The notes under the pieces are model-generated. The model ran no database searches and was not told the origin of the DNA. It saw nothing but the letters and a program-made list of their open reading frames with translations. This document shows, piece after piece, positions 1 to 64,000 of a DNA stretch of 64,000 nt. Location: contig JAAOMT010000776.1 in the NCBI GenBank assembly GCA_016748015.1, forward strand, positions 431,496 to 495,495, given 5' to 3'. Position numbers and translations under genes: made by a program. The stretch is from Geosiphon pyriformis (lineage: Eukaryota; Glomeromycota; Glomeromycetes; Archaeosporales; Geosiphonaceae). The first letter of the stretch is position 1, and the number at the start of each line of letters is the position of its first letter.

Positions 1-321
1 TGGTTCAGGAGTAACTATTTGTGTAGATGAGTCTGATTTGCTTGATAAAAGATCAAAAACAGGGGCAGTTTGGTAGCTTTCTTCTTCTGTTTCAAAGGGA
101 GTTTCAGTTGCTTGATGGGCAGCAATCCAAATGTGGATTTGATGATTCAGATATTCGAAATCAGGGGGCTGTTGTTTAAAGGTTGCAGAATATAAGAGCT
201 GATTGATACTGTTGTTTCTTTCTTCAAAGTTGTTTTCAAAATAAGCTTGGTCAAAGTAATAGGTTGTATAAGCTGTATAGGTTTCAGCTGAATGCTCATT
301 CAGGAACCAGTTCCAAAAGTC
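1..321 (-). pseudogene. gag: Gy1-A gag, N-terminal part (partial)
   Basis: An open frame of about 107 codons on the minus strand runs off the window. It matches the region upstream of the capsid-like part in the 23770-24190 copy, including the shared stretches YFDQAYFE and QQPPDFEYLNHQIHIW. A TAA at 322-324 interrupts the frame just upstream, and similar coding-like sequence continues beyond it, so the true gag start is not resolved. No known domain is visible in this part. It would be the N-terminal portion of the structural polyprotein of the retrotransposon particle. Confidence 0.65.
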
Positions 322-451
322 TTAGAATTGTCTACTGGATTGTTCTTCAAGGGGGAAGCAGATCAAGCAGGAGGGCAGAGGATTAAGTTCAATAAAACTT
401 TGGCAGATATGAGTAATCACCCATACAATGAGGAAATAAGTGAATTTTGAC

Positions 452-470
452 AACCTCACAGGGAGCACCA
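452..470 (-). other. Gy1-A primer binding site
   Basis: Six bases inside the LTR end, the minus strand reads TGGTGCTCCCTGTGAGGTT. TGG pairs with the CCA of a tRNA 3' end, as expected for minus-strand DNA priming in LTR elements. The identical sequence sits at the same place in the copies at 23590 and 27336. The tRNA identity cannot be read from this window. Confidence 0.8.
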
Positions 471-476
471 CTTTTA

Positions 477-1202
477 TGTTACGGGTTGGAGTAACAAGCT
501 AACGGATAGCAAGAGAGAACAGTATTGTATGGTAATAGAAATAAACAAAGAAGGAATTACAATAAGAGAGTGAATTAAATAAGTAGAAATTCAATGTGCA
601 TGATCAGTCTCATAAAAATCACAGTCGCTAATCTTTTCTTAAATCTGAAGGTAGAGGAATAGTCCGTGATTGTCAACAAAATAACACCACTACTATTATT
701 CTATGCCTCAACTCAGCGATTCTTAGAATCAATAACAGGTATTGTTGTACTTTTTAATCGTTTCTTTATTCAATGAATTACAAGAGCAAGTCAATTGCTT
801 CTCAGGCTAATTCTAACAAATACAAATCAAGAAGGGGAAAAGATAAGGTATGTGAATGCCAACAAGTAGATACTTGAAGGTAAGGAAAGGGGAATAAGCA
901 ATTATAAAAGGAAGTAATTAATATTGTTTATTTTGTTACTTTGATCATGTCTTTCTACAGCTAAGGGAATCATCGCTTATATAGCTATCTAAAGTGGTCA
1001 ACAATCAGGTCAACAATCAGGTCAATGATTAGGTCAACAATCAGGTCAATGATCAGGTCATTGATCAGGTCAATAATCAGGTCAATAATCAGGTCAACGG
1101 TCAGGTCATTGATCACTATCTAAAAATAGGGTGGCTAATTATATAACATCAGTGGCTAATACATGTGATAATTAATAAAAACTATGTGTTTCAACCATAA
1201 CA
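477..1202 (-). repeat. Gy1 5' LTR (minus), 726 bp
   Basis: It begins TGTTATGGTTG and ends CCCGTAACA on the minus strand, the usual TG...CA form. It contains U3 tandem 12-mers (996-1115), then a TATA-like TATATAAGC (minus, near 975-984) and AATAAA-type signals. It lies immediately upstream of the PBS and gag of Gy1-A. Its length differs from the other Gy1 LTRs partly because of the 12-mer copy number. Confidence 0.88.
996..1115 (-). promoter_or_regulatory. 12-bp tandem array in Gy1 U3, 10 copies
   Basis: Ten adjacent 12-bp units of consensus TGATCATTGACC (minus strand) lie just upstream of the TATA-like box. Each unit carries a TGACC/AGGTCA-like core. The position suggests an enhancer-type element array. 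No binding factor is known from the sequence. Confidence 0.7.
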
Positions 1203-2059
1203 ATATTATCACAACTACCAACTATTTTACAAAGTGGATAGAAGCAAGAGCCACCCCAGACCAAACAGTAGTCTCAATAGCCAATTTCATTTATGAAAAT
1301 ATTATCTGCTGTCATGACTGCCCCAAAGAACTTTTGTCTAATAAAGAAAGAGCTTTTCTCAGTATACTGGTTGAAGAACTTTGTAGAAAAATGGGAATAT
1401 GTCATAAACTTTCCTCCCCTTATTACTCCCAAACAAATGGCCTAGTAGAACGTTTTAATAGAACATTATGTGAAACCCTAGCCAAAACCAGTGAAGAAAC
1501 AAACTTATGTGACAAAGTACTGCCTTTAACTTTGTTTGCTTATAGAACTGTGAATCATAACATAACAAGTTATGAATCTTTTTATTTGCTCTATGGAAGC
1601 ATGACAACACTACCAATAGAAACTAATATTGAAACAATATCTTTTGAAGAAATTACAATAGGAAACTACAAAGACATTTTGCAAAGAAGACTTGGTATCA
1701 TTCTTGACTCCTTGGTAGAAGCACAAATAATTGCTTTTAAAAAGATAAAACAGTTCCAAAAAAAGCTTAAGAAAAAAAAAACCTATAAAACACTTTCTTT
1801 AAGTGTTGGTGACTTGGTATTGGAATATTGTTCAGATAGAGACAATGTTTATGGTGATAAATTCTCTAGCTGGTGAAAAGGACTCTTTATAGTCAACAAA
1901 GTTTTGAACAATGGTTCTTATATTCTTCAAGATCAATCCAGAACAATCTTTAATGATTGTCCTGTTTACGGTACACGACTCAAGAAATATTATAAACGAC
2001 CTGATTGGCTGCCTGTTATGGTAATACTGACTCAAATGATCAGCAAAAATCAAATATAA
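1203..2059 (+). pseudogene. pol: Gy1-B integrase (5'-truncated)
   Basis: One reading frame runs from the insertion breakpoint to TAA at 2057-2059, with an in-frame TGA at 1874-1876 where sister copies have TGG. It covers the second half of the DDE catalytic core and the C-terminal chromatin/DNA-binding part. The second catalytic aspartate is lost: the motif reads LLSNKERAF, against LLSDRGRAF in the 38580 copy. The glutamate of NGLVERFN is kept. Integrase inserts the cDNA into chromosomal DNA; this copy cannot encode a working one. The first six residues of any ATG-initiated reading at 1184 come from the neighbouring LTR and are not part of the gene. Confidence 0.85.
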
Positions 2060-2100
2060 ATAAATGCACCATTCCCAAAACAAAGATATCTTCAATCAAC

Positions 2101-2756
2101 ATGAACAATTATTTTTTGGATCAAAACATTTAAAATGCCTTCTATACTCTTTATGAATATTGGATCAAAAACTATTCAAATGCTACTCTGACCATTGGAA
2201 AACAAACCACCATAACTGATAACAATGGAACACATACTGTTATCAGACCAAAAAAAACTACTACCAGAAGAGAAAGAATTGGCAGCAAAATAGATAAGTA
2301 TTTGCTAAAAAGCATAACAGCAGCAATACTTATACCTTCCATCACAATTGGAAAAATGATTAAGGAAATCTTGCCCATAGACAAAAACTTGTCATATTGA
2401 AGACAATTAGGACTCTATGGTCATCTTGGTGAAATCATAGAATACATAAAGCTCATGAAGAAAACAACTTCTAAGATACAAGTGGAAATTTTGAGCATTA
2501 TATGATTAGATGTTCCAAGAGTTTTGATCATTGCAAGAAGAGCCAAAATTCTTATACAAAGTTTTGGTTTTCTGAATACAAAACTCATTTCACCTCAAGT
2601 GCTATATATTTTATCCACAAAAGACTTCAACAAACTAGTTAGCTTTAAGTTAGATAAAACCTTTCCAATAGATTACACCATAAATAGCTTGATTTTGCCA
2701 GAGCTCAATCTCTTTGAAAAAGATGATGTTATGATTGAAACTTATACTTCTTATTA
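2101..2756 (+). pseudogene. Gy1-B ORF3, extra ORF after integrase
   Basis: After the integrase stop a second coding-like region of about 210 codons starts at ATG 2101 (MNNYFLDQN). It is shared with the copies at 39355 and 11824 (minus). Its conserved stretches include ILPIDKNLSYGRQLELYG and LYTLSTKDFNKLVSF. It looks mostly helical and has no membrane segment or signal peptide, so it is not an obvious envelope protein although it lies in that position. Several stops interrupt it here. In this copy it reads on into the LTR. Function unknown. Confidence 0.65.
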
Positions 2757-3451
2757 ATTATCACATGTATTAGCCACTGATGTCATATAAATTAGCCATT
2801 CTATTTTTAGAAAGTAATCATTAATCTGATCAATGACCTGACCATTGACCTAATCATTGACCTGATTATTAACCTGATCATTGATCTGATTATTGACCTG
2901 ACTGTTGACCTGATTATTGATCACTTTTGATAGCTATATAAGTGATGAATCTTTTAGCTGTAGAAAAGTATGTCAAAAATCAAGGAATTAAATAAATAAA
3001 ATAACAACTTTCATCTCAATCATTCTCTTATCGCTAAATTATCTTTTTCTACCTTCAAGTATCTAAACATCTTTGGAATAAAAGATTACTTGTTGGTGTT
3101 TACTTGTCTTTTTCTAAAACGTTTAATTACAACATTTGGAGATTATTGAATAAAACATGACTGAAAAACACATCTGATACTTGATATTGAATTCTAAGAG
3201 TGCCGACATAAGGCATAGAATTATACCAAGTGTGATCATTTGTTAACAGTACAGACTATCTCTCTACTTTCAGATTCCCCAGTTACTTTGAAAAGCATAG
3301 TGACTGAAATATTTTATGAGACTAATCTCACACATTGAATCCATACTTATTCAATTTGCTTTTTGAAGTTGAATTCCCTTTGATTATTTTCATCACTCTA
3401 CAATCCTGTTCTTCTTTGCTATCTATTAGCTTGTTATTCCAACCCATAACA
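2727..3451 (+). repeat. Gy1 3' LTR (plus), 725 bp
   Basis: It starts TGTTATGATTG and ends CCCATAACA. It carries eight 12-mers (2827-2922), a TATATAA box (2935-2941) and AATAAA signals downstream. It is followed by ATAT. It is very similar to the solo LTR at 8333-9033 on the other strand, and the flanking HAL sequence is similar too, so the two form the outer parts of a large inverted repeat. Confidence 0.88.
2827..2922 (+). promoter_or_regulatory. 12-bp tandem array in Gy1 U3, 8 copies
   Basis: Eight units of the TGATCATTGACC type lie directly before the TATA-like box at 2935-2941. The array is the same as in the other Gy1 LTRs but with a different copy number. Confidence 0.7.
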
Positions 3452-3618
3452 ATATCTAATTCATACATCTTACCTATAATGCTAACAAGCTTATGACTAT
3501 TCTTAACCATATCACTCATCCACTTAGCAATCTGATCAAGATTGGATTTGATACTGGAGGGTTGGTCTTTCCATAGATTCATCATAAGATTGAAAGTGTC
3601 ATCATAGAATTCATACAA
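3452..3618 (-). pseudogene. HAL ORF1 3'-end fragment
   Basis: About 55 codons on the minus strand encode the conserved HAL C-terminus (YDDTFNLMMNLWKDQPSS through SIIGKMYELDI). The fragment stops at 3452, where the Gy1-B LTR is inserted at ATAT. At its other end it is joined head-on to the 5' end of HAL-A through ATTCATAC and a run of A. The same fused arrangement exists in mirror image at 8156-8332. Confidence 0.75.
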
Positions 3619-3647
3619 AAAAAAAAACTCTTTCTCTCCTAAATTTC

Positions 3648-5918
3648 ATGACCACAAATAGAGCTAAGAGTAAAAAAGTTGCAAATGTTATTTTTTCTAT
3701 AGTAACTAATAAAGTTTCAACACGAGAGGGTCTCTCTGTTATTAAAACAGCTAGACATAACATTCTGGCTACATTTCCTTTAAAAAATATTAGTGAAAAG
3801 CTGTCTTTAGTGGTTTTTGGTTCATTTTCTTCACCTTTGGCTAGTAGTTCTTCTCCAGTTAAAGTTCCTTCCAAAAGACACACTTGAGTTAGTCCCAGTA
3901 TTATCTCCACTACTTCTAAAAGCCCAAAGATTTTTAATAACAAACCAATCAACAAGTTGGTCTTTCTTGCTCTAACCACTCTGACTACTACTTCTATTAC
4001 TACTGCTTCACAAATGGCTACAAAAACAAAAAATTTCAAAAAACAGCAGCAGCCAGTTGCAACTGTTATGGTCACACCGAACCCCTTTGTGGTTCCAGAT
4101 GAAATCTTCAGTAAGATCTCCACAACAGCAGCCAGCCCTCTTCCTGATATAAATGGCAACAGCAGCAGCACATCTCCCAAGATGGGCCAAGATCAACCAC
4201 TGGCTGTGTTGCCTGATGTGGTATTCTCTGACAGATCATCACCAATCCCAGTAATAAAACAGTCCATCAATCCAGATGATCTCAAAGATTGGACTGATCA
4301 GATGAAAATGGAATCAACTGTTCTTCCCCCAGTTTTTAGTGCTGCTGATGGTAGTGCTTGAAAAAATGTGAATGGTTGTCAAAGGTTCTCTGGTTGGGTG
4401 GCCTCCAATCTAGTACCTGGTGCCACATTCAAGATCAAGATGGCCCTTCTTTGTTCCTTGTTTCAGCTGCTGCCTGGTTGTATTGGGCTTAAGTCAGTTT
4501 CATGAGATGCTGTTAAGTTGTTCTGTGTGGAATTTGCATTTCAGAAGAGTCTAACTGGTGGCACCAAAGTGGCCATTAGTGATGGGAATTTTTTGACCAC
4601 TCTTAAGATTGCACAGTCTTCTGGTGTGGCCTTTGTTTCTTCTCTTTCTCTGTCAGTTGCACTGTGCAACGTACTCTTGGGTATCTCTTCTGATGACATC
4701 AAAACTGCTCTTAGCAATTTTGGTGTTGTCACTTCTGTTAAGTTAAAGCCTGTTGGCTTATGGCAATATGCTGTGGTTCATTTTAAGGACACTTTTTTTG
4801 CTGCTACTGCTCTATTTCACTGGTCTGTTTTGGTCAGAAAAGACAGTGTTAGAATTCTTCTCATTACCAACCAAAAGGAAATTATCTTTTCAAGAGATAT
4901 TTTCAAAGCTAAGCTGGTCAATCTTCCCTTTGGCTGTACTGCATTTGAAATAAGTAATTTGGTCTTCCAAGTTGGTGGCCATACATGTTTTATTCCCCAC
5001 TTCCCTAATTCCTATCGATGTCAACAGTTTGCTGTGGTTATCTTTGATTCCTTGGAATCTTTGAACATTGCTGTTTCTAAAACTGGTACTTTACATGGCT
5101 GCCACATCTGGTAAAAAACTCTTGGATGTCACTGCTGCTATAGGTGTCAAGGTCTGGACCATTTGGCTTTAGAGTGCAAAGTGTCCTTATCTCTCCCTCC
5201 CAAAGTCCCTTCCAACTTTTTTGGTGGCCCTAAAGTTTTCAAGTCCTTATTTGCTGGATCCAAATCTTATGCTAAAGCTGCTGCTATCATGGTTCCTCCT
5301 ATTGCTGCTGCTGCTGATATGAACTTGGATCTTGGTAGTTCCCCTCCAACTACTACACTCATGTTGTCTGTTGCTCTTTCTGCTATCAATAATGCTGTTA
5401 AAGCTAGGTTGGCTTCTCTGGAATCCCATCTTGGTGAACTATCTTTGCTGATAAAATTCTTGGTTGAGCCTGTTGGTGCTCTGGTTGTTTTAGTTACCAA
5501 GTTGTTGTCTATTCCATCTGCTGTGGATGTGTCTGTTAAGGAAAGTGTAGCTGAGTTGGCTGAGCAGAATAAAGGCTTGGCTGCCATTGCTATTGTGATA
5601 CAAAAAAAATTGACATGCCTGAAAAAAAAGTGTAAACAGGCCTGCTTTGAAGATGTGTTAGATAATGATAACATGGATGATGATAATAATGATGATAATG
5701 TCAAAGATAAAGATTTCTCTGTCTATGATAACACATTCGATGTTATCATGCATTTATGGGAAGATCAGCCATCCAATATCAAATCCAGTCCTAATCTAAC
5801 TGCTAAGTGGATGAGTGGTATGATTAAGAATAGTCATGAACTTGTTAGCATTATAGGTAAGATGTATGAATTAGATATGTTTAATATACTTGGTAGCATA
5901 GGTAGTACTAGCATGTAG
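3648..5918 (+). pseudogene. HAL-A ORF1, RRM and CCHC RNA-binding protein
   Basis: One unbroken frame of 757 codons from ATG 3648 to TAG 5918, with four in-frame stops (3885, 4359, 4503, 5112) and no frameshift. Where sister copies can be compared, these stops are W-to-stop or similar transition changes. Order: Ser/Thr-rich N-terminus; a central RRM-like fold (NFGVVTSVKLKP, WQYAVVHFKD) at about residues 340-420; a second such region; a CCHC knuckle CYRCQGLDHLALEC at 5136-5177; Ala-rich stretch; coiled-coil-like segment; an Asp/Asn-rich stretch; and a conserved C-terminus (HLWEDQPS, SIIGKMYELDMF). ORF1 proteins of LINEs bind the element RNA and form RNPs. Dead here because of the stops. Confidence 0.82.
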
Positions 5919-6036
5919 TTAGGGCTTTCCACCTGTGGTTAGCCACATCTTGTAATTTTTGTATTATTGGGTGAGCTGGCTTTATGAAACTGTCACATTA
6001 CTGTTGACTTAACTAATAAACAATCAGCGTGGCTAC

Positions 6037-6040
<4 letters not shown>

Positions 6041-6072
<32 letters not shown>
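6041..6072 (+). other. Poly(A) tail of HAL-A
   Basis: Thirty-two consecutive A follow GCGTGGCTACACAT, the conserved HAL 3' end. This marks target-primed reverse transcription of a polyadenylated RNA and gives the orientation of the copy. It is the longest HAL tail in the window, which suggests a younger copy. Confidence 0.9.
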
Positions 6073-6074
<2 letters not shown>

Positions 6075-8135
6075 TGTCATCATAAACAGAAAAGTTTTTA
6101 ACATCATCATCATCATCATTACTATCATCATTTATGTCATTATTATCTGATACATCTTCCAAGCAGGCTTATTTGCATTTTTTCTTAAGATGTACCATTC
6201 TCTTTTATATTATGGAAGTAATAGTAGCAAAGCCTTTATTTTGCTTAGCCAATCCAGCCACACTTTCTTTAACAGACACATCTACAACAGATAGGGCAGA
6301 CAGCAATTTGGTAATTAAAACAACCAGTGCACCAACAGATTCAACCAAGAATTTTATTAACAAAGACAGTTCACCAAGATGGGATTCCAAAGAAGCCAAT
6401 TTAACATTAACAGCAACATCAGAACCAAAGGAAACAACAGGCAGCAGAGATATAATACCTATGAGGGAGACACCAAAACCCAAATCCATATCAACAGCAG
6501 CAGCAACAGGAGGAACCACATAGGCAGCAGCTTTGGCATAAAATTTTGTTTCAGTAAAAGACAACTTGAATATTTTAAAACCACCAGCAAAATTGAAAGA
6601 AAATTTGGGAGGAAAAGGTGGTGACATTTTGCAGTCCACAGCCAAGTGATCTAGTCCTTAACATCTGTAGCAGTGGCAACATCCAGGAGTTTTCCACCAG
6701 ATGCAGCAGCTATGCAAGGTACCAGTTTTTGAAACAGCAACATTCAAGGATTCCAAGGATTCAAAGGTAACCACAGCAAAATGTTAATGTCAATACAACT
6801 TAGGAGAATGAGGAATAAAACAAATATGACCACCAACTTAAGAGACTAAATCACTTATCTTAAAAGCAGTGCAGCCAAATGGGAGATTGACCAGCTTAGC
6901 CTTAAAAGCATTTCTTGAAGAAATAACATCATTTTGGTTAACAACAAAAAAAATTCTGATACTGTCTTTTCTAACCAGCACAGACCAGTGAATAAGAGCA
7001 GCAGCAGTAGAAGAAGTGTCTTTGAAATGAACCACAGCATATTGCCATAAGCCAGTAGGCTTCAACTTAACAGAAGTGACAACACCAAACACACCAAAAG
7101 CAGATTTGATGTCATCAGAAAAAGTACTCAAAGGTATATCACAAAGTGCAATTGACAAGAGAGGAGAAAAAACAGAGGCCACATCAGAAGACTATGCAAT
7201 TTTAAGAGTGGTCAAAAAAACCTTATTACCAATGGCCACTTTGGTGGCACCAGTTAAACTCTCTTGAGATGCAAATTCTACACAAAACAACTTGACAGCA
7301 TTTTGTAAAACTGACTTAAGTTCAATACAACTAGACAGAAGCTAAAACAAGGAACTAAGAAGGGCTATTTTAATTTTGAATATGGCACCCATCCAAAGAA
7401 CCTTTGTCGACCATTCACATTCAACCAAGCACTTCCATCAGCAACACCAGAAACTGGGGGAGGAGTAGATAATTCCATTTCCATTTAATCAGCCCAATCT
7501 TTGAAATCATCTAAAATGATGAACTGTTTTGCTTCCATGACAGGAGAAGATCTGTCAAAGATTACCACATTAGACAACACAGCCAGTGGTTGATCTTGTT
7601 TTATATTAGGAGTTGAGCCATTGCTATTGCCATTCATATCAGGAACAGAGCTGGCTACTGCTGTGAAGATCTTATCCAAAATCCCATCTGGAATCATGAA
7701 GGGGTTTGGTATGACCATAGCAGTTGTGACTGCCTGCTACTGTTTTCTGGAATTTTTGGCTTTTGCAGCCATTTGTGAAGTAAAAGTAATAGTAGTAGTA
7801 GTAGTTGTAAGAGCAGAAAAAACCAACTTGTTGACTGGTCTGTTATTAAAAATTTTTGGGCTTTTAAAAGTAATGGAGACTACACTGGGACTAATCTGAG
7901 TGTGTCTTTTGGAAAGAACTTTGATTGGAGAAGAACCACCAGTCAAAGGTGAAGAAAATGAACCAGAAGCTGTTAAAGACAGCTTTTCACTAATATTTTT
8001 TAAAAAAAATGTAGCCAGAATGTTTTGTCTAGCTGCTTCAATAACAGAGAAACCCTCTTGTGTTGAAACTTTATTAGTTACTATAGGAAAAGTAACATTT
8101 GCAACTTTTTTACTCTTAGCTTTATTCATGATCAT
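6073..8135 (-). pseudogene. HAL-B ORF1 (truncated)
   Basis: ATG at 8135 starts the sequence MIMNKAKSKKVANVTF, equivalent to the HAL-A start. The frame shifts once between about 7485 and 7182 and has several stops. RRM-like sequence (FGVVTSVKLKPTGLWQYAVV) is at about 7020-7110. The zinc-knuckle region is at about 6645-6690. Ala-rich and Lys/Cys-rich regions follow, and an Asp repeat (the CAT/ATC run at 6104-6125 on the plus strand) ends the fragment. Confidence 0.75.
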
Positions 8136-8167
8136 AAAATTTAGGAGAGAAAGAGTTTTTTTTTTTT
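6073..8167 (-). mobile_element. HAL-B: 5' part on the minus strand
   Basis: The minus strand runs from the HAL 5' end (A-run at 8156-8167, then CTCTTTCTCTCC) through ORF1 to the codons VYDDT at 6073, where it stops beside the HAL-A poly(A). The remaining 3' part of ORF1 lies on the opposite strand at 8168-8332. This is the arrangement expected from a twin-primed 5' inversion. The alternative is that HAL-A inserted into a continuous minus-strand HAL whose 3' end is the 3452-3618 piece. Confidence 0.72.
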
Positions 8168-8332
8168 GTATGAATTCTATGATGACACCTTCAATCTTAT
8201 GATGAATCTATGGAAAGACCAACTCTTCAGTATCAAATCCAATCTTGATCAGACTGCTAAGTGGATGAGTGATATAGTTAAGAATAGTTATGAGCTTGTT
8301 AGCATTATAGGTAAGATGTATGAATTAGATAT

Positions 8333-9033
8333 TGTTATGAGTTAGAGTAACAAGCTAATAGATAGCAAGGAAGAACAGGATTGTAAGATGATGAAAATAA
8401 TCAAAGGGAATTCAACTTCAAAAAGCAAATTGAATGAGTATGGATTCAATGTGTGAGATTAGTCTCATAAAATATCTCAGTCATTATGTTTTTCAAAGTA
8501 ACTGGAGAATCTGAAGGTAGAGGGATAGTCTGTACTGTCAACAAATGATCACACTTGGTATAATTCTATGCTTTATGTCAGCACTCTTAGAATTCAATAT
8601 CAAGTATCAGATGTGCTCTTCAGTTATGTTTTATTCAATAATCTCCAAATGTTGTAATTACACGTTTCAGAAAAAGACAGGTAAACACCAACAAGTAATC
8701 TTTTATTCCAAAGATGTTTAGATACTTGAAGGTAGGGAAAGAGAATTTAGTGATAAGAGAATGATTGAGATGAAAGTTGTTATTTTATTTATTTAATTCC
8801 TTGATTTTTAACATACTTTTCTACAGCTAAAAGATTCATCACTTATATAGCTATCAAAAGTGGTCAATAATCAGGTCATTGATCAGATCAATAATCAGGT
8901 CAATGGTCAGGTCAATGATCAGGTCATTGATCAGATCAATGATCACTTTTTAAAAATAGAGTGGCTAATTTATATGACATCAGTGGCTAATACATGTGAT
9001 AATTAATAAGAAGTATAAGTTTCAGCCATAACA
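8333..9033 (-). repeat. Gy1 solo LTR (minus), 701 bp, with ATAT target duplication
   Basis: The LTR starts TGTTATGAGTT on the plus strand and ends AGCCATAACA. It is flanked by ATAT at 8329-8332 and ATAT at 9034-9037, a 4-bp target duplication inside HAL ORF1. No internal Gy1 sequence is next to it, so it is a solo LTR, normally the product of recombination between the two LTRs of one element. Seven 12-mers are at 8862-8945. Confidence 0.9.
8862..8945 (-). promoter_or_regulatory. 12-bp tandem array in Gy1 U3, 7 copies
   Basis: Seven units of the AGGTCA-containing 12-mer lie between the TATA-like sequence (minus, near 8840-8850) and the LTR start. Confidence 0.7.
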
Positions 9034-9190
9034 ATATGTTTGATACATTAAGTAGTTAGGACTTTCCATTTGTGGTTAGCCACATCTTGTGATTTTGTAT
9101 TATTGAGTGAGCTGGCTTTATGAAAGTGTCACATTACTGTGGACATAACTAATAAATAACCGGCATGGTTACACATTAACAAAAAAAAAA

Positions 9191-10311
9191 GACGAATGAG
9201 ATGCCTCTTTTTTCTATTATCTGCATAATATTTGCTATAAGATTAATCCCTGGCTTAGATTGTTTATTAGTGGGATATTCAAGTATATTATGAGCTGACC
9301 ATCTTTGTGTCTGCAAATTAGCTAGTCTGATTTTTATAGCTGTTCCAGCAATATCATTACTGTTCAATCTTGCTTTTTTTTTTACAGTGGCTAAGATCAT
9401 TGAGATCCATCTTCTGGCCCAACTATTTGGTATATGAGTCAATTGAGATCTAAATTCTATTGCTGGACTGAGTATCCTGTTGAAAATGTAAATTGTCTGT
9501 TTTTCAGTAATGTGTTTTTTCCTAATAACCCCACATACTGCTTCAATGTCAGATTTTATTATTTTTAGCACAGTTTCATTTTTTCATTTGTTCTCCAAAT
9601 ATCAGGTGCATGTAGACGGATCCAGTAATTTCAAGGTTTGTTTGTATGGACTTAATTTTAGTGGCTTAACCAACACTGATTTCCTTTTAGAGGATTTGAC
9701 CACTATTGTTTTAGTCTTATCTAAGTTGATCTCAATATCTACTATTCTAAAGAAAAAGCTGGCTGTGTCCAAAATACTCTGCATTTCTTGTCTTGAGTTA
9801 GCTATCTACACTGTGTTATCAACAAAGACAAGGTGATTTACTGATGCCAATAGGGATTGTGTGTCTGTTTGATTGTCCCACTTTTTCCATTCAGCTGTTA
9901 ATTTGTATTCTTAACTGTAATTGGCTTGTTTTACTTCACACAGTAAAGGGTCATAGAAAATCCTCCACATGATGAGTGAGCTTGTTTTCCCCTGATTTAG
10001 TTTATCCTGTACTTGATATTTATTACTTAATCCAAACTTAATTATGATTCTATTGCTTCTGTTGTTGTACATTAAGCCAAATAGCTCAGTAAACCAATTG
10101 TTCATCTTGATTTTTTTTAGTGCAGTTTCTTTGGGTTTCCATCCTATTGAGTGGTATGCCTTTTTCATGTTCTGAAATGTAAACCAAGCCTCATTATCAA
10201 ATTTTCTTGCATGTTCAGCAACAGCATTAATCACATGGATTGGCACTGCTGTAGATGTATTCTTTAAAACTGAGATATTATATCCTTTTAGAATATTGTG
10301 AAGCTCACATG
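9191..10311 (-). pseudogene. L2-b/c ORF2: RT to post-RT part
   Basis: The minus strand encodes the LINE RT palm (FTFQNMKKAYH, QVQDKLNQGKTSS) and downstream region (EAVCGVIRKKHITEKQ, RSQLTHIPNSWARR). The catalytic box reads FVDN (9815-9826) instead of FVDD. Relative to L2-d, about 37 codons are missing after VKKKA. At the 5' side it starts at CATGTGAGCTT (10301-10311). That is the same RT codon at which the plus-strand L2 fragment 19458-20845 ends, so the two are halves of one L2 copy split by HAL-C. The lower end abuts the HAL-B poly(A). Confidence 0.82.
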
Positions 10312-10496
10312 GTTTGTTTGTTTTTTTTTTTGTTAATGTGTAGCCACACTGGTCATTTATTAGTTATGTTTACAGTAATGTGGTGCTTTCATAAAGCCAG
10401 CTCACCCAATAATACAAAATCACAAAATGCAGCTAATCATAAGTGGAAAGCCCTAACTACACTCTAGTACTACCTTTATTACTCAATGTATCAAAC
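10312..10496 (-). mobile_element. HAL-C 3' end (tail and 3' UTR)
   Basis: An oligo(T) (10321-10331, with a C-interrupted extension to 10312) is followed by the HAL 3' UTR in reverse complement and the last ORF1 codons, ending at the ATAT that flanks the Gy1-C LTR. The HAL sequence beyond ATAT is not on the right. It is on the plus strand at 20846-22932, displaced by the inversion. The adjoining CATGTGAGCT (10302-10311, minus) matches CATGTAAGCT at 20836-20845, the target duplication of HAL-C. Confidence 0.85.
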
Positions 10497-10500
10497 ATAT

Positions 10501-11200
10501 TGTTATGGATTGGAGTAACAAGCTAACGGATAGCAAGGGAGAACAGAATTGTAGGGTGATGAAAGGAATCAAAGAGAATTCAATTTCAAAGAGCGAATTG
10601 AATAAGTATGGATTCAATGTACAAGATCAGTCTCATAAAATATTTCAGTCGCTATTCTTTTCAAGGATAACTGGGGAATCTGAAGGTAGAGGGATAGTCC
10701 ATACTGTCAACAAATGATCACACTTGGTATAATTTTATGTCTCATGTCAGCGCTCTTAGAATTCAATATCAAGTATCAGATGTGCTTTTCAGTCACATTT
10801 TTATTCAATAATCTTCAAATACTTTGTTTAATCGTTTCAGGAAAAAGCAGATAAACACCAACAAGAGATCTTTTATCCAAAAGATGTTTCAGATACTTGA
10901 AGGTAGAGAAAGGGAAATTAGCAATAAGAGAATGTTTGAAATGAAAGTTGTTTTATTATATTTCTTTGATTGTGGGGAACATACTTTTCTACAGCTAAGA
11001 AACTCATTGTTTATATAGATATGAAAAGTGGTCAACAACTAGGTCAATGATCAGGTCAATCATCAGATCAATGATCAGGTCAACGGTCAGGTTATTGATC
11101 AGGTTAATGATTACTATCTAAAAATAGGTTGGCTAATTACATAACATCAGTGGCTAATACATGTAATAACTAATAAAAACTATGAGTTTCAACCATAACA
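10501..11200 (-). repeat. Gy1-C 3' LTR (minus), 700 bp
   Basis: It has TGTTATGGATT at the low end and AACCATAACA at the high end of the plus strand. On the minus strand it follows the polypurine tract GGAGAGGATGA (11201-11211) and internal Gy1 sequence, so it is the 3' LTR. ATAT (10497-10500) lies directly beyond it. Seven 12-mers are at 11030-11113. Confidence 0.9.
11030..11113 (-). promoter_or_regulatory. 12-bp tandem array in Gy1 U3, 7 copies
   Basis: Seven units, somewhat more diverged than in the other LTRs (several GGTTA variants), in the usual place upstream of the TATA-like box. Confidence 0.68.
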
Positions 11201-11237
11201 TCATCCTCTCCAAAGAGATTGAGCTCTGGCAAAATCA

Positions 11238-11824
11238 AACTATTTATGAGATATTCTAATTAAAGGGTTATCTAACTCAAAACTAACTAGTTTGTTAAAG
11301 TCTTTTGTGGATAAAGTGTATAGTACTTGAGGTGAAATGAGCTTTGTATCCAAGAGACCAAACTTTTGTATAAGAGTTTTGGCTCTTCTGGCAATGGTCA
11401 AAACTCTTGGAACATCCAACTGTATAATGCCCAAAATTTCCACTTGTATCTCAGAAGTTGTTTTCTTCATGAGCTTCATGTCTTCTATGATTTCACCAAG
11501 GCAACCATAGAGCTCTAGTTGTCTTCCATATGACAAGTTTTTGTCTATGGGCAAGATTTCTTTAATCATTTTTCCAATTGTGGTGGAAGGTACAAGTATT
11601 GCTGCTGTTATGCTTTCCAACAGATACTTATCCATTTTGCTACCAATTCTTTCTCTTCTGGTAGTTGTTTTCTTTGGTCCAATAACAGTATGTGTTCCAC
11701 TGTTGTCAGTTATTGTAGTTTGTTTTCCAATGATTAGAGTAGCATTTAGATAGTTTTTAATTCAATACTCATAAAGAATATAGAAAGCGTTTTAAATGTT
11801 TTGATCCAAAAAATAATTGTTCAT
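11238..11824 (-). pseudogene. Gy1-C ORF3, extra ORF after integrase
   Basis: ATG at 11824 (minus), about 195 codons. The C-terminal 115 codons are uninterrupted (MDKYLLESITAAILVP through LYTLSTKDFNKLVSFELD). Two stops lie in the first third, and the last residues are shifted relative to the sister copies. No recognisable domain. It is conserved in position and sequence with 2101-2756 and 39355-39922, so it is a regular part of the family and not chance coding. Confidence 0.65.
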
Positions 11825-11865
11825 GTCAATTGAAGATACCTCTGTTTTGAAAATGGTGCATTTAT

Positions 11866-13089
11866 TTATACTTGGTTTTTGCTGATTATTTGGGTCAGTA
11901 TTACTACAACTGGTAACCAATCAGGTTGTTTGTAATATTTCTTGAGTCGTGTGCCATAAACAGGATGATCATTAAAGATTGTTCTGGATTGATTTTGAAG
12001 AATATAAGAATCATTGTTCAAAACTTTGTTGACTATAAAGGGACCTTTCCACTGGCTAGAGAATTTATCACCATAGACATTGTCTCTGTCTGAGTGGTAT
12101 TCCAAAACTAAGTTACCAATACTTAAAGAAAGTGTTTTATAAGTTTTCTTCTTTTTAAGCTTTTCTTGGAACTGTTTTATCTTTTCAAAGGCAATTATTT
12201 GTGCTTCTACAAATGAGTCAAGAATGGTACCAAGTCTCTTTTGCAAAATGTCTTTATAATTCTCTATTGTGATCTCTTCAAAGGGTATTATCTCAATATC
12301 AGTTTCTATTGGTAGTGTTGCCATTCATCCATAGAGCAGATAAAAAGGTTCATAACTTGTTATGTCATGATTCACAGTTCTATAAGCAAACAAAGCTGAA
12401 GGCAGTACTTTGTCCCATAAGTTTGTTTTTTTACTTGTTTTGGCTAGAGTTTCACATAGTGTTCTATTGAAACGTTCCACTAGGCCATTTGTTTGGGGAT
12501 GATAAGGGGAAGAAAGTTTGTGATGTATTCCCATTTTTCTACAAAGTTCTTCAACCAGTGTACTAAGAAAAGCTCTTCCTCTATCAAATAATAGTTCTTT
12601 GGGGCAGCCATGGCAACAAATGATATCTTCATAAATGAAATTGGCTATTGAGACTGCTGTTTGGTCTGGAGTGGCTCTTGCTTCTAATCACTTTGTAAGA
12701 TAGTCAGTAGCTGTGATGATGTAACTGCTATCAGGAGTTACTGTTAAAGGTCCAACAACATCTATACCAATTCTGTCAAATGGTTGACCAACAGAGATTG
12801 GATGGATATCTTCTTTGTGATTGGGTTTTTCTCTTCTTTGGCAGGTATCCCAGGTTTTAATGTATTCAGCAATGTCTTTTCCCAAGGTAGACCAATAATA
12901 GTGAGCTAAGGTTTTCTGAATTGTTTTTGTTTTTCCAAAGTGTCCAGCTAATGGATCAGTGTGCATATTGTAGATCACAATTTCTCTTTCTTCAAATCTT
13001 ATGACTCTCTGAGGGCAGTCAGGATCTTTTCTGTTTCTTTTGTATAGTTGGTTCTGGCAGATCAAATAGAAATTTGATTGTTTGCGCAA
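11866..13089 (-). pseudogene. pol: Gy1-C integrase
   Basis: A single frame of 408 codons with two stops (near 12325 and 12686). The N-terminal zinc-binding region keeps the two histidines (HTDPLAGHF), but the first cysteine of CxxC is replaced (TWDTC). The catalytic triad is complete: GIDVVGPL, LLFDRGRAF (about 12570-12600), NGLVERFN, with 35 residues between the second D and E (DD35E). The C-terminal part (SLSIGNLVLEYHSDRD, KGPFIVNKVLN) matches the SH3-like tail of gypsy integrases. This is the best-preserved Gy1 catalytic core in the window. Confidence 0.86.
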
Positions 13090-13099
13090 ATGTTCTCTT

Positions 13100-13790
13100 T
13101 ACTGTCGATTGTATTCCAGTGGGTATTGTCCTTTACCCAAAAATTCCATTAAGGCAGAGTAGTTGTCCAAGTCCATTATCATGTTTGGTTGTGAGAGAAT
13201 TACTAATAATTAGGTTGGTTTGGTTTGAGGTAGTTGTACTGTTACTGGATGGTAAGTCTAGAGAGAGCATCAGCATTTTGATGATGTGCTTCTTTGCGAT
13301 GTTGAATATCATAGTCAAATTCATCCAAGTAGAGTATCCAACAAGTTATTCTTTTATGTTCCAGCTTCTTTTTGTTGCATAACCAAACCAAAGCTTGGTG
13401 ATCTGTTACTACCAGGAATTTGGCACCAAGAAGATATTTGTTCCAATAGCTAGTAGCCCATACTACTGCCAGGCATTCTTGTTTAGTTACCGAGTAGTTC
13501 TGCTCTACTGGTGAGAAAGTTCTACTGGTATATGCTATGGCATGTTCTTTGCCATCTTTATCTTTTTAGAATAGAACAGCTCCAAGTCCATAGCCAGATC
13601 CATCAGTGTGGAGGATGAAAGGTTGATCTAGATCAGGTTGCTTCAGAATTGGTTCAGTGACTAGTTTTTCTTTTAGAGTTTTAAAAGCTTTTTGTTGGTG
13701 TGTGCCCCAAGAGTAGTTGACGTTTTTCTTGAGTAGCTGATTAAGTAGAGCAGCTATTTTGGAAAGAGCATAGTTCATGAACATTCATTG
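13100..13790 (-). pseudogene. pol: Gy1-C RNase H
   Basis: RNase H of the Ty3/gypsy type: DQPFILHTDGSGYGLGAVL, ECLAVVWA, LVVTDHQALVWL and HHQNADALSRL supply the expected D, E, D, D residues. A stop at about 13566 follows AVLF, and the region after 13250 is frayed. Just upstream, 33 bp are missing compared with the 37440 copy (removing GLASYYNKFI), an in-frame deletion at the RT/RNase H connection. The enzyme removes the RNA strand during cDNA synthesis. Confidence 0.8.
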
Positions 13791-14460
13791 GTTGTCTAAT
13801 GTTCTGGACTTTTTCAACCTTAGCTGGATCAGGAAAGATTCCATCTTTTGTGATAAGATGACCAAGAAATTGGGTGGATTGTCTTCCAAAGAAAGATTTG
13901 ATCAGGTTGATCTTGAGGCCTGTATTTCTGAAAAGATCAAAAACCTTTTGCAAATGTACAAGGTGTTCATCCCAGGTTTTTGAGTACACCATTATATTGT
14001 CCAAATAAACCAAAACAAAGTTTTCTTTCACTAATTCAAATACTTTATCCATTAAGCATTGAAAGGTGGGAGGGACATTGGTGAGACCAAAAGGCATGAC
14101 TGTGAATTCATAGATGCCATACTTGGTAATGAAGGTGGTTTTCTTCTGGCTTTCTGGATCCATCTCTACTTGCCAGAATCTAGCAGTTAGATCAATGGTT
14201 GAGCATCTTTGAATTGGTCCAGCATTGCATCAATCTTGGGAAGTGGGTACATGTCTCTTTTAGTAATGGCATTTAATTGGCAGTAGTCAACACAGAAGCA
14301 TAGGGTTCCACCTTTCTTGAATACCACTACAACTGGAAAAGCCCATTCACTCTTGGTTTCTTGTATGAATCCAAGTTCTTTTATCCGGTTTATCTCTTTC
14401 TTGATGAACTCATCATTGTGCCAATTGGATTGATATGGCTTCAAATGGATGGGGTAAGTT
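13741..14460 (-). pseudogene. pol: Gy1-C reverse transcriptase
   Basis: The fingers and palm of a Ty3/gypsy RT are recognisable: GFIQETKSEWAFPVVVV, CVDYCQLNAIT, YPLPKIDAML, YEFTVMPFGLTNVPPTFQ. The catalytic box reads YLDN (13996-14007) where the 37198 copy has YLDD, so this copy would be inactive. A short deletion and frameshift near 14165-14190 removes part of FSTIDLTAGFWQ. RT copies the element RNA into cDNA inside the particle. Confidence 0.86.
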
Positions 14461-14469
14461 TCTCTGGTG

Positions 14470-15056
14470 GTAATGGTGTGTTGTATTACATAAGTTCATC
14501 CAGGGATATCACCTTCTTTTGAGATAACTGGGCTGTTTCTAGCCAGCAGATTTTCAATGTCTATTTTTCTTTCTTCTGAAGAGGGTTTTCTTTGTTCTAC
14601 AACTAGTGATTGGATCTCAGGTGGTTCATTTTCAAAGGACTTTTGGACTTCTTTCAATTCTTCTCTAGGTATTAAACTGATTGGTTCCCAATCTTTGTAA
14701 TAGATCAGGCATGATTTGCATTCATTACTTGGAGAATACAAGGGTTGGTTGCACCAGCACCAGGCACAAGGACCATGCCACCAATAATGGTACTTGGCTT
14801 TCTTGTTAGGCTTCTGGTCAAAAGTTCTTCTTAGAATATCATAGTAGGGCCAGCAGATCAGCTTGCCATTTACAATGATTCCTTCTCTGTCAGCTTTGAC
14901 ATTGTCCAGTGGCTTGCCATTGCTGGTAAAGGTAGTATAGGCAAGTTCAGCAGTTTTTTTTTGTTCCTTTTGTTCTTCATCATCATCACTTTCTTCATCA
15001 TCTGATTCCTCTGATTGTTCTTCTTCCTGATTCTGTTTTGGTGTTGGAGGGGTTGT
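14470..15056 (-). pseudogene. pol: Gy1-C linker with Cys-rich zinc-binding-like cluster
   Basis: Between protease and RT, in the protease frame, lies an acidic stretch (EEEQSEESDDEESDDDEEQ). It is followed by CAWCWCNQPLYSPSNECKSC, a compact set of cysteines that could bind zinc, and then SCLIYYKDWEPISLIP. The same cluster is in the 36430 copy. Such a module between protease and RT is not a standard gypsy domain. Function unknown. Confidence 0.6.
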
Positions 15057-15395
15057 TCAGTGGTGACACTTAACCACAATGAGCTTTTTACCACATCTGA
15101 TGATTAGCTCACAAAGTTCATAGTCAAGTAATGCTTTGGCTTTCTTGAGCCATTCATTTCCAACAATAATAGTGTATTTCTTGGCTTCAGAAACTTCCAT
15201 GTCAGTTTCAATGCTGATGTCATTGATATGGACAGGAATAGCTTTGGCTATGCCCAGACCTTTCTTTTTGTCACCATGTACATTGGTCATTGGTCGGGTG
15301 GAAGGTTCATCAATCTTTCTCCCAATTGCTTCCAAAAAGTGTTTGGCAATGACACTAATAGATGATCCACTGTCCAGAATCAAGTCAATGAAATA
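15057..15395 (-). pseudogene. pol: Gy1-C aspartic protease
   Basis: Retropepsin-like domain, 113 codons: YFIDLILDSGSSISVIAKHF with the catalytic LDSG (15366-15374), then VHGDKKKGLGIAKAIPVHI and YTIIVGNEWLKKAKALLDY (flap and ILG-like parts). The frame is open and the active site intact, unlike the 35836 copy (DSR). It would cleave the Gag-Pol polyprotein. It starts exactly at the inversion breakpoint; the preceding residues (KAQVAG) are at 25417-25435. Confidence 0.84.
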
Positions 15396-15399
15396 GCAA
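15394..15399. other. Left breakpoint of a 10-kb inversion
   Basis: Minus strand: L2 ORF2 codons end here (IPDNLETL) and Gy1 protease begins (YFIDLIL). The matching continuation of L2 is at 25436 plus and the matching upstream part of Gy1 ends at 25435 plus. GC is shared by both partners at both junctions (15396-15397 and 25435-25436). Confidence 0.85.
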
Positions 15400-17147
15400 T
15401 GTTTCCAGATTGTCTGGTATTTGGGTATCTAATTTGTGCATTCCCAGTGCTTTACATTGGGCAATATCAATGTTCCTGCATTCATCCATAATGATCATAG
15501 ATACTAGTATCTTAAACCAACTGGGTATTCTACCACTGTCACTCTGTCTGTACCTCCTTGTGAAGTCCATTCAAGTCATTAGCGATTCATCCATGTTCTG
15601 TACCTGATGCAAATACAAAATGGTCTTTTTTCTCAGTAAGCCTCTAACTTTAGTGTAAGTTGCACCCAAAGCTATAACAGTCTCAATTAAATGTGCATGT
15701 GGCCTTGAAGATTCAGGTATCCCATGCATGTCCCCAAAGCTTTTGAATGAGATGCTCCTTTCTTCCATTATCTGCATGATATTTGCTATAAGATTAACCT
15801 CTGACTTAGATCATTCTTTAGCGGAATATTCAAGTACACTATGAGCTGATCATCTTTGTGCTTGCAAGTTGGCTAATCTGATTTTTGTAGCCATTCCAGC
15901 AATATCATTACTGTTTAATCTAACCAACAAATCTGTAATCTTGCTTTTTGCTTGTATATTATCAATTTTGAACAAGTTGTACAAAGATGAGTGATGCATA
16001 GTCATGCATATTTGTATTGTTTGCTCTTATTTGTTTGATTATATCAGCAACAACCTTAACAAGTTTGTGATTTATGCATTCTTTCTTTGTATATGTAGAT
16101 TGGGCTTCCACTTTCCTTTTTGGTAGGCATTCAGCAGCTTGTAACACAGTCTCCTTGATTGTAAGCCACATCTGGTTTAGATCATCATTGCTGTTATCTA
16201 TTGATTTTCTTTGTGCTTCATCTGTTAGTCGATCAGTTTTTCTTGCATAGATTTCCCATTGGACTCCAGATGCTTTTTTAATGTCAATCATAGTTGTGCT
16301 ACACTTCTTTAGTGCCTGCCAAGATTCTATCAGATTGGATGATTGTCACTACTGCTTTGTGATCAGTGCTAAATAAGTCCAGCATGGCTACACGTTAACA
16401 AAAAAAAAATCAGTGCTAAATGATTCATTAACATTAATAACCCCAATATTTGTGATTAGCGAGGCTGTAACAACATTAGTAAACACATAGTCTAATCTCC
16501 TCTGTACTCCATTTGATGCCTATGTATTATCTGAATTGTTTACTGCATACATTCCATGTATATTTACCATATTCATCTGTTGCAGCAATGTTGCAATAGG
16601 ACATTTTTTTTCCTTGTTTGTGGCAATTGTCTTTTCAAGTAATTTGGATGCCAGATCTTTATTCAAATTGCCTGCCACCATGACAATTTCTTTGTTTTGC
16701 ACAATGTTTGCTAAAAGCTTTCTGATCTCTTTTGCCACTGCCTTTTCAGTAGGTGATTTTGATGCAGACATATACAACCCAACTATTTGTACACTTACTT
16801 TACCCCTAAATTTCAATACCAGATGCAATAGTCTCCCATAATAACTCCACATGGTGAGTCCAACATTTTTTTACTAGTATGCCCACCCCAGTTCCTATTT
16901 GTTTCTCAGTGCTTGACTCCCAAAAGGTGTGATAATCCCCAGTGCCAAAAAACATCCCTTTTTCTTTGAATGGGGTCAGTTTAGTTTCTGTAATGACCAC
17001 AAAATCAAACTGTCTATCCTTAATCTATTGTAGTACTTCCTCAGCTTTGCCAGGATTGTTAAGTTCTCTAACATTAATAGTTCCTATTTTCCAAGTATTA
17101 TTATCAGCAATGTTCTGTTCTAAGTTGAAGTTAAATGTACTATACAT
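15396..17147 (-). pseudogene. L2-a ORF2: endonuclease and post-RT part, RT deleted
   Basis: ATG 17147 overlaps the ORF1 stop by 8 nt (ATGTATAG). The N-terminus encodes an AP-type endonuclease: VITETKLTPF, VQIVGLYMS, MVAGNLNKDL (AGDLN in L2-d). Later come CLPKRKVEAQ and KLVKVVADIIKQIRANN. At 15990-16005 the sequence jumps to the post-RT region (KIRLANLQ, ANIMQIMEERSISF), so the whole RT domain is missing. Short repeats of ATGCAT at the junction suggest a microhomology deletion. Several stops and frameshifts follow. The C-terminal RNase H continues at 25436. Confidence 0.82.
16363..16421 (+). mobile_element. HAL-F: 35-nt HAL tail insertion with 12-bp target duplication
   Basis: The last 25 nt of the HAL 3' UTR (ending GCATGGCTACACGTTAAC) plus ten A lie at 16375-16409. 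They are flanked by perfect copies of TCAGTGCTAAAT at 16363-16374 and 16410-16421. It sits in the endonuclease coding region of L2-a, opposite to its direction. This is an extreme 5' truncation from target-primed reverse transcription. Confidence 0.92.
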
Positions 17148-19330
17148 CATCTGTTTCTATAGATTTAGATTCCCCAGCCATAGCACCATTCCAGTTACCC
17201 TGTTTCTCCACTTGTTTTAGCAGTATTATAATAGGTTTTAGGGCCTTTTTAATATCATTGATTTCTTTCTCTGGATTGTATGCCTCTTTTTTCTCCTCTA
17301 AGTTATGTTTGGAGAACATATCTTGTTTCACTTTTTTATTACCCCCTCCTTTCTTTTCCTCTGATATATGACTTGGTGGTTGATTTACCACTCTGTCTTC
17401 ATTTTTTTTCTACTGTCACTCCAAGTTTTAAAGCCACAGCATTCAGTAGTTTAGCCATTTCATTCACTTGTTGTCTCAATTCATCAATTTCAATTCTCCA
17501 TGGCTGGTCAGCTTCTTTTTTCTGTTGGCCCTTTTTGTTGTTTGCTTGTGAGCCAGCTTTTTAAGACCTACTTGGGTTTGCATTGTTCTTATAACTAGAT
17601 GGGTTTAGTGCTGCCATTTCAGCATATGATCTTCCTCCAAAGATCTTGATGGGTTCTTCTGGTACATTCTTTTTAACATACAATTTGGCCAATCATATGT
17701 TGTTGGTAACTTTTTTGGTATTCTCCTCCTTTTTTTTAAGTAAAGTAGGGCAATTAGAGCCCAAATGTTCTATCTGATAACAAAAATGACACTCTTTAGC
17801 ATCAGTAGGCACCCAGTGAACCAAAGTGTCTCCAATTACCAAGAGCTTATTGGTAATATTGTAACAATTGGTTTCACTATCAAACTCTATGTAAGCACAG
17901 CCCATTCTGGTGTAGTTTCTGCTAGTTCTAAGAATAAAGCAAGATCAAGCTTTGATTTGATCCAGAGTGGTACTTAGATAGTGGGCAGTACAGTTCTGTA
18001 ATAGGCCAACAAGCTTAGCTTCCCAGGTTTTCCTCTGCTCAATAATCTTTTGGGTACCTATCATTGGATAAATTCTGACTGCATTTTTCCTGATCAGGGT
18101 CGACCATTGGTCCACAGCTCTGGTTGCTTCCTCTTGGTTGTTGAATTCAACTACTGCTGACTGCCATTTTCCAGCCACTTTGATTTCTCTGTCAGAAATA
18201 CTCAAAGGAATATCTCTAACTAAAACCTTCCTTTGACCAGCCATTTGGTTGGCAATGCCATCAATTTCCACATCTGCTTGAATTTTTCTAGCTTGATCCC
18301 TTCTAGCAATTTGGGAGAAGTCTATTCAGATTTCTTAGTTTCTCACCATTACAGTCCCTAAAAGATAACTAACATCTCCCAACAGGTTGTAAATCCACCC
18401 CACCTTCATTTCCATGTTTTTTTCCAATATGTCCAATATCTGCATGAACAGAACATGTCTCTTGATGTCATAAACAACAGTTTTCTATCCTTCTTCTTGA
18501 TTTGCTTCCATAGACATGGCATTTTTCTCAAATAATTTGCTACTCTTTTGGCCCAGGCTTGGGCTTGGCATTCTGCTAGATAGACTCGATTTAGAGTCTT
18601 CCATGTTCTTTGCAGTTTCTTCCAAATTGACAATATCTTTGTTTGTTTCAAATAGATTGTCCATTTGCTCATCAAATTTTTCTACAGATTTTCTTTTGTT
18701 GATTTTGTCCAAAATCTCAGGATTGCATTTTCTTAGAGCTGCTTCAATCTGTGCTGCTTTTTTAACCTCTTTACTAGGCAATTTAGATGGTCTATCCAAT
18801 TTTTTCAAGGACTTTGATGCTCTCTTTTCACCAGTCCAAGCTTCCATTTGAAACTTATTACTGTTTTCTCCTTTGTTGAACATTAGTTGTAAAATGAAAT
18901 TGTTGGTCTGGTCTGTTGTTTTATCAGTGAGTTTCTCTTCAATGATCTGGTTAAATCTTTTCATTAGGCCTTTTACACTTATTTTTCCTAAGTGTCTGTA
19001 TTTTTTATTAGGTTTTTCTTCTAGTCTGTTGCCTGTTAGTAAAGAAAAGTCAGCTGCTCTTCGATGTGGAGCTGTTCTTTTTGATGTATTAGCAATTCTA
19101 AAGGGTGTGTTAACTCTACTGCTTGTGTTTACACTTCCAATTGTTTTACTGCTATGTTCAAACCTGAATGGAGGTGTTGTAAGTCTTGTATTCTCAACTG
19201 GTATTAGGTTTGATATGATTGTGTTATTTCCTTCTTTCCTTTCACTTGGTTTTTGTACTTAGTGGTATCTTTGCTAGTACTTCTGTTTGTGACTATTGTT
19301 ACTTTGCTATTAGTGTTGTTGTCAGACACT
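17140..19330 (-). pseudogene. L2-a ORF1, RNA-binding protein
   Basis: Same domain order as L2-d ORF1: charged N-terminal region (KGENSNKFQMEAWTGEKRAS, AAQIEAALRKCNPEIL), RRM-like part (VLVRDIPLSISDREI, WQSAVVEFNNQEEATRAV, NAVRIYPMIGTQK), a second RRM-like part (MGCAYIEFDSE), CCHC-type knuckle CHFCYQIEHLGSNC (about 17745-17790), and a Lys/Glu-rich helical C-terminus ending ETDDV. The stop TAG (17140-17142) overlaps the ORF2 start. Frameshifts near 17400-17690 and stops make it a pseudogene. No ATG is clear at the 5' end. Confidence 0.78.
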
Positions 19331-19457
19331 TTAAAGTCTGTTATAATAATAAAGTGTACTTTTAACTAAAAGTATCTTTTGGCAAAAAACTATTTTTCCA
19401 AATTTGAGGCATAGTAAATTTTGTGGTAGCAGACAAAAAAAGAAAAAAGTTTTTTTT

Positions 19458-20845
19458 GAAGATTTGACATTCAAGTCATTTAATGAAACATTTGCCACAA
19501 ACAAAGAAAAAAATGTCCCACTGCAATAATGCTGCAACAAATGAATCTGGTGGATATACATGGAATATATGCAGCAAACAATTTAGATAATACATGGGCA
19601 TCAAATAGAGTACAAAGGAGATTGGACTATGTGTTTACTGATGTTGTTACAGTCTCACTAATCACAAATATTGGAGTTATTGATGTTAATGAATCATTTA
19701 GCACTGATCACAAAGCAGTAGTAACAATTATCCAATCTGATAGAATCTTGGCAGGCACTAAAAAATCTAGATCTAGAAAAAAGAAGTATAGCACAACTAT
19801 AATTAACATTAAAAAAACATCTGGAGTCCAATGGAAGATCTATGCAAGAGAAACTGATTGACTAACAGATGAAACACAAAAAAAATCAATAAATAACAGC
19901 AATGATGATTTAAACCAGATGTGGCTTACAATCAAAGAGACTGTGTTACAAGCTGTTGAATGCCTACCAAAAAGGAAAGTGGAAGCCCAATTTGCATACA
20001 CAAAGAAAAAATGCATGGATCACAAGCTTGTTAGGATTGTTGCTGAGATAATCAAACAAATAAGAGTAAACAATACAGATATGCATGATAACAATGTTAT
20101 GCAGCTGTTGGCCAAATAAAAACAATTGAAACCTGAGACAGCTAATACATATTTGATGACTCTCCCAAAAGAGAAGCTTATTATAGAATTACTAAGCATC
20201 AAAAAAGAATACAGATCTACACTGCATGCTAGAATCAAACTACAACAGCAAAGACAGATAGTGGACAATATTATTAAAAGACAACAAAACTTTGAGCTAA
20301 ACAAAGGAGTAATAATCAAAAGCATTCTAAACAGAAAAAAACAAAGAATAGTACTAGACCATGTCATAAAAAAAGACAAATTTCATGATGATCCTAATAA
20401 AATCAAAAAGCTAGTAAATAAAAAAGCTTAAGGGTAGACTAGAACAAGAAATCTTGAACCTGAATTATGAAAAAGTTTGGAACACAGATTTAAGCCAATT
20501 GAGAACATCCCAGACTATGTCTTTGATGGTGTGATGGCTGAAATAATAAATAAGGAATTCGAACATATATTGAGCCACACATCTCATAACAAAGCCTCTG
20601 GCCCATCCAGCATTCAAGTTGAACTCTGGGCCTAATACCAAGTGCAAACTGAGAACATTGCTTAATGCTTGTATAGAAGCAGCAAACATGCCTGAGGAGT
20701 GGAGAATAGCACAAGTCATACTGATTCCAAAGCCAAAAGAATGGGGTGGCAATATTGACATCATCAGACCAATCACACTCATTGAAAGCACTAGAAAAAT
20801 CTTAACAAAGATTTTAACTACAAGAATATCAAAAGCATGTAAGCT
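19458..20845 (+). pseudogene. L2-b/c ORF2: endonuclease to RT fingers
   Basis: Plus strand, starting inside the endonuclease (FKSFNETFATNKEK), then DYVFTDVVTVSLITNIGVID, the conserved STDHKAVV (19696-19720), CLPKRKVEAQ, a helical linker, and the RT N-terminal part (NMPEEWRIAQVILIPKPKEW, RKILTKILTTRISKACKL). It stops at CATGTAAGCT (20836-20845), where HAL-C begins. The next RT codons are on the minus strand at 10311. Frame shifts occur near 19900 and 20440. It is the 5' half of the L2 copy that hosts HAL-C. Confidence 0.82.
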
Positions 20846-22932
20846 AAAAAAACTCTTTCTCTCCTAAATTTTATGACCATGACTAGAGCTAAGAGTAAAA
20901 AAGTTGCAAATATTACTTTTTCTATAGTAACTAATAAAGTTTCAACACAAAAGGGTCTCTTAGTTATTGAAGCAGCTAGACAAAACGTTCTGGCTACATT
21001 TCCTTTAAAAAATATTAGTGAAAAGCTGTCTTTAGTGGCTTCTGGTTCATTTTCTTTACCTTTGGCTGGTAGTTTTCCAGTCAAAGTTCCTTTCACAAAT
21101 GGCTGCAAAAGCAAAAAATTCCAAAAAACAGCAGCAGACAGTCACAACTGCTATGGTTATACTGAACCCCTTTGTGGTTACAGATGAGATCTTTGGTAAG
21201 ATCTCCACAGCAGCAGCCAGCCCTCTTTCTGATATGAATGGCAACAGCAGCAACACATCTTCCAAGATGGGCCAAGATCAACCACTGGCTGTGTTGCCTG
21301 ATGTGGTACTCTCGAGCAGATCATCACCAATCCCAGTAGTAAAACAGCTCATTATTTCAGATGATTTCAAAGATTGGACTGATCAGATGGAAATGAAATC
21401 AACTGCTCCTCCCTTAATCTCTGGTGCTGCTGATGGTGGTGCTTGGGAAAATGTGAATGGTTGTCAAAGGTTCTCTGGTTGAGTGGCCTCTAATCTTGTA
21501 CCTGGTGCTACATTTAAGATTAAGATGGCCTTGCTCAATTCCTTGTTTCTGGTTGTATTGGGCTTAAGTCTGTTTCATGAGATGCTGTCAAGTTGTTTTG
21601 TGTGGAATTTGCATCTCAGAAGAGTCTGAATGGTGCCACCAAAGTGGCCATTGGTGATGAGGTTTTTTGACTACTCTTAAGATTGCATGGTCTTCTGGTG
21701 TGGCCTCTGTTTCTTCTACCCCTTTGTCAGTTGCACTTTGTAATGTACCTTTGGGTACCCCCTCTGATAACATCAAATCTGCTCTTGGCATTTTTGGTGT
21801 TGTCACTTCTGTCAAGTTGAAGCCTGCTGGCTTATGGCAATATGCTGTAGTTCATTTCTTTTGCTGCTGCTGCTCTTACTCATTGGTCTGTGCTGGTTAG
21901 GAAAGACAGTATTAGGATTCTCCTTGTTGTCAACCAAAATGATGTTATTTCTTCAAGAGACACTTTTAAGGCTAAGTTGGTTAATCTTTCCTTTGGCTGT
22001 ACTGCCTTTAAGATAAGTGATTTGGTCTCCCAAGTTGGTGGCTGTACATGTTTCATTCCTTGCTCCCCTGAATCTTACTGATGTCAATGCTTTGCTATGG
22101 TTATCTTTGATTCTTTGGAATCTTTGAATGCTGCTGTGTTAAAAACTGGTATTTTGCATGGTTGCTGCATCTGGTGGGAAACTTCTGGATGTCACCACTG
22201 CTACAGGTGTCAAGACCTGACTCATTTGGCTGTGAACTGCAAGAAGTCACCTCCTCTCCCACCCAAACTATTTTTTAACACTTCTGGTAGTGCCAGAGTT
22301 TTCAAACCTTCATTTGCTGGATCAAGATCTTATGCCAAAGCTGCTGCTTTTGTGGTTCCTCCTGTTGCTGCTGCTGTTGATATAAACTTGGATCTCAGTA
22401 GTCCCCTCAAAACTACAACACCCATGTTGCCTGTTGTCTCTTCTGCTCCCAATATTGCTATTGAATCTAGGTTAGCTTTTCTGGAATCCCACTTTAGTAA
22501 ACTATCTGTGTTGATAAAATCCTTAGTTGAACCTGTCGGTGCTCTGGTTGCATTGGTTACCAAATTGCTGTCTACTCCACCTGCCATGGATGTGTTAGTG
22601 AGAAAATGTGTGAATGGTTTGGCTAAGCAAAATAAAGGCTTGGCTGCTGTTGCTTCCATAATGCAGAAAAAAATAACACACCTTGAGAAAAAATGTGAGT
22701 GGGCCTGCTTGGAGAATGCATCTGATAATAATGACATGGTTGATGATGATAATAATGATAATAAAGATTTTTCAGTCTATGATAACACTTTTAATGTTAT
22801 GATGCATCTTTGGGAAGATCAGCCTTCTAGTATCAAATCCAGTTCTAATCAGACTGCTAAGTGGATGAATAGTATGGTTAAGAATAGTCATGAGCTTGTT
22901 TGCATTATGGGTAAAATGTATGAATTAGATAT
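20846..22932 (+). mobile_element. HAL-C: 5' end and most of ORF1
   Basis: It starts with an A-run and CTCTTTCTCTCC directly after CATGTAAGCT, the target duplication shared with 10302-10311 (minus). It runs to GAATTAGATAT at 22932, where the Gy1-C 5' LTR is inserted. The rest of HAL-C (last codons, 3' UTR, poly(A)) is at 10312-10496 minus. Before the inversion this was a full-length HAL unit with target duplications on both sides and no ORF2. That is the strongest evidence that HAL moves as an ORF1-only unit. Confidence 0.85.
20873..22932 (+). pseudogene. HAL-C ORF1 (interrupted)
   Basis: ATG 20873 (MTMTRAKSKKVANITF). An internal deletion of about 140 bp at 21088-21095 joins KVPF to the TNGCKSKK region. 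Further frameshifts are near 21560, 21660 and 21880. The RRM-like region (FGVVTSVKLKPAGLWQYAVV) is at 21790-21860. The CCHC knuckle CYRCQDLTHLAVNC is at about 22200-22242. A 22330-22780 stretch with Ala-rich, coiled-coil-like and Asp/Asn-rich parts is open. It ends at YELDI where the LTR starts; apparent codons beyond 22932 are LTR sequence. Confidence 0.78.
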
Positions 22933-23583
22933 TGTTACAGTTGAAACTCATAGTTTTTATTAGTTATTACATGTATTAGCCACTGATGTCATGTAATTAG
23001 CCAACTTATTTTTAGATAGTAATCATTGACCTGATCATTGACCTGGTTGTTAACCACTTTTCATAGCTATATAAGCAATGAGTCTCTTAGCTGTAGAAAA
23101 GTATGTTCCCAACAATCAAAGAAATATAATAAAACAACTTTTATCTCAAACATTCTCTTATCGCTAATTTCCCTTTCTCTACCTTCAAGTATCTGAAACA
23201 TCTTTTGGATAAAAGATCTCTTGTTGGTGTTTATCTGCCTTTTCCTGAAATGATTAAACAAAGTATTTGAAGATTATTGAATAAAAACGTGACTGAAGAG
23301 CACATCTGATACTTGATATTGAATTCTAAGAGTGCTGACATGGGCATAGAATTATACCAAGTGTGATCATTTGTTGATAGTACAGACTATCTCTCTACCT
23401 TCAGATTCCCCAGTTATCCTTGAAAAGAATAGCGACTGAGATATTTTATGAGACTGATCTTGCACATTGAATCCATACTTATTCAATTCGCTCTTTGAAA
23501 TTGAATTCCCTTTGATTCCTTTCATCACCTTACAATCCTGTTCTCCCTTGCTATCTGTTAGCTTGTTACTCCAACCCTTAACA
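22933..23583 (+). repeat. Gy1-C 5' LTR (plus), 651 bp
   Basis: It starts TGTTACAGTTG, ends CCCTTAACA and is followed by TAAAAG and the PBS. ATAT (22929-22932) precedes it inside HAL ORF1. It is the shortest Gy1 LTR, because only three 12-mers (23020-23055) remain. TATATAAG follows at about 23066-23073. Confidence 0.9.
23020..23055 (+). promoter_or_regulatory. 12-bp tandem array in Gy1 U3, 3 copies
   Basis: Three units (TAATCATTGACC, TGATCATTGACC, TGGTTGTTAACC) before the TATA-like box. This is the smallest array in the window. Confidence 0.68.
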
Positions 23584-23589
23584 TAAAAG

Positions 23590-23608
23590 TGGTGCTCCCT
23601 GTGAGGTT
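23590..23608 (+). other. Gy1-C primer binding site
   Basis: TGGTGCTCCCTGTGAGGTT, six bases after the LTR end, identical to the sites at 452-470 (minus) and 27336-27354. Confidence 0.82.
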
Positions 23609-23769
23609 GTCAAAATTCACTTATTTCCTCATTGTATGGGTAATTATTCATATCTGCCACAGCAATCAGAAGAACACTTTGCAGCACACAACAGAAACAA
23701 TCTAGACTTTATTGAACTCAATCCTTTGCCCTCCTGCTTGATCTGCTTTCCTCTTGAAGAACAATCTAG

Positions 23770-24963
23770 TATACAATTCTAAATGAGCACTCAGCTGAAA
23801 CCTATACAGCATATACAACTTATTACTTTGACCAAGCTTATTTTGAAGACAACTTTGAAGAAAGAAATAATTGCATCAATCAGCTTTTATACTCCACAAC
23901 TTTCACACAACAGCCCCCTGATTTTGAATATCTGAATCACCAAATACACATTTGGGTTGCTGCTTACCAATCAACTATAACTCTCCTTGAAACAGAAGAA
24001 GAAAGTTACCAAACTGTTCCTATTTTTGATCTCTTTTTAAGTAAATCAGAACATTCCACTCAAACAGTAACCCCTGAACCAATGGCCCAAGACCCCATGC
24101 AAGCAAACATTCTGGCCATCCTCCAAGGCATACAAACTGCTTTGGGGCGAAAAAACAACACCCCACTACCCCTATTCAGAGGTGATGCTTAAGATCCAAT
24201 TGAATGGTTGGATGATGATGAATACAAGTTCCAAATCATTGGTGGCTACCTCCAAGGTGCTCCTGCTACCTGTTTTTCACAAGAAACCAATGCTGGTGCT
24301 CAACAAAGAATTGTTAGATGGACCTTAGCAAATATTGGAGAAAACAACACCTCTTTCACTACCCAGTTTGAAAACAAATTCAGAACCCCCATCTTAATAT
24401 CCAAATGGTGTATGGAATTAGAAAGAAGAACCCAAGGTCCTGGTGAAGTTGTGACTGAATATGCCAAAGCAATCAGAAAATTCATAATGCATTTGGGATC
24501 CACACTTCCAGTTTTTGCTCCTGCTCCTGTTATGGCTCCTACTTCTCAAATGGCTGCTACTTATTTTGCTGCCCAGACACAAGATCCAAATGAACAATTA
24601 ATAGATAGACTTACAGCAAATCTTGCTCAACTATTAGAACCATTAGCCCAAGCAGTCAGAGATAACCAGCAACCACAAAGACCCAGATTTGAAAACCATT
24701 TTAATCAGCCCCAGCAACCCCCTTACCAAAGACAGCAAAATCGTGGCCCTCCTGTGTGTTATAGATGTGGATTAACTGGACATTTCTCCAGAGATTGCAA
24801 CAATCCTTCTTTGTCTCCTCCAGCTCCCAGAAACAATGATAATCAAAACAACAGAACTATTAACAACAATGCCCTCAATCAAAGACCTAATCATGCCAAT
24901 ATCAATTTTTTTGGAGAGGATCCCCTAGTTGAAGCCACTGTTTATCAGCCTTTAAACTGGTAG
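23770..24963 (+). pseudogene. gag: Gy1-C gag
   Basis: The frame is open from after TAG 23767-23769 to TAG 24961-24963, with one internal stop at 24190 (GDA-stop-DPIEW). Order: N-terminal part (YFDQAYFEDNFEERNN), MAQDPMQANILAIL, a capsid-like region of the gypsy Gag type (FRGDA, DPIEWLDDDEYKFQIIGGYL, APATCF, FTTQFENKFRTP, TEYAKAIRKFIMHLG), a Pro/Gln-rich stretch, and the nucleocapsid CCHC knuckle CYRCGLTGHFSRDC (24757-24798). Gag forms the particle and binds the RNA genome. The last codons overlap the pol frame and contain the TTTAAAC heptamer. Confidence 0.85.
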
Positions 24964-25435
24964 GCACACCTCCAAAGGATGAGAGTGCAAGCCAACCAGA
25001 AAAAAACCCCTTTTATGCTTTTAACTTAACTGATGATGACCATGACATGGATGAACTAGCAATCAACACCTCAGAATCAACAAGGAAGAAGAAGAAAGCC
25101 AAGGTTGATTTCGTTTTAGATCCAAATAAATCATCCACATCAAATGCTGATAATAATGAGCCACCAAAGGCTAAAGTCTTTAAGAATCCTCCAAAGTTGG
25201 AACCTTCAGAAATAGTACAAAAATCTGGTCCTTATTCTGTTGTCAAAGATCTCATGGAAACTCCTGCACACATTACCTTTGGCCAACTAATAACCCACCC
25301 ACAATTCAGAAAAGATCTCTGCAAATCTCTAATTCCCAAGAAGAAAACACCAAAAACCAATAAACGCTCTTGCCAAGCTGGACTTGCTGACAACAGCAAT
25401 GTTATCCCATTAATTTGCAAAGCCCAAGTGGCTGG
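24933..25435 (+). pseudogene. pol: Gy1-C pol N-terminus upstream of protease
   Basis: Open -1 frame relative to gag: VGTPPKDESASQPEKNP, then DMDELAINTSESTRKKKK, KSGPYSVVKDLMETPAHITF, and NSNVIPLICKAQVAG, where it ends at the inversion breakpoint. It is uninterrupted. The same segment in the 35425 copy leads straight into protease (KAQVAGYFIDL). No known domain. It is likely a spacer or the p6/transframe-like part of the polyprotein. Codons after 25435 belong to L2. Confidence 0.75.
24951..24957 (+). promoter_or_regulatory. Putative -1 frameshift heptamer TTTAAAC, Gy1-C
   Basis: TTTAAAC sits at the end of gag, in the phase T TTA AAC relative to the gag codons, one codon before the gag stop (TGG TAG). 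The -1 frame is open from 24933 and leads directly into pol. This is the classical X XXY YYZ slippery form. The same heptamer in the same phase is at 35329-35335. A downstream stimulatory RNA structure was not established. Confidence 0.78.
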
Positions 25436-25437
25436 CA
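25433..25437. other. Right breakpoint of a 10-kb inversion
   Basis: Plus strand: Gy1 codons KAQVAG end and L2 ORF2 codons begin (RDSIYIHIPDTLLPQW). The partner breakpoint is at 15394-15399. Shared GC (25435-25436). Confidence 0.85.
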
Positions 25438-26581
25438 AAGAGACTCTATTTACATTCATATTCCTGATACCTTATTGCCACAATGGAAGAGGGTATGGGA
25501 GAAGTTGAGACTCAGAAATGAACTAGAGATATAAACAGATAGCTCATTGGTAAAAGCTGGTTCTGTGAAAGCTAGAGGAGCAGCTGCTTTTGTAACACAT
25601 GGAATGGAAGCCAGCTATGGTATAGCAGTAGATGGTACATTGTTATCAACAAAGACTGAGACTAAGACTGTACTACTGGCTTTGAAGGCAGTACCATACA
25701 GATGCAAACTAATATTAAATACAGATAGTCAAGCAGTTATATCAACAGCTTAAAAATGGTTGTCTAAGAATTTCCTCTTGTCCATTAGAAATCAGCTCAA
25801 AACTCTTAACTGGTGTACATAGAATGTAATCAAAGCAGTGATAGGTGAAAAAAAGATTGATTTTATCATAAAAAAAGTGGCTGCACATACTGAAGTGTCT
25901 GAAAATAAGAAGGCTGACAAACTAGCCAAAGAAGCTACAGCTTTTGACACAGTGGGGTGGGCCTACAATGCCAAGTATGTTAGTTATGTTCTCTTTTGCA
26001 GAGGAGTTGAGTTGGATTTAAATATTAGACACTTCCTAAGCCAACAATCTGGGCTTCAAGCTGCTTTGGATTGGATAAGCAATGTCAAAGTTCAGAAGAC
26101 ATTAGAGTCTTTGGACCAAGAGATAGACTAGGAGTGCACAACCAAGGTTTGGAACTGGGATGGTAAAATGTCTTCAGGCTTCACCTCAGCTGGTTCCTTG
26201 GCAATGTGTACATTTATTATGAAATCATTTCACAACATACTGCCAATAGCGGAGGTACTGTACAACAGATGTCCTCTGGTGTATCTAAACAATCTTTGCA
26301 AAATATGTCACATGGAAGTAGAGACCAACCAGCACTTTTGAGAATGCTCCTTAAGTACTTAAAAAAGCAAGACACTAATAGATAAGATAAGAAATGAGTG
26401 GATGCAGTGCTTATCAAAGACTGTAAGAGGGAAACATAAAACCATAGACTTTGGTGTGAAGATTGTCCTTTCTAAAGAGTACATTATGTCAACATCCAAC
26501 ATAGATCTGCTATGCAAAATTTTGATTGATAAACAATTTGGAAGAATCAATGCCTTTGCTGATGTTGATCAAAAAGACTAA
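25436..26581 (+). pseudogene. L2-a ORF2 C-terminus: RNase H and CCHC
   Basis: One frame to TAA 26579-26581 with a few stops. The RNase H residues are in place: TDSSLVKAGSVKARGAAAFV (D, about 25540), ETKTVLLALKAV (E), LNTDSQAVIST (D), HTEVSENKKADKLAKEA (final D). A CCHC-type finger CKICHMEVETNQHF-x-EC follows at about 26295-26346, typical of the ORF2 end of RNase H-bearing LINE clades. It is in frame with the ORF2 end at 15397 (minus) across the repaired inversion. Confidence 0.84.
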
Positions 26582-26590
26582 CAATAATAT

Positions 26591-27329
26591 TGTTATGGTT
26601 GAAACTTATACTTCTTATTAATTATCACATGTATTAGCCACTGATGTCACATAAATTAGCCATTCTATTTTTAGTAAGTGATCATTGACCTGATCAATGA
26701 CCTGACCATTGACCTGATTATTGACCTGATCATTGACCTGATCATTAACCTGATCATTGACCTGATCATTGACCTAGTTGTTGACCTGATCATTGACCAC
26801 TTTTGACAGCTATATAAGCAATGAATCTCTTAGCTGTATAAAAACATGTAAGAATCAAAAGGAATAAAGAAATAAAATAACAACTTCATCTCAATCTTTC
26901 TCTTATCGCTAATTTCTCTTTCCCTACCTTCAAGTATCTGAACATCTTAAAGATAAAAGACTACTTGTTGGCATTTACCTATTTTTTTCCTGAAAATGTG
27001 TAATTGCAGCATTTGAAGATTATTGAATAAAACATGACTAAAAAGTACATCTGATACCTGATATTGAATTCTAAGAGCACCAACGTGAGGCATAGAATTA
27101 TACCAAGTGTGATCATTTGTTGACAGTATGGACTATTTTTTTATCTTCAGATTCCCCAGTTATCTTTGAAAAGTATAGTGACTGAGATATTTTATGAGAC
27201 TGATCTCGCACATTGAATCCATACTTATTCAATTTGCTCTTTGAAGTTAAATTCCCTTTGATTATTTTCATCACTTTACAATTCTGTTCTCCCTTGCTAT
27301 CCGTTAGCTTGTTACTCCAACCCATAACA
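26591..27329 (+). repeat. Gy1-D 5' LTR (plus), 739 bp
   Basis: TGTTATGGTTG...CCCATAACA, followed by TAAAAG and a PBS, so it is a 5' LTR. ATAT (26587-26590) precedes it, just behind the L2-a stop codon. It has ten 12-mers (26679-26798), TATATAAG (about 26810-26817) and AATAAA-type signals. Confidence 0.88.
26679..26798 (+). promoter_or_regulatory. 12-bp tandem array in Gy1 U3, 10 copies
   Basis: The most regular array of the window. Six of ten units begin TGATCATTGACC or differ by one base, followed by a TATA-like box. Confidence 0.72.
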
Positions 27330-27480
27330 TAAAAGTGGTGCTCCCTGTGAGGTTATCAAAATCCACTTTGTTTCCTATTGTATGGGTGATTATTCATACC
27401 TGCCACAACAATCAGAAGAACACTTTAAAGCATGATCTAAACTTTATTGAACTTAATCCTTTGCTCTCTTGATTGATTGA
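27330..27480 (+). mobile_element. Gy1-D leader fragment
   Basis: 150 bp of Gy1 internal sequence matching 23584-23735, cut off by an oligo(T) of a minus-strand HAL copy at 27481. Gy1 sequence resumes on the plus strand at 35213, near the gag C-terminus, so about 1.1 kb of gag is absent. Whether 26591-27480 and 35213-40716 were one element is likely but unproven. Confidence 0.7.
27336..27354 (+). other. Gy1-D primer binding site
   Basis: TGGTGCTCCCTGTGAGGTT, six bases after the LTR end. Confidence 0.82.
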
Positions 27481-27677
27481 TTTTTTTTTTAATATATAGT
27501 CACACTGGTCTTTTATTAGTTTAGCCACACTCACAGAGCATGACTTTTTCATAAAGCCAACTCACCCAATAATCTAAATTACAAGATGTGGCTAACCACT
27601 AAGTGGTTATGCCTAACTACACACTAGTATAACCAGAAAATCTATGGAATATTACACTAGTCAATATATTATTACAC
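27481..27677 (-). mobile_element. HAL-E: 3'-end fragment (minus)
   Basis: Oligo(T) at 27481-27490 is followed by a diverged HAL 3' UTR in reverse complement up to about 27625. Then come about 50 bp without clear identity (27626-27677), which separate it from the next HAL tail. It is older than HAL-D judging by its divergence. Nothing else is recognisable in the last 50 bp. Confidence 0.65.
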
Positions 27678-29868
27678 TTTTTTTTTTGTTAACGTGTAGT
27701 CACACCAGTCATTTATTAATTATTCCACAGTAATGTGGCGGTTTCATAAAGCCAGCTCATCCAATAATACATATTACAAGATGTGGCTAACCACAAGAGG
27801 AAAGCCCTAACTACATGCTAGTACTATCTTTGCTACCTAATGTATTAAACATATTTAATTCATACATCTTACCCATAATACATACAAGTTCATAACTACT
27901 CTTAACAAGACTGCTCATCCACTTAGCAGTCTGATCTGGATCAGACTTGATATTAGAGGATTGAACCTCCCATAACTCCATCATCACATCAAATGTATCA
28001 TCATAGACCAAAAAATCTTTAGCATCACCATCATCATCATCATTATCATCATTATCATCCATGTCTTCATTATCAGATATGTTATAGTGTACCTTCTCAC
28101 TCCTCAACTTGAGGGCTCCTACTTCCTTTTGCAGTACAAAAGCCACAGCACAAACAGCTTTAATTTGGTTTCCCAATCCAATTACACTTTCTTTCATTGC
28201 CTTTGCCATAACTGGTGGAGTAGACAATAACATAGTAACCAATGCAACCAAAAAACCCACAGGCTCAACTATAGATTTGATTAACAAAGACAGTTCACTA
28301 AGTTGGGTTTTCAGAGAAGCCAACCTAGCATTAACAGCAACATTTGAACCAGAGGAGACAACCGGCAACAGCAGCACCACAACTTTGGGGGAGGTACTGA
28401 AAGCCAGACCTGTATTAGTAGCAGCAGCAACAGAAGGAACCACAGAAGTGGCAGCTTTGGCATAGGATTTAGCTCCAATGAGGGATGACTTGAAAATGAT
28501 GGGACCACCAGCAGAATTAGAAGAGAGTTTGGAAGGGAGAAGTGGCAACACCTTGCAGTTTACAGCCAAATGATCTAAACTTTGACATCTATAGCAGCGA
28601 CAACATCCAGAAGTTTTCCACCAGATGTGGCAGCCACGTAAAGTACCAGTTTTTGAAACAGCAGCATTCAAAGATTCCAAAGAGCCAAAGGTTATCATTG
28701 CAAAGTGTTGATGTCAATAGGAATCAGGGGAGTGGAGAATGAAACATGTACGGCCACCAACTTGGGAGACCAGATTACTTATCTCAAATGCAGTGCAGCC
28801 AAATGGAAGATTAACTAGCTTAGCTTTGAAAGCGTCTCTTGAGGAGATAACCTCCTTTTGGTTGGCAATGGGAAGAATCCTAACACTATCTTTTCTGACC
28901 AACACAGACCAGTTAGAGAGAGCAGCAGCAGCAGAAGAAATGTCCTTAAAGTTAACCACAGCATATTGCCATAAGCCAGCAGGGTTCAACTTAACAGAAG
29001 TGACAACACCAAAAATGCCAAGAGCAAATTTGATGTAATCAAAAGAGACACCCAAAGGTACATTGCGCAGTGCAACTAATAAAGAAGAGGAAGAAACAGA
29101 GACCACTTCTGAAGACCATGCAATCTTAAGAGTGGTCAAAAAAACCTCATCACTGATGACCACTTTGGTGGCACCATTTAGACACTCCTGAGATGCAAAT
29201 TCCACACAGAACAACTTGACAGCATCTCGTGAAACAGATTTAAGCCCAATAAAGAACTGAGCAAAGCCATCTTAATCTTAAATGTAGCACCAGGTACAAG
29301 ATTGGAGGCCACCCAACCAGAGAACTTTTGACGCCCATTCACATTCTCCCAAGCACCACCATCAGATGCACCAGAAACTGGGGAGGGAACAGTTGATTCC
29401 ATTTCCATCTGATCAGCCCAATCTTTGAGATCATCTGGATTGATGAACTGTTTTGCTACTGGGATTGGCGATAATCTGTTGGAGAGTACCACATCAGGCA
29501 ACACAGTTAATGGGTGATCTTGGCCCAACTTGGGAGATGTGCCGCTGCTGTTGCCATCCATATCAGGAATAGGGCTGGCTACTACTGTGGAGATCTTATT
29601 GAAGATCTCATCTGGAACCACAAAGGGGTTTGGTGTGACCATAGCAGTTGCAACTGCCTGCTACTGTTTTTTGGGATTTTTTGCTTTTGCAGCCATATGT
29701 GAAGCAGTAGTAGAAGTAGTAGTGGGAGTGGTGAGAGCAGAAAAGACCAACTTGTTGACTGGTCTGTTATTAAAAATCTTTGGGCTCTTTGAAGTGATAG
29801 AGACAACACTAGGACTAACCCGAGTGTGCTTTTTTGAAGGAACTTTGACTGGAGAAGAACTTCAATCT
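27678..29868 (-). mobile_element. HAL-D: 5'-truncated HAL joined to L2-d
   Basis: Oligo(T) (27678-27687), 3' UTR, stop codon of ORF1 at 27811, and ORF1 on the minus strand up to about residue 70, where the sequence changes at 29868 to L2 ORF2 in the same orientation. The L2 part in turn is 3'-truncated exactly there. This suggests a chimeric retroposon made by template switching, or a deletion. No target duplication could be assigned. Confidence 0.72.
27811..29868 (-). pseudogene. HAL-D ORF1 (5'-truncated)
   Basis: The best-preserved HAL coding copy: two long open pieces on the minus strand (29214-28714 and 28698-27811) and one N-terminal piece (29642-29178), with one frameshift at about 29255. 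RRM-like FGVVTSVKLNPAGLWQYAVVNF at about 28940-29010. CCHC CYRCQSLDHLAVNC at about 28566-28607. A predicted coiled-coil region (ARLASLKTQLSELSLLIK) follows, then an Asp-rich stretch (about 28010-28075) and the conserved end ELWEVQSS to GSKDSTSM. RNA-binding ORF1-type protein. Confidence 0.82.
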
Positions 29869-32818
29869 AACTAACAAATCTGTGATCTTGTTTTTTGCTT
29901 GTATATTATCAATTTTGAACAGGTTATACAAGGATGAGTGATGTATGGCACTGGCTGGGAAGTCTACTGAGAGTTTTGCTTTTTTTTTCACAGTGGCCAA
30001 AATTTTTGAATTCTATTTTCTAGCCCAGCTATTAGGAATATGAGTCAACTGAGATCTGAATTCAATAGCTGGACTGAGTACACTGTTAAAAATATAAATG
30101 GCCTGTTTCTCAGTTATGTGTTTTTTTCTGATGACTGCACACACTGCTTCAATGTCAGATCCTATTATTTTTAGAACAGTCTTATTTTTCCCATCTGCTC
30201 TGATCCATACTCCCAAATATCAGGTACATGTAGATGGATCCAACAATTTCAAGATTTGTTTATCTGGACCAAATTTTAGTGGCTCCACCATCAAAGATTT
30301 CCCTTTGGAGGGTCTGACCACCATTGTCTCAGTCTTTCCTAAGTTGATCTCAATATCTACCATTCTAAAAAAAGAGCTGGCTGTGTCCAAAATACTTTGC
30401 ATTCCTTGTTTTGAGTTAGCTATCCACACTGTGTCATTGACAAAGGCAAGGTGATTCACTGACACCAACAGAGATTGTGTATCCACTTGATTATCCCACT
30501 TTTTCCATGCTGCTGTCAGTTTGTATCTCTGACTATAATTGGCTTGTTTTACTTCACACAGTAAGGGGTCATAGAAAATTCTCCACATGATGGGTGAGCT
30601 TGTTTCCCCCTGATCCAGTCCATCCTGTACTTGATATTCATCACTCAACCCAAATTCAGTTATTATTCTGTTGCTTCTATTGTTGTGCATCAAGCCAAAC
30701 AGCTCAGTAAACCTATTGTTCATCTTAATCCTCTTTAGTGCAGCTTCCATGGGTTTCCATCTCACTAAATCATATGCCTTTTTCATGTCCTGAAATGTAA
30801 ACCAAGCCTCCTTATCAAATTCTCTTGCATGTTCAGCTACAGCATTAATCACATGAATAGGCACTGCTATAGAAGTATTCTTTAATACTGAGGTATTGTA
30901 ACCTTTTAAGACATTGTGGAGTTTACATGCTTTTGATATTCTCACAGTTAGAATTTTTGTTAAGATTTTTCTGGTGCTTTTAATGAGTGTGATCGACCTG
31001 GTGATGTCAATATTGCCACCCCATTCTTTTGGCTTTGGAATTAGTATGACTTGTGCTACTTTCCACTCTTCAGGGATATTTGCTGCTTTAATGTAAGCGT
31101 TGAGCAATGTTTTCAGTTTAGACTTGGTATTAGACCCAGTCTTCCTCCAGAGTTCAGCTTGAATGCCTGATGGACCAGGGGCTTTGTTATGGGGTGTGTG
31201 GCTCAATATGTGTTCAAATTCCTCATTTGTTAATTCATCCATTACACCATCAAAGGCATGATCTGGAATGCTTTCAATCGGTTCAAATCTGTGTTTCCAA
31301 CTTTTCCATAGGTCAGGCTCAATGCTTTTTGTTTTGGTCCATCCTTGGGCTTTTTTGTTTACTAGTCTTTTAATTTCATCAGGATTATCATGAAATTCGC
31401 CTTTTTCAATTACATGGTCTAGTACAATTCTTTGTTTTTTTCTGTTCATAATGTTTTTGATCATAGCTCCTTTGTTTAGATCAAAGTTTTGTTGTCTCCT
31501 AATAATATTGTCCACTATCTGTCTCTGCTGTTGTAGCCTGATCCTAGCTTGCAGTGTTGATCTGTATTCTTTCTTAATATTAAGTAGTTCCACAATTAGC
31601 TTATCTCTTGGGAGAGTTATCAGATATGCATTAACTGCCTCAGATTTTAGCTGTTTCCATTTGGCCAACAACTGCATAACATTGTTATCATGCATATCTG
31701 CATTGTTTACTCTTATTTGTTTGATTATATCAGCAACAATCTTAACAAGCTTGTGATCTATGCATTCTTTTTTTGTGTATGCAGATCGGGCTCCCACTTT
31801 CCTTTTCGGTAGGCACTCAGCAGCTTGTAACACAATCTTCTAGATTGTAAGCCACATCTGGTTTAGATCATTCTTGCTGTTATCTATCGATTTTCTTTGT
31901 GCTTCATCTGTTAGTCGATCAGATTCTCTAGCATAGATTTCCCAATTGGACTCCAGATGCCTTTTTAACATCAATCATAGTTGTGCTACACTTTTTTCTT
32001 CCAGATTTAGATTTTTTAGTGCCTGCCAATATTCTGTCAGATCGGATGATTGTCACCACAGCTTTGTGATCAGTGCTAAAGGATTTGTTAACATCAATCA
32101 TCCCAATGTTTGTGACCAGTAAGGCTGTAACTGCATCAGTAAATACATAGTCCAATCTTTTTTGTGCCCCATTTGATGCCCATGTCTTTTCTGGATTGTT
32201 TGTTGCATATGCCCCATGTGTATCCATTAAATTTATATGTTGTAATGTTGCAGCAGTTGGACAAGCTTTGGTCTTATTTGTAGCATATGTTTCCTTAAGT
32301 GACTTGGATGACAGATTTTTATTCAAATCACCTGCTACTATGATAATCTCTTTGTTCTTTACAATGTCTCCCAAAAGTTTCCTAATTTCTTTAGCTACTG
32401 CTCTCTTAGTAGGCGATTTGGAAACAGGCATGTACAGTCCTACTATGTGCACATTGATTCTTCCTCTAAATTTCAACCCCAAATGCAACAATCTCCCATG
32501 AAACCCCCTGATTGTTTCTACATGGTGTATCCAACATTTTTTGACCAGTATACTAACACCAGTTTCTATTTGTTTCTCTGTACTTGATTTCCAAAAGGCA
32601 TGATATTCATCAGAACCAAAAAATACACCTTTTTCTTTTGTTGGAGTTATTTTAGTTTCCGTAACAATCACAAAATCAAATTGTTCCTTAATAACTCACC
32701 ATAGCACCTCTTCAGCTTTACCAGGATTATTAAGTCCCCTAATATTAACAGTACCAATTTTCCAAGTGTTGTTATTGGAGTAGTTCTGTTCTATGTTGGA
32801 ATTAGATGTGCTACACAT
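29869..32818 (-). pseudogene. L2-d ORF2: AP endonuclease and reverse transcriptase
   Basis: ATG 32818 overlaps the ORF1 stop (ATGTGTAG). Endonuclease: VNIRGLNNPGKAEEVLW (N), VIVTETKITP (E), VHIVGLYMP, IIVAGDLNKNL, KRLDYVFTDAV, STDHKAVVTI. A one-base insertion near 31940 shifts the frame. RT, one open frame of 537 codons from 31833 to 30220: EEWKVAQVILIPKPKEW, FTFQDMKKAYDLVRW (box A), DGLDQGETSSPIMWRI (box B). The catalytic box is AFVNDTVWIA at 30433-30444, where the first Asp of FVDD has become Asn. ORF2 nicks the target and copies the RNA. This copy lacks one metal-binding residue. Confidence 0.86.
32811..32818 (-). promoter_or_regulatory. ORF1/ORF2 stop-start overlap of L2-d
   Basis: ATGTGTAG contains the ORF2 start (ATG) and the ORF1 stop (TAG) in a different frame. 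L2-a has ATGTATAG at the corresponding place (17140-17147). This overlap suggests coupled termination-reinitiation as the way ORF2 is translated. Confidence 0.72.
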
Positions 32819-35095
32819 CATCTGTTTTTATAGATTTAGATTCTCCAGCAGTAGAACTGCTCCAGCTACTCTGTTTTTTCACTTGCTTCAGTAATTCCAG
32901 AATGGGTTTCAAAGTTTTTTTAATTTCTTTGATTTCCAATTCTGGGTTGTATACCTCCTTTTTTCCTACTGGGTTGGATTTCAATATAGTACTTTGGCTC
33001 GATAACCCCATTTCTACCACTTCTTTTTCTTCTGAGGTGTCACTCGGCTGTTGAGTAACTATTACTTTTTCACCTTTTTCTAATGTCACTCCAAGTTTGA
33101 CAGCAATTGCATTTGGCAGTTTTGCCATTTCATTAACCTGCTGTTTTAGTTCATTAATTTTACTCTTCCATGGTTGGTTACCTCCTTTTTTTGATTGTTC
33201 TTCCCTATTGTTCACTTGTGGACTAGGTTTCTGAATATTGTTTGGATTGTTGTTGTTCTGGTTATGGGACAGTCTGAATGCAGCCATATCAGCATACAAT
33301 TTTCCACCAAAGGCTTTGATGTTTTCCTCTAGAACATTCCTCTTAACATACAGTTTTGCCAACCTGATATTGTTGGTAACTTTCTTGGTATCTCTTTTTT
33401 TCTTCTTATATAGGGTTGAACATTTCGAGACCAAATGTCCTACCTGGTAACAGAAGTGGCACTCTTTAGCATCAGTAGACATCCAGTGGACCAGTGTGTC
33501 ACCAATTACCAAGAGTTTTTTAATGGCATTGTTGCAGCTAGCTTCACTGTCAAATCTCACATAAGCACAACCCATCTTTGTGTAATTTTTACTAGTTCTT
33601 GGGATGAAACAGGATCAGGCACTGATTTGATCCAAAGTGGTGCTCAAATAGTAAGCAGTACAGTTCTGTAGTAAGCCCACCAATTTAGCTTCCCAAGTTT
33701 TTCTCTGCTCTATGATTTTTTGGGTTCCAATCATCAGGTAAATTCTGACTGCATTCTTTCTGACCATGGTTGACCATTGGTCTACAGCTCTTGTTGCTTC
33801 CTCTTGGTTGCTATACTCAACCACTGCTAATTGCTATTTGCCAGCCACTCTGATTTGGATTTTTTTGACCTCACCAAATTTTTTCATAACAGTCCCCATC
33901 TCTTTGTTAGAGATGCCCAAGAAGATATCTCTTACTAAGACTTTTTTCTGACCAGCCATTTAAATGTTAACGCCATCAGTAGCCATCAAAAATGATTCAA
34001 TATCATTATTTGCCAGAATTTCTCTGGCTTGGTCTCTTCCAGCCACTTGGGAAAAATCCACTCTGATTTCTTGGTTTCTAGCCATTACAGCTCCCAAGAG
34101 GTAACTGACATTTCCCAAGAGATCATAGATCCATCCCACTTTCTTTCCCATGATTTTCTCAGGTATATCCAATATTTGTACAAAAAGTACATGCCTCTTG
34201 GTTCTATGGACCACCGTTCGCCATCCTTCCTCTGGGTTTGCTTCCACAGACATGGGTTTTTTGCCAAGCGATTTACTACTGTATTGTCCTGGACTTGGAC
34301 TAGCCATTCTGCTTGATAGGCTTGATTCAGATTCTTCCATGTCTTCTATGACATCCTCTGCATTAGACTTATCTCTGTTTGCGTCAAATGGATTGTTCAT
34401 TTGTTTTTCATTCTCCAATGCAAACTTTCCTCTGTTAATCCTGTCCAAAATATTAGGATTGCACTTTCTCAGAGCTGCTTCTATTTGTGCAGCTTTGTTT
34501 CTGTCTTCTTTAGGCACTTTGAATGGTCCATCCATTTTTTTCAGGGACTTTGAGACTCCTTTTTCACCAGTCCAAGCTTTTATTTGAAATTTGTTGCTAT
34601 TTTCTTCTTTGTTGAACATTGGCTGCAAAACAAAAGTATCAGTTCGAACAGATGTGGTTTCAGGTAAGTTTTCTTCAGATATTTGGGTGAATTTCTCAGT
34701 TAGCCCTTTTACGCTTAATCCTCCGATGTGTCTGTATTTTTTGTTGGCCTTTTCCTCCAATCTGTTAGCTATTATCAGAGAAAAATCTGCTGCTCTCCTA
34801 TGTGGAGCTGTTTTTTTCAATGTTTTGGCTATTCTAAAGGGTGTATTATCTCCACTACTTGTGTTCACACTTCCAAATAGTCTATTGGTAGTTTCAAATC
34901 TAAATGGAGGTGTAATAGATCTGGCAATTTCCACAGTCAATGAACTATGTGAATTAGCATTAATGTTTTCTCTTTCAGCAGTGGAAGTTATTTTTCCTTC
35001 TACTTAGTATTCACTAATAATAGTCTCTACATTTGTACTTCTTTGTGTGACTGTTGTCACTTCACTGTTAACATTGTTATCAGACACTTTTAAGT
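32811..35095 (-). pseudogene. L2-d ORF1, RNA-binding protein
   Basis: A single frame from about 35095 to TAG 32811-32813, broken by stops near 35005, 33957, 33825 and 33612 but without frameshift. Order: charged N-terminal half (RFETTNRLFGSVNTSSGDN, FQIKAWTGEKGVSKSLKK, ALRKCNPNILDRINRG); RRM-like domain (KKVLVRDIFLGISNKEM, LAVVEYSNQEEATRAV); a second RRM-like region (MGCAYVRFDSEASCNNAI); CCHC knuckle CHFCYQVGHLVSKC (about 33430-33475); Asn-rich linker; helical Lys/Glu C-terminus ending KSIKTDDV. No in-frame ATG is visible at the start. Binds the element RNA by family analogy. Confidence 0.8.
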
Positions 35096-35212
35096 CTGTT
35101 GTGATAGTTATAATTTATTATAATTAAAGGTTTCTTTGTAAAAACTTATTTTTCCAAATTTGAGGCATAGTAAATTGTGTAGTAACAGTCAAAAAGAGAA
35201 AAAAAAGTTTTT
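35096..35212 (-). other. L2-d 5' UTR
   Basis: AT-rich, ends at an A-run before Gy1 sequence. It contains TTTACTATGCCTCAAATTTG, also present near 19395-19420 in L2-a, so this is the conserved 5' end of the family. Confidence 0.6.
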
Positions 35213-35340
35213 TATGACAATCAAAACAACAGAACCATTAACAATAATGTTTCCAACCAAAGAACCAATCATGCCAACATCAATTTCTTTGAAGAGGATC
35301 CCCTAGTTGAAGCCACTGTTTATCAGCCTTTAAACTGATA
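35213..35340 (+). pseudogene. gag: Gy1-D gag C-terminal end
   Basis: About 40 codons matching the gag end at 24836-24963 (NQRTNHANINFFEEDPLVEA). The zinc knuckle is not included. The terminal codons carry TTTAAAC followed by TGA TAG; the TGA replaces the TGG of Gy1-C. Confidence 0.72.
35329..35335 (+). promoter_or_regulatory. Putative -1 frameshift heptamer TTTAAAC, Gy1-D
   Basis: Same heptamer, phase and context as 24951-24957. The -1 frame continues without a stop into pol (LIGTPPKGESASQPEKNP). Confidence 0.76.
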
Positions 35341-36147
35341 GGCACACCTCCAAAGGGTGAGAGTGCAAGCCAACCAGAAAAAAACCCTTTTTATGCTTTT
35401 AACCTAATTGATGATGATCATGATATGGATAAACTAGCAATCAACACCTCTGAATCAACCAGAAAGAAGAAAAAAGCCAAGGTTGATTTCGTTATAGATA
35501 CAAACAAAGCATTCAAATCATCTGCTGATAACAACAAGCCACCAAAGGCTAAGGTTTTTAAAAATTCTCCAAAGTTGAAACCCCCAGAAATTGTACAAAA
35601 ATCTGGACCCTATTCTGTTGTTAAAGATCTCATGGAAACCCCAGCACACATTACATTTGGCCAACTGATGACCCATCTACAGTTCAGAAAAGACCTTCAC
35701 AAATTATTGATACCAAAAAAGAAGACACCAAAAACCAACAAACACCTTCACCAAGCTGGACTTGCTGATAACAGCAATGTCACTCCTCTGATTTGTAAAG
35801 CCCAAGTGGCTGGTTACTTTATTGATCTGATCCTAGACAGTAGATCATCTGTTAGTGTAATTGCCAAACATTTTCTTGAAGCAATTGGAAGAAAGATTGA
35901 TGAGCCTTCCACAAAATTAATGACTAATGTACATGGTGACAAAAAGAAAGGCCTGGGCATAGCCAAAGCTATTCCTGTCCGCATAAATGGTATCAGCATT
36001 GAAACAGATATGGAAGTATCTGAAGCAAAAGAGTACACCATCATTGTTGGTAATGAATGGCTTAAAAAAGCCAAAGCACTACTTGACTATAAACTTTGTG
36101 AGCTAACCATCAGATGTGGTGAGAAACCCATTGTGATTAAATGCTGA
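35336..36147 (+). pseudogene. pol: Gy1-D pol N-terminus and aspartic protease
   Basis: Open to TGA 36145-36147. The pre-protease spacer (DKLAINTSESTRKKKK, KSGPYSVVKDLMETPAH) leads into protease at KAQVAGYFIDLILD. The catalytic motif is DSR (35836-35844) instead of DSG, a GGA-to-AGA change, so the protease is dead. VHGDKKKGLGIAKAIPVRI and YTIIVGNEWLKKAKALLDY are kept. This copy supplies the intact reference for the junction broken in Gy1-C. Confidence 0.82.
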
Positions 36148-36760
36148 TATTGGACAACCCCTTCAGTACTCAAGCAAAATCAAGAAGAAGAACAATCAGA
36201 TAAATCAAATGATAATGAAAGTAATGATGAAGATCAAGAAGAACAAAAAAAAACTGCTGAACTCACCTATACCATCTTCACCAGCAATGACAAGCCACTG
36301 AACAATGTTAAAGCTGACAAAGAAGAAATCATGATAAATGGCAAGCTGATCTGCTGGCCCTATTATGATATCTTCAGAAGAATCTTTGACAGAAAACCTA
36401 GCAAGAAAGCAAAATACAGTTATTGGTGGCATGGTTCTTGTGCATGGTGCTGGTGTAATAAGTCTTTGTATTCACCAAGTGATAAATGCAAATCCTGCCT
36501 AATCTACTACAAAGATTGGGAACCAATTAGCTTGATACCTTGAGAAGAACTTAAAGTCCTTTGAGAATGAACCACCTGAAATCCAATCACTAGTTGTAAA
36601 CAAAGAGAATCTTCTCCTGAAGAAAGAAAAATAGACATTGAAAATCTGTTGGCTAGAAATAGCCCAGTTATCTCAAAAAAAGGTGATGCCTCTGGACAAA
36701 CTCATGTGATACAACACATCATCACCACCAAAGAAACTTGCCCCATCTATTTGAAGCCTT
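36148..36760 (+). pseudogene. pol: Gy1-D Cys-rich linker
   Basis: Acidic stretch, then KLICWPYYDIFRRIFD and the cluster CAWCWCNKSLYSPSDKCKSC (about 36438-36500), as in Gy1-C. A stop at 36541-36543 follows DWEPISLIP. Possible zinc-binding module; role unknown. Confidence 0.6.
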
Positions 36761-37490
36761 ATTAATCTAATTGATGCAATGATAAGTTTATCAAGGAAGA
36801 GATAAACCAGATGAAAGATCTTGGATTCATACAAGAAACCAAGAGTAAATGGGCTTTCCCAGTTGTAGTGGTATCCAAGAAAGGTGGAACCCTATGCTTC
36901 TGTGTTGACTACTGCCAATTAAATGCCATTTCTATAAGAGACATATATCCACTCCCCAAAATTGATGCAATGCTAGATAAATTCAATGGTGCTGCTTTCT
37001 TCTCAACCATTGACTTAACTGCTGGATTCTGGCAAGTAGAGATAGATCCAAAAAGCAGAAAAAAAACTGTCTTTATCACTAAGTACGGCACCTATGAATT
37101 CACAATCATGCCTTTTGGTCTCACCAATGCTTTTCTCACCTTTCAATGCCTAATGGATAAAGTGTTTGAATCAGTAAAAAAAAACTTTGTTCTGGTTTAC
37201 TTGGACGACATAATAGTATATTTAAAAACCTAGAATGAACACCTTGAACATTTACAAAAGATTTTTGACCTGCTCCGAAATGCTGGCCTTAAGATCAACC
37301 CAATTAAATCTTTCTTTAGACCCCAATTCATCCAGTTTCTTGGTCATTTTATTACAAAAAATGGAATCTTTTCTGATCCAGCTAAAATTGAAAAAGTTCA
37401 AAACATTAGACAACCAATGAATGTTCCTAAACTATGCTCTTTCTTTGGTTTGGCCTCTTACTATAACAAATTTATCCAAAATTGCCTTTT
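36761..37490 (+). pseudogene. pol: Gy1-D reverse transcriptase
   Basis: The longest intact Gy1 RT piece (36811-37233): LGFIQETKSKWAFPVVVV, CVDYCQLNAIS, FSTIDLTAGFWQVEID, YEFTIMPFGLTNAFLTFQ and an intact catalytic YLDD (37198-37209). A stop at 37231 follows. The thumb region (LKINPIKSFF, FLGHFITKNGIF) continues in frame to a frameshift near 37490. Confidence 0.86.
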
Positions 37491-38050
37491 TTCTCAATCA
37501 GCTACTCAGAAAAAATGTCAATTATTACTGGGACACTCATCAACAAAAAGCTTTTGAATTTCTGAAGGAAAAACTTGTTATTGAACCAATTCTTAAACAA
37601 TCTGATATGGACCAACTTTTTACTCTCCACACTGATACATCTGGCTATGAACTTGGTGCTGTTTTTTTACAAAAAGATGAAAATAGCAGAGAACATACCA
37701 TAGCATATGCCAGTAGATGCCTTACACCAGCAGAAAAAAACTACTTAGTTACAGAACAGGAATGCCTAGCAGTAGTTTAGGCTACTAGCTACTGGGATCA
37801 ATATCTTCTTGGTGCAAAATTCTTAGTGGTAACAGATCATCAAGTTTTGGTTTGGCTGCGCAAGAAAAAGAAGCTGGAACACAAACAAATAACTTGCTGG
37901 ATACTTCACTTGGATGAATTCGACTATAATATTCAACACCACAAAGGAGCAAATCATCAAAATGCTGATGAGTAACTCCTTTATAAAAACAAACATGATA
38001 ATAGACTTAAACAACTACTCTGCCTTAATAAAATTTTTGGGTAAAGAACA
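37491..38050 (+). pseudogene. pol: Gy1-D RNase H
   Basis: TLHTDTSGYELGAVFLQKD, TEQECLAVV, FLVVTDHQVLVWL and GANHQNADE give the D, E, D, D set. The frame is shifted relative to RT. A stop follows CLAVV (TGG to TAG), and the end is frayed after 37975. Confidence 0.8.
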
Positions 38051-39254
38051 ATATTCATTAGAATACACTTAACAGTAAAAAAAACATTTGCACAAACAAT
38101 CAAATTTCTATTTGATCTGCCAGAACCAATTATATAAAAAAAACAGAAAAAATCCTGACTGCCTTCAAAGAGTCATCAGATTTGAAGAAAGAGAAATTGT
38201 AATATATAACATGCACACTGACTCATTAGCTGGACACTTTGGAAAAACAAAAACAATTCAAAAAACTTTAGCTCATTATTATTGGCCTACCTTGGGAAAA
38301 AACATTGCTGAATACATTAAAATCTGTAATATCTGCCAAAGAAAAGGCAAATCCAATCACAAAGAAGACATCCATCCAATCTCTGTTGGTCAATCCTTTG
38401 ACAGAATTGGTATAGATGTTGTTAGACCTTTAACAATCACTTCTGATGGCAACAGATATATTATTACAGCTACTGACTATCTTACAAAGTGAGTAGAAGC
38501 AAGAACTACTCCAGACCAAACAGCAGTCTTAATAGCCAATTTTATTTATGAAGATATTATCTGCTGTCATGGCTGCTTCAAAGAACTTTTATCTGATAGA
38601 GGAAGAGCTTTTTTTAGTACACTGGTTAAAGAACTTTGTAGAAAAATGGGAATACATCATAAACTTTCCTCCCCTTATTACTCCCAAACAAATGGCTTAG
38701 TGAAACGTTTTAATAGAACATTATGTGAAACCTTAGCCAAAACCAGTGAAGAAACAAACTTATGAGACAAAGTACTGTCTTCAGCTTTGTTTGCTTATAG
38801 AACTGTGAATTATGACATAACAAGTTATGAACCTTTTTATCTGCTCTATAGATGAATGGCAACACTACCAATAGAAACTAATATTGAGACAATACCCTTT
38901 GAAAAGATCACAATAGGAAATTACAAAGACATTTTGCAAAGAAGACTTGGTATCATTCTTGACTCACTTGTAAAAGCACGAATAATTGTCTTTGAAAAGA
39001 TAAAACAGTTCCAAGAAAAGCTTAAAAAGAAAAAAACTTATAAAACACTTTCTTTAAGTGTTGGTGACTTAGTTTTGGAATACTGCTCAGACAGAGACAA
39101 TGTCTATGGTGATAAATTCTCTAGTTGGTGGAAAGGTCCTTTTATAGTCAACAAAGTTTTGAACAATGGTTCTTATATTCTTCAAGATCAATCTGAAACA
39201 ATCTTTAATGATCGTCCTGTTCATGGCACACAACTCAAGAAATATCACAAATGA
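38051..39254 (+). pseudogene. pol: Gy1-D integrase
   Basis: The zinc-binding HHCC is complete (HTDSLAGHF, CNIC). DDE core: GIDVVRPL and LLSDRGRAFF are intact, but the catalytic glutamate is Lys (NGLVKRF, AAA at 38703-38705), a G-to-A change. Stops at about 38492, 38765 and 38853 sit mainly at former Trp codons. The C-terminal part (SLSVGDLVLEYCSDRD, KGPFIVNKVLNNGSYIL) is open to TGA 39252-39254. Confidence 0.84.
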
Positions 39255-39354
39255 CCTGATTGGTTACCAGTTGTGGTAATACCAACCCAAATGATCAGCA
39301 AAAACCAAGTATAAATAAATGCATTATTCCCAAAACAGAGGTATCTTCAATTGA

Positions 39355-39922
39355 CATGAACAATTATTTTCTGAATCAAAACATTCAAAACGCTTTCTAT
39401 ACTCTCTATGAGTATTGGATCAAAAACTATCCAAATGCTACTCTGATTATTGGAAAACAGACCACAATAACTGACAACAATGGAACTCATACTGTTATCA
39501 GACCAAAGAAAACAACTACCAGAAGAGAAAAAATTGGTAGCAAAATGGATAAGTATCTGTTAGAAAACATAACAGTAGCAATACTTGTACCTTCTATCAC
39601 AATTGGAAAAACAATTAAAGAAATCTTGCCCATAGACAAAAACTTGTCATATGGAAGACAACTAGAGCTCTATGGTTGCCTTGGTGAAATTATAGAAGAC
39701 ATAAAGCTCATGAAGAAAACAACTTCTAAGATACAAGTGGAAATTTTGGGCATTATACAGTTGGATGTCCCAAAAGTTTTGACTATTGCCAGAAGAGCCA
39801 AAACTCTTATACAAAGATTTGGTCTTTTGGATACAAAGCTCATTTTGCCTCAAGTACTATACACTTTATCCACAAAAGACTTTAACAAACTAGTTAGTTT
39901 TAAGTTAGATAAAACCTTTTAA
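39355..39922 (+). pseudogene. Gy1-D ORF3, extra ORF after integrase
   Basis: The only uninterrupted ORF3 in the window: ATG 39355 to TAA 39920-39922, 188 codons. The open frame extends upstream to 39260 but without an ATG. MNNYFLNQNIQNAFYTLYEY, TTRREKIGSKMDKYLL, IKEILPIDKNLSYGRQLELY, LYTLSTKDFNKLVSF. Predominantly helical, no signal peptide or membrane span. It may be shortened at the C-terminus, since coding-like sequence continues in the sister copies. Function unknown. It sits where other LTR elements carry env or an accessory gene. Confidence 0.7.
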
Positions 39923-39981
39923 TTAGAATATCTTATAAATAGTTTGATTTTGCCAGAGCTCAATTTCTTTGGAGAGGATGA

Positions 39982-40716
39982 TATTATGGTTGAAACTCAT
40001 AGTTTTTATTAGTTATTACATGTATTAGCCACTAATGTCATATAATTAGCCAATCTATTTTTAGATAGTAATCATTGATCTGATCAATGACCTGATTGTT
40101 GACCTGATTATTAACCTAATCATTAACCTGATCAATGATCTGACTGTTGACCTGATCATTGACCTGATCATTGATCTGGTCATTGACTATTTTTCATAGC
40201 TATATAAGCAATAAGTCTTTTAGCTATAGAAATGTATGTTCCAATAATCAAAGAAATATAATAAAACAACTTTTATCTCAAACATTCTCTTATCACTAAT
40301 TTTTTTTTCCCTACCTTCAAGTATCTGAACATCTTTTGAATAAAAAATCTCTTGTTGGTGTTTATCTGTCTTTTCCTGAAACGATTAAATGAAGTATTTG
40401 AAGATTATTTGAATAAACATGACTGAAAAGCACAAGTTGATACCTGATATTGAATTCTAAGAGCACCAATGTGAGGCATAGAATTATACCAGTGGTGATT
40501 AATTGTTGACAGTACAGACTATCCTTCTACCTTCAGATTCTTTAGTTACCTTTGAAAAGAATAGCAACTGAGATATTTTATAAGACTGATCTTGCACATT
40601 GAATTCATACTCATTCAATTCACTCTTTAAAATTGAATTCCTCTTTGATTATTTCCATCACCCTACAATCCTGTTCTCTCTTGCTATCCATTAGCTTGTT
40701 ACTCCAACTCATAACA
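39982..40716 (+). repeat. Gy1-D 3' LTR (plus), 735 bp
   Basis: It starts TATTATGGTTG (first G changed to A) and ends CTCATAACA. It follows the polypurine tract GGAGAGGATGA and carries ten 12-mers (40069-40188) and TATATAAG. The next bases are ATACTAATG of a minus-strand Gy2 integrase. Confidence 0.87.
40069..40188 (+). promoter_or_regulatory. 12-bp tandem array in Gy1 U3, 10 copies
   Basis: Ten units, moderately diverged from the 26679-26798 array of the presumed partner LTR. Confidence 0.7.
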
Positions 40717-42000
40717 ATACTAATGATATAAACAAATCCCATTTATTCTGGTTTTTTTGACTAATTTTGACAATTGCTTCACACAATGTTCTGTTGAATC
40801 TTTCAACTAAATCATTTGTTTGTGAATAATATGATGATAATAATAGTCTCTTAATTCCAAATCTTTGACTTAATTCTGTTAATGTTCTGTTTACAAAGTG
40901 GGTTTTTTAATTTAATAACAGTTTTTTTAAACATTTATATTGGCAAATCAAATCTTGATAAACAAATTTGGCTACAAATTCTGTATCTGCTCTTTGAATT
41001 GCTTTTACTTCTGGCTATTTTGTGAGATAATTCATGGCAATTACTATATAATAATTGCTTCTGCTGGTTATTGTTAATGGTTTAACTAAGTTAATTCCAA
41101 TTCTATCAAATGATTGTTTTATTCTAATTGGTCTTAGTGGTTTACTGGGTCTTGTTCCTTTTCTTTTCTGACAAGTATTACAATTTTAAACATATTAAAT
41201 GATATTTGAATATATTGATGGCCAATAATATTTTTTTCAGGTTTTTTTTATGGTTGTTTCTTTATAAAAATGTCTGGCTGTTTGATCTGAGTGTATTTTG
41301 TATAATATTGTTTCTTTTTCTGGTTCTGTGATTACTCTAAGTGGTTGATTTGGATCTTTTCTGTTTTTCTAATATAATATATTTTGATGAGTAATAAAAT
41401 ACTTTGATTGTTGTTTTATGTTGTTTTCTTTTTTTTGAGATAGTTTTTCTTTGAACTGCTGGATATTAATATAGTGTTGGAGTTATTGATATTATTGTGT
41501 ATTCATCTTTTGTTATATTTTTAAATTAAAATGTTCTTAGATTTGTTTCATTTGCAACAAACTGTCAGCATTTCTATTTTTTTTCCTTTTTTATAATATA
41601 CTGTATATTTGAATAATGAAAGTTCTATTTTTTATTTGGCATGGCAATCATTTTCAAATTTTTGTTTCTGAATTGATGTCAATTCTTTGTGATTAGTATA
41701 TATTTTAAATTTCTGGCTTAAATATTCTTTCCATTTAATAACTACCCAATAGATAGCTAAATGTTCTAGTATTAGTGTTTTATAGTTCTTTTTTGCTAGA
41801 TTCAAGCTTTGGCTAATATATACTACTGGATGTTTTCATTTATCCAGTCCTTTTTGAAATAATATGGCTCTCAATGTTTAACCAAATGCATTAATAATAG
41901 TGATAAATGACTTGCTGTAATTTGGATAGATTAATACTAGTGCTTAAATGAGCTTTTTTTTTAAAATGTTGAAAGCTTTTTGCTGAGCTTCAGTCCATTT
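40717..42000 (-). pseudogene. pol: Gy2-A RNase H and integrase N-terminal two thirds
   Basis: Minus strand: remnants of RNase H (41600-41990), the HHCC zinc-binding region (about 41150-41400) and the integrase core up to NDLVERFNRTLCEAI (about 40765-40815) and NKWDLFIS. The C-terminal half is missing at the Gy1-D LTR. Stops in all segments. Confidence 0.68.
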
Positions 42001-43390
42001 ATATTTCATATTTTTTGTTTGGAGTTGTGGAGTGGTTGGACCAGTTTGGAAAAATTCTGAATAAAGTGGCAATAATATTTAGCAAATCTCAAAAATGCTC
42101 TTAATTCTGTAAGATTTGTTAATACTAAAAAGTTTTTAACTATTTCAATCTTATCTGAATCTGTTTTGATGTCATTTTTGCTTACAACATGTTTTAAGAA
42201 TTTCAATTTTGTTTTGCCAAAGAAGCATTTGGTTGCATTTAGTTTCAATTCAGCTCTTTTTAATCTCTTAAACATCTGTTGTAAATGATAAAAATAATCA
42301 TTGAATGTTTTTGAGAACACATTAGTGTTATCCAAATACACAACTATTGATTTCTATAGTAGCCCAGTATAAACAATTTCTATGAGTTATTGAAAGATGG
42401 CTGGTGTATTGGTTAAACCAAATGGCATCACTTCAAATTCAAAATTTTTTTCTCTTGTGGTAAATGTGGTTTTCTCTTTGTTTTCCAGTTTCATAACTAC
42501 TTGCTAATAACTACTGTTTAGATTTAATTTTGAAAACCATTTTTTTCCTCTAAAAACATTAAATAATTTCTGGATCTATAGAGTCGAATAGCTATTTTTA
42601 TAAGTAATACTATTAAGTTTTCTATAATTCACACAAAAGTGGATTTTTCTATTCTTTTTATAAACTAATACTACTGATAATGATTATAAACTTATTAATA
42701 ATTGAATTAACCTATTGTTTAACATCCAATTGATTTCTTGTTAAATAATTTTATGGCTTGCTGATGGTATCCTGTATGCTTTTTGTTTAATTGGCATTGT
42801 ATCTCTAGTCTTGATCTAATGTTAGATAATATCAGTTCTGCCAAATTTATTTTCACTGGCAAAAATGTTAGTGAAATTGTTAAGCAACATTTTAAGTTGT
42901 ATCTATTAAAGTAAGTCTAGATTTCCCAAGTTTATTTGTTCTAATTGTTCTGATTAGAACAAATAACATTTTTCTTGTCTGTATATGGTTTGTAATGTGA
43001 TATTCACATATATGCACAGTTATGGAAAGTCTGGAATAATGCTTGGTGGTTGATCCTTAACTTCAATGGTTAAATATTTGATAGTAGTTCTGCTTGGTAT
43101 TTTAATGATGTCTTCAGTTGTATTGTGGATGAGAATTTTGATGTGTTTGTAATTTTTAGCCAATATATAGAAATAAGTAATAGTAATCTCTCCTAATTCA
43201 TAAATAGTGGTTTCTGCTTTAAAAATTTGGAGTTAATCTGTTACTTTTCTTTCTATAACTATTAAATACTAGTTATATAATGAAATGGAAATTAATTAAC
43301 AGATAAAGATAATTTCTCTCTTGTCAATAATTTTTTTCTCTGCTATATTAACTAGCATATCTATTTTATTTATGGATCTAAATCCATTTT
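42001..43390 (-). pseudogene. pol: Gy2-A reverse transcriptase with preceding beta-rich segment
   Basis: 42006-42341 is an open RT piece: MYLDNTNVFSKTFNDYFYHL, LKFLKHVVSKNDIKTDSDK, LRAFLRFAKYYCHFIQNFSK. The catalytic YLDD has become YLDN. The upstream fingers/palm (42345-42960) are recognisable only by comparison with 62202-62480. The 42980-43390 segment corresponds to the region before RT (IYNxTG-type) found in Gy2-B and Gy2-C. Confidence 0.72.
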
Positions 43391-43760
43391 TTTTTCTGGT
43401 TGTGATCTCTAATTCTTTCCTTGTTTTTACTGGCACTAATTAAGCTATTTTTACCAAAAGTAGAAATATTGCTTGTATTATTTTTTCATTTGGTTCGATT
43501 ACATATTCTTTTTCTAAGTTATTTTGTAGTATTGCAATAATATTTTCTATATATCTTGCATCAATTATTTCTCCTCTAATGTTGATTCCCTTTTTTGTTA
43601 AACTAGATCTAAATGTTAATTGAACTATTGTTGTTGTTAAAATTTCTAGTACTACTTTCAAATCAATACAAGTGTGCAAATATGATTCCATTTTAATGGC
43701 ATTTTTTTCTGGATATTTTAGATCAAACTTTACATTAGTATTATGTATGTGTTCTGGCAT
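43391..43760 (-). pseudogene. Gy2-A dUTPase-like domain
   Basis: Open piece of 106 codons: FDLKYPEKNAIK, LTFRSSLTKKGINIRG, GEIIDARYIENIIAIL, EPNEKIIQAIFLLLVKIA. These correspond to dUTPase motifs 1-4. The last motif lies beyond a stop at 43440. The motif 3 Asp of IID is kept here. Confidence 0.7.
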
Positions 43761-43769
43761 AATATCTTT

Positions 43770-44760
43770 GTTATTATTGCTAAACTATTTGAGTTCTTGC
43801 TTTATCAACAGATTTGGGAGTACAATATATTGTTCAGAATTATAATTGAAGTTTGAATTGTTATTGTCATTGTTATAATGAACAGAGTTGAAACTGTTAT
43901 TGTTATTATTGTCAGAGTTTAAATCATGATTAAATAGTAATTCTGATTTTATTTTGCAGCTGCTGATTGGTTTTTTTTCTTCTGAAATCGTATAGATTAT
44001 ATATAATAGTAGATTGTAAATAAAGTTACAATCATCACAATATTAAAAGTCACATGGAATTAAACAATAGTCACATAGTTGGGTGTTTAACTTTTCTAAA
44101 TACTGTTTTTGCTCTTCTTATGTAGATGCTAGATTTTGATAATGTTTATGGAAGTGTTTTTGATCATTCTTAACATTATCAAAGATATCAAAAGTGAGGA
44201 TATATTCTGATTCAGATAGTGTAAGTGGATTACTCTTAATTTTTAGCAGTTTATTAGAAGAAGCACCTTTAACCTTGGTGCTTGTCATTCTCCAGATCTC
44301 GTGTTTGTTATGTGGGTATTTTTCTAGACATCATAGTGCTTATTTCCAAGCATTGTCAATTGAAGTCTCTTTTTGTATCCAATTATTGATTAAAATTGTA
44401 TACTGACACATTTTGTCACATGTTTCTTCTCATTTAGAAATGTTATTCCATATTTTTTTGTTAAGAAGAATTGTTTTACATGCAAAACAAGGTTTATTGT
44501 CTCATTTGTCTTGTTGCTTTGGTCATTCAAAATGTTCAAGAATGCATGGTTAACAGTAGTATTTTGTTGTCATAAGCCATTCCTTATTATTATTATAACA
44601 TATGCCTATTGTTAACAATTTCTTGCCATAATCAATGCAAATTAGCTTCAGTTGACAGTAGTTGAAGTAATTAGTAATATCTGAAGTATAAGTAGAGATT
44701 GTGGCTTGGGGTTTGTCATTTTTTTTTTTCCCTTTTTCTTTTTTTTTCATGTAAATACTG
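43770..44760 (-). pseudogene. Gy2-A Asn/Ser-rich and Cys-rich region
   Basis: The Asn/Ser-rich stretch (43840-43925) lies between dUTPase and a Cys-containing region (43990-44760, minus) that matches 52300-52980 of Gy2-B. Reading frames are broken. Putative zinc-binding region of unknown role. Confidence 0.5.
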
Positions 44761-44859
44761 ATAGTAGATTTTTGTAGTTGGTGTTAGCTCATAAAACTTG
44801 GTAGACTTCCTAGGTAGATTTTTTTTTTCTTCTTCAAATTTTATTAATAGTGCCAGTAT

Positions 44860-45260
44860 AGTGGTTTTAAAATGCCTACAGATTACTGGTACTTATGTAT
44901 ACTGACTATTCTAACTGAGCTAGAACTTCTACATGGTTCAATTAAGTATTGCATTGGTTTTGGATAGCCAGTTATTACCAACTAATGCTTAGTACTGTGT
45001 GGCTTTTATAATAAGAACTTTTATGAGCATAATGATGCTATTAACTTCAAAAAAGAAGTCATCAATTTTACCAATGGGCATTTTTATTGCTTCATCAGCA
45101 GTAATAATCCTGGTGCTAACAGTGTGATCAACTTAACAACCTAATTGGTTTATGAGTTGTTGTGTAATGATGCTGCTGGCTGATCCACTTTCTAGAATCA
45201 GTTTGATAGACTGCTCATCAACTTTGGTATTTGTATACATTGCAGTAATAAGTTTGGATT
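44860..45260 (-). pseudogene. pol: Gy2-A aspartic protease
   Basis: Minus strand: TKVDEQSIKLILESGSASSI (the LDSG box here reads ESG, at about 45181-45205), then ADEAIKMPIGKIDDFFFEV and an ALVGNNWLSKTNA-like end. Retropepsin fold by homology to Gy2-B. Inactive. Confidence 0.65.
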
Positions 45261-45839
45261 CAAAAGCAGTTTCACTAAATAGTGGTATTTTAATTGATTC
45301 CTCTAGTTTAAAAGAGAAAATGGCAGTAAGTGATTTATTTTCAGTAATAGTTGCTGAAGGTATGTTGTTAATGAGTAGTTGGATTTGATTGGATTCTTGT
45401 TTGCTAAGTTTGGTGTTTTTTGGAGTAATTAGAAGACTTAAATAGTTCTGAAAATTTGGGTTTTGGTCATACCCAGTTTCTGAACTCTATTAACATGATC
45501 TTAAAACCTGTTGTAATAAGCTGGAGATTAGTTGATATATTATTATTGCTGATTACCAGTTTTGTTGAGTGTGAGTGATTTTTAGTCTTGGATTTTTGGA
45601 TATTTAAGCTAAGTTTAATGGTGTTTGAATTGGTTGGGATTAATAGATTATTTGTAGCTATAACTAATATATTACAGATGCTGGAGTTTAATATACTGAA
45701 AGTAAGTATATTTGTTGTATTATAGGTAGATAATAAAGTTGATATTGATCCTAATTTGGTAAATAGTTCAAAGTTTGAAACCAGCAATTGGAGTTTCAAT
45801 ATTGATTTCTCAATTATTGGTTAGTTAATCTCAATTGGC

Positions 45840-47552
45840 AATTTATCTTTATGTGTTTTTGTTTACCATAGTAGTAGCAAATATGTGTTTCTTGCTGCCA
45901 TTGCTGATTTAATGAAAATAGACATAACTGATTTTGGAATCAATTAGAGCTTTCCTAATTATTTCACTATTGTGAAGATTAATAAATGGCCTGATTGTTA
46001 GCTAAGTATTCTTCCAATTTCTGATTAATTGAGTCACTTAATTGTTTTAATTTTGAGTTCAAGTCAGATGATCTGTTTATTACTAGATTTACAGCTTGGA
46101 TGTGATTGGCTTCGAGTTTAGTTGATTCAAAGTTTCTGGCATAAATGACTGCTGCTTGTAGTATTACTGGATGTAGTAGGCATATGTATTGTAGAATATT
46201 ACTATATAATCTGCGAATAAATTAATTTAAGATTTGCATCACTGTGAAATTATTGGCATTAATAGCTTAGATTTGGCACAAATTGTAATAAAAGCATCTT
46301 AAGTATATAGTAATGGCTTTAGTTTCTTTTTGTTTGATGATGGTAAAGGTATTTGCTAATCAGTTGATGCTGTTATTATTACTAAAATATCTTAAAAATT
46401 CAATCTTGAAATTGTTAAAATTTTGGGATTTCTGTGTCAAGCTTTAATACTATAAGTTAATAATATCTTATAAGAAATATAAAATTACTTAAAGGGCTCT
46501 GACATTGTCCTAATTATTAGCAATAATTGCTTTGGCAATGTCATTTAGCCAGATTTGGGTATTGTTTACTTCACCAGTAAACTTTTCTAATTTTGCAATT
46601 GGTATATATGCTATTAGCATAATTTGTGGTTGTTGTTAAAGTGGTTGTGGTTGCTGCTGAGATAATAGCTGTAGTTATGGTTGTGTGACAATTGGTGGAT
46701 TTATCACAATTACTAAAAATATGTTTTAAAAAATAATAAGAGCAGAGTTTGGATTGTTCTGATTTTGCTAAGTTGAAATGATTAGAGTTTATATTTCTGG
46801 GTTTTCTGAAATTGGGTTTTGGTTATTGATTCTCTGATCACTGTTTTCTTTTTTCTCAAAGTTGGTTATTTCCTAAAGACTAGCAGCTCCGAATTTGGTT
46901 GTGGTGGTAGTGATCAACATTCTAATAACATAGTTGATCATGAATTAAATCTTTCAAAATAATTGTCATAGATTCCTAATAGTTTAGCTTTTTCTTGTTT
47001 ACTTTGGAATAAAACTCTGAATAATGGTGGTTTTGTGTTTGCTGTGGATGTGTCTGCTGATGTTATGTTGATAATACTTCTGGGTGTATAATAGTAGGAT
47101 GAGTGTATAGGTGAATTAACTCTTGGTTTTTTTCAAGTAGGTGAATGTATTTACTTTGGTATCTCTGTTGGTGTTTGCAATCTTTCTTTTTTTTTGTCTG
47201 CAAAGATAATAAGAAATTATTGTTTGGTATATTTTTCAATTTCTCTGTTGATTTCTGTAATTTGTGATGTGAATAGGTAATTTTGTGATAGTATAGTGTG
47301 TTAGAATAATTCACTAAAAAATTGTTGAAAGCAGATTCTAAATCTTTTTGATCTTCTAAATAGTATATGATTTATTTATTGACATAATAATTGAAAGCTG
47401 ATTCTGCTGACCAACTATTATTTGTCAATACAAGATGATTTTGGTAATGTTGGAATAAAGATTTTGCAAATTCTAAGTGGTTTGTTCTTATTTTTTCTGA
47501 TTCTGCTACTGTTTTAGATAATTGCTGTTAGTGCTAGTTTTTTGTTAGATTA
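45840..47552 (-). pseudogene. gag: Gy2-A gag
   Basis: The capsid-like region is recognisable at 46495-46612 (PIAKLEKFTGEVNNTQIWLN) and the knuckle at about 45843-45890, where the second Cys is Tyr (CYYYGKQKHIKINC). The N-terminal part (46800-47552) matches 49450-50340 of Gy2-B. Many stops, several TAA or TAG at former Gln or Trp codons. Confidence 0.62.
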
Positions 47553-47706
47553 TACTTTACAGAGAGTACCAAATATTACAATAATTATTTGGGGTCTGAA
47601 AACAAATAACAAACTTATAATTTGGTGCTTAATAATTAGTAAGTTTGGTAATTTTTGAAGGTTTTTGTGATCTGAAGGTTTTAGTTTGAGTTTTTTATAT
47701 AATAGA
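47553..47706 (-). repeat. Gy2-A LTR 3' end and degenerate PBS
   Basis: The minus strand shows the last 133 bp of a Gy2 LTR, ending ATTGTAATA at 47574. Two bases and a degenerate PBS TGGTACTCTCTGTAAAG (47555-47571) follow. The LTR is cut at 47706 against L3 sequence. Confidence 0.68.
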
Positions 47707-48432
47707 CAGAGATTCAAGTATGATTTAAGTATTGAAGTTAAAGTCTATGGTTTGCTTTTTTTGACTCTGGTAGAACTGCAGGCTATTGTTCTTACTTTAG
47801 ACTATATTCTGGCTTCAAGTTCAATAATATTGTTCTCAGATAATCAGGTATTCTTAAATATATATGCTTTAATTGGTAATTGTGTTATTCTCAACTTTTG
47901 TAAAAAATGCTGGATTAAAAAGGAACACATTTATTCTATTATTGCTTTTAAAAATCTGTTAATTTGTTAAAAAAAGATTAAAAAACATTCTGGGATTGTT
48001 AATAATAAACATGCCAACTTTTTTGCTAGTGCTATCATTAAATCTAAGTTTGTATTACTTGTTAAAATGTCATATCACTTTTTTGCTATTGAAAACACGT
48101 CTGTCTTTGGAAATGCTTGTTGTTTTATGAGACATTTGTTTGAGACTATTGGTTTTATTGGCTGGAAATCCAAGTATACAAGTGGTGTTGTGGACATAGA
48201 TCTTTGTAAATTGTTGAATATACATCAGATCTTTCATGTTTAATACCCTAATAGTAGAATTTGTTCTGGTTTTTTGAATTCTGTCTTTATAGTACTAAGA
48301 TCTTATTTTATGAAGGTCCTATATTATCAACTGCCTATGGCCAAAAAAAAAATTGTACAATTCGAACTATTCTAGCATGTTATGCATTTGATATGGTTTG
48401 ATTAAGAATTTTAATCATATATTTTTGTGTGC
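47707..48432 (+). pseudogene. L3: RNase H end of a LINE ORF2
   Basis: The plus strand encodes LTLVELQAIVLTLDYI (E), IILFSDNQVFLNIYA (D), a KxKKHSGIVNNKHANFFA segment (final D replaced by Asn), then NACCFMRHLFETIGFIGW and further ORF2 C-terminal sequence, with stops after 47970. This is RNase H and the tail of a LINE ORF2 different from L2. It could belong to the family that mobilises HAL, but nothing here links them. Gy2-B is inserted at its right end (left flank TGTGC). Confidence 0.72.
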
Positions 48433-49350
48433 TGTTACTCATAAAATATAGTAATTATAGTAGTATATATATTAGCCAATCAAAAATAAACATAGTAAAA
48501 TATAGAATTCTAGGATTTCTCTTAGAGGAATTACAAGATTCCAAGAATTACAGGATTTTTATATGAGGAATTACAGGATTCCAAGAATTTCAAAATTCCT
48601 GGCAGAAAAAATTAAGAAATTGAGAAATCTTAAATATGTATATATAGCAGTAATATTAGAAGCAGAAAAGACAGATTTCTTAGTTTGGACTTCTCTTCTT
48701 ATCTATTCTCTAATTACTTCAAGGATAGTTCATATCTGCTGAAATAAAATTATTAAATTATCAATAAAATACTTATCTATATCTAATTTATGTTGTTATC
48801 ATTTAATTGAAAAATATTCATCAAACTCTAACTATCAACACTTTATGTTGATAACTGCTGATACTTAACTATACTAGAACAATAGTTTTTAATTATGATT
48901 ATTAATAGGATATTAACTTAATTGTTTTGGCTTAATTTTTTTATTTTATTTTCTTTTCTTTCTTTTTTTTTATTTGTTTTTGTTGTTTACTAATTGATTG
49001 AGAATCAATGCACAGAATTATTGACATCAAAAGAACTAATAAAAGATCTGTGAAACAAAAGTAGAACATTTGCAAAATTGAAAATAGCTTACCAAGAGGA
49101 TTACTGGCCACTATGCTGAGAAAAAAATTTGACAGAATTGTGATTCTAGGAGGCTACTGAAAACAATCATTGAATCTCTGTTTATTATACAAAAGACTCA
49201 AATCCAAAATCTTCAAATTAACAAAAACCTTCAGATTACTAAAACTCTTTAGATTACTACAACTTTCAGATATTATCATTATATCAATTATTAAGCATCA
49301 AGTTACAAATTTGTTATTTGCTTTGAGACCCCAAATAATCACCTGTAATA
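48433..49350 (+). repeat. Gy2-B 5' LTR, 918 bp
   Basis: It starts TGTTACTCATA and ends CCTGTAATA (from TGTAACA). Inside are AATTCC/GGATTCC short repeats (48500-48620), TATATATAGC (about 48638-48648), and a region (48898-49350) also found in the minus LTR at 58073-58495. No gene lies in this stretch. Confidence 0.82.
48500..48620 (+). repeat. GGAATT/GATTCC short-repeat block in Gy2 U3
   Basis: Degenerate direct and inverted repeats built from GAATTAC, GGATT and CCAAGAATT lie upstream of the TATA-like box. Equivalent blocks are at 57645-57790 and, on the minus strand, 58700-58865. Confidence 0.6.
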
Positions 49351-49352
49351 TT

Positions 49353-49370
49353 TGGTGCTTCTTGTGAGAT
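49353..49370 (+). other. Gy2-B primer binding site
   Basis: TGGTGCTTCTTGTGAGAT begins two bases after the LTR end. It differs from the Gy1 site only by C-to-T and G-to-A changes over the first 17 bases, so both families probably use the same tRNA primer. Confidence 0.75.
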
Positions 49371-49459
49371 ATAATCTTACAGAGAATCAACACCAATACA
49401 CAATTAGTTAAAAGTAGCAGAATCAGAAATAATAAAGACAAACCATTTAGAATTCACCA

Positions 49460-51200
49460 AATTCTTATTTCAATGTTATAGCCAAAACTTGGGATTAAAC
49501 CACAACTATTATCTAGCAAAATTAGCTTTTAACTTTTATGTCAATAAAAAAATCAAAGATTTTCTAAGAGAACTAGTTGACATCAAAGCAGCAAGAGAAA
49601 ATTTCTACACAGAATTAATTCAACATACTAGTTTATCACGAAATCACAGTTTTGTACTAATTATTTATAAGATTAATTAAGAAATTGAGAGGTACACTCA
49701 ATAACAATTTCTCATTATCTATACAGATAAAAACAAAGGAAAACTACAAACACCAGTAGTAACACCCAAAAGAATACAATCATTCACTTGGAAAAAAAAC
49801 CAGAGTTGAGTCACCAATTAATCTATCATACTATTATACACCTAGAAGTGCCATCAACATCTCATCAGCAGATGTATCAACATCAAACACAAAATTATTA
49901 TTAGCTCAATTTCTATTTCAAAGTAAACAAAAAAAAAGCAGAATTATTGGGAACCTATGACAATTACTTTGAAAGATTCAAATCGCAATTACCAATGCCA
50001 TTAGAATTTTAATCACCATCATCTCAACCAAATTTTGGAATCTTGAGTCTTTGAGAAGTAACAGAATCAGAAAAAGAAAAAGATGACTATTAGGAATTTA
50101 ATTATCAAAACCCAATTATAGAAAACCTGAAAATTGAAACTCTGAATATTTAAACTCAGCAAAATCAGAACAATCCCAACTCCAATACTATTAATTAACA
50201 CTTATCTTCAGTAATTGTAATTAATCAACTACCAATTGAACCAATAGCCAAACCACTACAACAGTCAATACAACTCTAGCAACTACTGTAATAACAACTA
50301 CCACAACTACAACAACAATCACATTAACTTGTAATCATTCCAATGGCATACACACTTATTGCTAAGCTTAAGAAATTTACCAGCAAAGAAAATAATGCCC
50401 AAGTCTAATTAAATAACATTGTCAAAGCCATCACAACCAATAATTGGGATGATGTCAGAGCTTTTTAAGCAATTTCCTATTTCTTACAAGATACTACCAA
50501 TTTATGATATCAGTCTTGCCCAGAAATTTTAAACATTCAATGAATTCAAAATTGTTTTCTTGAAATATTTCAGCAATAATAACAGCATCAATCACTTAGC
50601 AACTGTCTTTACAACTATTAAACAAAGAGAAATAGAAGCAGTTACCACTTACTTGGGATGCTTTTACTACAATCTACACCAAATTCAAGTTATTAATGCC
50701 AACTATTTTACTTTACCACAAATTTTGAATTAATTCATAAGAGACCTGCACAGTAGTATTTTCTAATGAGTATGTCCATTACATCCAGTAGACCTTCAAG
50801 CTGCAGTCATCTATGCTAGAGATTTTAAAACAGCTGAACTTAAAACTAACCACATTTAAGCTGTCAATTTGGTAATAAATAGATTATCTGACTTAGATTC
50901 CAAATTGAAACAATTCAGTGATTTCATCAACCAAAAAATCAAGAGATACTTAACTAACAATCAGGCAATTTATCAACTTTTATAAAGATGCCATAATCAA
51001 GAAAACGTAAATTGTCTCTAAAATTAGTCACATTTATTATCATCAACAAATCAGCAGTGGCAGCAAGAGACACATGTCTGCTGCTACTGTAGTAAACAGA
51101 GACACTTAAGAATAGATTGCCAATTAAAATTAGATAACCAATAATTGAAAAGCCAATATCAAAACTCTGATTACTGATTTCAGACTCCAAACTATTACCC
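49460..51200 (+). pseudogene. gag: Gy2-B gag
   Basis: N-terminal region (LAKLAFNFYVNKKIKDFL, ENFYTELIQHTSLSRNHSF at 49489-49680), Pro/Thr-rich middle, and a capsid-like region from about 50340 (MAYTLIAKLKKFTSKENN, NNWDDVRAF). The CCHC knuckle CCYCSKQRHLRIDC is at 51079-51120 (C-x2-C-x4-H-x4-C). Numerous stops, many at former Gln codons. Structural polyprotein that packages the RNA. Confidence 0.75.
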
Positions 51201-51479
51201 AAATTAAGATCAATACCAACAATATTACTTACCAATAACACAACAATTATACTTACTTCCAATCTATCAGACACCAGCATCTATAATCTATCAACTACTA
51301 CAGCCACAAATAATTTATCAGATTCCACCAAGTCAAACACCACCATCAAACTCAGCTTAATTAGTCACTGGAACCCAAAGGCTAAGAGTCACATATACTC
51401 AACAAAACTGGAGATTGGCAATGGTTATACACCAACCAATTTCCAGTTTCTTAATTCAATTATCAAGATTATGACAGTG

Positions 51480-52023
51480 AAGTTTGGGAACCAAATATAT
51501 TCAAAATCCGAATTTCCAAAACTATTTAAGTCTCCTAATTACCCCAGAAGACATCACATCTAACAACTTAAAAGCCAACCAAAAGCCACTTACTAGTAAT
51601 ATACCTTCAGCAACCATTACTAAAGATGAATCACTAACAGCCATCTTTCTCTTCAAACTTAAGAAATTAATAATGCCACTTTTTAGTGAAGTCATTCTTA
51701 ACACCAAACCCATTACCACAATATATACTAATGCTAAAGTTGATGGTCAGTCTATTAAACTAATCCTTAACAGCAGGTCAGCAGACAGTATTATCACTTA
51801 ACAACTCATGGACCAATTATATTACTGGGTTGATTATGTTGCCAGTACCAAAATTATCACAGTTGATGGAACCACCAAAACTTCAATTGGTGAAATTAAT
51901 AACTTCCCTTTTAAAGTTAATGGCATTACCACATCTATCAAAGTATTAGTGATGGAAGCCACCCAATATCAAGCTCTCATTGGTAATAATTGGCTGTTTA
52001 AAACCAATGCTGTTCTCAATTGA
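51480..52023 (+). pseudogene. pol: Gy2-B aspartic protease
   Basis: Same frame as the gag knuckle. NAKVDGQSIKLILNSRSADS carries NSR in place of the catalytic DSG (two G-to-A changes, about 51763-51771). The rest is well kept: TVDGTTKTSIGEINNFPFKV, ATQYQALIGNNWLFKTNAVL. One stop at about 51799. Confidence 0.8.
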
Positions 52024-53000
52024 AACATACAAGAACTCCAGTTGATTTTTAATAATTAACATACTTGTGTACCTGCCATCTGTGGTCACTTTAGAAATTC
52101 TATAAAAAAGCAATCATTAATCAAGTTAAAAGAAAAAGAAGAAGAAAAACCTATTTGGGAAGCCTATCAAGTCTCATGAGCTGACAAAGACCACAATAAA
52201 CTACTGCCAATACTCTTATAAAACAACAAAGACAATAAAAAAGAAAAAAATGTACTTGCAAAAGCAACAGCCACCAAAAAAATAGACAGTGATTAGGAAA
52301 AATTTTATTCAACCAACATTAGGCCAAAACTATCTTATATATTCTTTCAATGTAAAAACTGCAAAAAAAAACTGTCTTCCATGAGAGCTTGGATCGTGCC
52401 CAACAAAAATTACTGGGCACAAACTCATTATTACTGTAAGCCATATCATAAAAAATATTATGGCTATCCAAAAAGACAAGGCAAATAGAACAACAAATTG
52501 TGTCTTGCTTGTAGGGAAACTCTACTTGATGAAAGAATGTAGAATGACATTTCTGGCTAAGGAAGAATGTGTGATGCTTCATGTCAATACACAATTTTTA
52601 TTAGCAATTGGGTAAGCCAAAAAACACTTGTTAATACAGCATAGAACCAAACACTCTTGTACTTGGATGATTATCCACATAACAAGGACGAAATCTGGCA
52701 AATGACCAATACAAAAATTGAAGATGCTTTGCCTGGCAAAATATTAGAAATCAAAAACAACCCACTAAAACCAGTTGACATCATTTTGATTTCCAATCCA
52801 GATGCTTTTTTGGACATAAAAACCAGTTCAGAGAAGTTTTATAAACACTACCAGAATTTAGCACCCACAAGAGAAGAGCAGAAACAGTGCTTAAAACAGC
52901 TAAACACTTGACTATATAACCACTGTTTGATTCCATGTGACTTCTAATATTGTAATGAGTGTGATTTCATTTACAACCTACTAACATGCATGATCTACAC
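52024..53000 (+). pseudogene. Gy2-B Cys-rich region
   Basis: After protease: an acidic/Lys-rich spacer, then paired cysteines with the pattern NCKKKL, HYYCKPYHK, CLACRETLLDER and CDASCQYTIF (52350-52610). Next come YPHNKDEIWQMTNTKIEDAL (open 52657-52911) and a second Cys group near 52915-52985 (CDF-x2-CN). This resembles a multi-zinc module unique to this family. No known domain name can be given safely. Confidence 0.6.
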
Positions 53001-53029
53001 AATCCCCGAAGAGATGAAACCAATCAATA

Positions 53030-53640
53030 ATTGTATATTGGAATCAGAATTGATATTCAATTTCAATTCAAACTCTAACAATAATAACAACAACAAAGAT
53101 TTCAGCTCTGTTCAAAATGATAGCAACAACAACAATAATTCAAACTCTAATTCAAACTCAGAACAATACATTGCACTTTCTGATCTTTCTAAGAAGCAAG
53201 AACTCAAATGATTCAGTAATAATAATGAAGATATTATGCTAGAATGTGTGCATGATATTAATACAGAGTTTGATTTGAGATATTTTGAAAAAAATGTCAT
53301 CAAATTGGAACCACATTTATGCACCTGTATTGATCTAAAAGTAGCACTAGAAATCTCAGCAACAACAATAATTCAATTAGCATTAAGAAGTAATTTATTG
53401 AAAAAAGGAATTAATATCAGAGGAGGAATAATTAATGCAGAATATATGGAAAATATCATTGCAATACTACAAAATGACTTAGAAAAGGCCTATATTATAG
53501 AGCCAAATGAAAAAATAACACAGACAATATTTCTGCCTCTGGTTAAAATAACTCAGTTAGTACCAGTGGGAAACAGAAAAAAATTAGGGATTACAGTTAG
53601 AGAGATAAGTGAATTCAGATCTATAAGTAGAATAAATATA
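53030..53640 (+). pseudogene. Gy2-B dUTPase-like domain with Asn/Ser-rich linker
   Basis: The linker of Asn/Ser (53055-53160) is followed by dUTPase motifs in order: EFDLRYFEKN (motif 1), LALRSNLLKKGINIRG (2), GGIINAEYMENIIAIL (3; catalytic Asp changed to Asn), EPNEKITQTIFLPLVKI (4), ISEFRSISRINI (5, normally GFGST). dUTPase hydrolyses dUTP and limits uracil in cDNA. In retroviruses it sits in pro or pol. This copy is inactive by motif 3. Confidence 0.78.
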
Positions 53641-53990
53641 CCAGTTAATATGACAGAAGAAGAAATTGTTGACAAGAGAGAAATTATCTTCATCCATTAA
53701 TCAGTTTCTATTCCACTATACAACAGATATATGTTAGCATTGGAAAAAAAAGTGAAAGATCAGACACAGATTTTTGAAGTAGAACTAACCACTTGCAAAT
53801 CAGAAAAAATTGGGCTTACCAATTTTTACATACCAGCCAAAAACAAGAACCACATTAAAATTTCTATCTACAACATAACAGGAAATATCATTGAGATACC
53901 AAAAAGAACCACTATTGGATATTTAAGCACTGAAGTTGAAGAACAACCACCAAACCCCATTCCAGACTTTCTACAATTGTGAAAATATAT
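53641..53990 (+). pseudogene. pol: Gy2-B beta-rich segment before RT
   Basis: Open piece 53731-53982: IFEVELTTCKSEKIGLTNFY, SIYNITGNIIEIPKRTTIGY. This type of segment precedes RT in many gypsy pol proteins and is rich in predicted strands. One stop at 53698. Confidence 0.65.
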
Positions 53991-53999
53991 AGATATTAC

Positions 54000-54960
54000 A
54001 TCATAAACAATATACAGACAAGAAGAATGTTATCTGTTCCAACCAGAACAATTAGAACAGATGAACTGAGGAAATTTAGACCCACTTTAATAGATGCAAC
54101 TCAAGATGTTGCTTAACAATTTTACTGACATTTTTGTCAGTAAAAATGAATTTGACAGAACTGATATCATTTAATACCAGATTAAGACTAAAGATACAAT
54201 GTCAATTAAACAAAAAGCATACAGAATACCACCAGCAAGCCATAAAATTATCTAACAAGAAATCAATTAGATGTTATACAATAGGTTAATTCAATCATTA
54301 ATGAGTTCATAATTATTACCAGTAATACTAGTCTGTAAAAAAATAGAAAAATTCACTTTTGTGTGGATTATAAAAAACTCAATAGTGTTACTCATAAAAA
54401 TAGCTATCTAACTCCATGGATCCAGGAATTATTTGATGCTTTTGAAGAAAAGAAATGATTTTCAAAATTAGATCTAGACAGTAATTACTGGCAAGTAGCC
54501 ATGAAACTGGAAAACAAAGAGAAAACTGCATTTACCACAAGAGAAAAAAATTTTGAATTTGAAGTAATGCTATTTGGTTTAATCAATGCACCACCCACCT
54601 TCCAATAATTCATGGAAATTGTTTATACTAAACTACTATGGAAATCAGTAGTCATGTATTTGAATAACACCAATATGTTCTCAAAAACATTTAATAATTA
54701 TTTTTATTATTTACAACAGGTGTTTGAGAGATTAAGAAAAGCTGAATTGAAACTGAATACAACCAAATGCTTCTTTGCCAAAACAAAATTGAAATTCTTG
54801 GAACATATTGTAAGCAAAAATGGCATCAAAACAGATTCAGATAAGATTAAAATAGTCAAAAACTTTCTAGTATCAACAAATTTTACAAAATTAAGAGCAT
54901 TCTTGGAATTTACTAAATACTATTGCCACTTTATTCAGAATTTTTTCAAACTGGCCTAAC
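54000..54960 (+). pseudogene. pol: Gy2-B reverse transcriptase
   Basis: Fingers/palm from about 54030 (FQPEQLEQMN), with stops where Gy2-C has Gln or Trp (around 54255-54272). An open palm-thumb piece runs 54612-54959. The catalytic box reads YLNN (about 54658-54669) instead of YLDD. LKFLEHIVSKNGIKTDSDK and LRAFLEFTKYYCHFIQNF are kept. Confidence 0.78.
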
Positions 54961-55440
54961 CACTTCACCAACTTCAAACAAAAAATGTAAAATATGAATA
55001 AACTAAAACTCAGCAAGAAGCTTTCAACATTCTAAGAAAAAAGCTTATTTAAGCATTAGTATTGATTTATCCAGATTACAGCAAGCCATTTATCATTACT
55101 ACCAATACATTTGGTCAAGCATTAGAAGCCATACTATCTCAAAGAGAACTGGATAGATGAAAATATTCAGTAGTATATATCAGTCAAAGCTTGAATTCAG
55201 CAGAAAAAAACTATAAAACATTAGCACTAGAATACTTAGCTATTTATTGAGCAGTCATCAAATAGAAAAAATATTTAAGCCAGAAGTTTGAAGTATATAC
55301 TAATCACAAAAGATTGACATTAATCCAGAAACAAAAATTTGGAGATAACTGCCATGTCAGATGGAAAATAGAACTTTTATTATTCAAATATACAGTACAT
55401 TATAAAAAGTAAAAAGAAAATAGAAATGCTAACAGTTTGT
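54961..55440 (+). pseudogene. pol: Gy2-B RNase H
   Basis: Recognisable by comparison with 61248-61560: QEAFNILRKKL, YPDYSKPFIITTN (D replaced by N), and ALEYLAIY. Stops throughout. The last third (VYTNHKRLTLIQKQKF) is shifted. Confidence 0.65.
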
Positions 55441-55519
55441 CACAAATAAAACAAATTTAAGAACATTTCAACTCAAAAATATAACAAAAAATAAATACAC
55501 AAAAATATCAACAACTTTA

Positions 55520-56480
55520 ACAATATATTGATATTCAATTGTTTAAGAAGAAATTATCTCAAAAAGAACAAAGCAACATAAAACAACAATTCAAATATTT
55601 TATTAACCACCAAAATATATTATATCGAAAAAACAGAAAAGATTCAGACCAGCCACTTAGAGTAATCACAGAACCAGAAAAAGAAACAATACTATTTAAT
55701 ATGCACTTAGATCCAATGGCAGGACATTTTTATAAAGAACCAACTATGGAAAGAACCAGAAAAAGATACTATTAACTATCAATATATTCAAACATCATCT
55801 AATACATTCAAAATTATAATGCTTGTTAGAGAAAAAAAAAATAAGACTCAACAAGTCATTGAGACCAATTAAAGTAGGACAACTATTTAATTACATTGGA
55901 ATCGACTTAGTTAAACCACTAACAATCATCAGCAGAGAAAACAGATATATTGCAGTAGCTATAGACTGTCTCACAAAATGGCCAAAAACAAAAGCAATTC
56001 AAAAAGCAGATGTAGAATCTATAGCCAAATTTGTTTATTAAGACTTAATATGTTGACATAGATGTCTAAAAGAATTTTTATTAGACCAAAGAACTTACTT
56101 TGTGAACAGAACATTAACAAAATTAAGTCAAAGATTTGGAATTAAATGACCATTATTATTATCATATCATTTACAAACCAATGGCTTAGTTGAAAGATTC
56201 AATAGAACACTGTGTAAAGCAATCACTAAAATTAGTTAAGAAAACCAGGACAAATGGGATTTATTTATATCATCACTATTATTTGCTTATCAGACAATGA
56301 AGCAAGATACTATACAAGCAACACCATTTAAATTAATATATAGTAAAACAACAACATTACCAGTCGAAATAGAAGTCAAAACATATTCAACTGAACCAAT
56401 AACAGAAGACAATTTCCAAAAAACATTGTTAAAAAGCACATATGACTTAATGAAAACTCTAAAAAACAAATAATAAAGAG
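55520..56480 (+). pseudogene. pol: Gy2-B integrase core
   Basis: HHCC region at 55539-55850 (NMHLDPMAGHFYKE). Core: GIDLVKPLTII (D), LLDQRTYFVN (D region, about 56080), NGLVERFNRTLC (E). Continues to KWDLFISSLLFAY. Stops at former Gln/Trp codons. Confidence 0.72.
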
Positions 56481-57548
56481 CAACTAATAATATACAAAAG
56501 TCACAAGAAAAACAAAAAAAAAACATGATAACCAATTACCAAATAAACTAGTTGAATTTAGGATTGAAAACAAAATACTCTTACATTATACCAAAGCAGA
56601 AAAACAATGAAATGGAAAATTTGATCTCAAATGGAACAAACTATTTCACATAAAAAAAATTCTGGAAAATAGAACTTATAAATTAAGATGGGACAACAAA
56701 ATCTTAACCAAAACAGCACATAGTAATTAACTAAAATCCTATTACAATATAGTATTATCATCTACTAATAATATTTTACAATTGGGAGTACAGAAAATAC
56801 TAGTTCAACCAAAAAAGATTCTATAAGATCTAGAACTAATAATAATTATTGACATGAACATGTTAAATTAAAACATTAAAACTCTATATAAAGAGTCAAA
56901 ATATGATAAAAGATATCAGAAAAATGGAAATTACTGATGACATTTACACACTGGTTCAACAATTTTTTTGATTGATTTAACAACAACATATGAAAATCAC
57001 AATTAATCAATAAATCATTTAATATAAAGATATAAGAAAGAGACCCCAATATGAAGTGCAGAGAAAACCAGAAAACATTATTGACAAGATAATCATAAAA
57101 GTAAAATTGGCAATAAAAAAACAAACAAAAATTATATTATACTAAGAGTTAACAAAAGAAACATAAAATTAGTAGATACATCAATTTCAAGAAACTTTTG
57201 TTATTTTTACTTGGAACAACATCTGAATATTCAAAACTTATATATAGATAAAACAAAATAATTATTCAATACAACAATACTATAACAACTTGAGTAATTT
57301 GTGAGAAAGAACAATCTAACAATATAAGCACAAGCCATTTATTAATTACATGTTGGATTTCAAGACTGACCAAAAATACTACTTAGGACAGTAATAGATA
57401 CAGTTACCACTAATCAAATAGATAAAATAACCAATGTCTAATTTGAAGAATTACAGACCAAAATAACACAAATAATTCTTGAAAAAAAAGTCCAAGAAAT
57501 AATCAAGAAAAGAAAATTAGGAAAGTTTAAGAATTTCAACAGAGCTTA
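56481..57548 (+). pseudogene. Gy2-B integrase C-terminus and post-integrase ORF
   Basis: Basic C-terminal integrase tail to about 56830, then a coding-like region related to 58944-59534: LNIQNLYIDKTK, FEELQTKITQIILEKKVQEI. It ends just before the polypurine tract. Heavily broken. Like Gy1, this family carries an extra region after integrase. Confidence 0.55.
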
Positions 57549-57552
57549 ATAT

Positions 57553-58071
57553 TAAAAAAAAAGAATAATGTTACTTATAGAATATAGGAATTATAGTAGT
57601 ATATATATTAGCCAATCAAAAATAAACATAATAAAATATGGAATTTCAGAATTTTTCTTAGAGAAATTACAGAATTCTAGAAATTACAGGATTTTTATAT
57701 GAGAAATCACAGAATTTCAAAATTCCAGAATTCTTTTCAAGAAATTGCAAGATTCCAGGAATTCTAGAATTTTTGGCAGAAAAAATTGAGGAATTAAGGA
57801 ATTTCAAATATGTATATATAGCAGTAATATTAGAAGCAAAAAAAACAGATCTCTTAGTTTAGACTTCTCTTCTTATCTATTCCTTAATCACTTCAAGAAT
57901 AGTTCATATTCACTGAAGTAAAATTATCAAATTATCAATAAAATACTTATCTACATCCAATTTATATTGTTATCATTTAATTAAAAAATATTCATCAAAC
58001 TCTAACTATTAACACTTTATGTTAATAACTGCTGATATTTAACCATGTTAAAACAATAGCTCTTGATTATG
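57553..58071 (+). repeat. Gy2-B polypurine tract and truncated 3' LTR
   Basis: AAAAAAAAAGAATAA (57554-57568) is followed by TGTTACTTATAG (57569). The LTR matches 48433-48897 and then stops at 58071-58072 against TGTTACAAG, which is the 3' terminus of a minus-strand Gy2 LTR. The remaining 400 bp or so must lie beyond the inserted element, outside the window. Confidence 0.8.
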
Positions 58072-58072
58072 G

Positions 58073-58929
58073 TGTTACAAGTGATTATTTGGGGTCTCAA
58101 AGCAAATAACAAACTCGTAACTTAGTGCTCAATTGCTTTTAATGATGTTGATTTCTGAAGGTGGTTTGTATCTGAAGGTTTTGATTGAGTTTTTTGTATA
58201 ATAGACAGAAATTCAATAGTCGTTTTTAGTAGCCTCCTGGAATCACAATTCTGTCAATTCTTTTCTCAGCTTGGTGGCCAGCAATCCTCTGGTAAGTAAT
58301 CTGTAATTCTTGTATATGTTCTACCCACTTACAGGAGTCTTTTATTAGGCAATCCTTAACATTAATAATTTAGCACTTAATTTTTAATCAATTTAGTAAA
58401 CAACAAAAGAAAGACCAATAAAAAAATAAAAGAAAACAAAGAAAATAAAGAAATAAACCAAGGTAATTTTTTCAAGTTAGTATTCTGTTAATAGCTGTGA
58501 TCAAGAACTATTGTTCCAGTATGATTAAGTATGAATTACTATTAACATAAAGTGTTGATAGTGAACAGTGAATTGAGATAGTGAATAATTATTTATTGAT
58601 ATTTGTAATGTGGAAGGTTGCTTAAATCAAAATCTAAACTGAGAGGTCTGTTTTTTTTACTTCTAATGCTACTGCTATATATACATAATTGAGATTCCTC
58701 AATTTTACAAATCTTCACACCAAAAATTCTGGAATTTCTGGAATCTTGCAATTTCTTTTGAGAGAAATCCTGGAATTCTAAAATCCTGTGATTCCTTGTA
58801 CAAGAATTTTGAAATTTCTGGAATCTTGCAATTCTTCTTGAGAAGAATCCTGGAATTTTACATTTACTATGACTACTTCTGATTGACTAATTTATATGCT
58901 AATATATATTCTATGTTTTATAAGTAATA
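58073..58929 (-). repeat. Gy2-C 3' LTR (minus), 857 bp
   Basis: The minus strand starts TATTACTTATA at 58929 (TG changed to TA) and ends CTTGTAACA at 58073. It follows the polypurine tract AAAAAGGAGAGAATAA (58930-58945). It includes a GATTCC/GGAATT repeat block (58700-58865) and a TATATATAGC-like box. No gene lies in this stretch. Confidence 0.83.
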
Positions 58930-58943
58930 TTATTCTCTCCTTT

Positions 58944-59534
58944 TTAATATTGAGCTCCATTGAGATCTCCCAAATCTTCTAACTCTAATTCTCTATCTTT
59001 AAGTATTTCTTGAATCTCTTTTTCGAGAATTACTTGTGTTATTCTGTTCTGTAATTCTTCAAATTGGGCATTGGTTATTTTTCCCATTTGGTTAACTATA
59101 ATAGAGTCCAATTCTGGATTAAGTAAGATTTCTGGTCTGTCTTGAAATTCAGTATGTAGCCAATATATGGCTCTTGCTTGTGTAGTTAAATTGTTCTTTT
59201 CCACAAATTGTTCTAGTTGTTGCAGTATTGTTGTGTCAAATAATTGGTTTGTTTTATCTGTGTATAAGTTCTGAATATTCAAGTATTGTCCCAAGTAGAA
59301 ATAACAAAAGTTCTTTGGAAATTTGTGTATTTATCATTTCCAAGTTTCTTTGGTCAACTCTTGATATGTGATGACACTTATTGGTTCTTTTATTACTAAT
59401 TTTATTTTCAAAACCATTTTGTCAATAGTGTTTTCTGTTTTCTTTTGACTTTTGTATTTGGGTCTCTTTCTGGTATCTTGGTATTGAATGATTTGTTGAT
59501 TGATAATAATTTTCATATTCTGTTGTTGAATCAA
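58944..59534 (-). pseudogene. Gy2-C post-integrase ORF
   Basis: Two open pieces in one frame: MKIIINQQIIQYQDTRKRPK (to 59334), and MGQYLNIQNLYTDKTNQLFD to DLGDLNGAQY (59294-58944, 117 codons to the stop). The region between them is broken. Mostly helical, charged, no membrane segment, no known domain. It lies between integrase and the polypurine tract, as ORF3 does in Gy1, but the two do not look alike. Confidence 0.6.
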
Positions 59535-60960
59535 TTAGAAGAATTGTTGTGCTAGTGCATGAATGTCATCAGTAATATCCATTTTTTTGAAGTCTTTCAT
59601 CACATTTACTATGTCTTTATATACTCTTTTTATTGTTCAATTTTATGTGTTTGGTCCAATGATTATGATTGGTTTCAAATCTTGTGAAATTTCATCTGGT
59701 TGAACTAGTATTCTCTGTACTTCTAATTGTAGAATATTACTGGTGGATAGTAACACTATATGGTGATATGATTTTAGTTGATTACTATGTGCTGCTTTGG
59801 CTAAGATTTTGTTGTCTCATCTTAATTTATAAGCTTTATTTCTAAGAATTTTTTCTAAGTAAAATGGTCTATCCTATTTGAGGTCAAATTTTCTATTCTA
59901 TTGTTTTTCCACTTTGGTACAATGTAAAAGTACTTTGTTTTTAATTTTAAATTTAACTGGTTTATTTGGTAGTTGGTTATTATGTCTTTTTTTTTGTTTT
60001 TCTTGTGACTTTTGGATGTTATCAGCTGCTTTTTGTCACTTGTTCTTTAGAATTTCCATCAAGTTATATGTTCTTCTTAGCAATATTTCTTGAAAATTGT
60101 CTTTAGTTATTGGTTCTACTGGATAAGTATTGACTTCTATCTTTACTGGTAATGTTGCTGTTCTATCATATACTAATTCAAATGGTGTTGCTTATGTAGT
60201 GTTTTGTTTTATTGTTCAATAAGCAAATAATACTGATGGTATAAACAAATCCCATTTGTCTTGATTTTCTTGGCCGAGTTTGGCAATTGTCTCACACAAT
60301 GTTCTATTGAATCTTTCAACTAGTCCATTGTTTTGTGGATGATATGGTGATGATAATGGTCTTTTTATCCCAAATCTTTGACTTAATTCTGTCAATGTTT
60401 TATTCACAAAGTAAGTTCTTTGATCTGATAATAATTTTTTTGGACATCCATGTTGACAGATCAAATCTTGATGAACGAATTTAACAATGGATTTTGCATC
60501 TGCTCTTTGAATGGCTTTTGCTTCTGGCCATTTAGTGAGATAGTTCATGGCTACTGCAATATATCTGTTGCCTTTGCTGGTGATTGTTAATGGTCTGACC
60601 AAGTCAATTCCAATATAGTCAAATGGTTGTCCCACTTTGATTGGTCTTAATGGTTTACTGGATTTTGTTCCTTCTCTTCTCTGACAAGCATCACAATTTC
60701 GAATATATTAAATAATGGCTGGATACATTGATGGCCAATAGTATTTTTTTCTGGTCTTTTCCATGGTTGCTTCTTTATGAAAATGTCTTGCTGTTGGATT
60801 TGAGTGTATGTTGAATAATATTGTCTCTTTCTCTGGTTCTGTGATTACTCTAATTGGTTAATCTGGGTTTCTTTTGTTCTTCTGGTAAAGTGTAGTTTAA
60901 TGATTGATAAAATATTTTGATTGCTGTTTTATGTTGTTTTGTTTCTTTTGAAATAATTTC
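59535..60960 (-). pseudogene. pol: Gy2-C integrase
   Basis: HHCC region at about 60660-60900 (NIHSNPTARHFHKE), then a 140-codon open core (60635-60216). The catalytic triad is complete: GIDLVRPLTI, LLSDQRTYFV, NGLVERFNRTLC, with 35 residues between D and E. A C-terminal tail follows to about 59540 with several stops. This is the best Gy2 integrase in the window. Confidence 0.83.
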
Positions 60961-61560
60961 TCCTTGAACAATTGGGTATCTATATAATGTTGGAATTGTT
61001 TGTATTTTTGTATATTTATCTTTTTGTTATATTTTTTTGGGTTGAAATGTTTCTAGATTTGTCTCATTTGTGACAATCTGTCAGCATTTCTATTGTCTTT
61101 TCCTTTTTTATAATGTACTATAAATATATATGGTGATAATGCTATTTTTCATCTTGTATAATGATTGTCTCCAAATTTTTGCTTCTGAATTGAAATTAAT
61201 CCTTTGTAATTAGTGTACACATTAAACTTTTGATTCAAGTATTCTTTTCATTTGGTGACAGCCCAATAGATAGCTAAGTTTTCTAGTGCTGGAGTTCTAT
61301 AGTTTTTTTCAGTTGGATTTAAGCTTCTATTGGCATAAGTTACTGGATGTTCTTGTCTGTCTGGTCCTTTCTGAGATAATACTGCTCCTAATGCTTGACC
61401 AGATATATCAATTGTAATTATGAATGGCTTGCTATGATCTGGATAGATTAGTACTGGAGCTTGAATAAGCTTTCTTCTTAATATATCAAAAGCTTCTTGC
61501 TGAATTTCTGTCCATTCATATTTGGTGTTCTTTGTTTGGAGTTGGTGTAATGATTGAGTT
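60961..61560 (-). pseudogene. pol: Gy2-C RNase H
   Basis: PFIITIDISGQALGAVLSQ (D), ALENLAIYWAV (E) within the open piece ending at 61248. Then VYTNYKGLISIQKQKFG-like sequence and SRNADRLSQMRQI-like sequence down to 60961 with stops. D, E, D, D partly recognisable. Confidence 0.72.
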
Positions 61561-62480
61561 ATTTTGGAAAAGTTCTTGATAAAGCAGCAGTAGTATTCAG
61601 CAAATCCCAAGAATGCTCTCAATTCTGTGAGATTATTTGGTACTGAAAAGTTCTTGACAATCTCAATCTTGTCTGGATTCGTTTTGATTCCATTTTTGCT
61701 TACAACATGTCCCAAAAACTTGAGTTCAGTTTTTCCAAAGGAATATTTGGTTGCATTTAGCTTTAATCCAGCTTTTTTTAGTCTTTCAAACACTTGTTGG
61801 AGATGATATAGATAATCATCAAATGTTTTTGAGAACACATTGGTGTTATTCAAGTATATGACTACTGATTTTCATAGTAATCCAATATAAACAATTTCCA
61901 TAAGTTATTGGAAAGTAGCTGGAGCATTTATCAAGCCAAATAACATTACTTCAAATTCAAAGTTTCTTTCTTAAATTGTAAAAGCCATTTTCTTTTTGTC
62001 TTCTGGTTTTATGGCTATTTGTTAATAACCACTGTTTAAGTCTAGTGTTAAGAACCATTTTTTTCTACTAAAAGCATCAAACAGTTTTTGTATTTTTGAA
62101 GTCAGGTAACTATCTCCTTTTGTTACTTTATTCAGTTTCTGGTAATCTACACAAAAGCAGATTTTTCTATTTTTCTTATGGACTAGTACCACTGGTGATG
62201 ATCATGAATTTATTAATGGCTGAATTAGTCTGTTGTCAAGCATCCAATTGATTTCTTGATGAATGATTTCATGGCTAGCTGGTGGTACTCTGTATGCTCT
62301 CTGTTTAATTGGCATTGCATCTCTAGTCTTGATTTGATGTTGGATAATGTCAGTTTTGCCAAATTCGTTTTTACTAACAAAAATATCATTAAAATTGCTG
62401 AGTAACATTTTGAGCTGCATATATTGTAGTAGATCTAAGTTTTCTATGTTTATTTGTTCTAATTGTTCTGGTTGGAACAA
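61561..62480 (-). pseudogene. pol: Gy2-C reverse transcriptase
   Basis: Open pieces at 62480-62202 (PEQLEQINIENLDLLQYMQL, QHQIKTRDAMPIKQRAYRVP, HQEINWMLDNRLIQPLINS) and from 61853 (palm and thumb). The catalytic box reads YLNN (about 61848-61859). A Trp-to-stop lies just before it. LELKFLGHVVSKNG-type and LRAFLGFAEYYCCF sequences are kept. Otherwise a typical Ty3/gypsy RT. Confidence 0.82.
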
Positions 62481-62492
62481 ATAACATTTATT

Positions 62493-62891
62493 TCATTCAT
62501 ATATTGTTTGTAATGTAATATTCACATATCTACAAAGTTGTGAAAAGTTTGGAATAATGTCTGGCAGTTGGTTTTCAATTTTGGTGGTTAAGTATCCAAT
62601 GGTTGTTCCTTCTGGTATCCTGATGACATTTCCTGTGTTGTTGTAGATGGGAATTTTTATGTAATCATGATTCTTGGCTGGTATGTGTAAATTGACCAAT
62701 CCAATCTTTTCTGATTCGCAAAGTGTTGCTTCTGTCTCAAAAATTTGAACTTGATCCTTCACTTTTCTCTTTATGACTACCATGTACTGGTCATATGGTG
62801 AAATGAAGATTGATTGATGGGTGGAAATAATTTCTCTCTTGTTAACAATTTTTTTCTCTGCCATATTAACTGATACATTTATTCTACTCAT
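62493..62891 (-). pseudogene. pol: Gy2-C beta-rich segment before RT
   Basis: 133-codon open piece: RINVSVNMAEKKIVNKREII, QVQIFETEATLCESEKIG, VNLHIPAKNHDYIKIPIYNN, TGNVIRIPEGTTIGYLTTKI. It follows dUTPase motif 5 directly and precedes RT. Probable polyprotein spacer domain. Confidence 0.68.
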
Positions 62892-63572
62892 TGATCTAAA
62901 TCTCTGTATCTCTTTAGCTGTGATCCTTAATTCTTTCCTGTTTTCTACTAATATTAATTAAGCTATCTTAACCAGAAGCAGGAATATTGCTTGTGCTATT
63001 TTTTTGTTTAGATTTATGATATATGCTTTTTCTGAATTATTTTGTAGCATAACAATAATATTTCCTATGTATTCTGTGTCAATTATTCCTCCTTTGATGT
63101 TGATTTCCTTTTTGGCTAAGCTATTCCTAGATGCCAACTGAACCATTGTTGTTGCTAGAATTTCCAGTGCTATTTTGAGATCAATACAGATGTGCAAATG
63201 GGATTCCAATTTGATGGAATTTTTTCTTGGATATCTCAGATCAAATCCTGCAACAGTATCATGTGTACATTCTAGCATAATACCTTTATTATTATCACTG
63301 AACCATTTTAGTTCTTGTTTCTTGGTAAGATTGGAAAGCACAATATATTGTTCATGGTTTAAATCAGAGTTTGAATCTGAGTCTAAATTGTTGTCATTGT
63401 TATTATCATATGGAACGGAACTAGAACTGTTGTTTTTGTTGTCATTATTGTTGGAGTTTGAATCAGGATTAAAATTTGATTCTGATTCCGATGCACAGCT
63501 GTGGATTGGTTTTTTCTCCTTTGGGATTGTGTAAATCATGTGGATTGGTGGATTGTAAATAAGGTCACACAT
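62880..63572 (-). pseudogene. Gy2-C dUTPase-like domain with Asn/Ser-rich linker
   Basis: 204-codon open piece (63572-62958). Residues 26-73 are Asp/Asn/Ser-rich. From residue 105: VAGFDLRYPRKN (motif 1), LASRNSLAKKEINIKG (2), GGIIDTEYIGNIIVMLQN (3; catalytic Asp kept, 63078-63080), NLNKKIAQAIFLLL (4). Motif 5 follows a Gln-to-stop (62955-62957) as IQRFRSMSRI, where dUTPases have GFGST. The active-site Asp is intact, unlike Gy2-B. Trimeric dUTPases need motif 5, so activity is unlikely. Confidence 0.82.
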
Positions 63573-63972
63573 ATTACAATATTGAAAGTCACAGGGAATT
63601 AGGCAGTATTAACACAGTCTAGTGTTTAACTGTTTTAAGTATTGCTCTTGCTTTTCTTTAGTGAATGCTAAGTTTTGATAATGTTTATGAAATTCTTTTA
63701 GACCTGTTTCAATATCTAAGAATGCTTCTGGATTGGAAATCAAAACAATGTTGACTGGTTTTGGTGGGTTGTTTTTGATCTCTAAAATTTTGCTGGGTAT
63801 GGCTTCTTTGATTTTAACATTGATTATACACCAGATCTCGTCCTTATCATGTGAATATCTGTCCAAGCAATTGATTGCTTAGTGCCAGGCTGCAGTAATA
63901 GTTGTTTTATGACTCACTCAGTCACTAATAAAGATCATGTATTGGCATGAAACATCACATGTTCTTTCTCGC
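63573..63972 (-). pseudogene. Gy2-C Cys-rich region
   Basis: NSERTCDVSCQYMIF at the top, then YSHDKDEIWCIINVKIKEAI (open 63866-63609) and CLIPCDFQYCNMCDLIYNPP directly before the dUTPase linker. The Cys pairs could bind zinc. The sequence is cut at 63972 by an LTR terminus. Confidence 0.65.
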
Positions 63973-64000
63973 TGTTACAGATGATTATTTGGGGTCTCAA
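63973..64000 (-). repeat. Terminus of another Gy2 LTR (minus), runs off the window
   Basis: TGTTACAGATGATTATTTGG on the plus strand equals the 3' LTR terminus at 58073-58100. It abuts Cys-rich coding sequence of Gy2-C, so another Gy2 copy or solo LTR is probably inserted here, minus orientation. Confidence 0.7.

What the first reader, a model, noticed from the sequence alone, without database searches (positions are those of the whole stretch)
15396..25436. A 10-kb inversion whose reversal repairs three retrotransposons at once
Seen: at 15396 (minus) L2 ORF2 stops after IPDNLETL and Gy1 protease starts. At 25436 (plus) Gy1 stops after KAQVAG and L2 continues with RDSIYIHIPDT. The two junctions are reciprocal. 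Reversing the block gives (1) L2 ORF2 in one frame into RNase H, (2) Gy1-C as LTR-gag-pol-LTR in frame, (3) HAL-C ORF1 (22932) joined to its own 3' end (10496) across the Gy1 ATAT duplication, and (4) an L2 RT (20845 to 10311) joined across HAL-C with a 10-bp duplication CATGTRAGCT. GC is shared at both breakpoints. Inference: one inversion of about 10 kb by end joining, after the nested insertions L2, then HAL, then Gy1.
Basis: partly seen in the sequence, partly recalled or inferred. Interest (0 to 1): 0.92.

Follow-up and report, generated by a model that had tools for sequence, protein, structure and literature searches.

The report
Balanced 10-kb inversion through nested retrotransposons
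In the soil fungus Geosiphon pyriformis a 10-kb piece of retrotransposon-filled DNA has been flipped without losing a base, cutting a gypsy-like element and a LINE in two; the case is very clear, but of an ordinary kind.

Summary
The window is contig C326 of a 124.7-Mb genome that is Geosiphon pyriformis. Block 15397-25435 is a balanced inversion. In other genomic copies the two Gy1 halves abut with a 2-bp (GC) overlap in 14 of 15 copies found in both capped hit lists, and the two L2 halves in 4 of 4 loci where both align. Strongest independent test: the two Gy1-C LTRs (10501-11200 minus, 22933-23583 plus), direct repeats when inserted, now point in opposite directions, yet each is the other's best non-self match genome-wide (755 bits against 682 and 696; UFBoot 100). 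HAL-C (ATAT duplication) and a second L2 (CATGTRAGCT duplication) are split the same way. Best mechanism: two double-strand breaks joined by end joining. No inverted repeat lies at the breakpoints; the shared GC is within chance (P about 0.16-0.18). The inversion postdates the Gy1-C insertion (LTR K2P 0.052). The broken L2 is a decayed copy with stop codons and an internal gap; Gy1's reading frame was not tested. Reads, isolates and relatives could not be examined.

The parts
15397..25435 (.). inverted block (edges ambiguous by the 2-bp GC at each side)
15396..15397 (.). left breakpoint, shared GC; Gy1-C (minus) to the left, L2 number 1 (minus) to the right
25435..25436 (.). right breakpoint, shared GC; Gy1-C (plus) to the left, L2 number 1 (plus) to the right
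10501..11200 (-). Gy1-C LTR outside the block; best non-self match in the genome is the LTR at 22933-23583
11201..15397 (-). Gy1-C internal region, 3' part (reference L009 internal positions 2044-6243 of 6244); RT domain PF00078 in the ORF 13741-14229
23584..25436 (+). Gy1-C internal region, 5' part (reference 1-931 and 1096-2045); zinc knuckle PF00098 in the ORF 24193-24963
22933..23583 (+). Gy1-C LTR inside the block, about 50 bp shorter than its mate
20846..22932 (+). HAL-C, 5' part (reference HAL-A 1-256 and 387-2258)
10313..10500 (-). HAL-C, 3' part (reference 2255-2443)
22929..22932 (+). ATAT target duplication of Gy1-C, first copy
10497..10500 (-). ATAT target duplication of Gy1-C, second copy
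19459..20845 (+). L2 number 2, 5' part, itself 5'-truncated (reference 2899-4298)
9194..10315 (-). L2 number 2, 3' part (reference 4285-5242 and beyond)
20836..20845 (+). CATGTAAGCT target duplication of HAL-C, first copy
10302..10311 (-). CATGTGAGCT target duplication of HAL-C, second copy
15396..15999 (-). L2 number 1, part inside the block that continues without gap in other copies across the break
16002..19459 (-). L2 5' region, same direction (reference 1-3530); same element with about 1.7 kb missing, or another L2 joined to it
25435..26590 (+). L2 number 1, part outside the block, with stop codons and RNase H remnants; another Gy1 LTR follows at about 26591

Best explanation
A single balanced inversion. 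Shown by the sequence: an L2 (number 2) received HAL-C, HAL-C received Gy1-C, and afterwards the stretch 15397-25435 was reversed, cutting Gy1-C at internal position 2044/2045 and another L2 (number 1), with no base lost or gained. Inferred: two double-strand breaks about 10 kb apart whose four ends were rejoined crosswise by non-homologous end joining, at or next to a GC dinucleotide. It has no evident function; most likely it is a neutral rearrangement inside a nest of retrotransposons in the fungus Geosiphon pyriformis.
For: Gy1 halves abut with 2-bp overlap in 14 of 15 paired copies. L2 halves do so in 4 of 4 loci where both align. L2 protein context continues over this point in 4 of 4 other copies (for example IPDDLETLQKDSIY). 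The oppositely directed Gy1-C LTRs are reciprocal best non-self matches (40 scored of 2179 and of 2131 candidates), 95.1% identical over 651 sites, FastTree 0.992, UFBoot 100 among 29 LTRs that I chose. HAL-C and L2 number 2 are split likewise, with ATAT and CATGTRAGCT duplications. No inverted repeat at the breakpoints: between the 1-kb neighbourhoods there are three 11-bp inverted matches, E 0.34 each, none at the breaks. No N in the window.
Against: No reads, second isolate or related genome could be examined (the genome has no relatives here). The 2-bp GC does not discriminate mechanisms. HAL position 2258 also carries a Gy1 LTR at 8332/8333 and at 3451/3452, so position alone would not fix which HAL piece pairs with which, and one search lists 8332 with 10500 as a possible pair too; the LTR match and the HAL-C target duplication decide it. 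The L2 number 1 part inside the block has a joint at 15999/16002, so only 604 bp next to the break are sure to be of one element with 25435-26590. Only 2 alignment columns are private to the two LTRs, no more than for three other pairs and fewer than for two.
Confidence: 0.9

Rival explanations
1. Assembly or library artefact: the block was flipped by the assembler or by chimeric amplification.
For: The region is highly repetitive; reads and assembly method were not available (the genome paper, asked for by a recalled DOI, is not held).
Against: No gap letters in the window and no inverted repeat at the breakpoints on which an assembler could turn. A chimeric molecule makes one junction (general knowledge), whereas here two junctions agree to the base in both elements.
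Confidence: 0.06
2. Inversion by homologous recombination between inverted repeats.
For: 146 inverted repeat pairs of 60 bp or more exist in the window.
Against: The breakpoints lie inside two unrelated elements with only 2 bp in common.
Confidence: 0.01
3. Replication-based template switching, perhaps in one complex event with the inverted duplication at 2727-3608 / 8176-9034.
For: The arms of that duplication differ by about as much (LTR 94.9%) as the Gy1-C LTRs (95.1%), and it lies about 6 kb from the left breakpoint.
Against: The inversion is balanced, without added or lost bases, which template switching rarely gives (general knowledge). The LTR divergence dates the Gy1-C insertion, not the inversion, so the likeness in divergence is weak.
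Confidence: 0.06
4. Two unrelated Gy1/L2 junctions that look reciprocal by chance.
For: Gy1 and L2 copies are numerous.
Against: Base-exact agreement in both elements, the reciprocal best LTR match and two target duplications. A scan of the window and 16 loci with three references found five inverted abutting pairs, all in the window: three belong to this finding, two are HAL pairs explained by nesting or by the shared HAL site.
Confidence: 0.005

Closest known systems
Balanced microinversions with end-joined breakpoints (general class, recalled)
   Same: two breaks, block reversed, no homology at the breakpoints
   Different: both breaks lie in transposable elements whose other copies allow base-exact proof without an outgroup; no duplication or loss at the ends
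Inversions by ectopic recombination between transposons (for example Galileo in Drosophila, PMC2775673; title and start of abstract seen in the search listing)
   Same: transposons are at the breakpoints
   Different: no homologous pair of transposons sits at the two breakpoints here; the elements were merely broken
5' inversion of LINEs by twin priming (recalled)
   Same: parts of one element in opposite orientation
   Different: cannot invert a block that holds parts of four elements, nor split an LTR element

Membership tests
balanced inversion | both junctions reciprocal in both interrupted sequences | tested here: met
   14 of 15 paired Gy1 copies and 4 of 4 L2 loci with 2-bp overlap
balanced inversion | no net loss or gain at the breakpoints | tested here: met
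   the overlap in other copies equals the 2 bp present at each junction
balanced inversion | uninverted orientation observed in a relative or on a sister chromosome | not testable with these tools
   no relatives held; no second copy of the locus among the scored places
end-joining (NHEJ) inversion | no homology beyond a few bp between breakpoints | tested here: met
microhomology-mediated joining | microhomology above chance | tested here: not met
   2 bp; chance 0.156-0.176
transposon-mediated ectopic recombination | homologous inverted element copies at both breakpoints | tested here: not met
LTR retrotransposon (Gy1) | LTRs with TG...CA ends, short target duplication, gag zinc knuckle, RT | tested here: met
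   LTR ends and 4-bp duplication; PF00098 and PF00078 in ORFs of Gy1-C, protease PF08284 in the copy at 35311-36147
Ty3/gypsy superfamily (Gy1) | integrase downstream of RT/RNase H, RT phylogeny | not tested
L2 clade of LINEs | RT phylogeny within the L2 clade | not tested

The most novel reading that the evidence does not exclude
The inversion and the nearby inverted duplication (2727-3608 / 8176-9034, about 95% identical arms) arose in one complex local rearrangement by replication fork switching in a transposon nest, so that the apparently simple inversion is one piece of a larger event.
Probability: 0.06. Interest if true: 0.4.

Novelty: new member of a known kind. Interest (0 to 1): 0.25.

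Why it matters
It is a case in which an old rearrangement in a repeat-rich fungal genome can be shown to the base without any outgroup, because four interrupted elements each record it. It fits balanced end joining in Geosiphon and gives a relative order of events (L2 number 2, then HAL-C, then Gy1-C, then inversion). It also points to a usable method: pairs of LTRs that are reciprocal best matches but point in opposite directions would reveal such inversions genome-wide.

Tried and rejected
Mosaic Gy1-C: a first BLAST gave only 88% between the two LTRs, and 373 bp at the outer end of the inner LTR matched C114 at 95%, which suggested two different elements. A fuller alignment showed that a gap of about 50 bp had lowered the figure; without gaps the pair is 95.1% and mutually best. 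Rejected.

Gy1 hotspot in HAL: Gy1 LTRs sit at the same HAL base at 3451, 8332 and 22932/10500. A genome pattern search gave two matches without mismatch, both in this window, one with 1 mismatch and 20 with 2 (control with the pattern read backwards: 11), against 199 uninterrupted sites with up to 2 mismatches (control 1). The pattern misses altered sites such as that in L018. So no general hotspot is shown; the 3451 and 8332 LTRs are sisters in an inverted duplication.

Twin priming of the HAL at 6071-8332 was considered and dropped: HAL-A inserted into it, with an 11-bp shared flank GTGTCATCATA, explains it more simply.

Private bases of the LTR pair: 2 columns. The highest counts among 406 pairs were 5 (w2729/w8333) and 4 (L008b/L014); three further pairs also had 2. 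Not used as evidence.

Cytosine deamination: 20 of 32 LTR differences are C/T and 9 A/G, but of the 20 C/T only 5 lie before G (and 2 before a site that is A or G), so no CpG concentration is seen.

Papers: no held paper contains Geosiphon, inversion and retrotransposon together. Other searches were seen as listings only. Of PMC9453076 I saw passages: Geosiphon 129 Mb, 795 scaffolds, 64.35% repeats; the genome held here has 124.7 Mb in 406 contigs, so it is not identical to that table's entry in size.

Full report
The window lies at C326:431496-495495 of a genome of 124,688,122 bases in 406 contigs. A protein search with the reverse transcriptase ORF at 30220-31839 returned 67 proteins, many named Geosiphon pyriformis, whose contig lengths equal those of this genome, for example 1038692 (C269), 275262 (C292), 906860 (C114) and 1191207 (C373). 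A published table gives 129 Mb, 795 scaffolds and 64% repeats for the species (PMC9453076, passages seen); the assembly held here is not of exactly that size.

Junctions. A 401-base query over the left junction matched other copies only up to query base 198 (Gy1) or only from 197 (L2); only the window itself matched throughout (40 places scored of 834 candidates). The right junction behaved alike: Gy1 to query base 201, L2 from 200 (40 of 894). Fifteen Gy1 copies occur in both lists; in 14 the halves overlap by exactly 2 bases, and in one (C69) a 1-base gap remains because both alignments stop short. In L012, L013, L014 and L019, the fetched loci in which both L2 halves align, they overlap by 2 bases. 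The two shared bases are GC at both junctions. Nothing was lost or gained. Left of the L2 break the frame reads ...HKLDTQIPDNLETL and right of it RDSIYIHIPDTLLPQWKR...; the other copies read for example HKLDTQIPDDLETLQKDSIYIYIPDSLLPQWKR (4 of 4 continue over this point). The L2 is decayed: the frame right of the break stops at 25532 and several times after; two of its pieces match RNase H below the curated cut-off, at complementary parts of the profile. Left of the break, only 15396-15999 continues without a gap; at 15999/16002 about 1.7 kb of the reference (3531-5271) is missing, by deletion or because another L2 begins. The reading frame of Gy1-C across the break was not examined.

Independent test by LTRs. 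The LTRs of one insertion are identical and in the same direction at birth (general knowledge). The LTR at 22933-23583 (plus) and that at 10501-11200 (minus) are each other's best non-self match in the genome: 755 bits both ways, next best 682 and 696 (queries of 480 and 479 bases, 40 scored of 2179 and 2131 candidates). They are 95.1% identical over 651 ungapped sites and form a clade in trees of 29 LTRs (FastTree support 0.992; UFBoot 100). They therefore most likely belong to one element whose ends now face opposite ways, which needs an inversion between them.

Other split elements. HAL-C: 20846-22932 (plus) and 10313-10500 (minus) map to HAL-A with a 4-base overlap, ATAT, the target duplication of Gy1-C. 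L2 number 2: 19459-20845 (plus) and 9370-10315 (minus) map to copies uninterrupted at this site with 14 to 15 bases of alignment overlap; the duplication proper is CATGTAAGCT / CATGTGAGCT, present once in each of the four copies printed, in the window's own copy with a base change (CATGTAAACT). A scan for inverted abutting pairs with HAL, Gy1 and a 3'-truncated L2 reference over the window and 16 other loci gave five pairs, all in the window: three of this finding, one from the nesting of HAL-A, and one cross-match through the shared HAL site. The truncated L2 reference cannot show the L2 number 1 break itself.

Mechanism. The breakpoints are inside unrelated elements; between their 1-kb neighbourhoods there are three 11-base inverted matches at E 0.34 each, none at the breaks. 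The 2-base GC has a chance probability of 0.156 (equal bases) or 0.176 (GC 0.37). Balanced end joining of two breaks is the best account (inference). An assembly flip is unlikely because no repeat joins the breakpoints and the window has no N, but reads were not available.

Order and age. L2 number 2, then HAL-C, then Gy1-C, then the inversion; L2 number 1 only has to predate the inversion. The Gy1-C LTRs differ by 29 transitions and 3 transversions, K2P 0.052, which bounds the inversion from above in relative terms; no substitution rate is known to me for this fungus.

Verdict. The finding is real and unusually well supported, but it is a member of a well-known class, and no effect on a gene was seen.

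Noticed in passing
2727-3608 and 8176-9034: Inverted duplication: Gy1 LTR (94.9% over 700) plus a HAL fragment (95.5% over 157) with the same HAL/LTR junction; one arm continues into Gy1 internal sequence, the other holds a solo LTR between HAL flanks. Neighbouring HAL bodies are only 80.5% alike.
   Followed up: partly
3451/3452, 8332/8333, 22932/22933 and 10500/10501: Gy1 LTRs at the same base of different HAL copies within one window, although 199 sites of this kind (up to 2 mismatches) are uninterrupted in the genome.
   Followed up: partly
3609-6072: HAL-A inserted into another HAL in opposite orientation, with shared flank GTGTCATCATA and a long A tail.
   Followed up: partly
10501-11200 and 22933-23583: 29 of 32 differences between the Gy1-C LTRs are transitions (20 C/T, 9 A/G), without concentration at CpG.
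   Followed up: partly
15999/16002: L2 number 1 lacks about 1.7 kb of the reference here (3531-5271): internal deletion or joint between two L2 copies.
   Followed up: partly
26591-27477: A further Gy1 LTR with a short internal stump directly follows L2 number 1 and ends beside a HAL.
   Followed up: no
C292:249757-250127 (in L018): Another HAL 3' end joined to a Gy1 LTR near the same HAL position, apparently with a small deletion.
   Followed up: no
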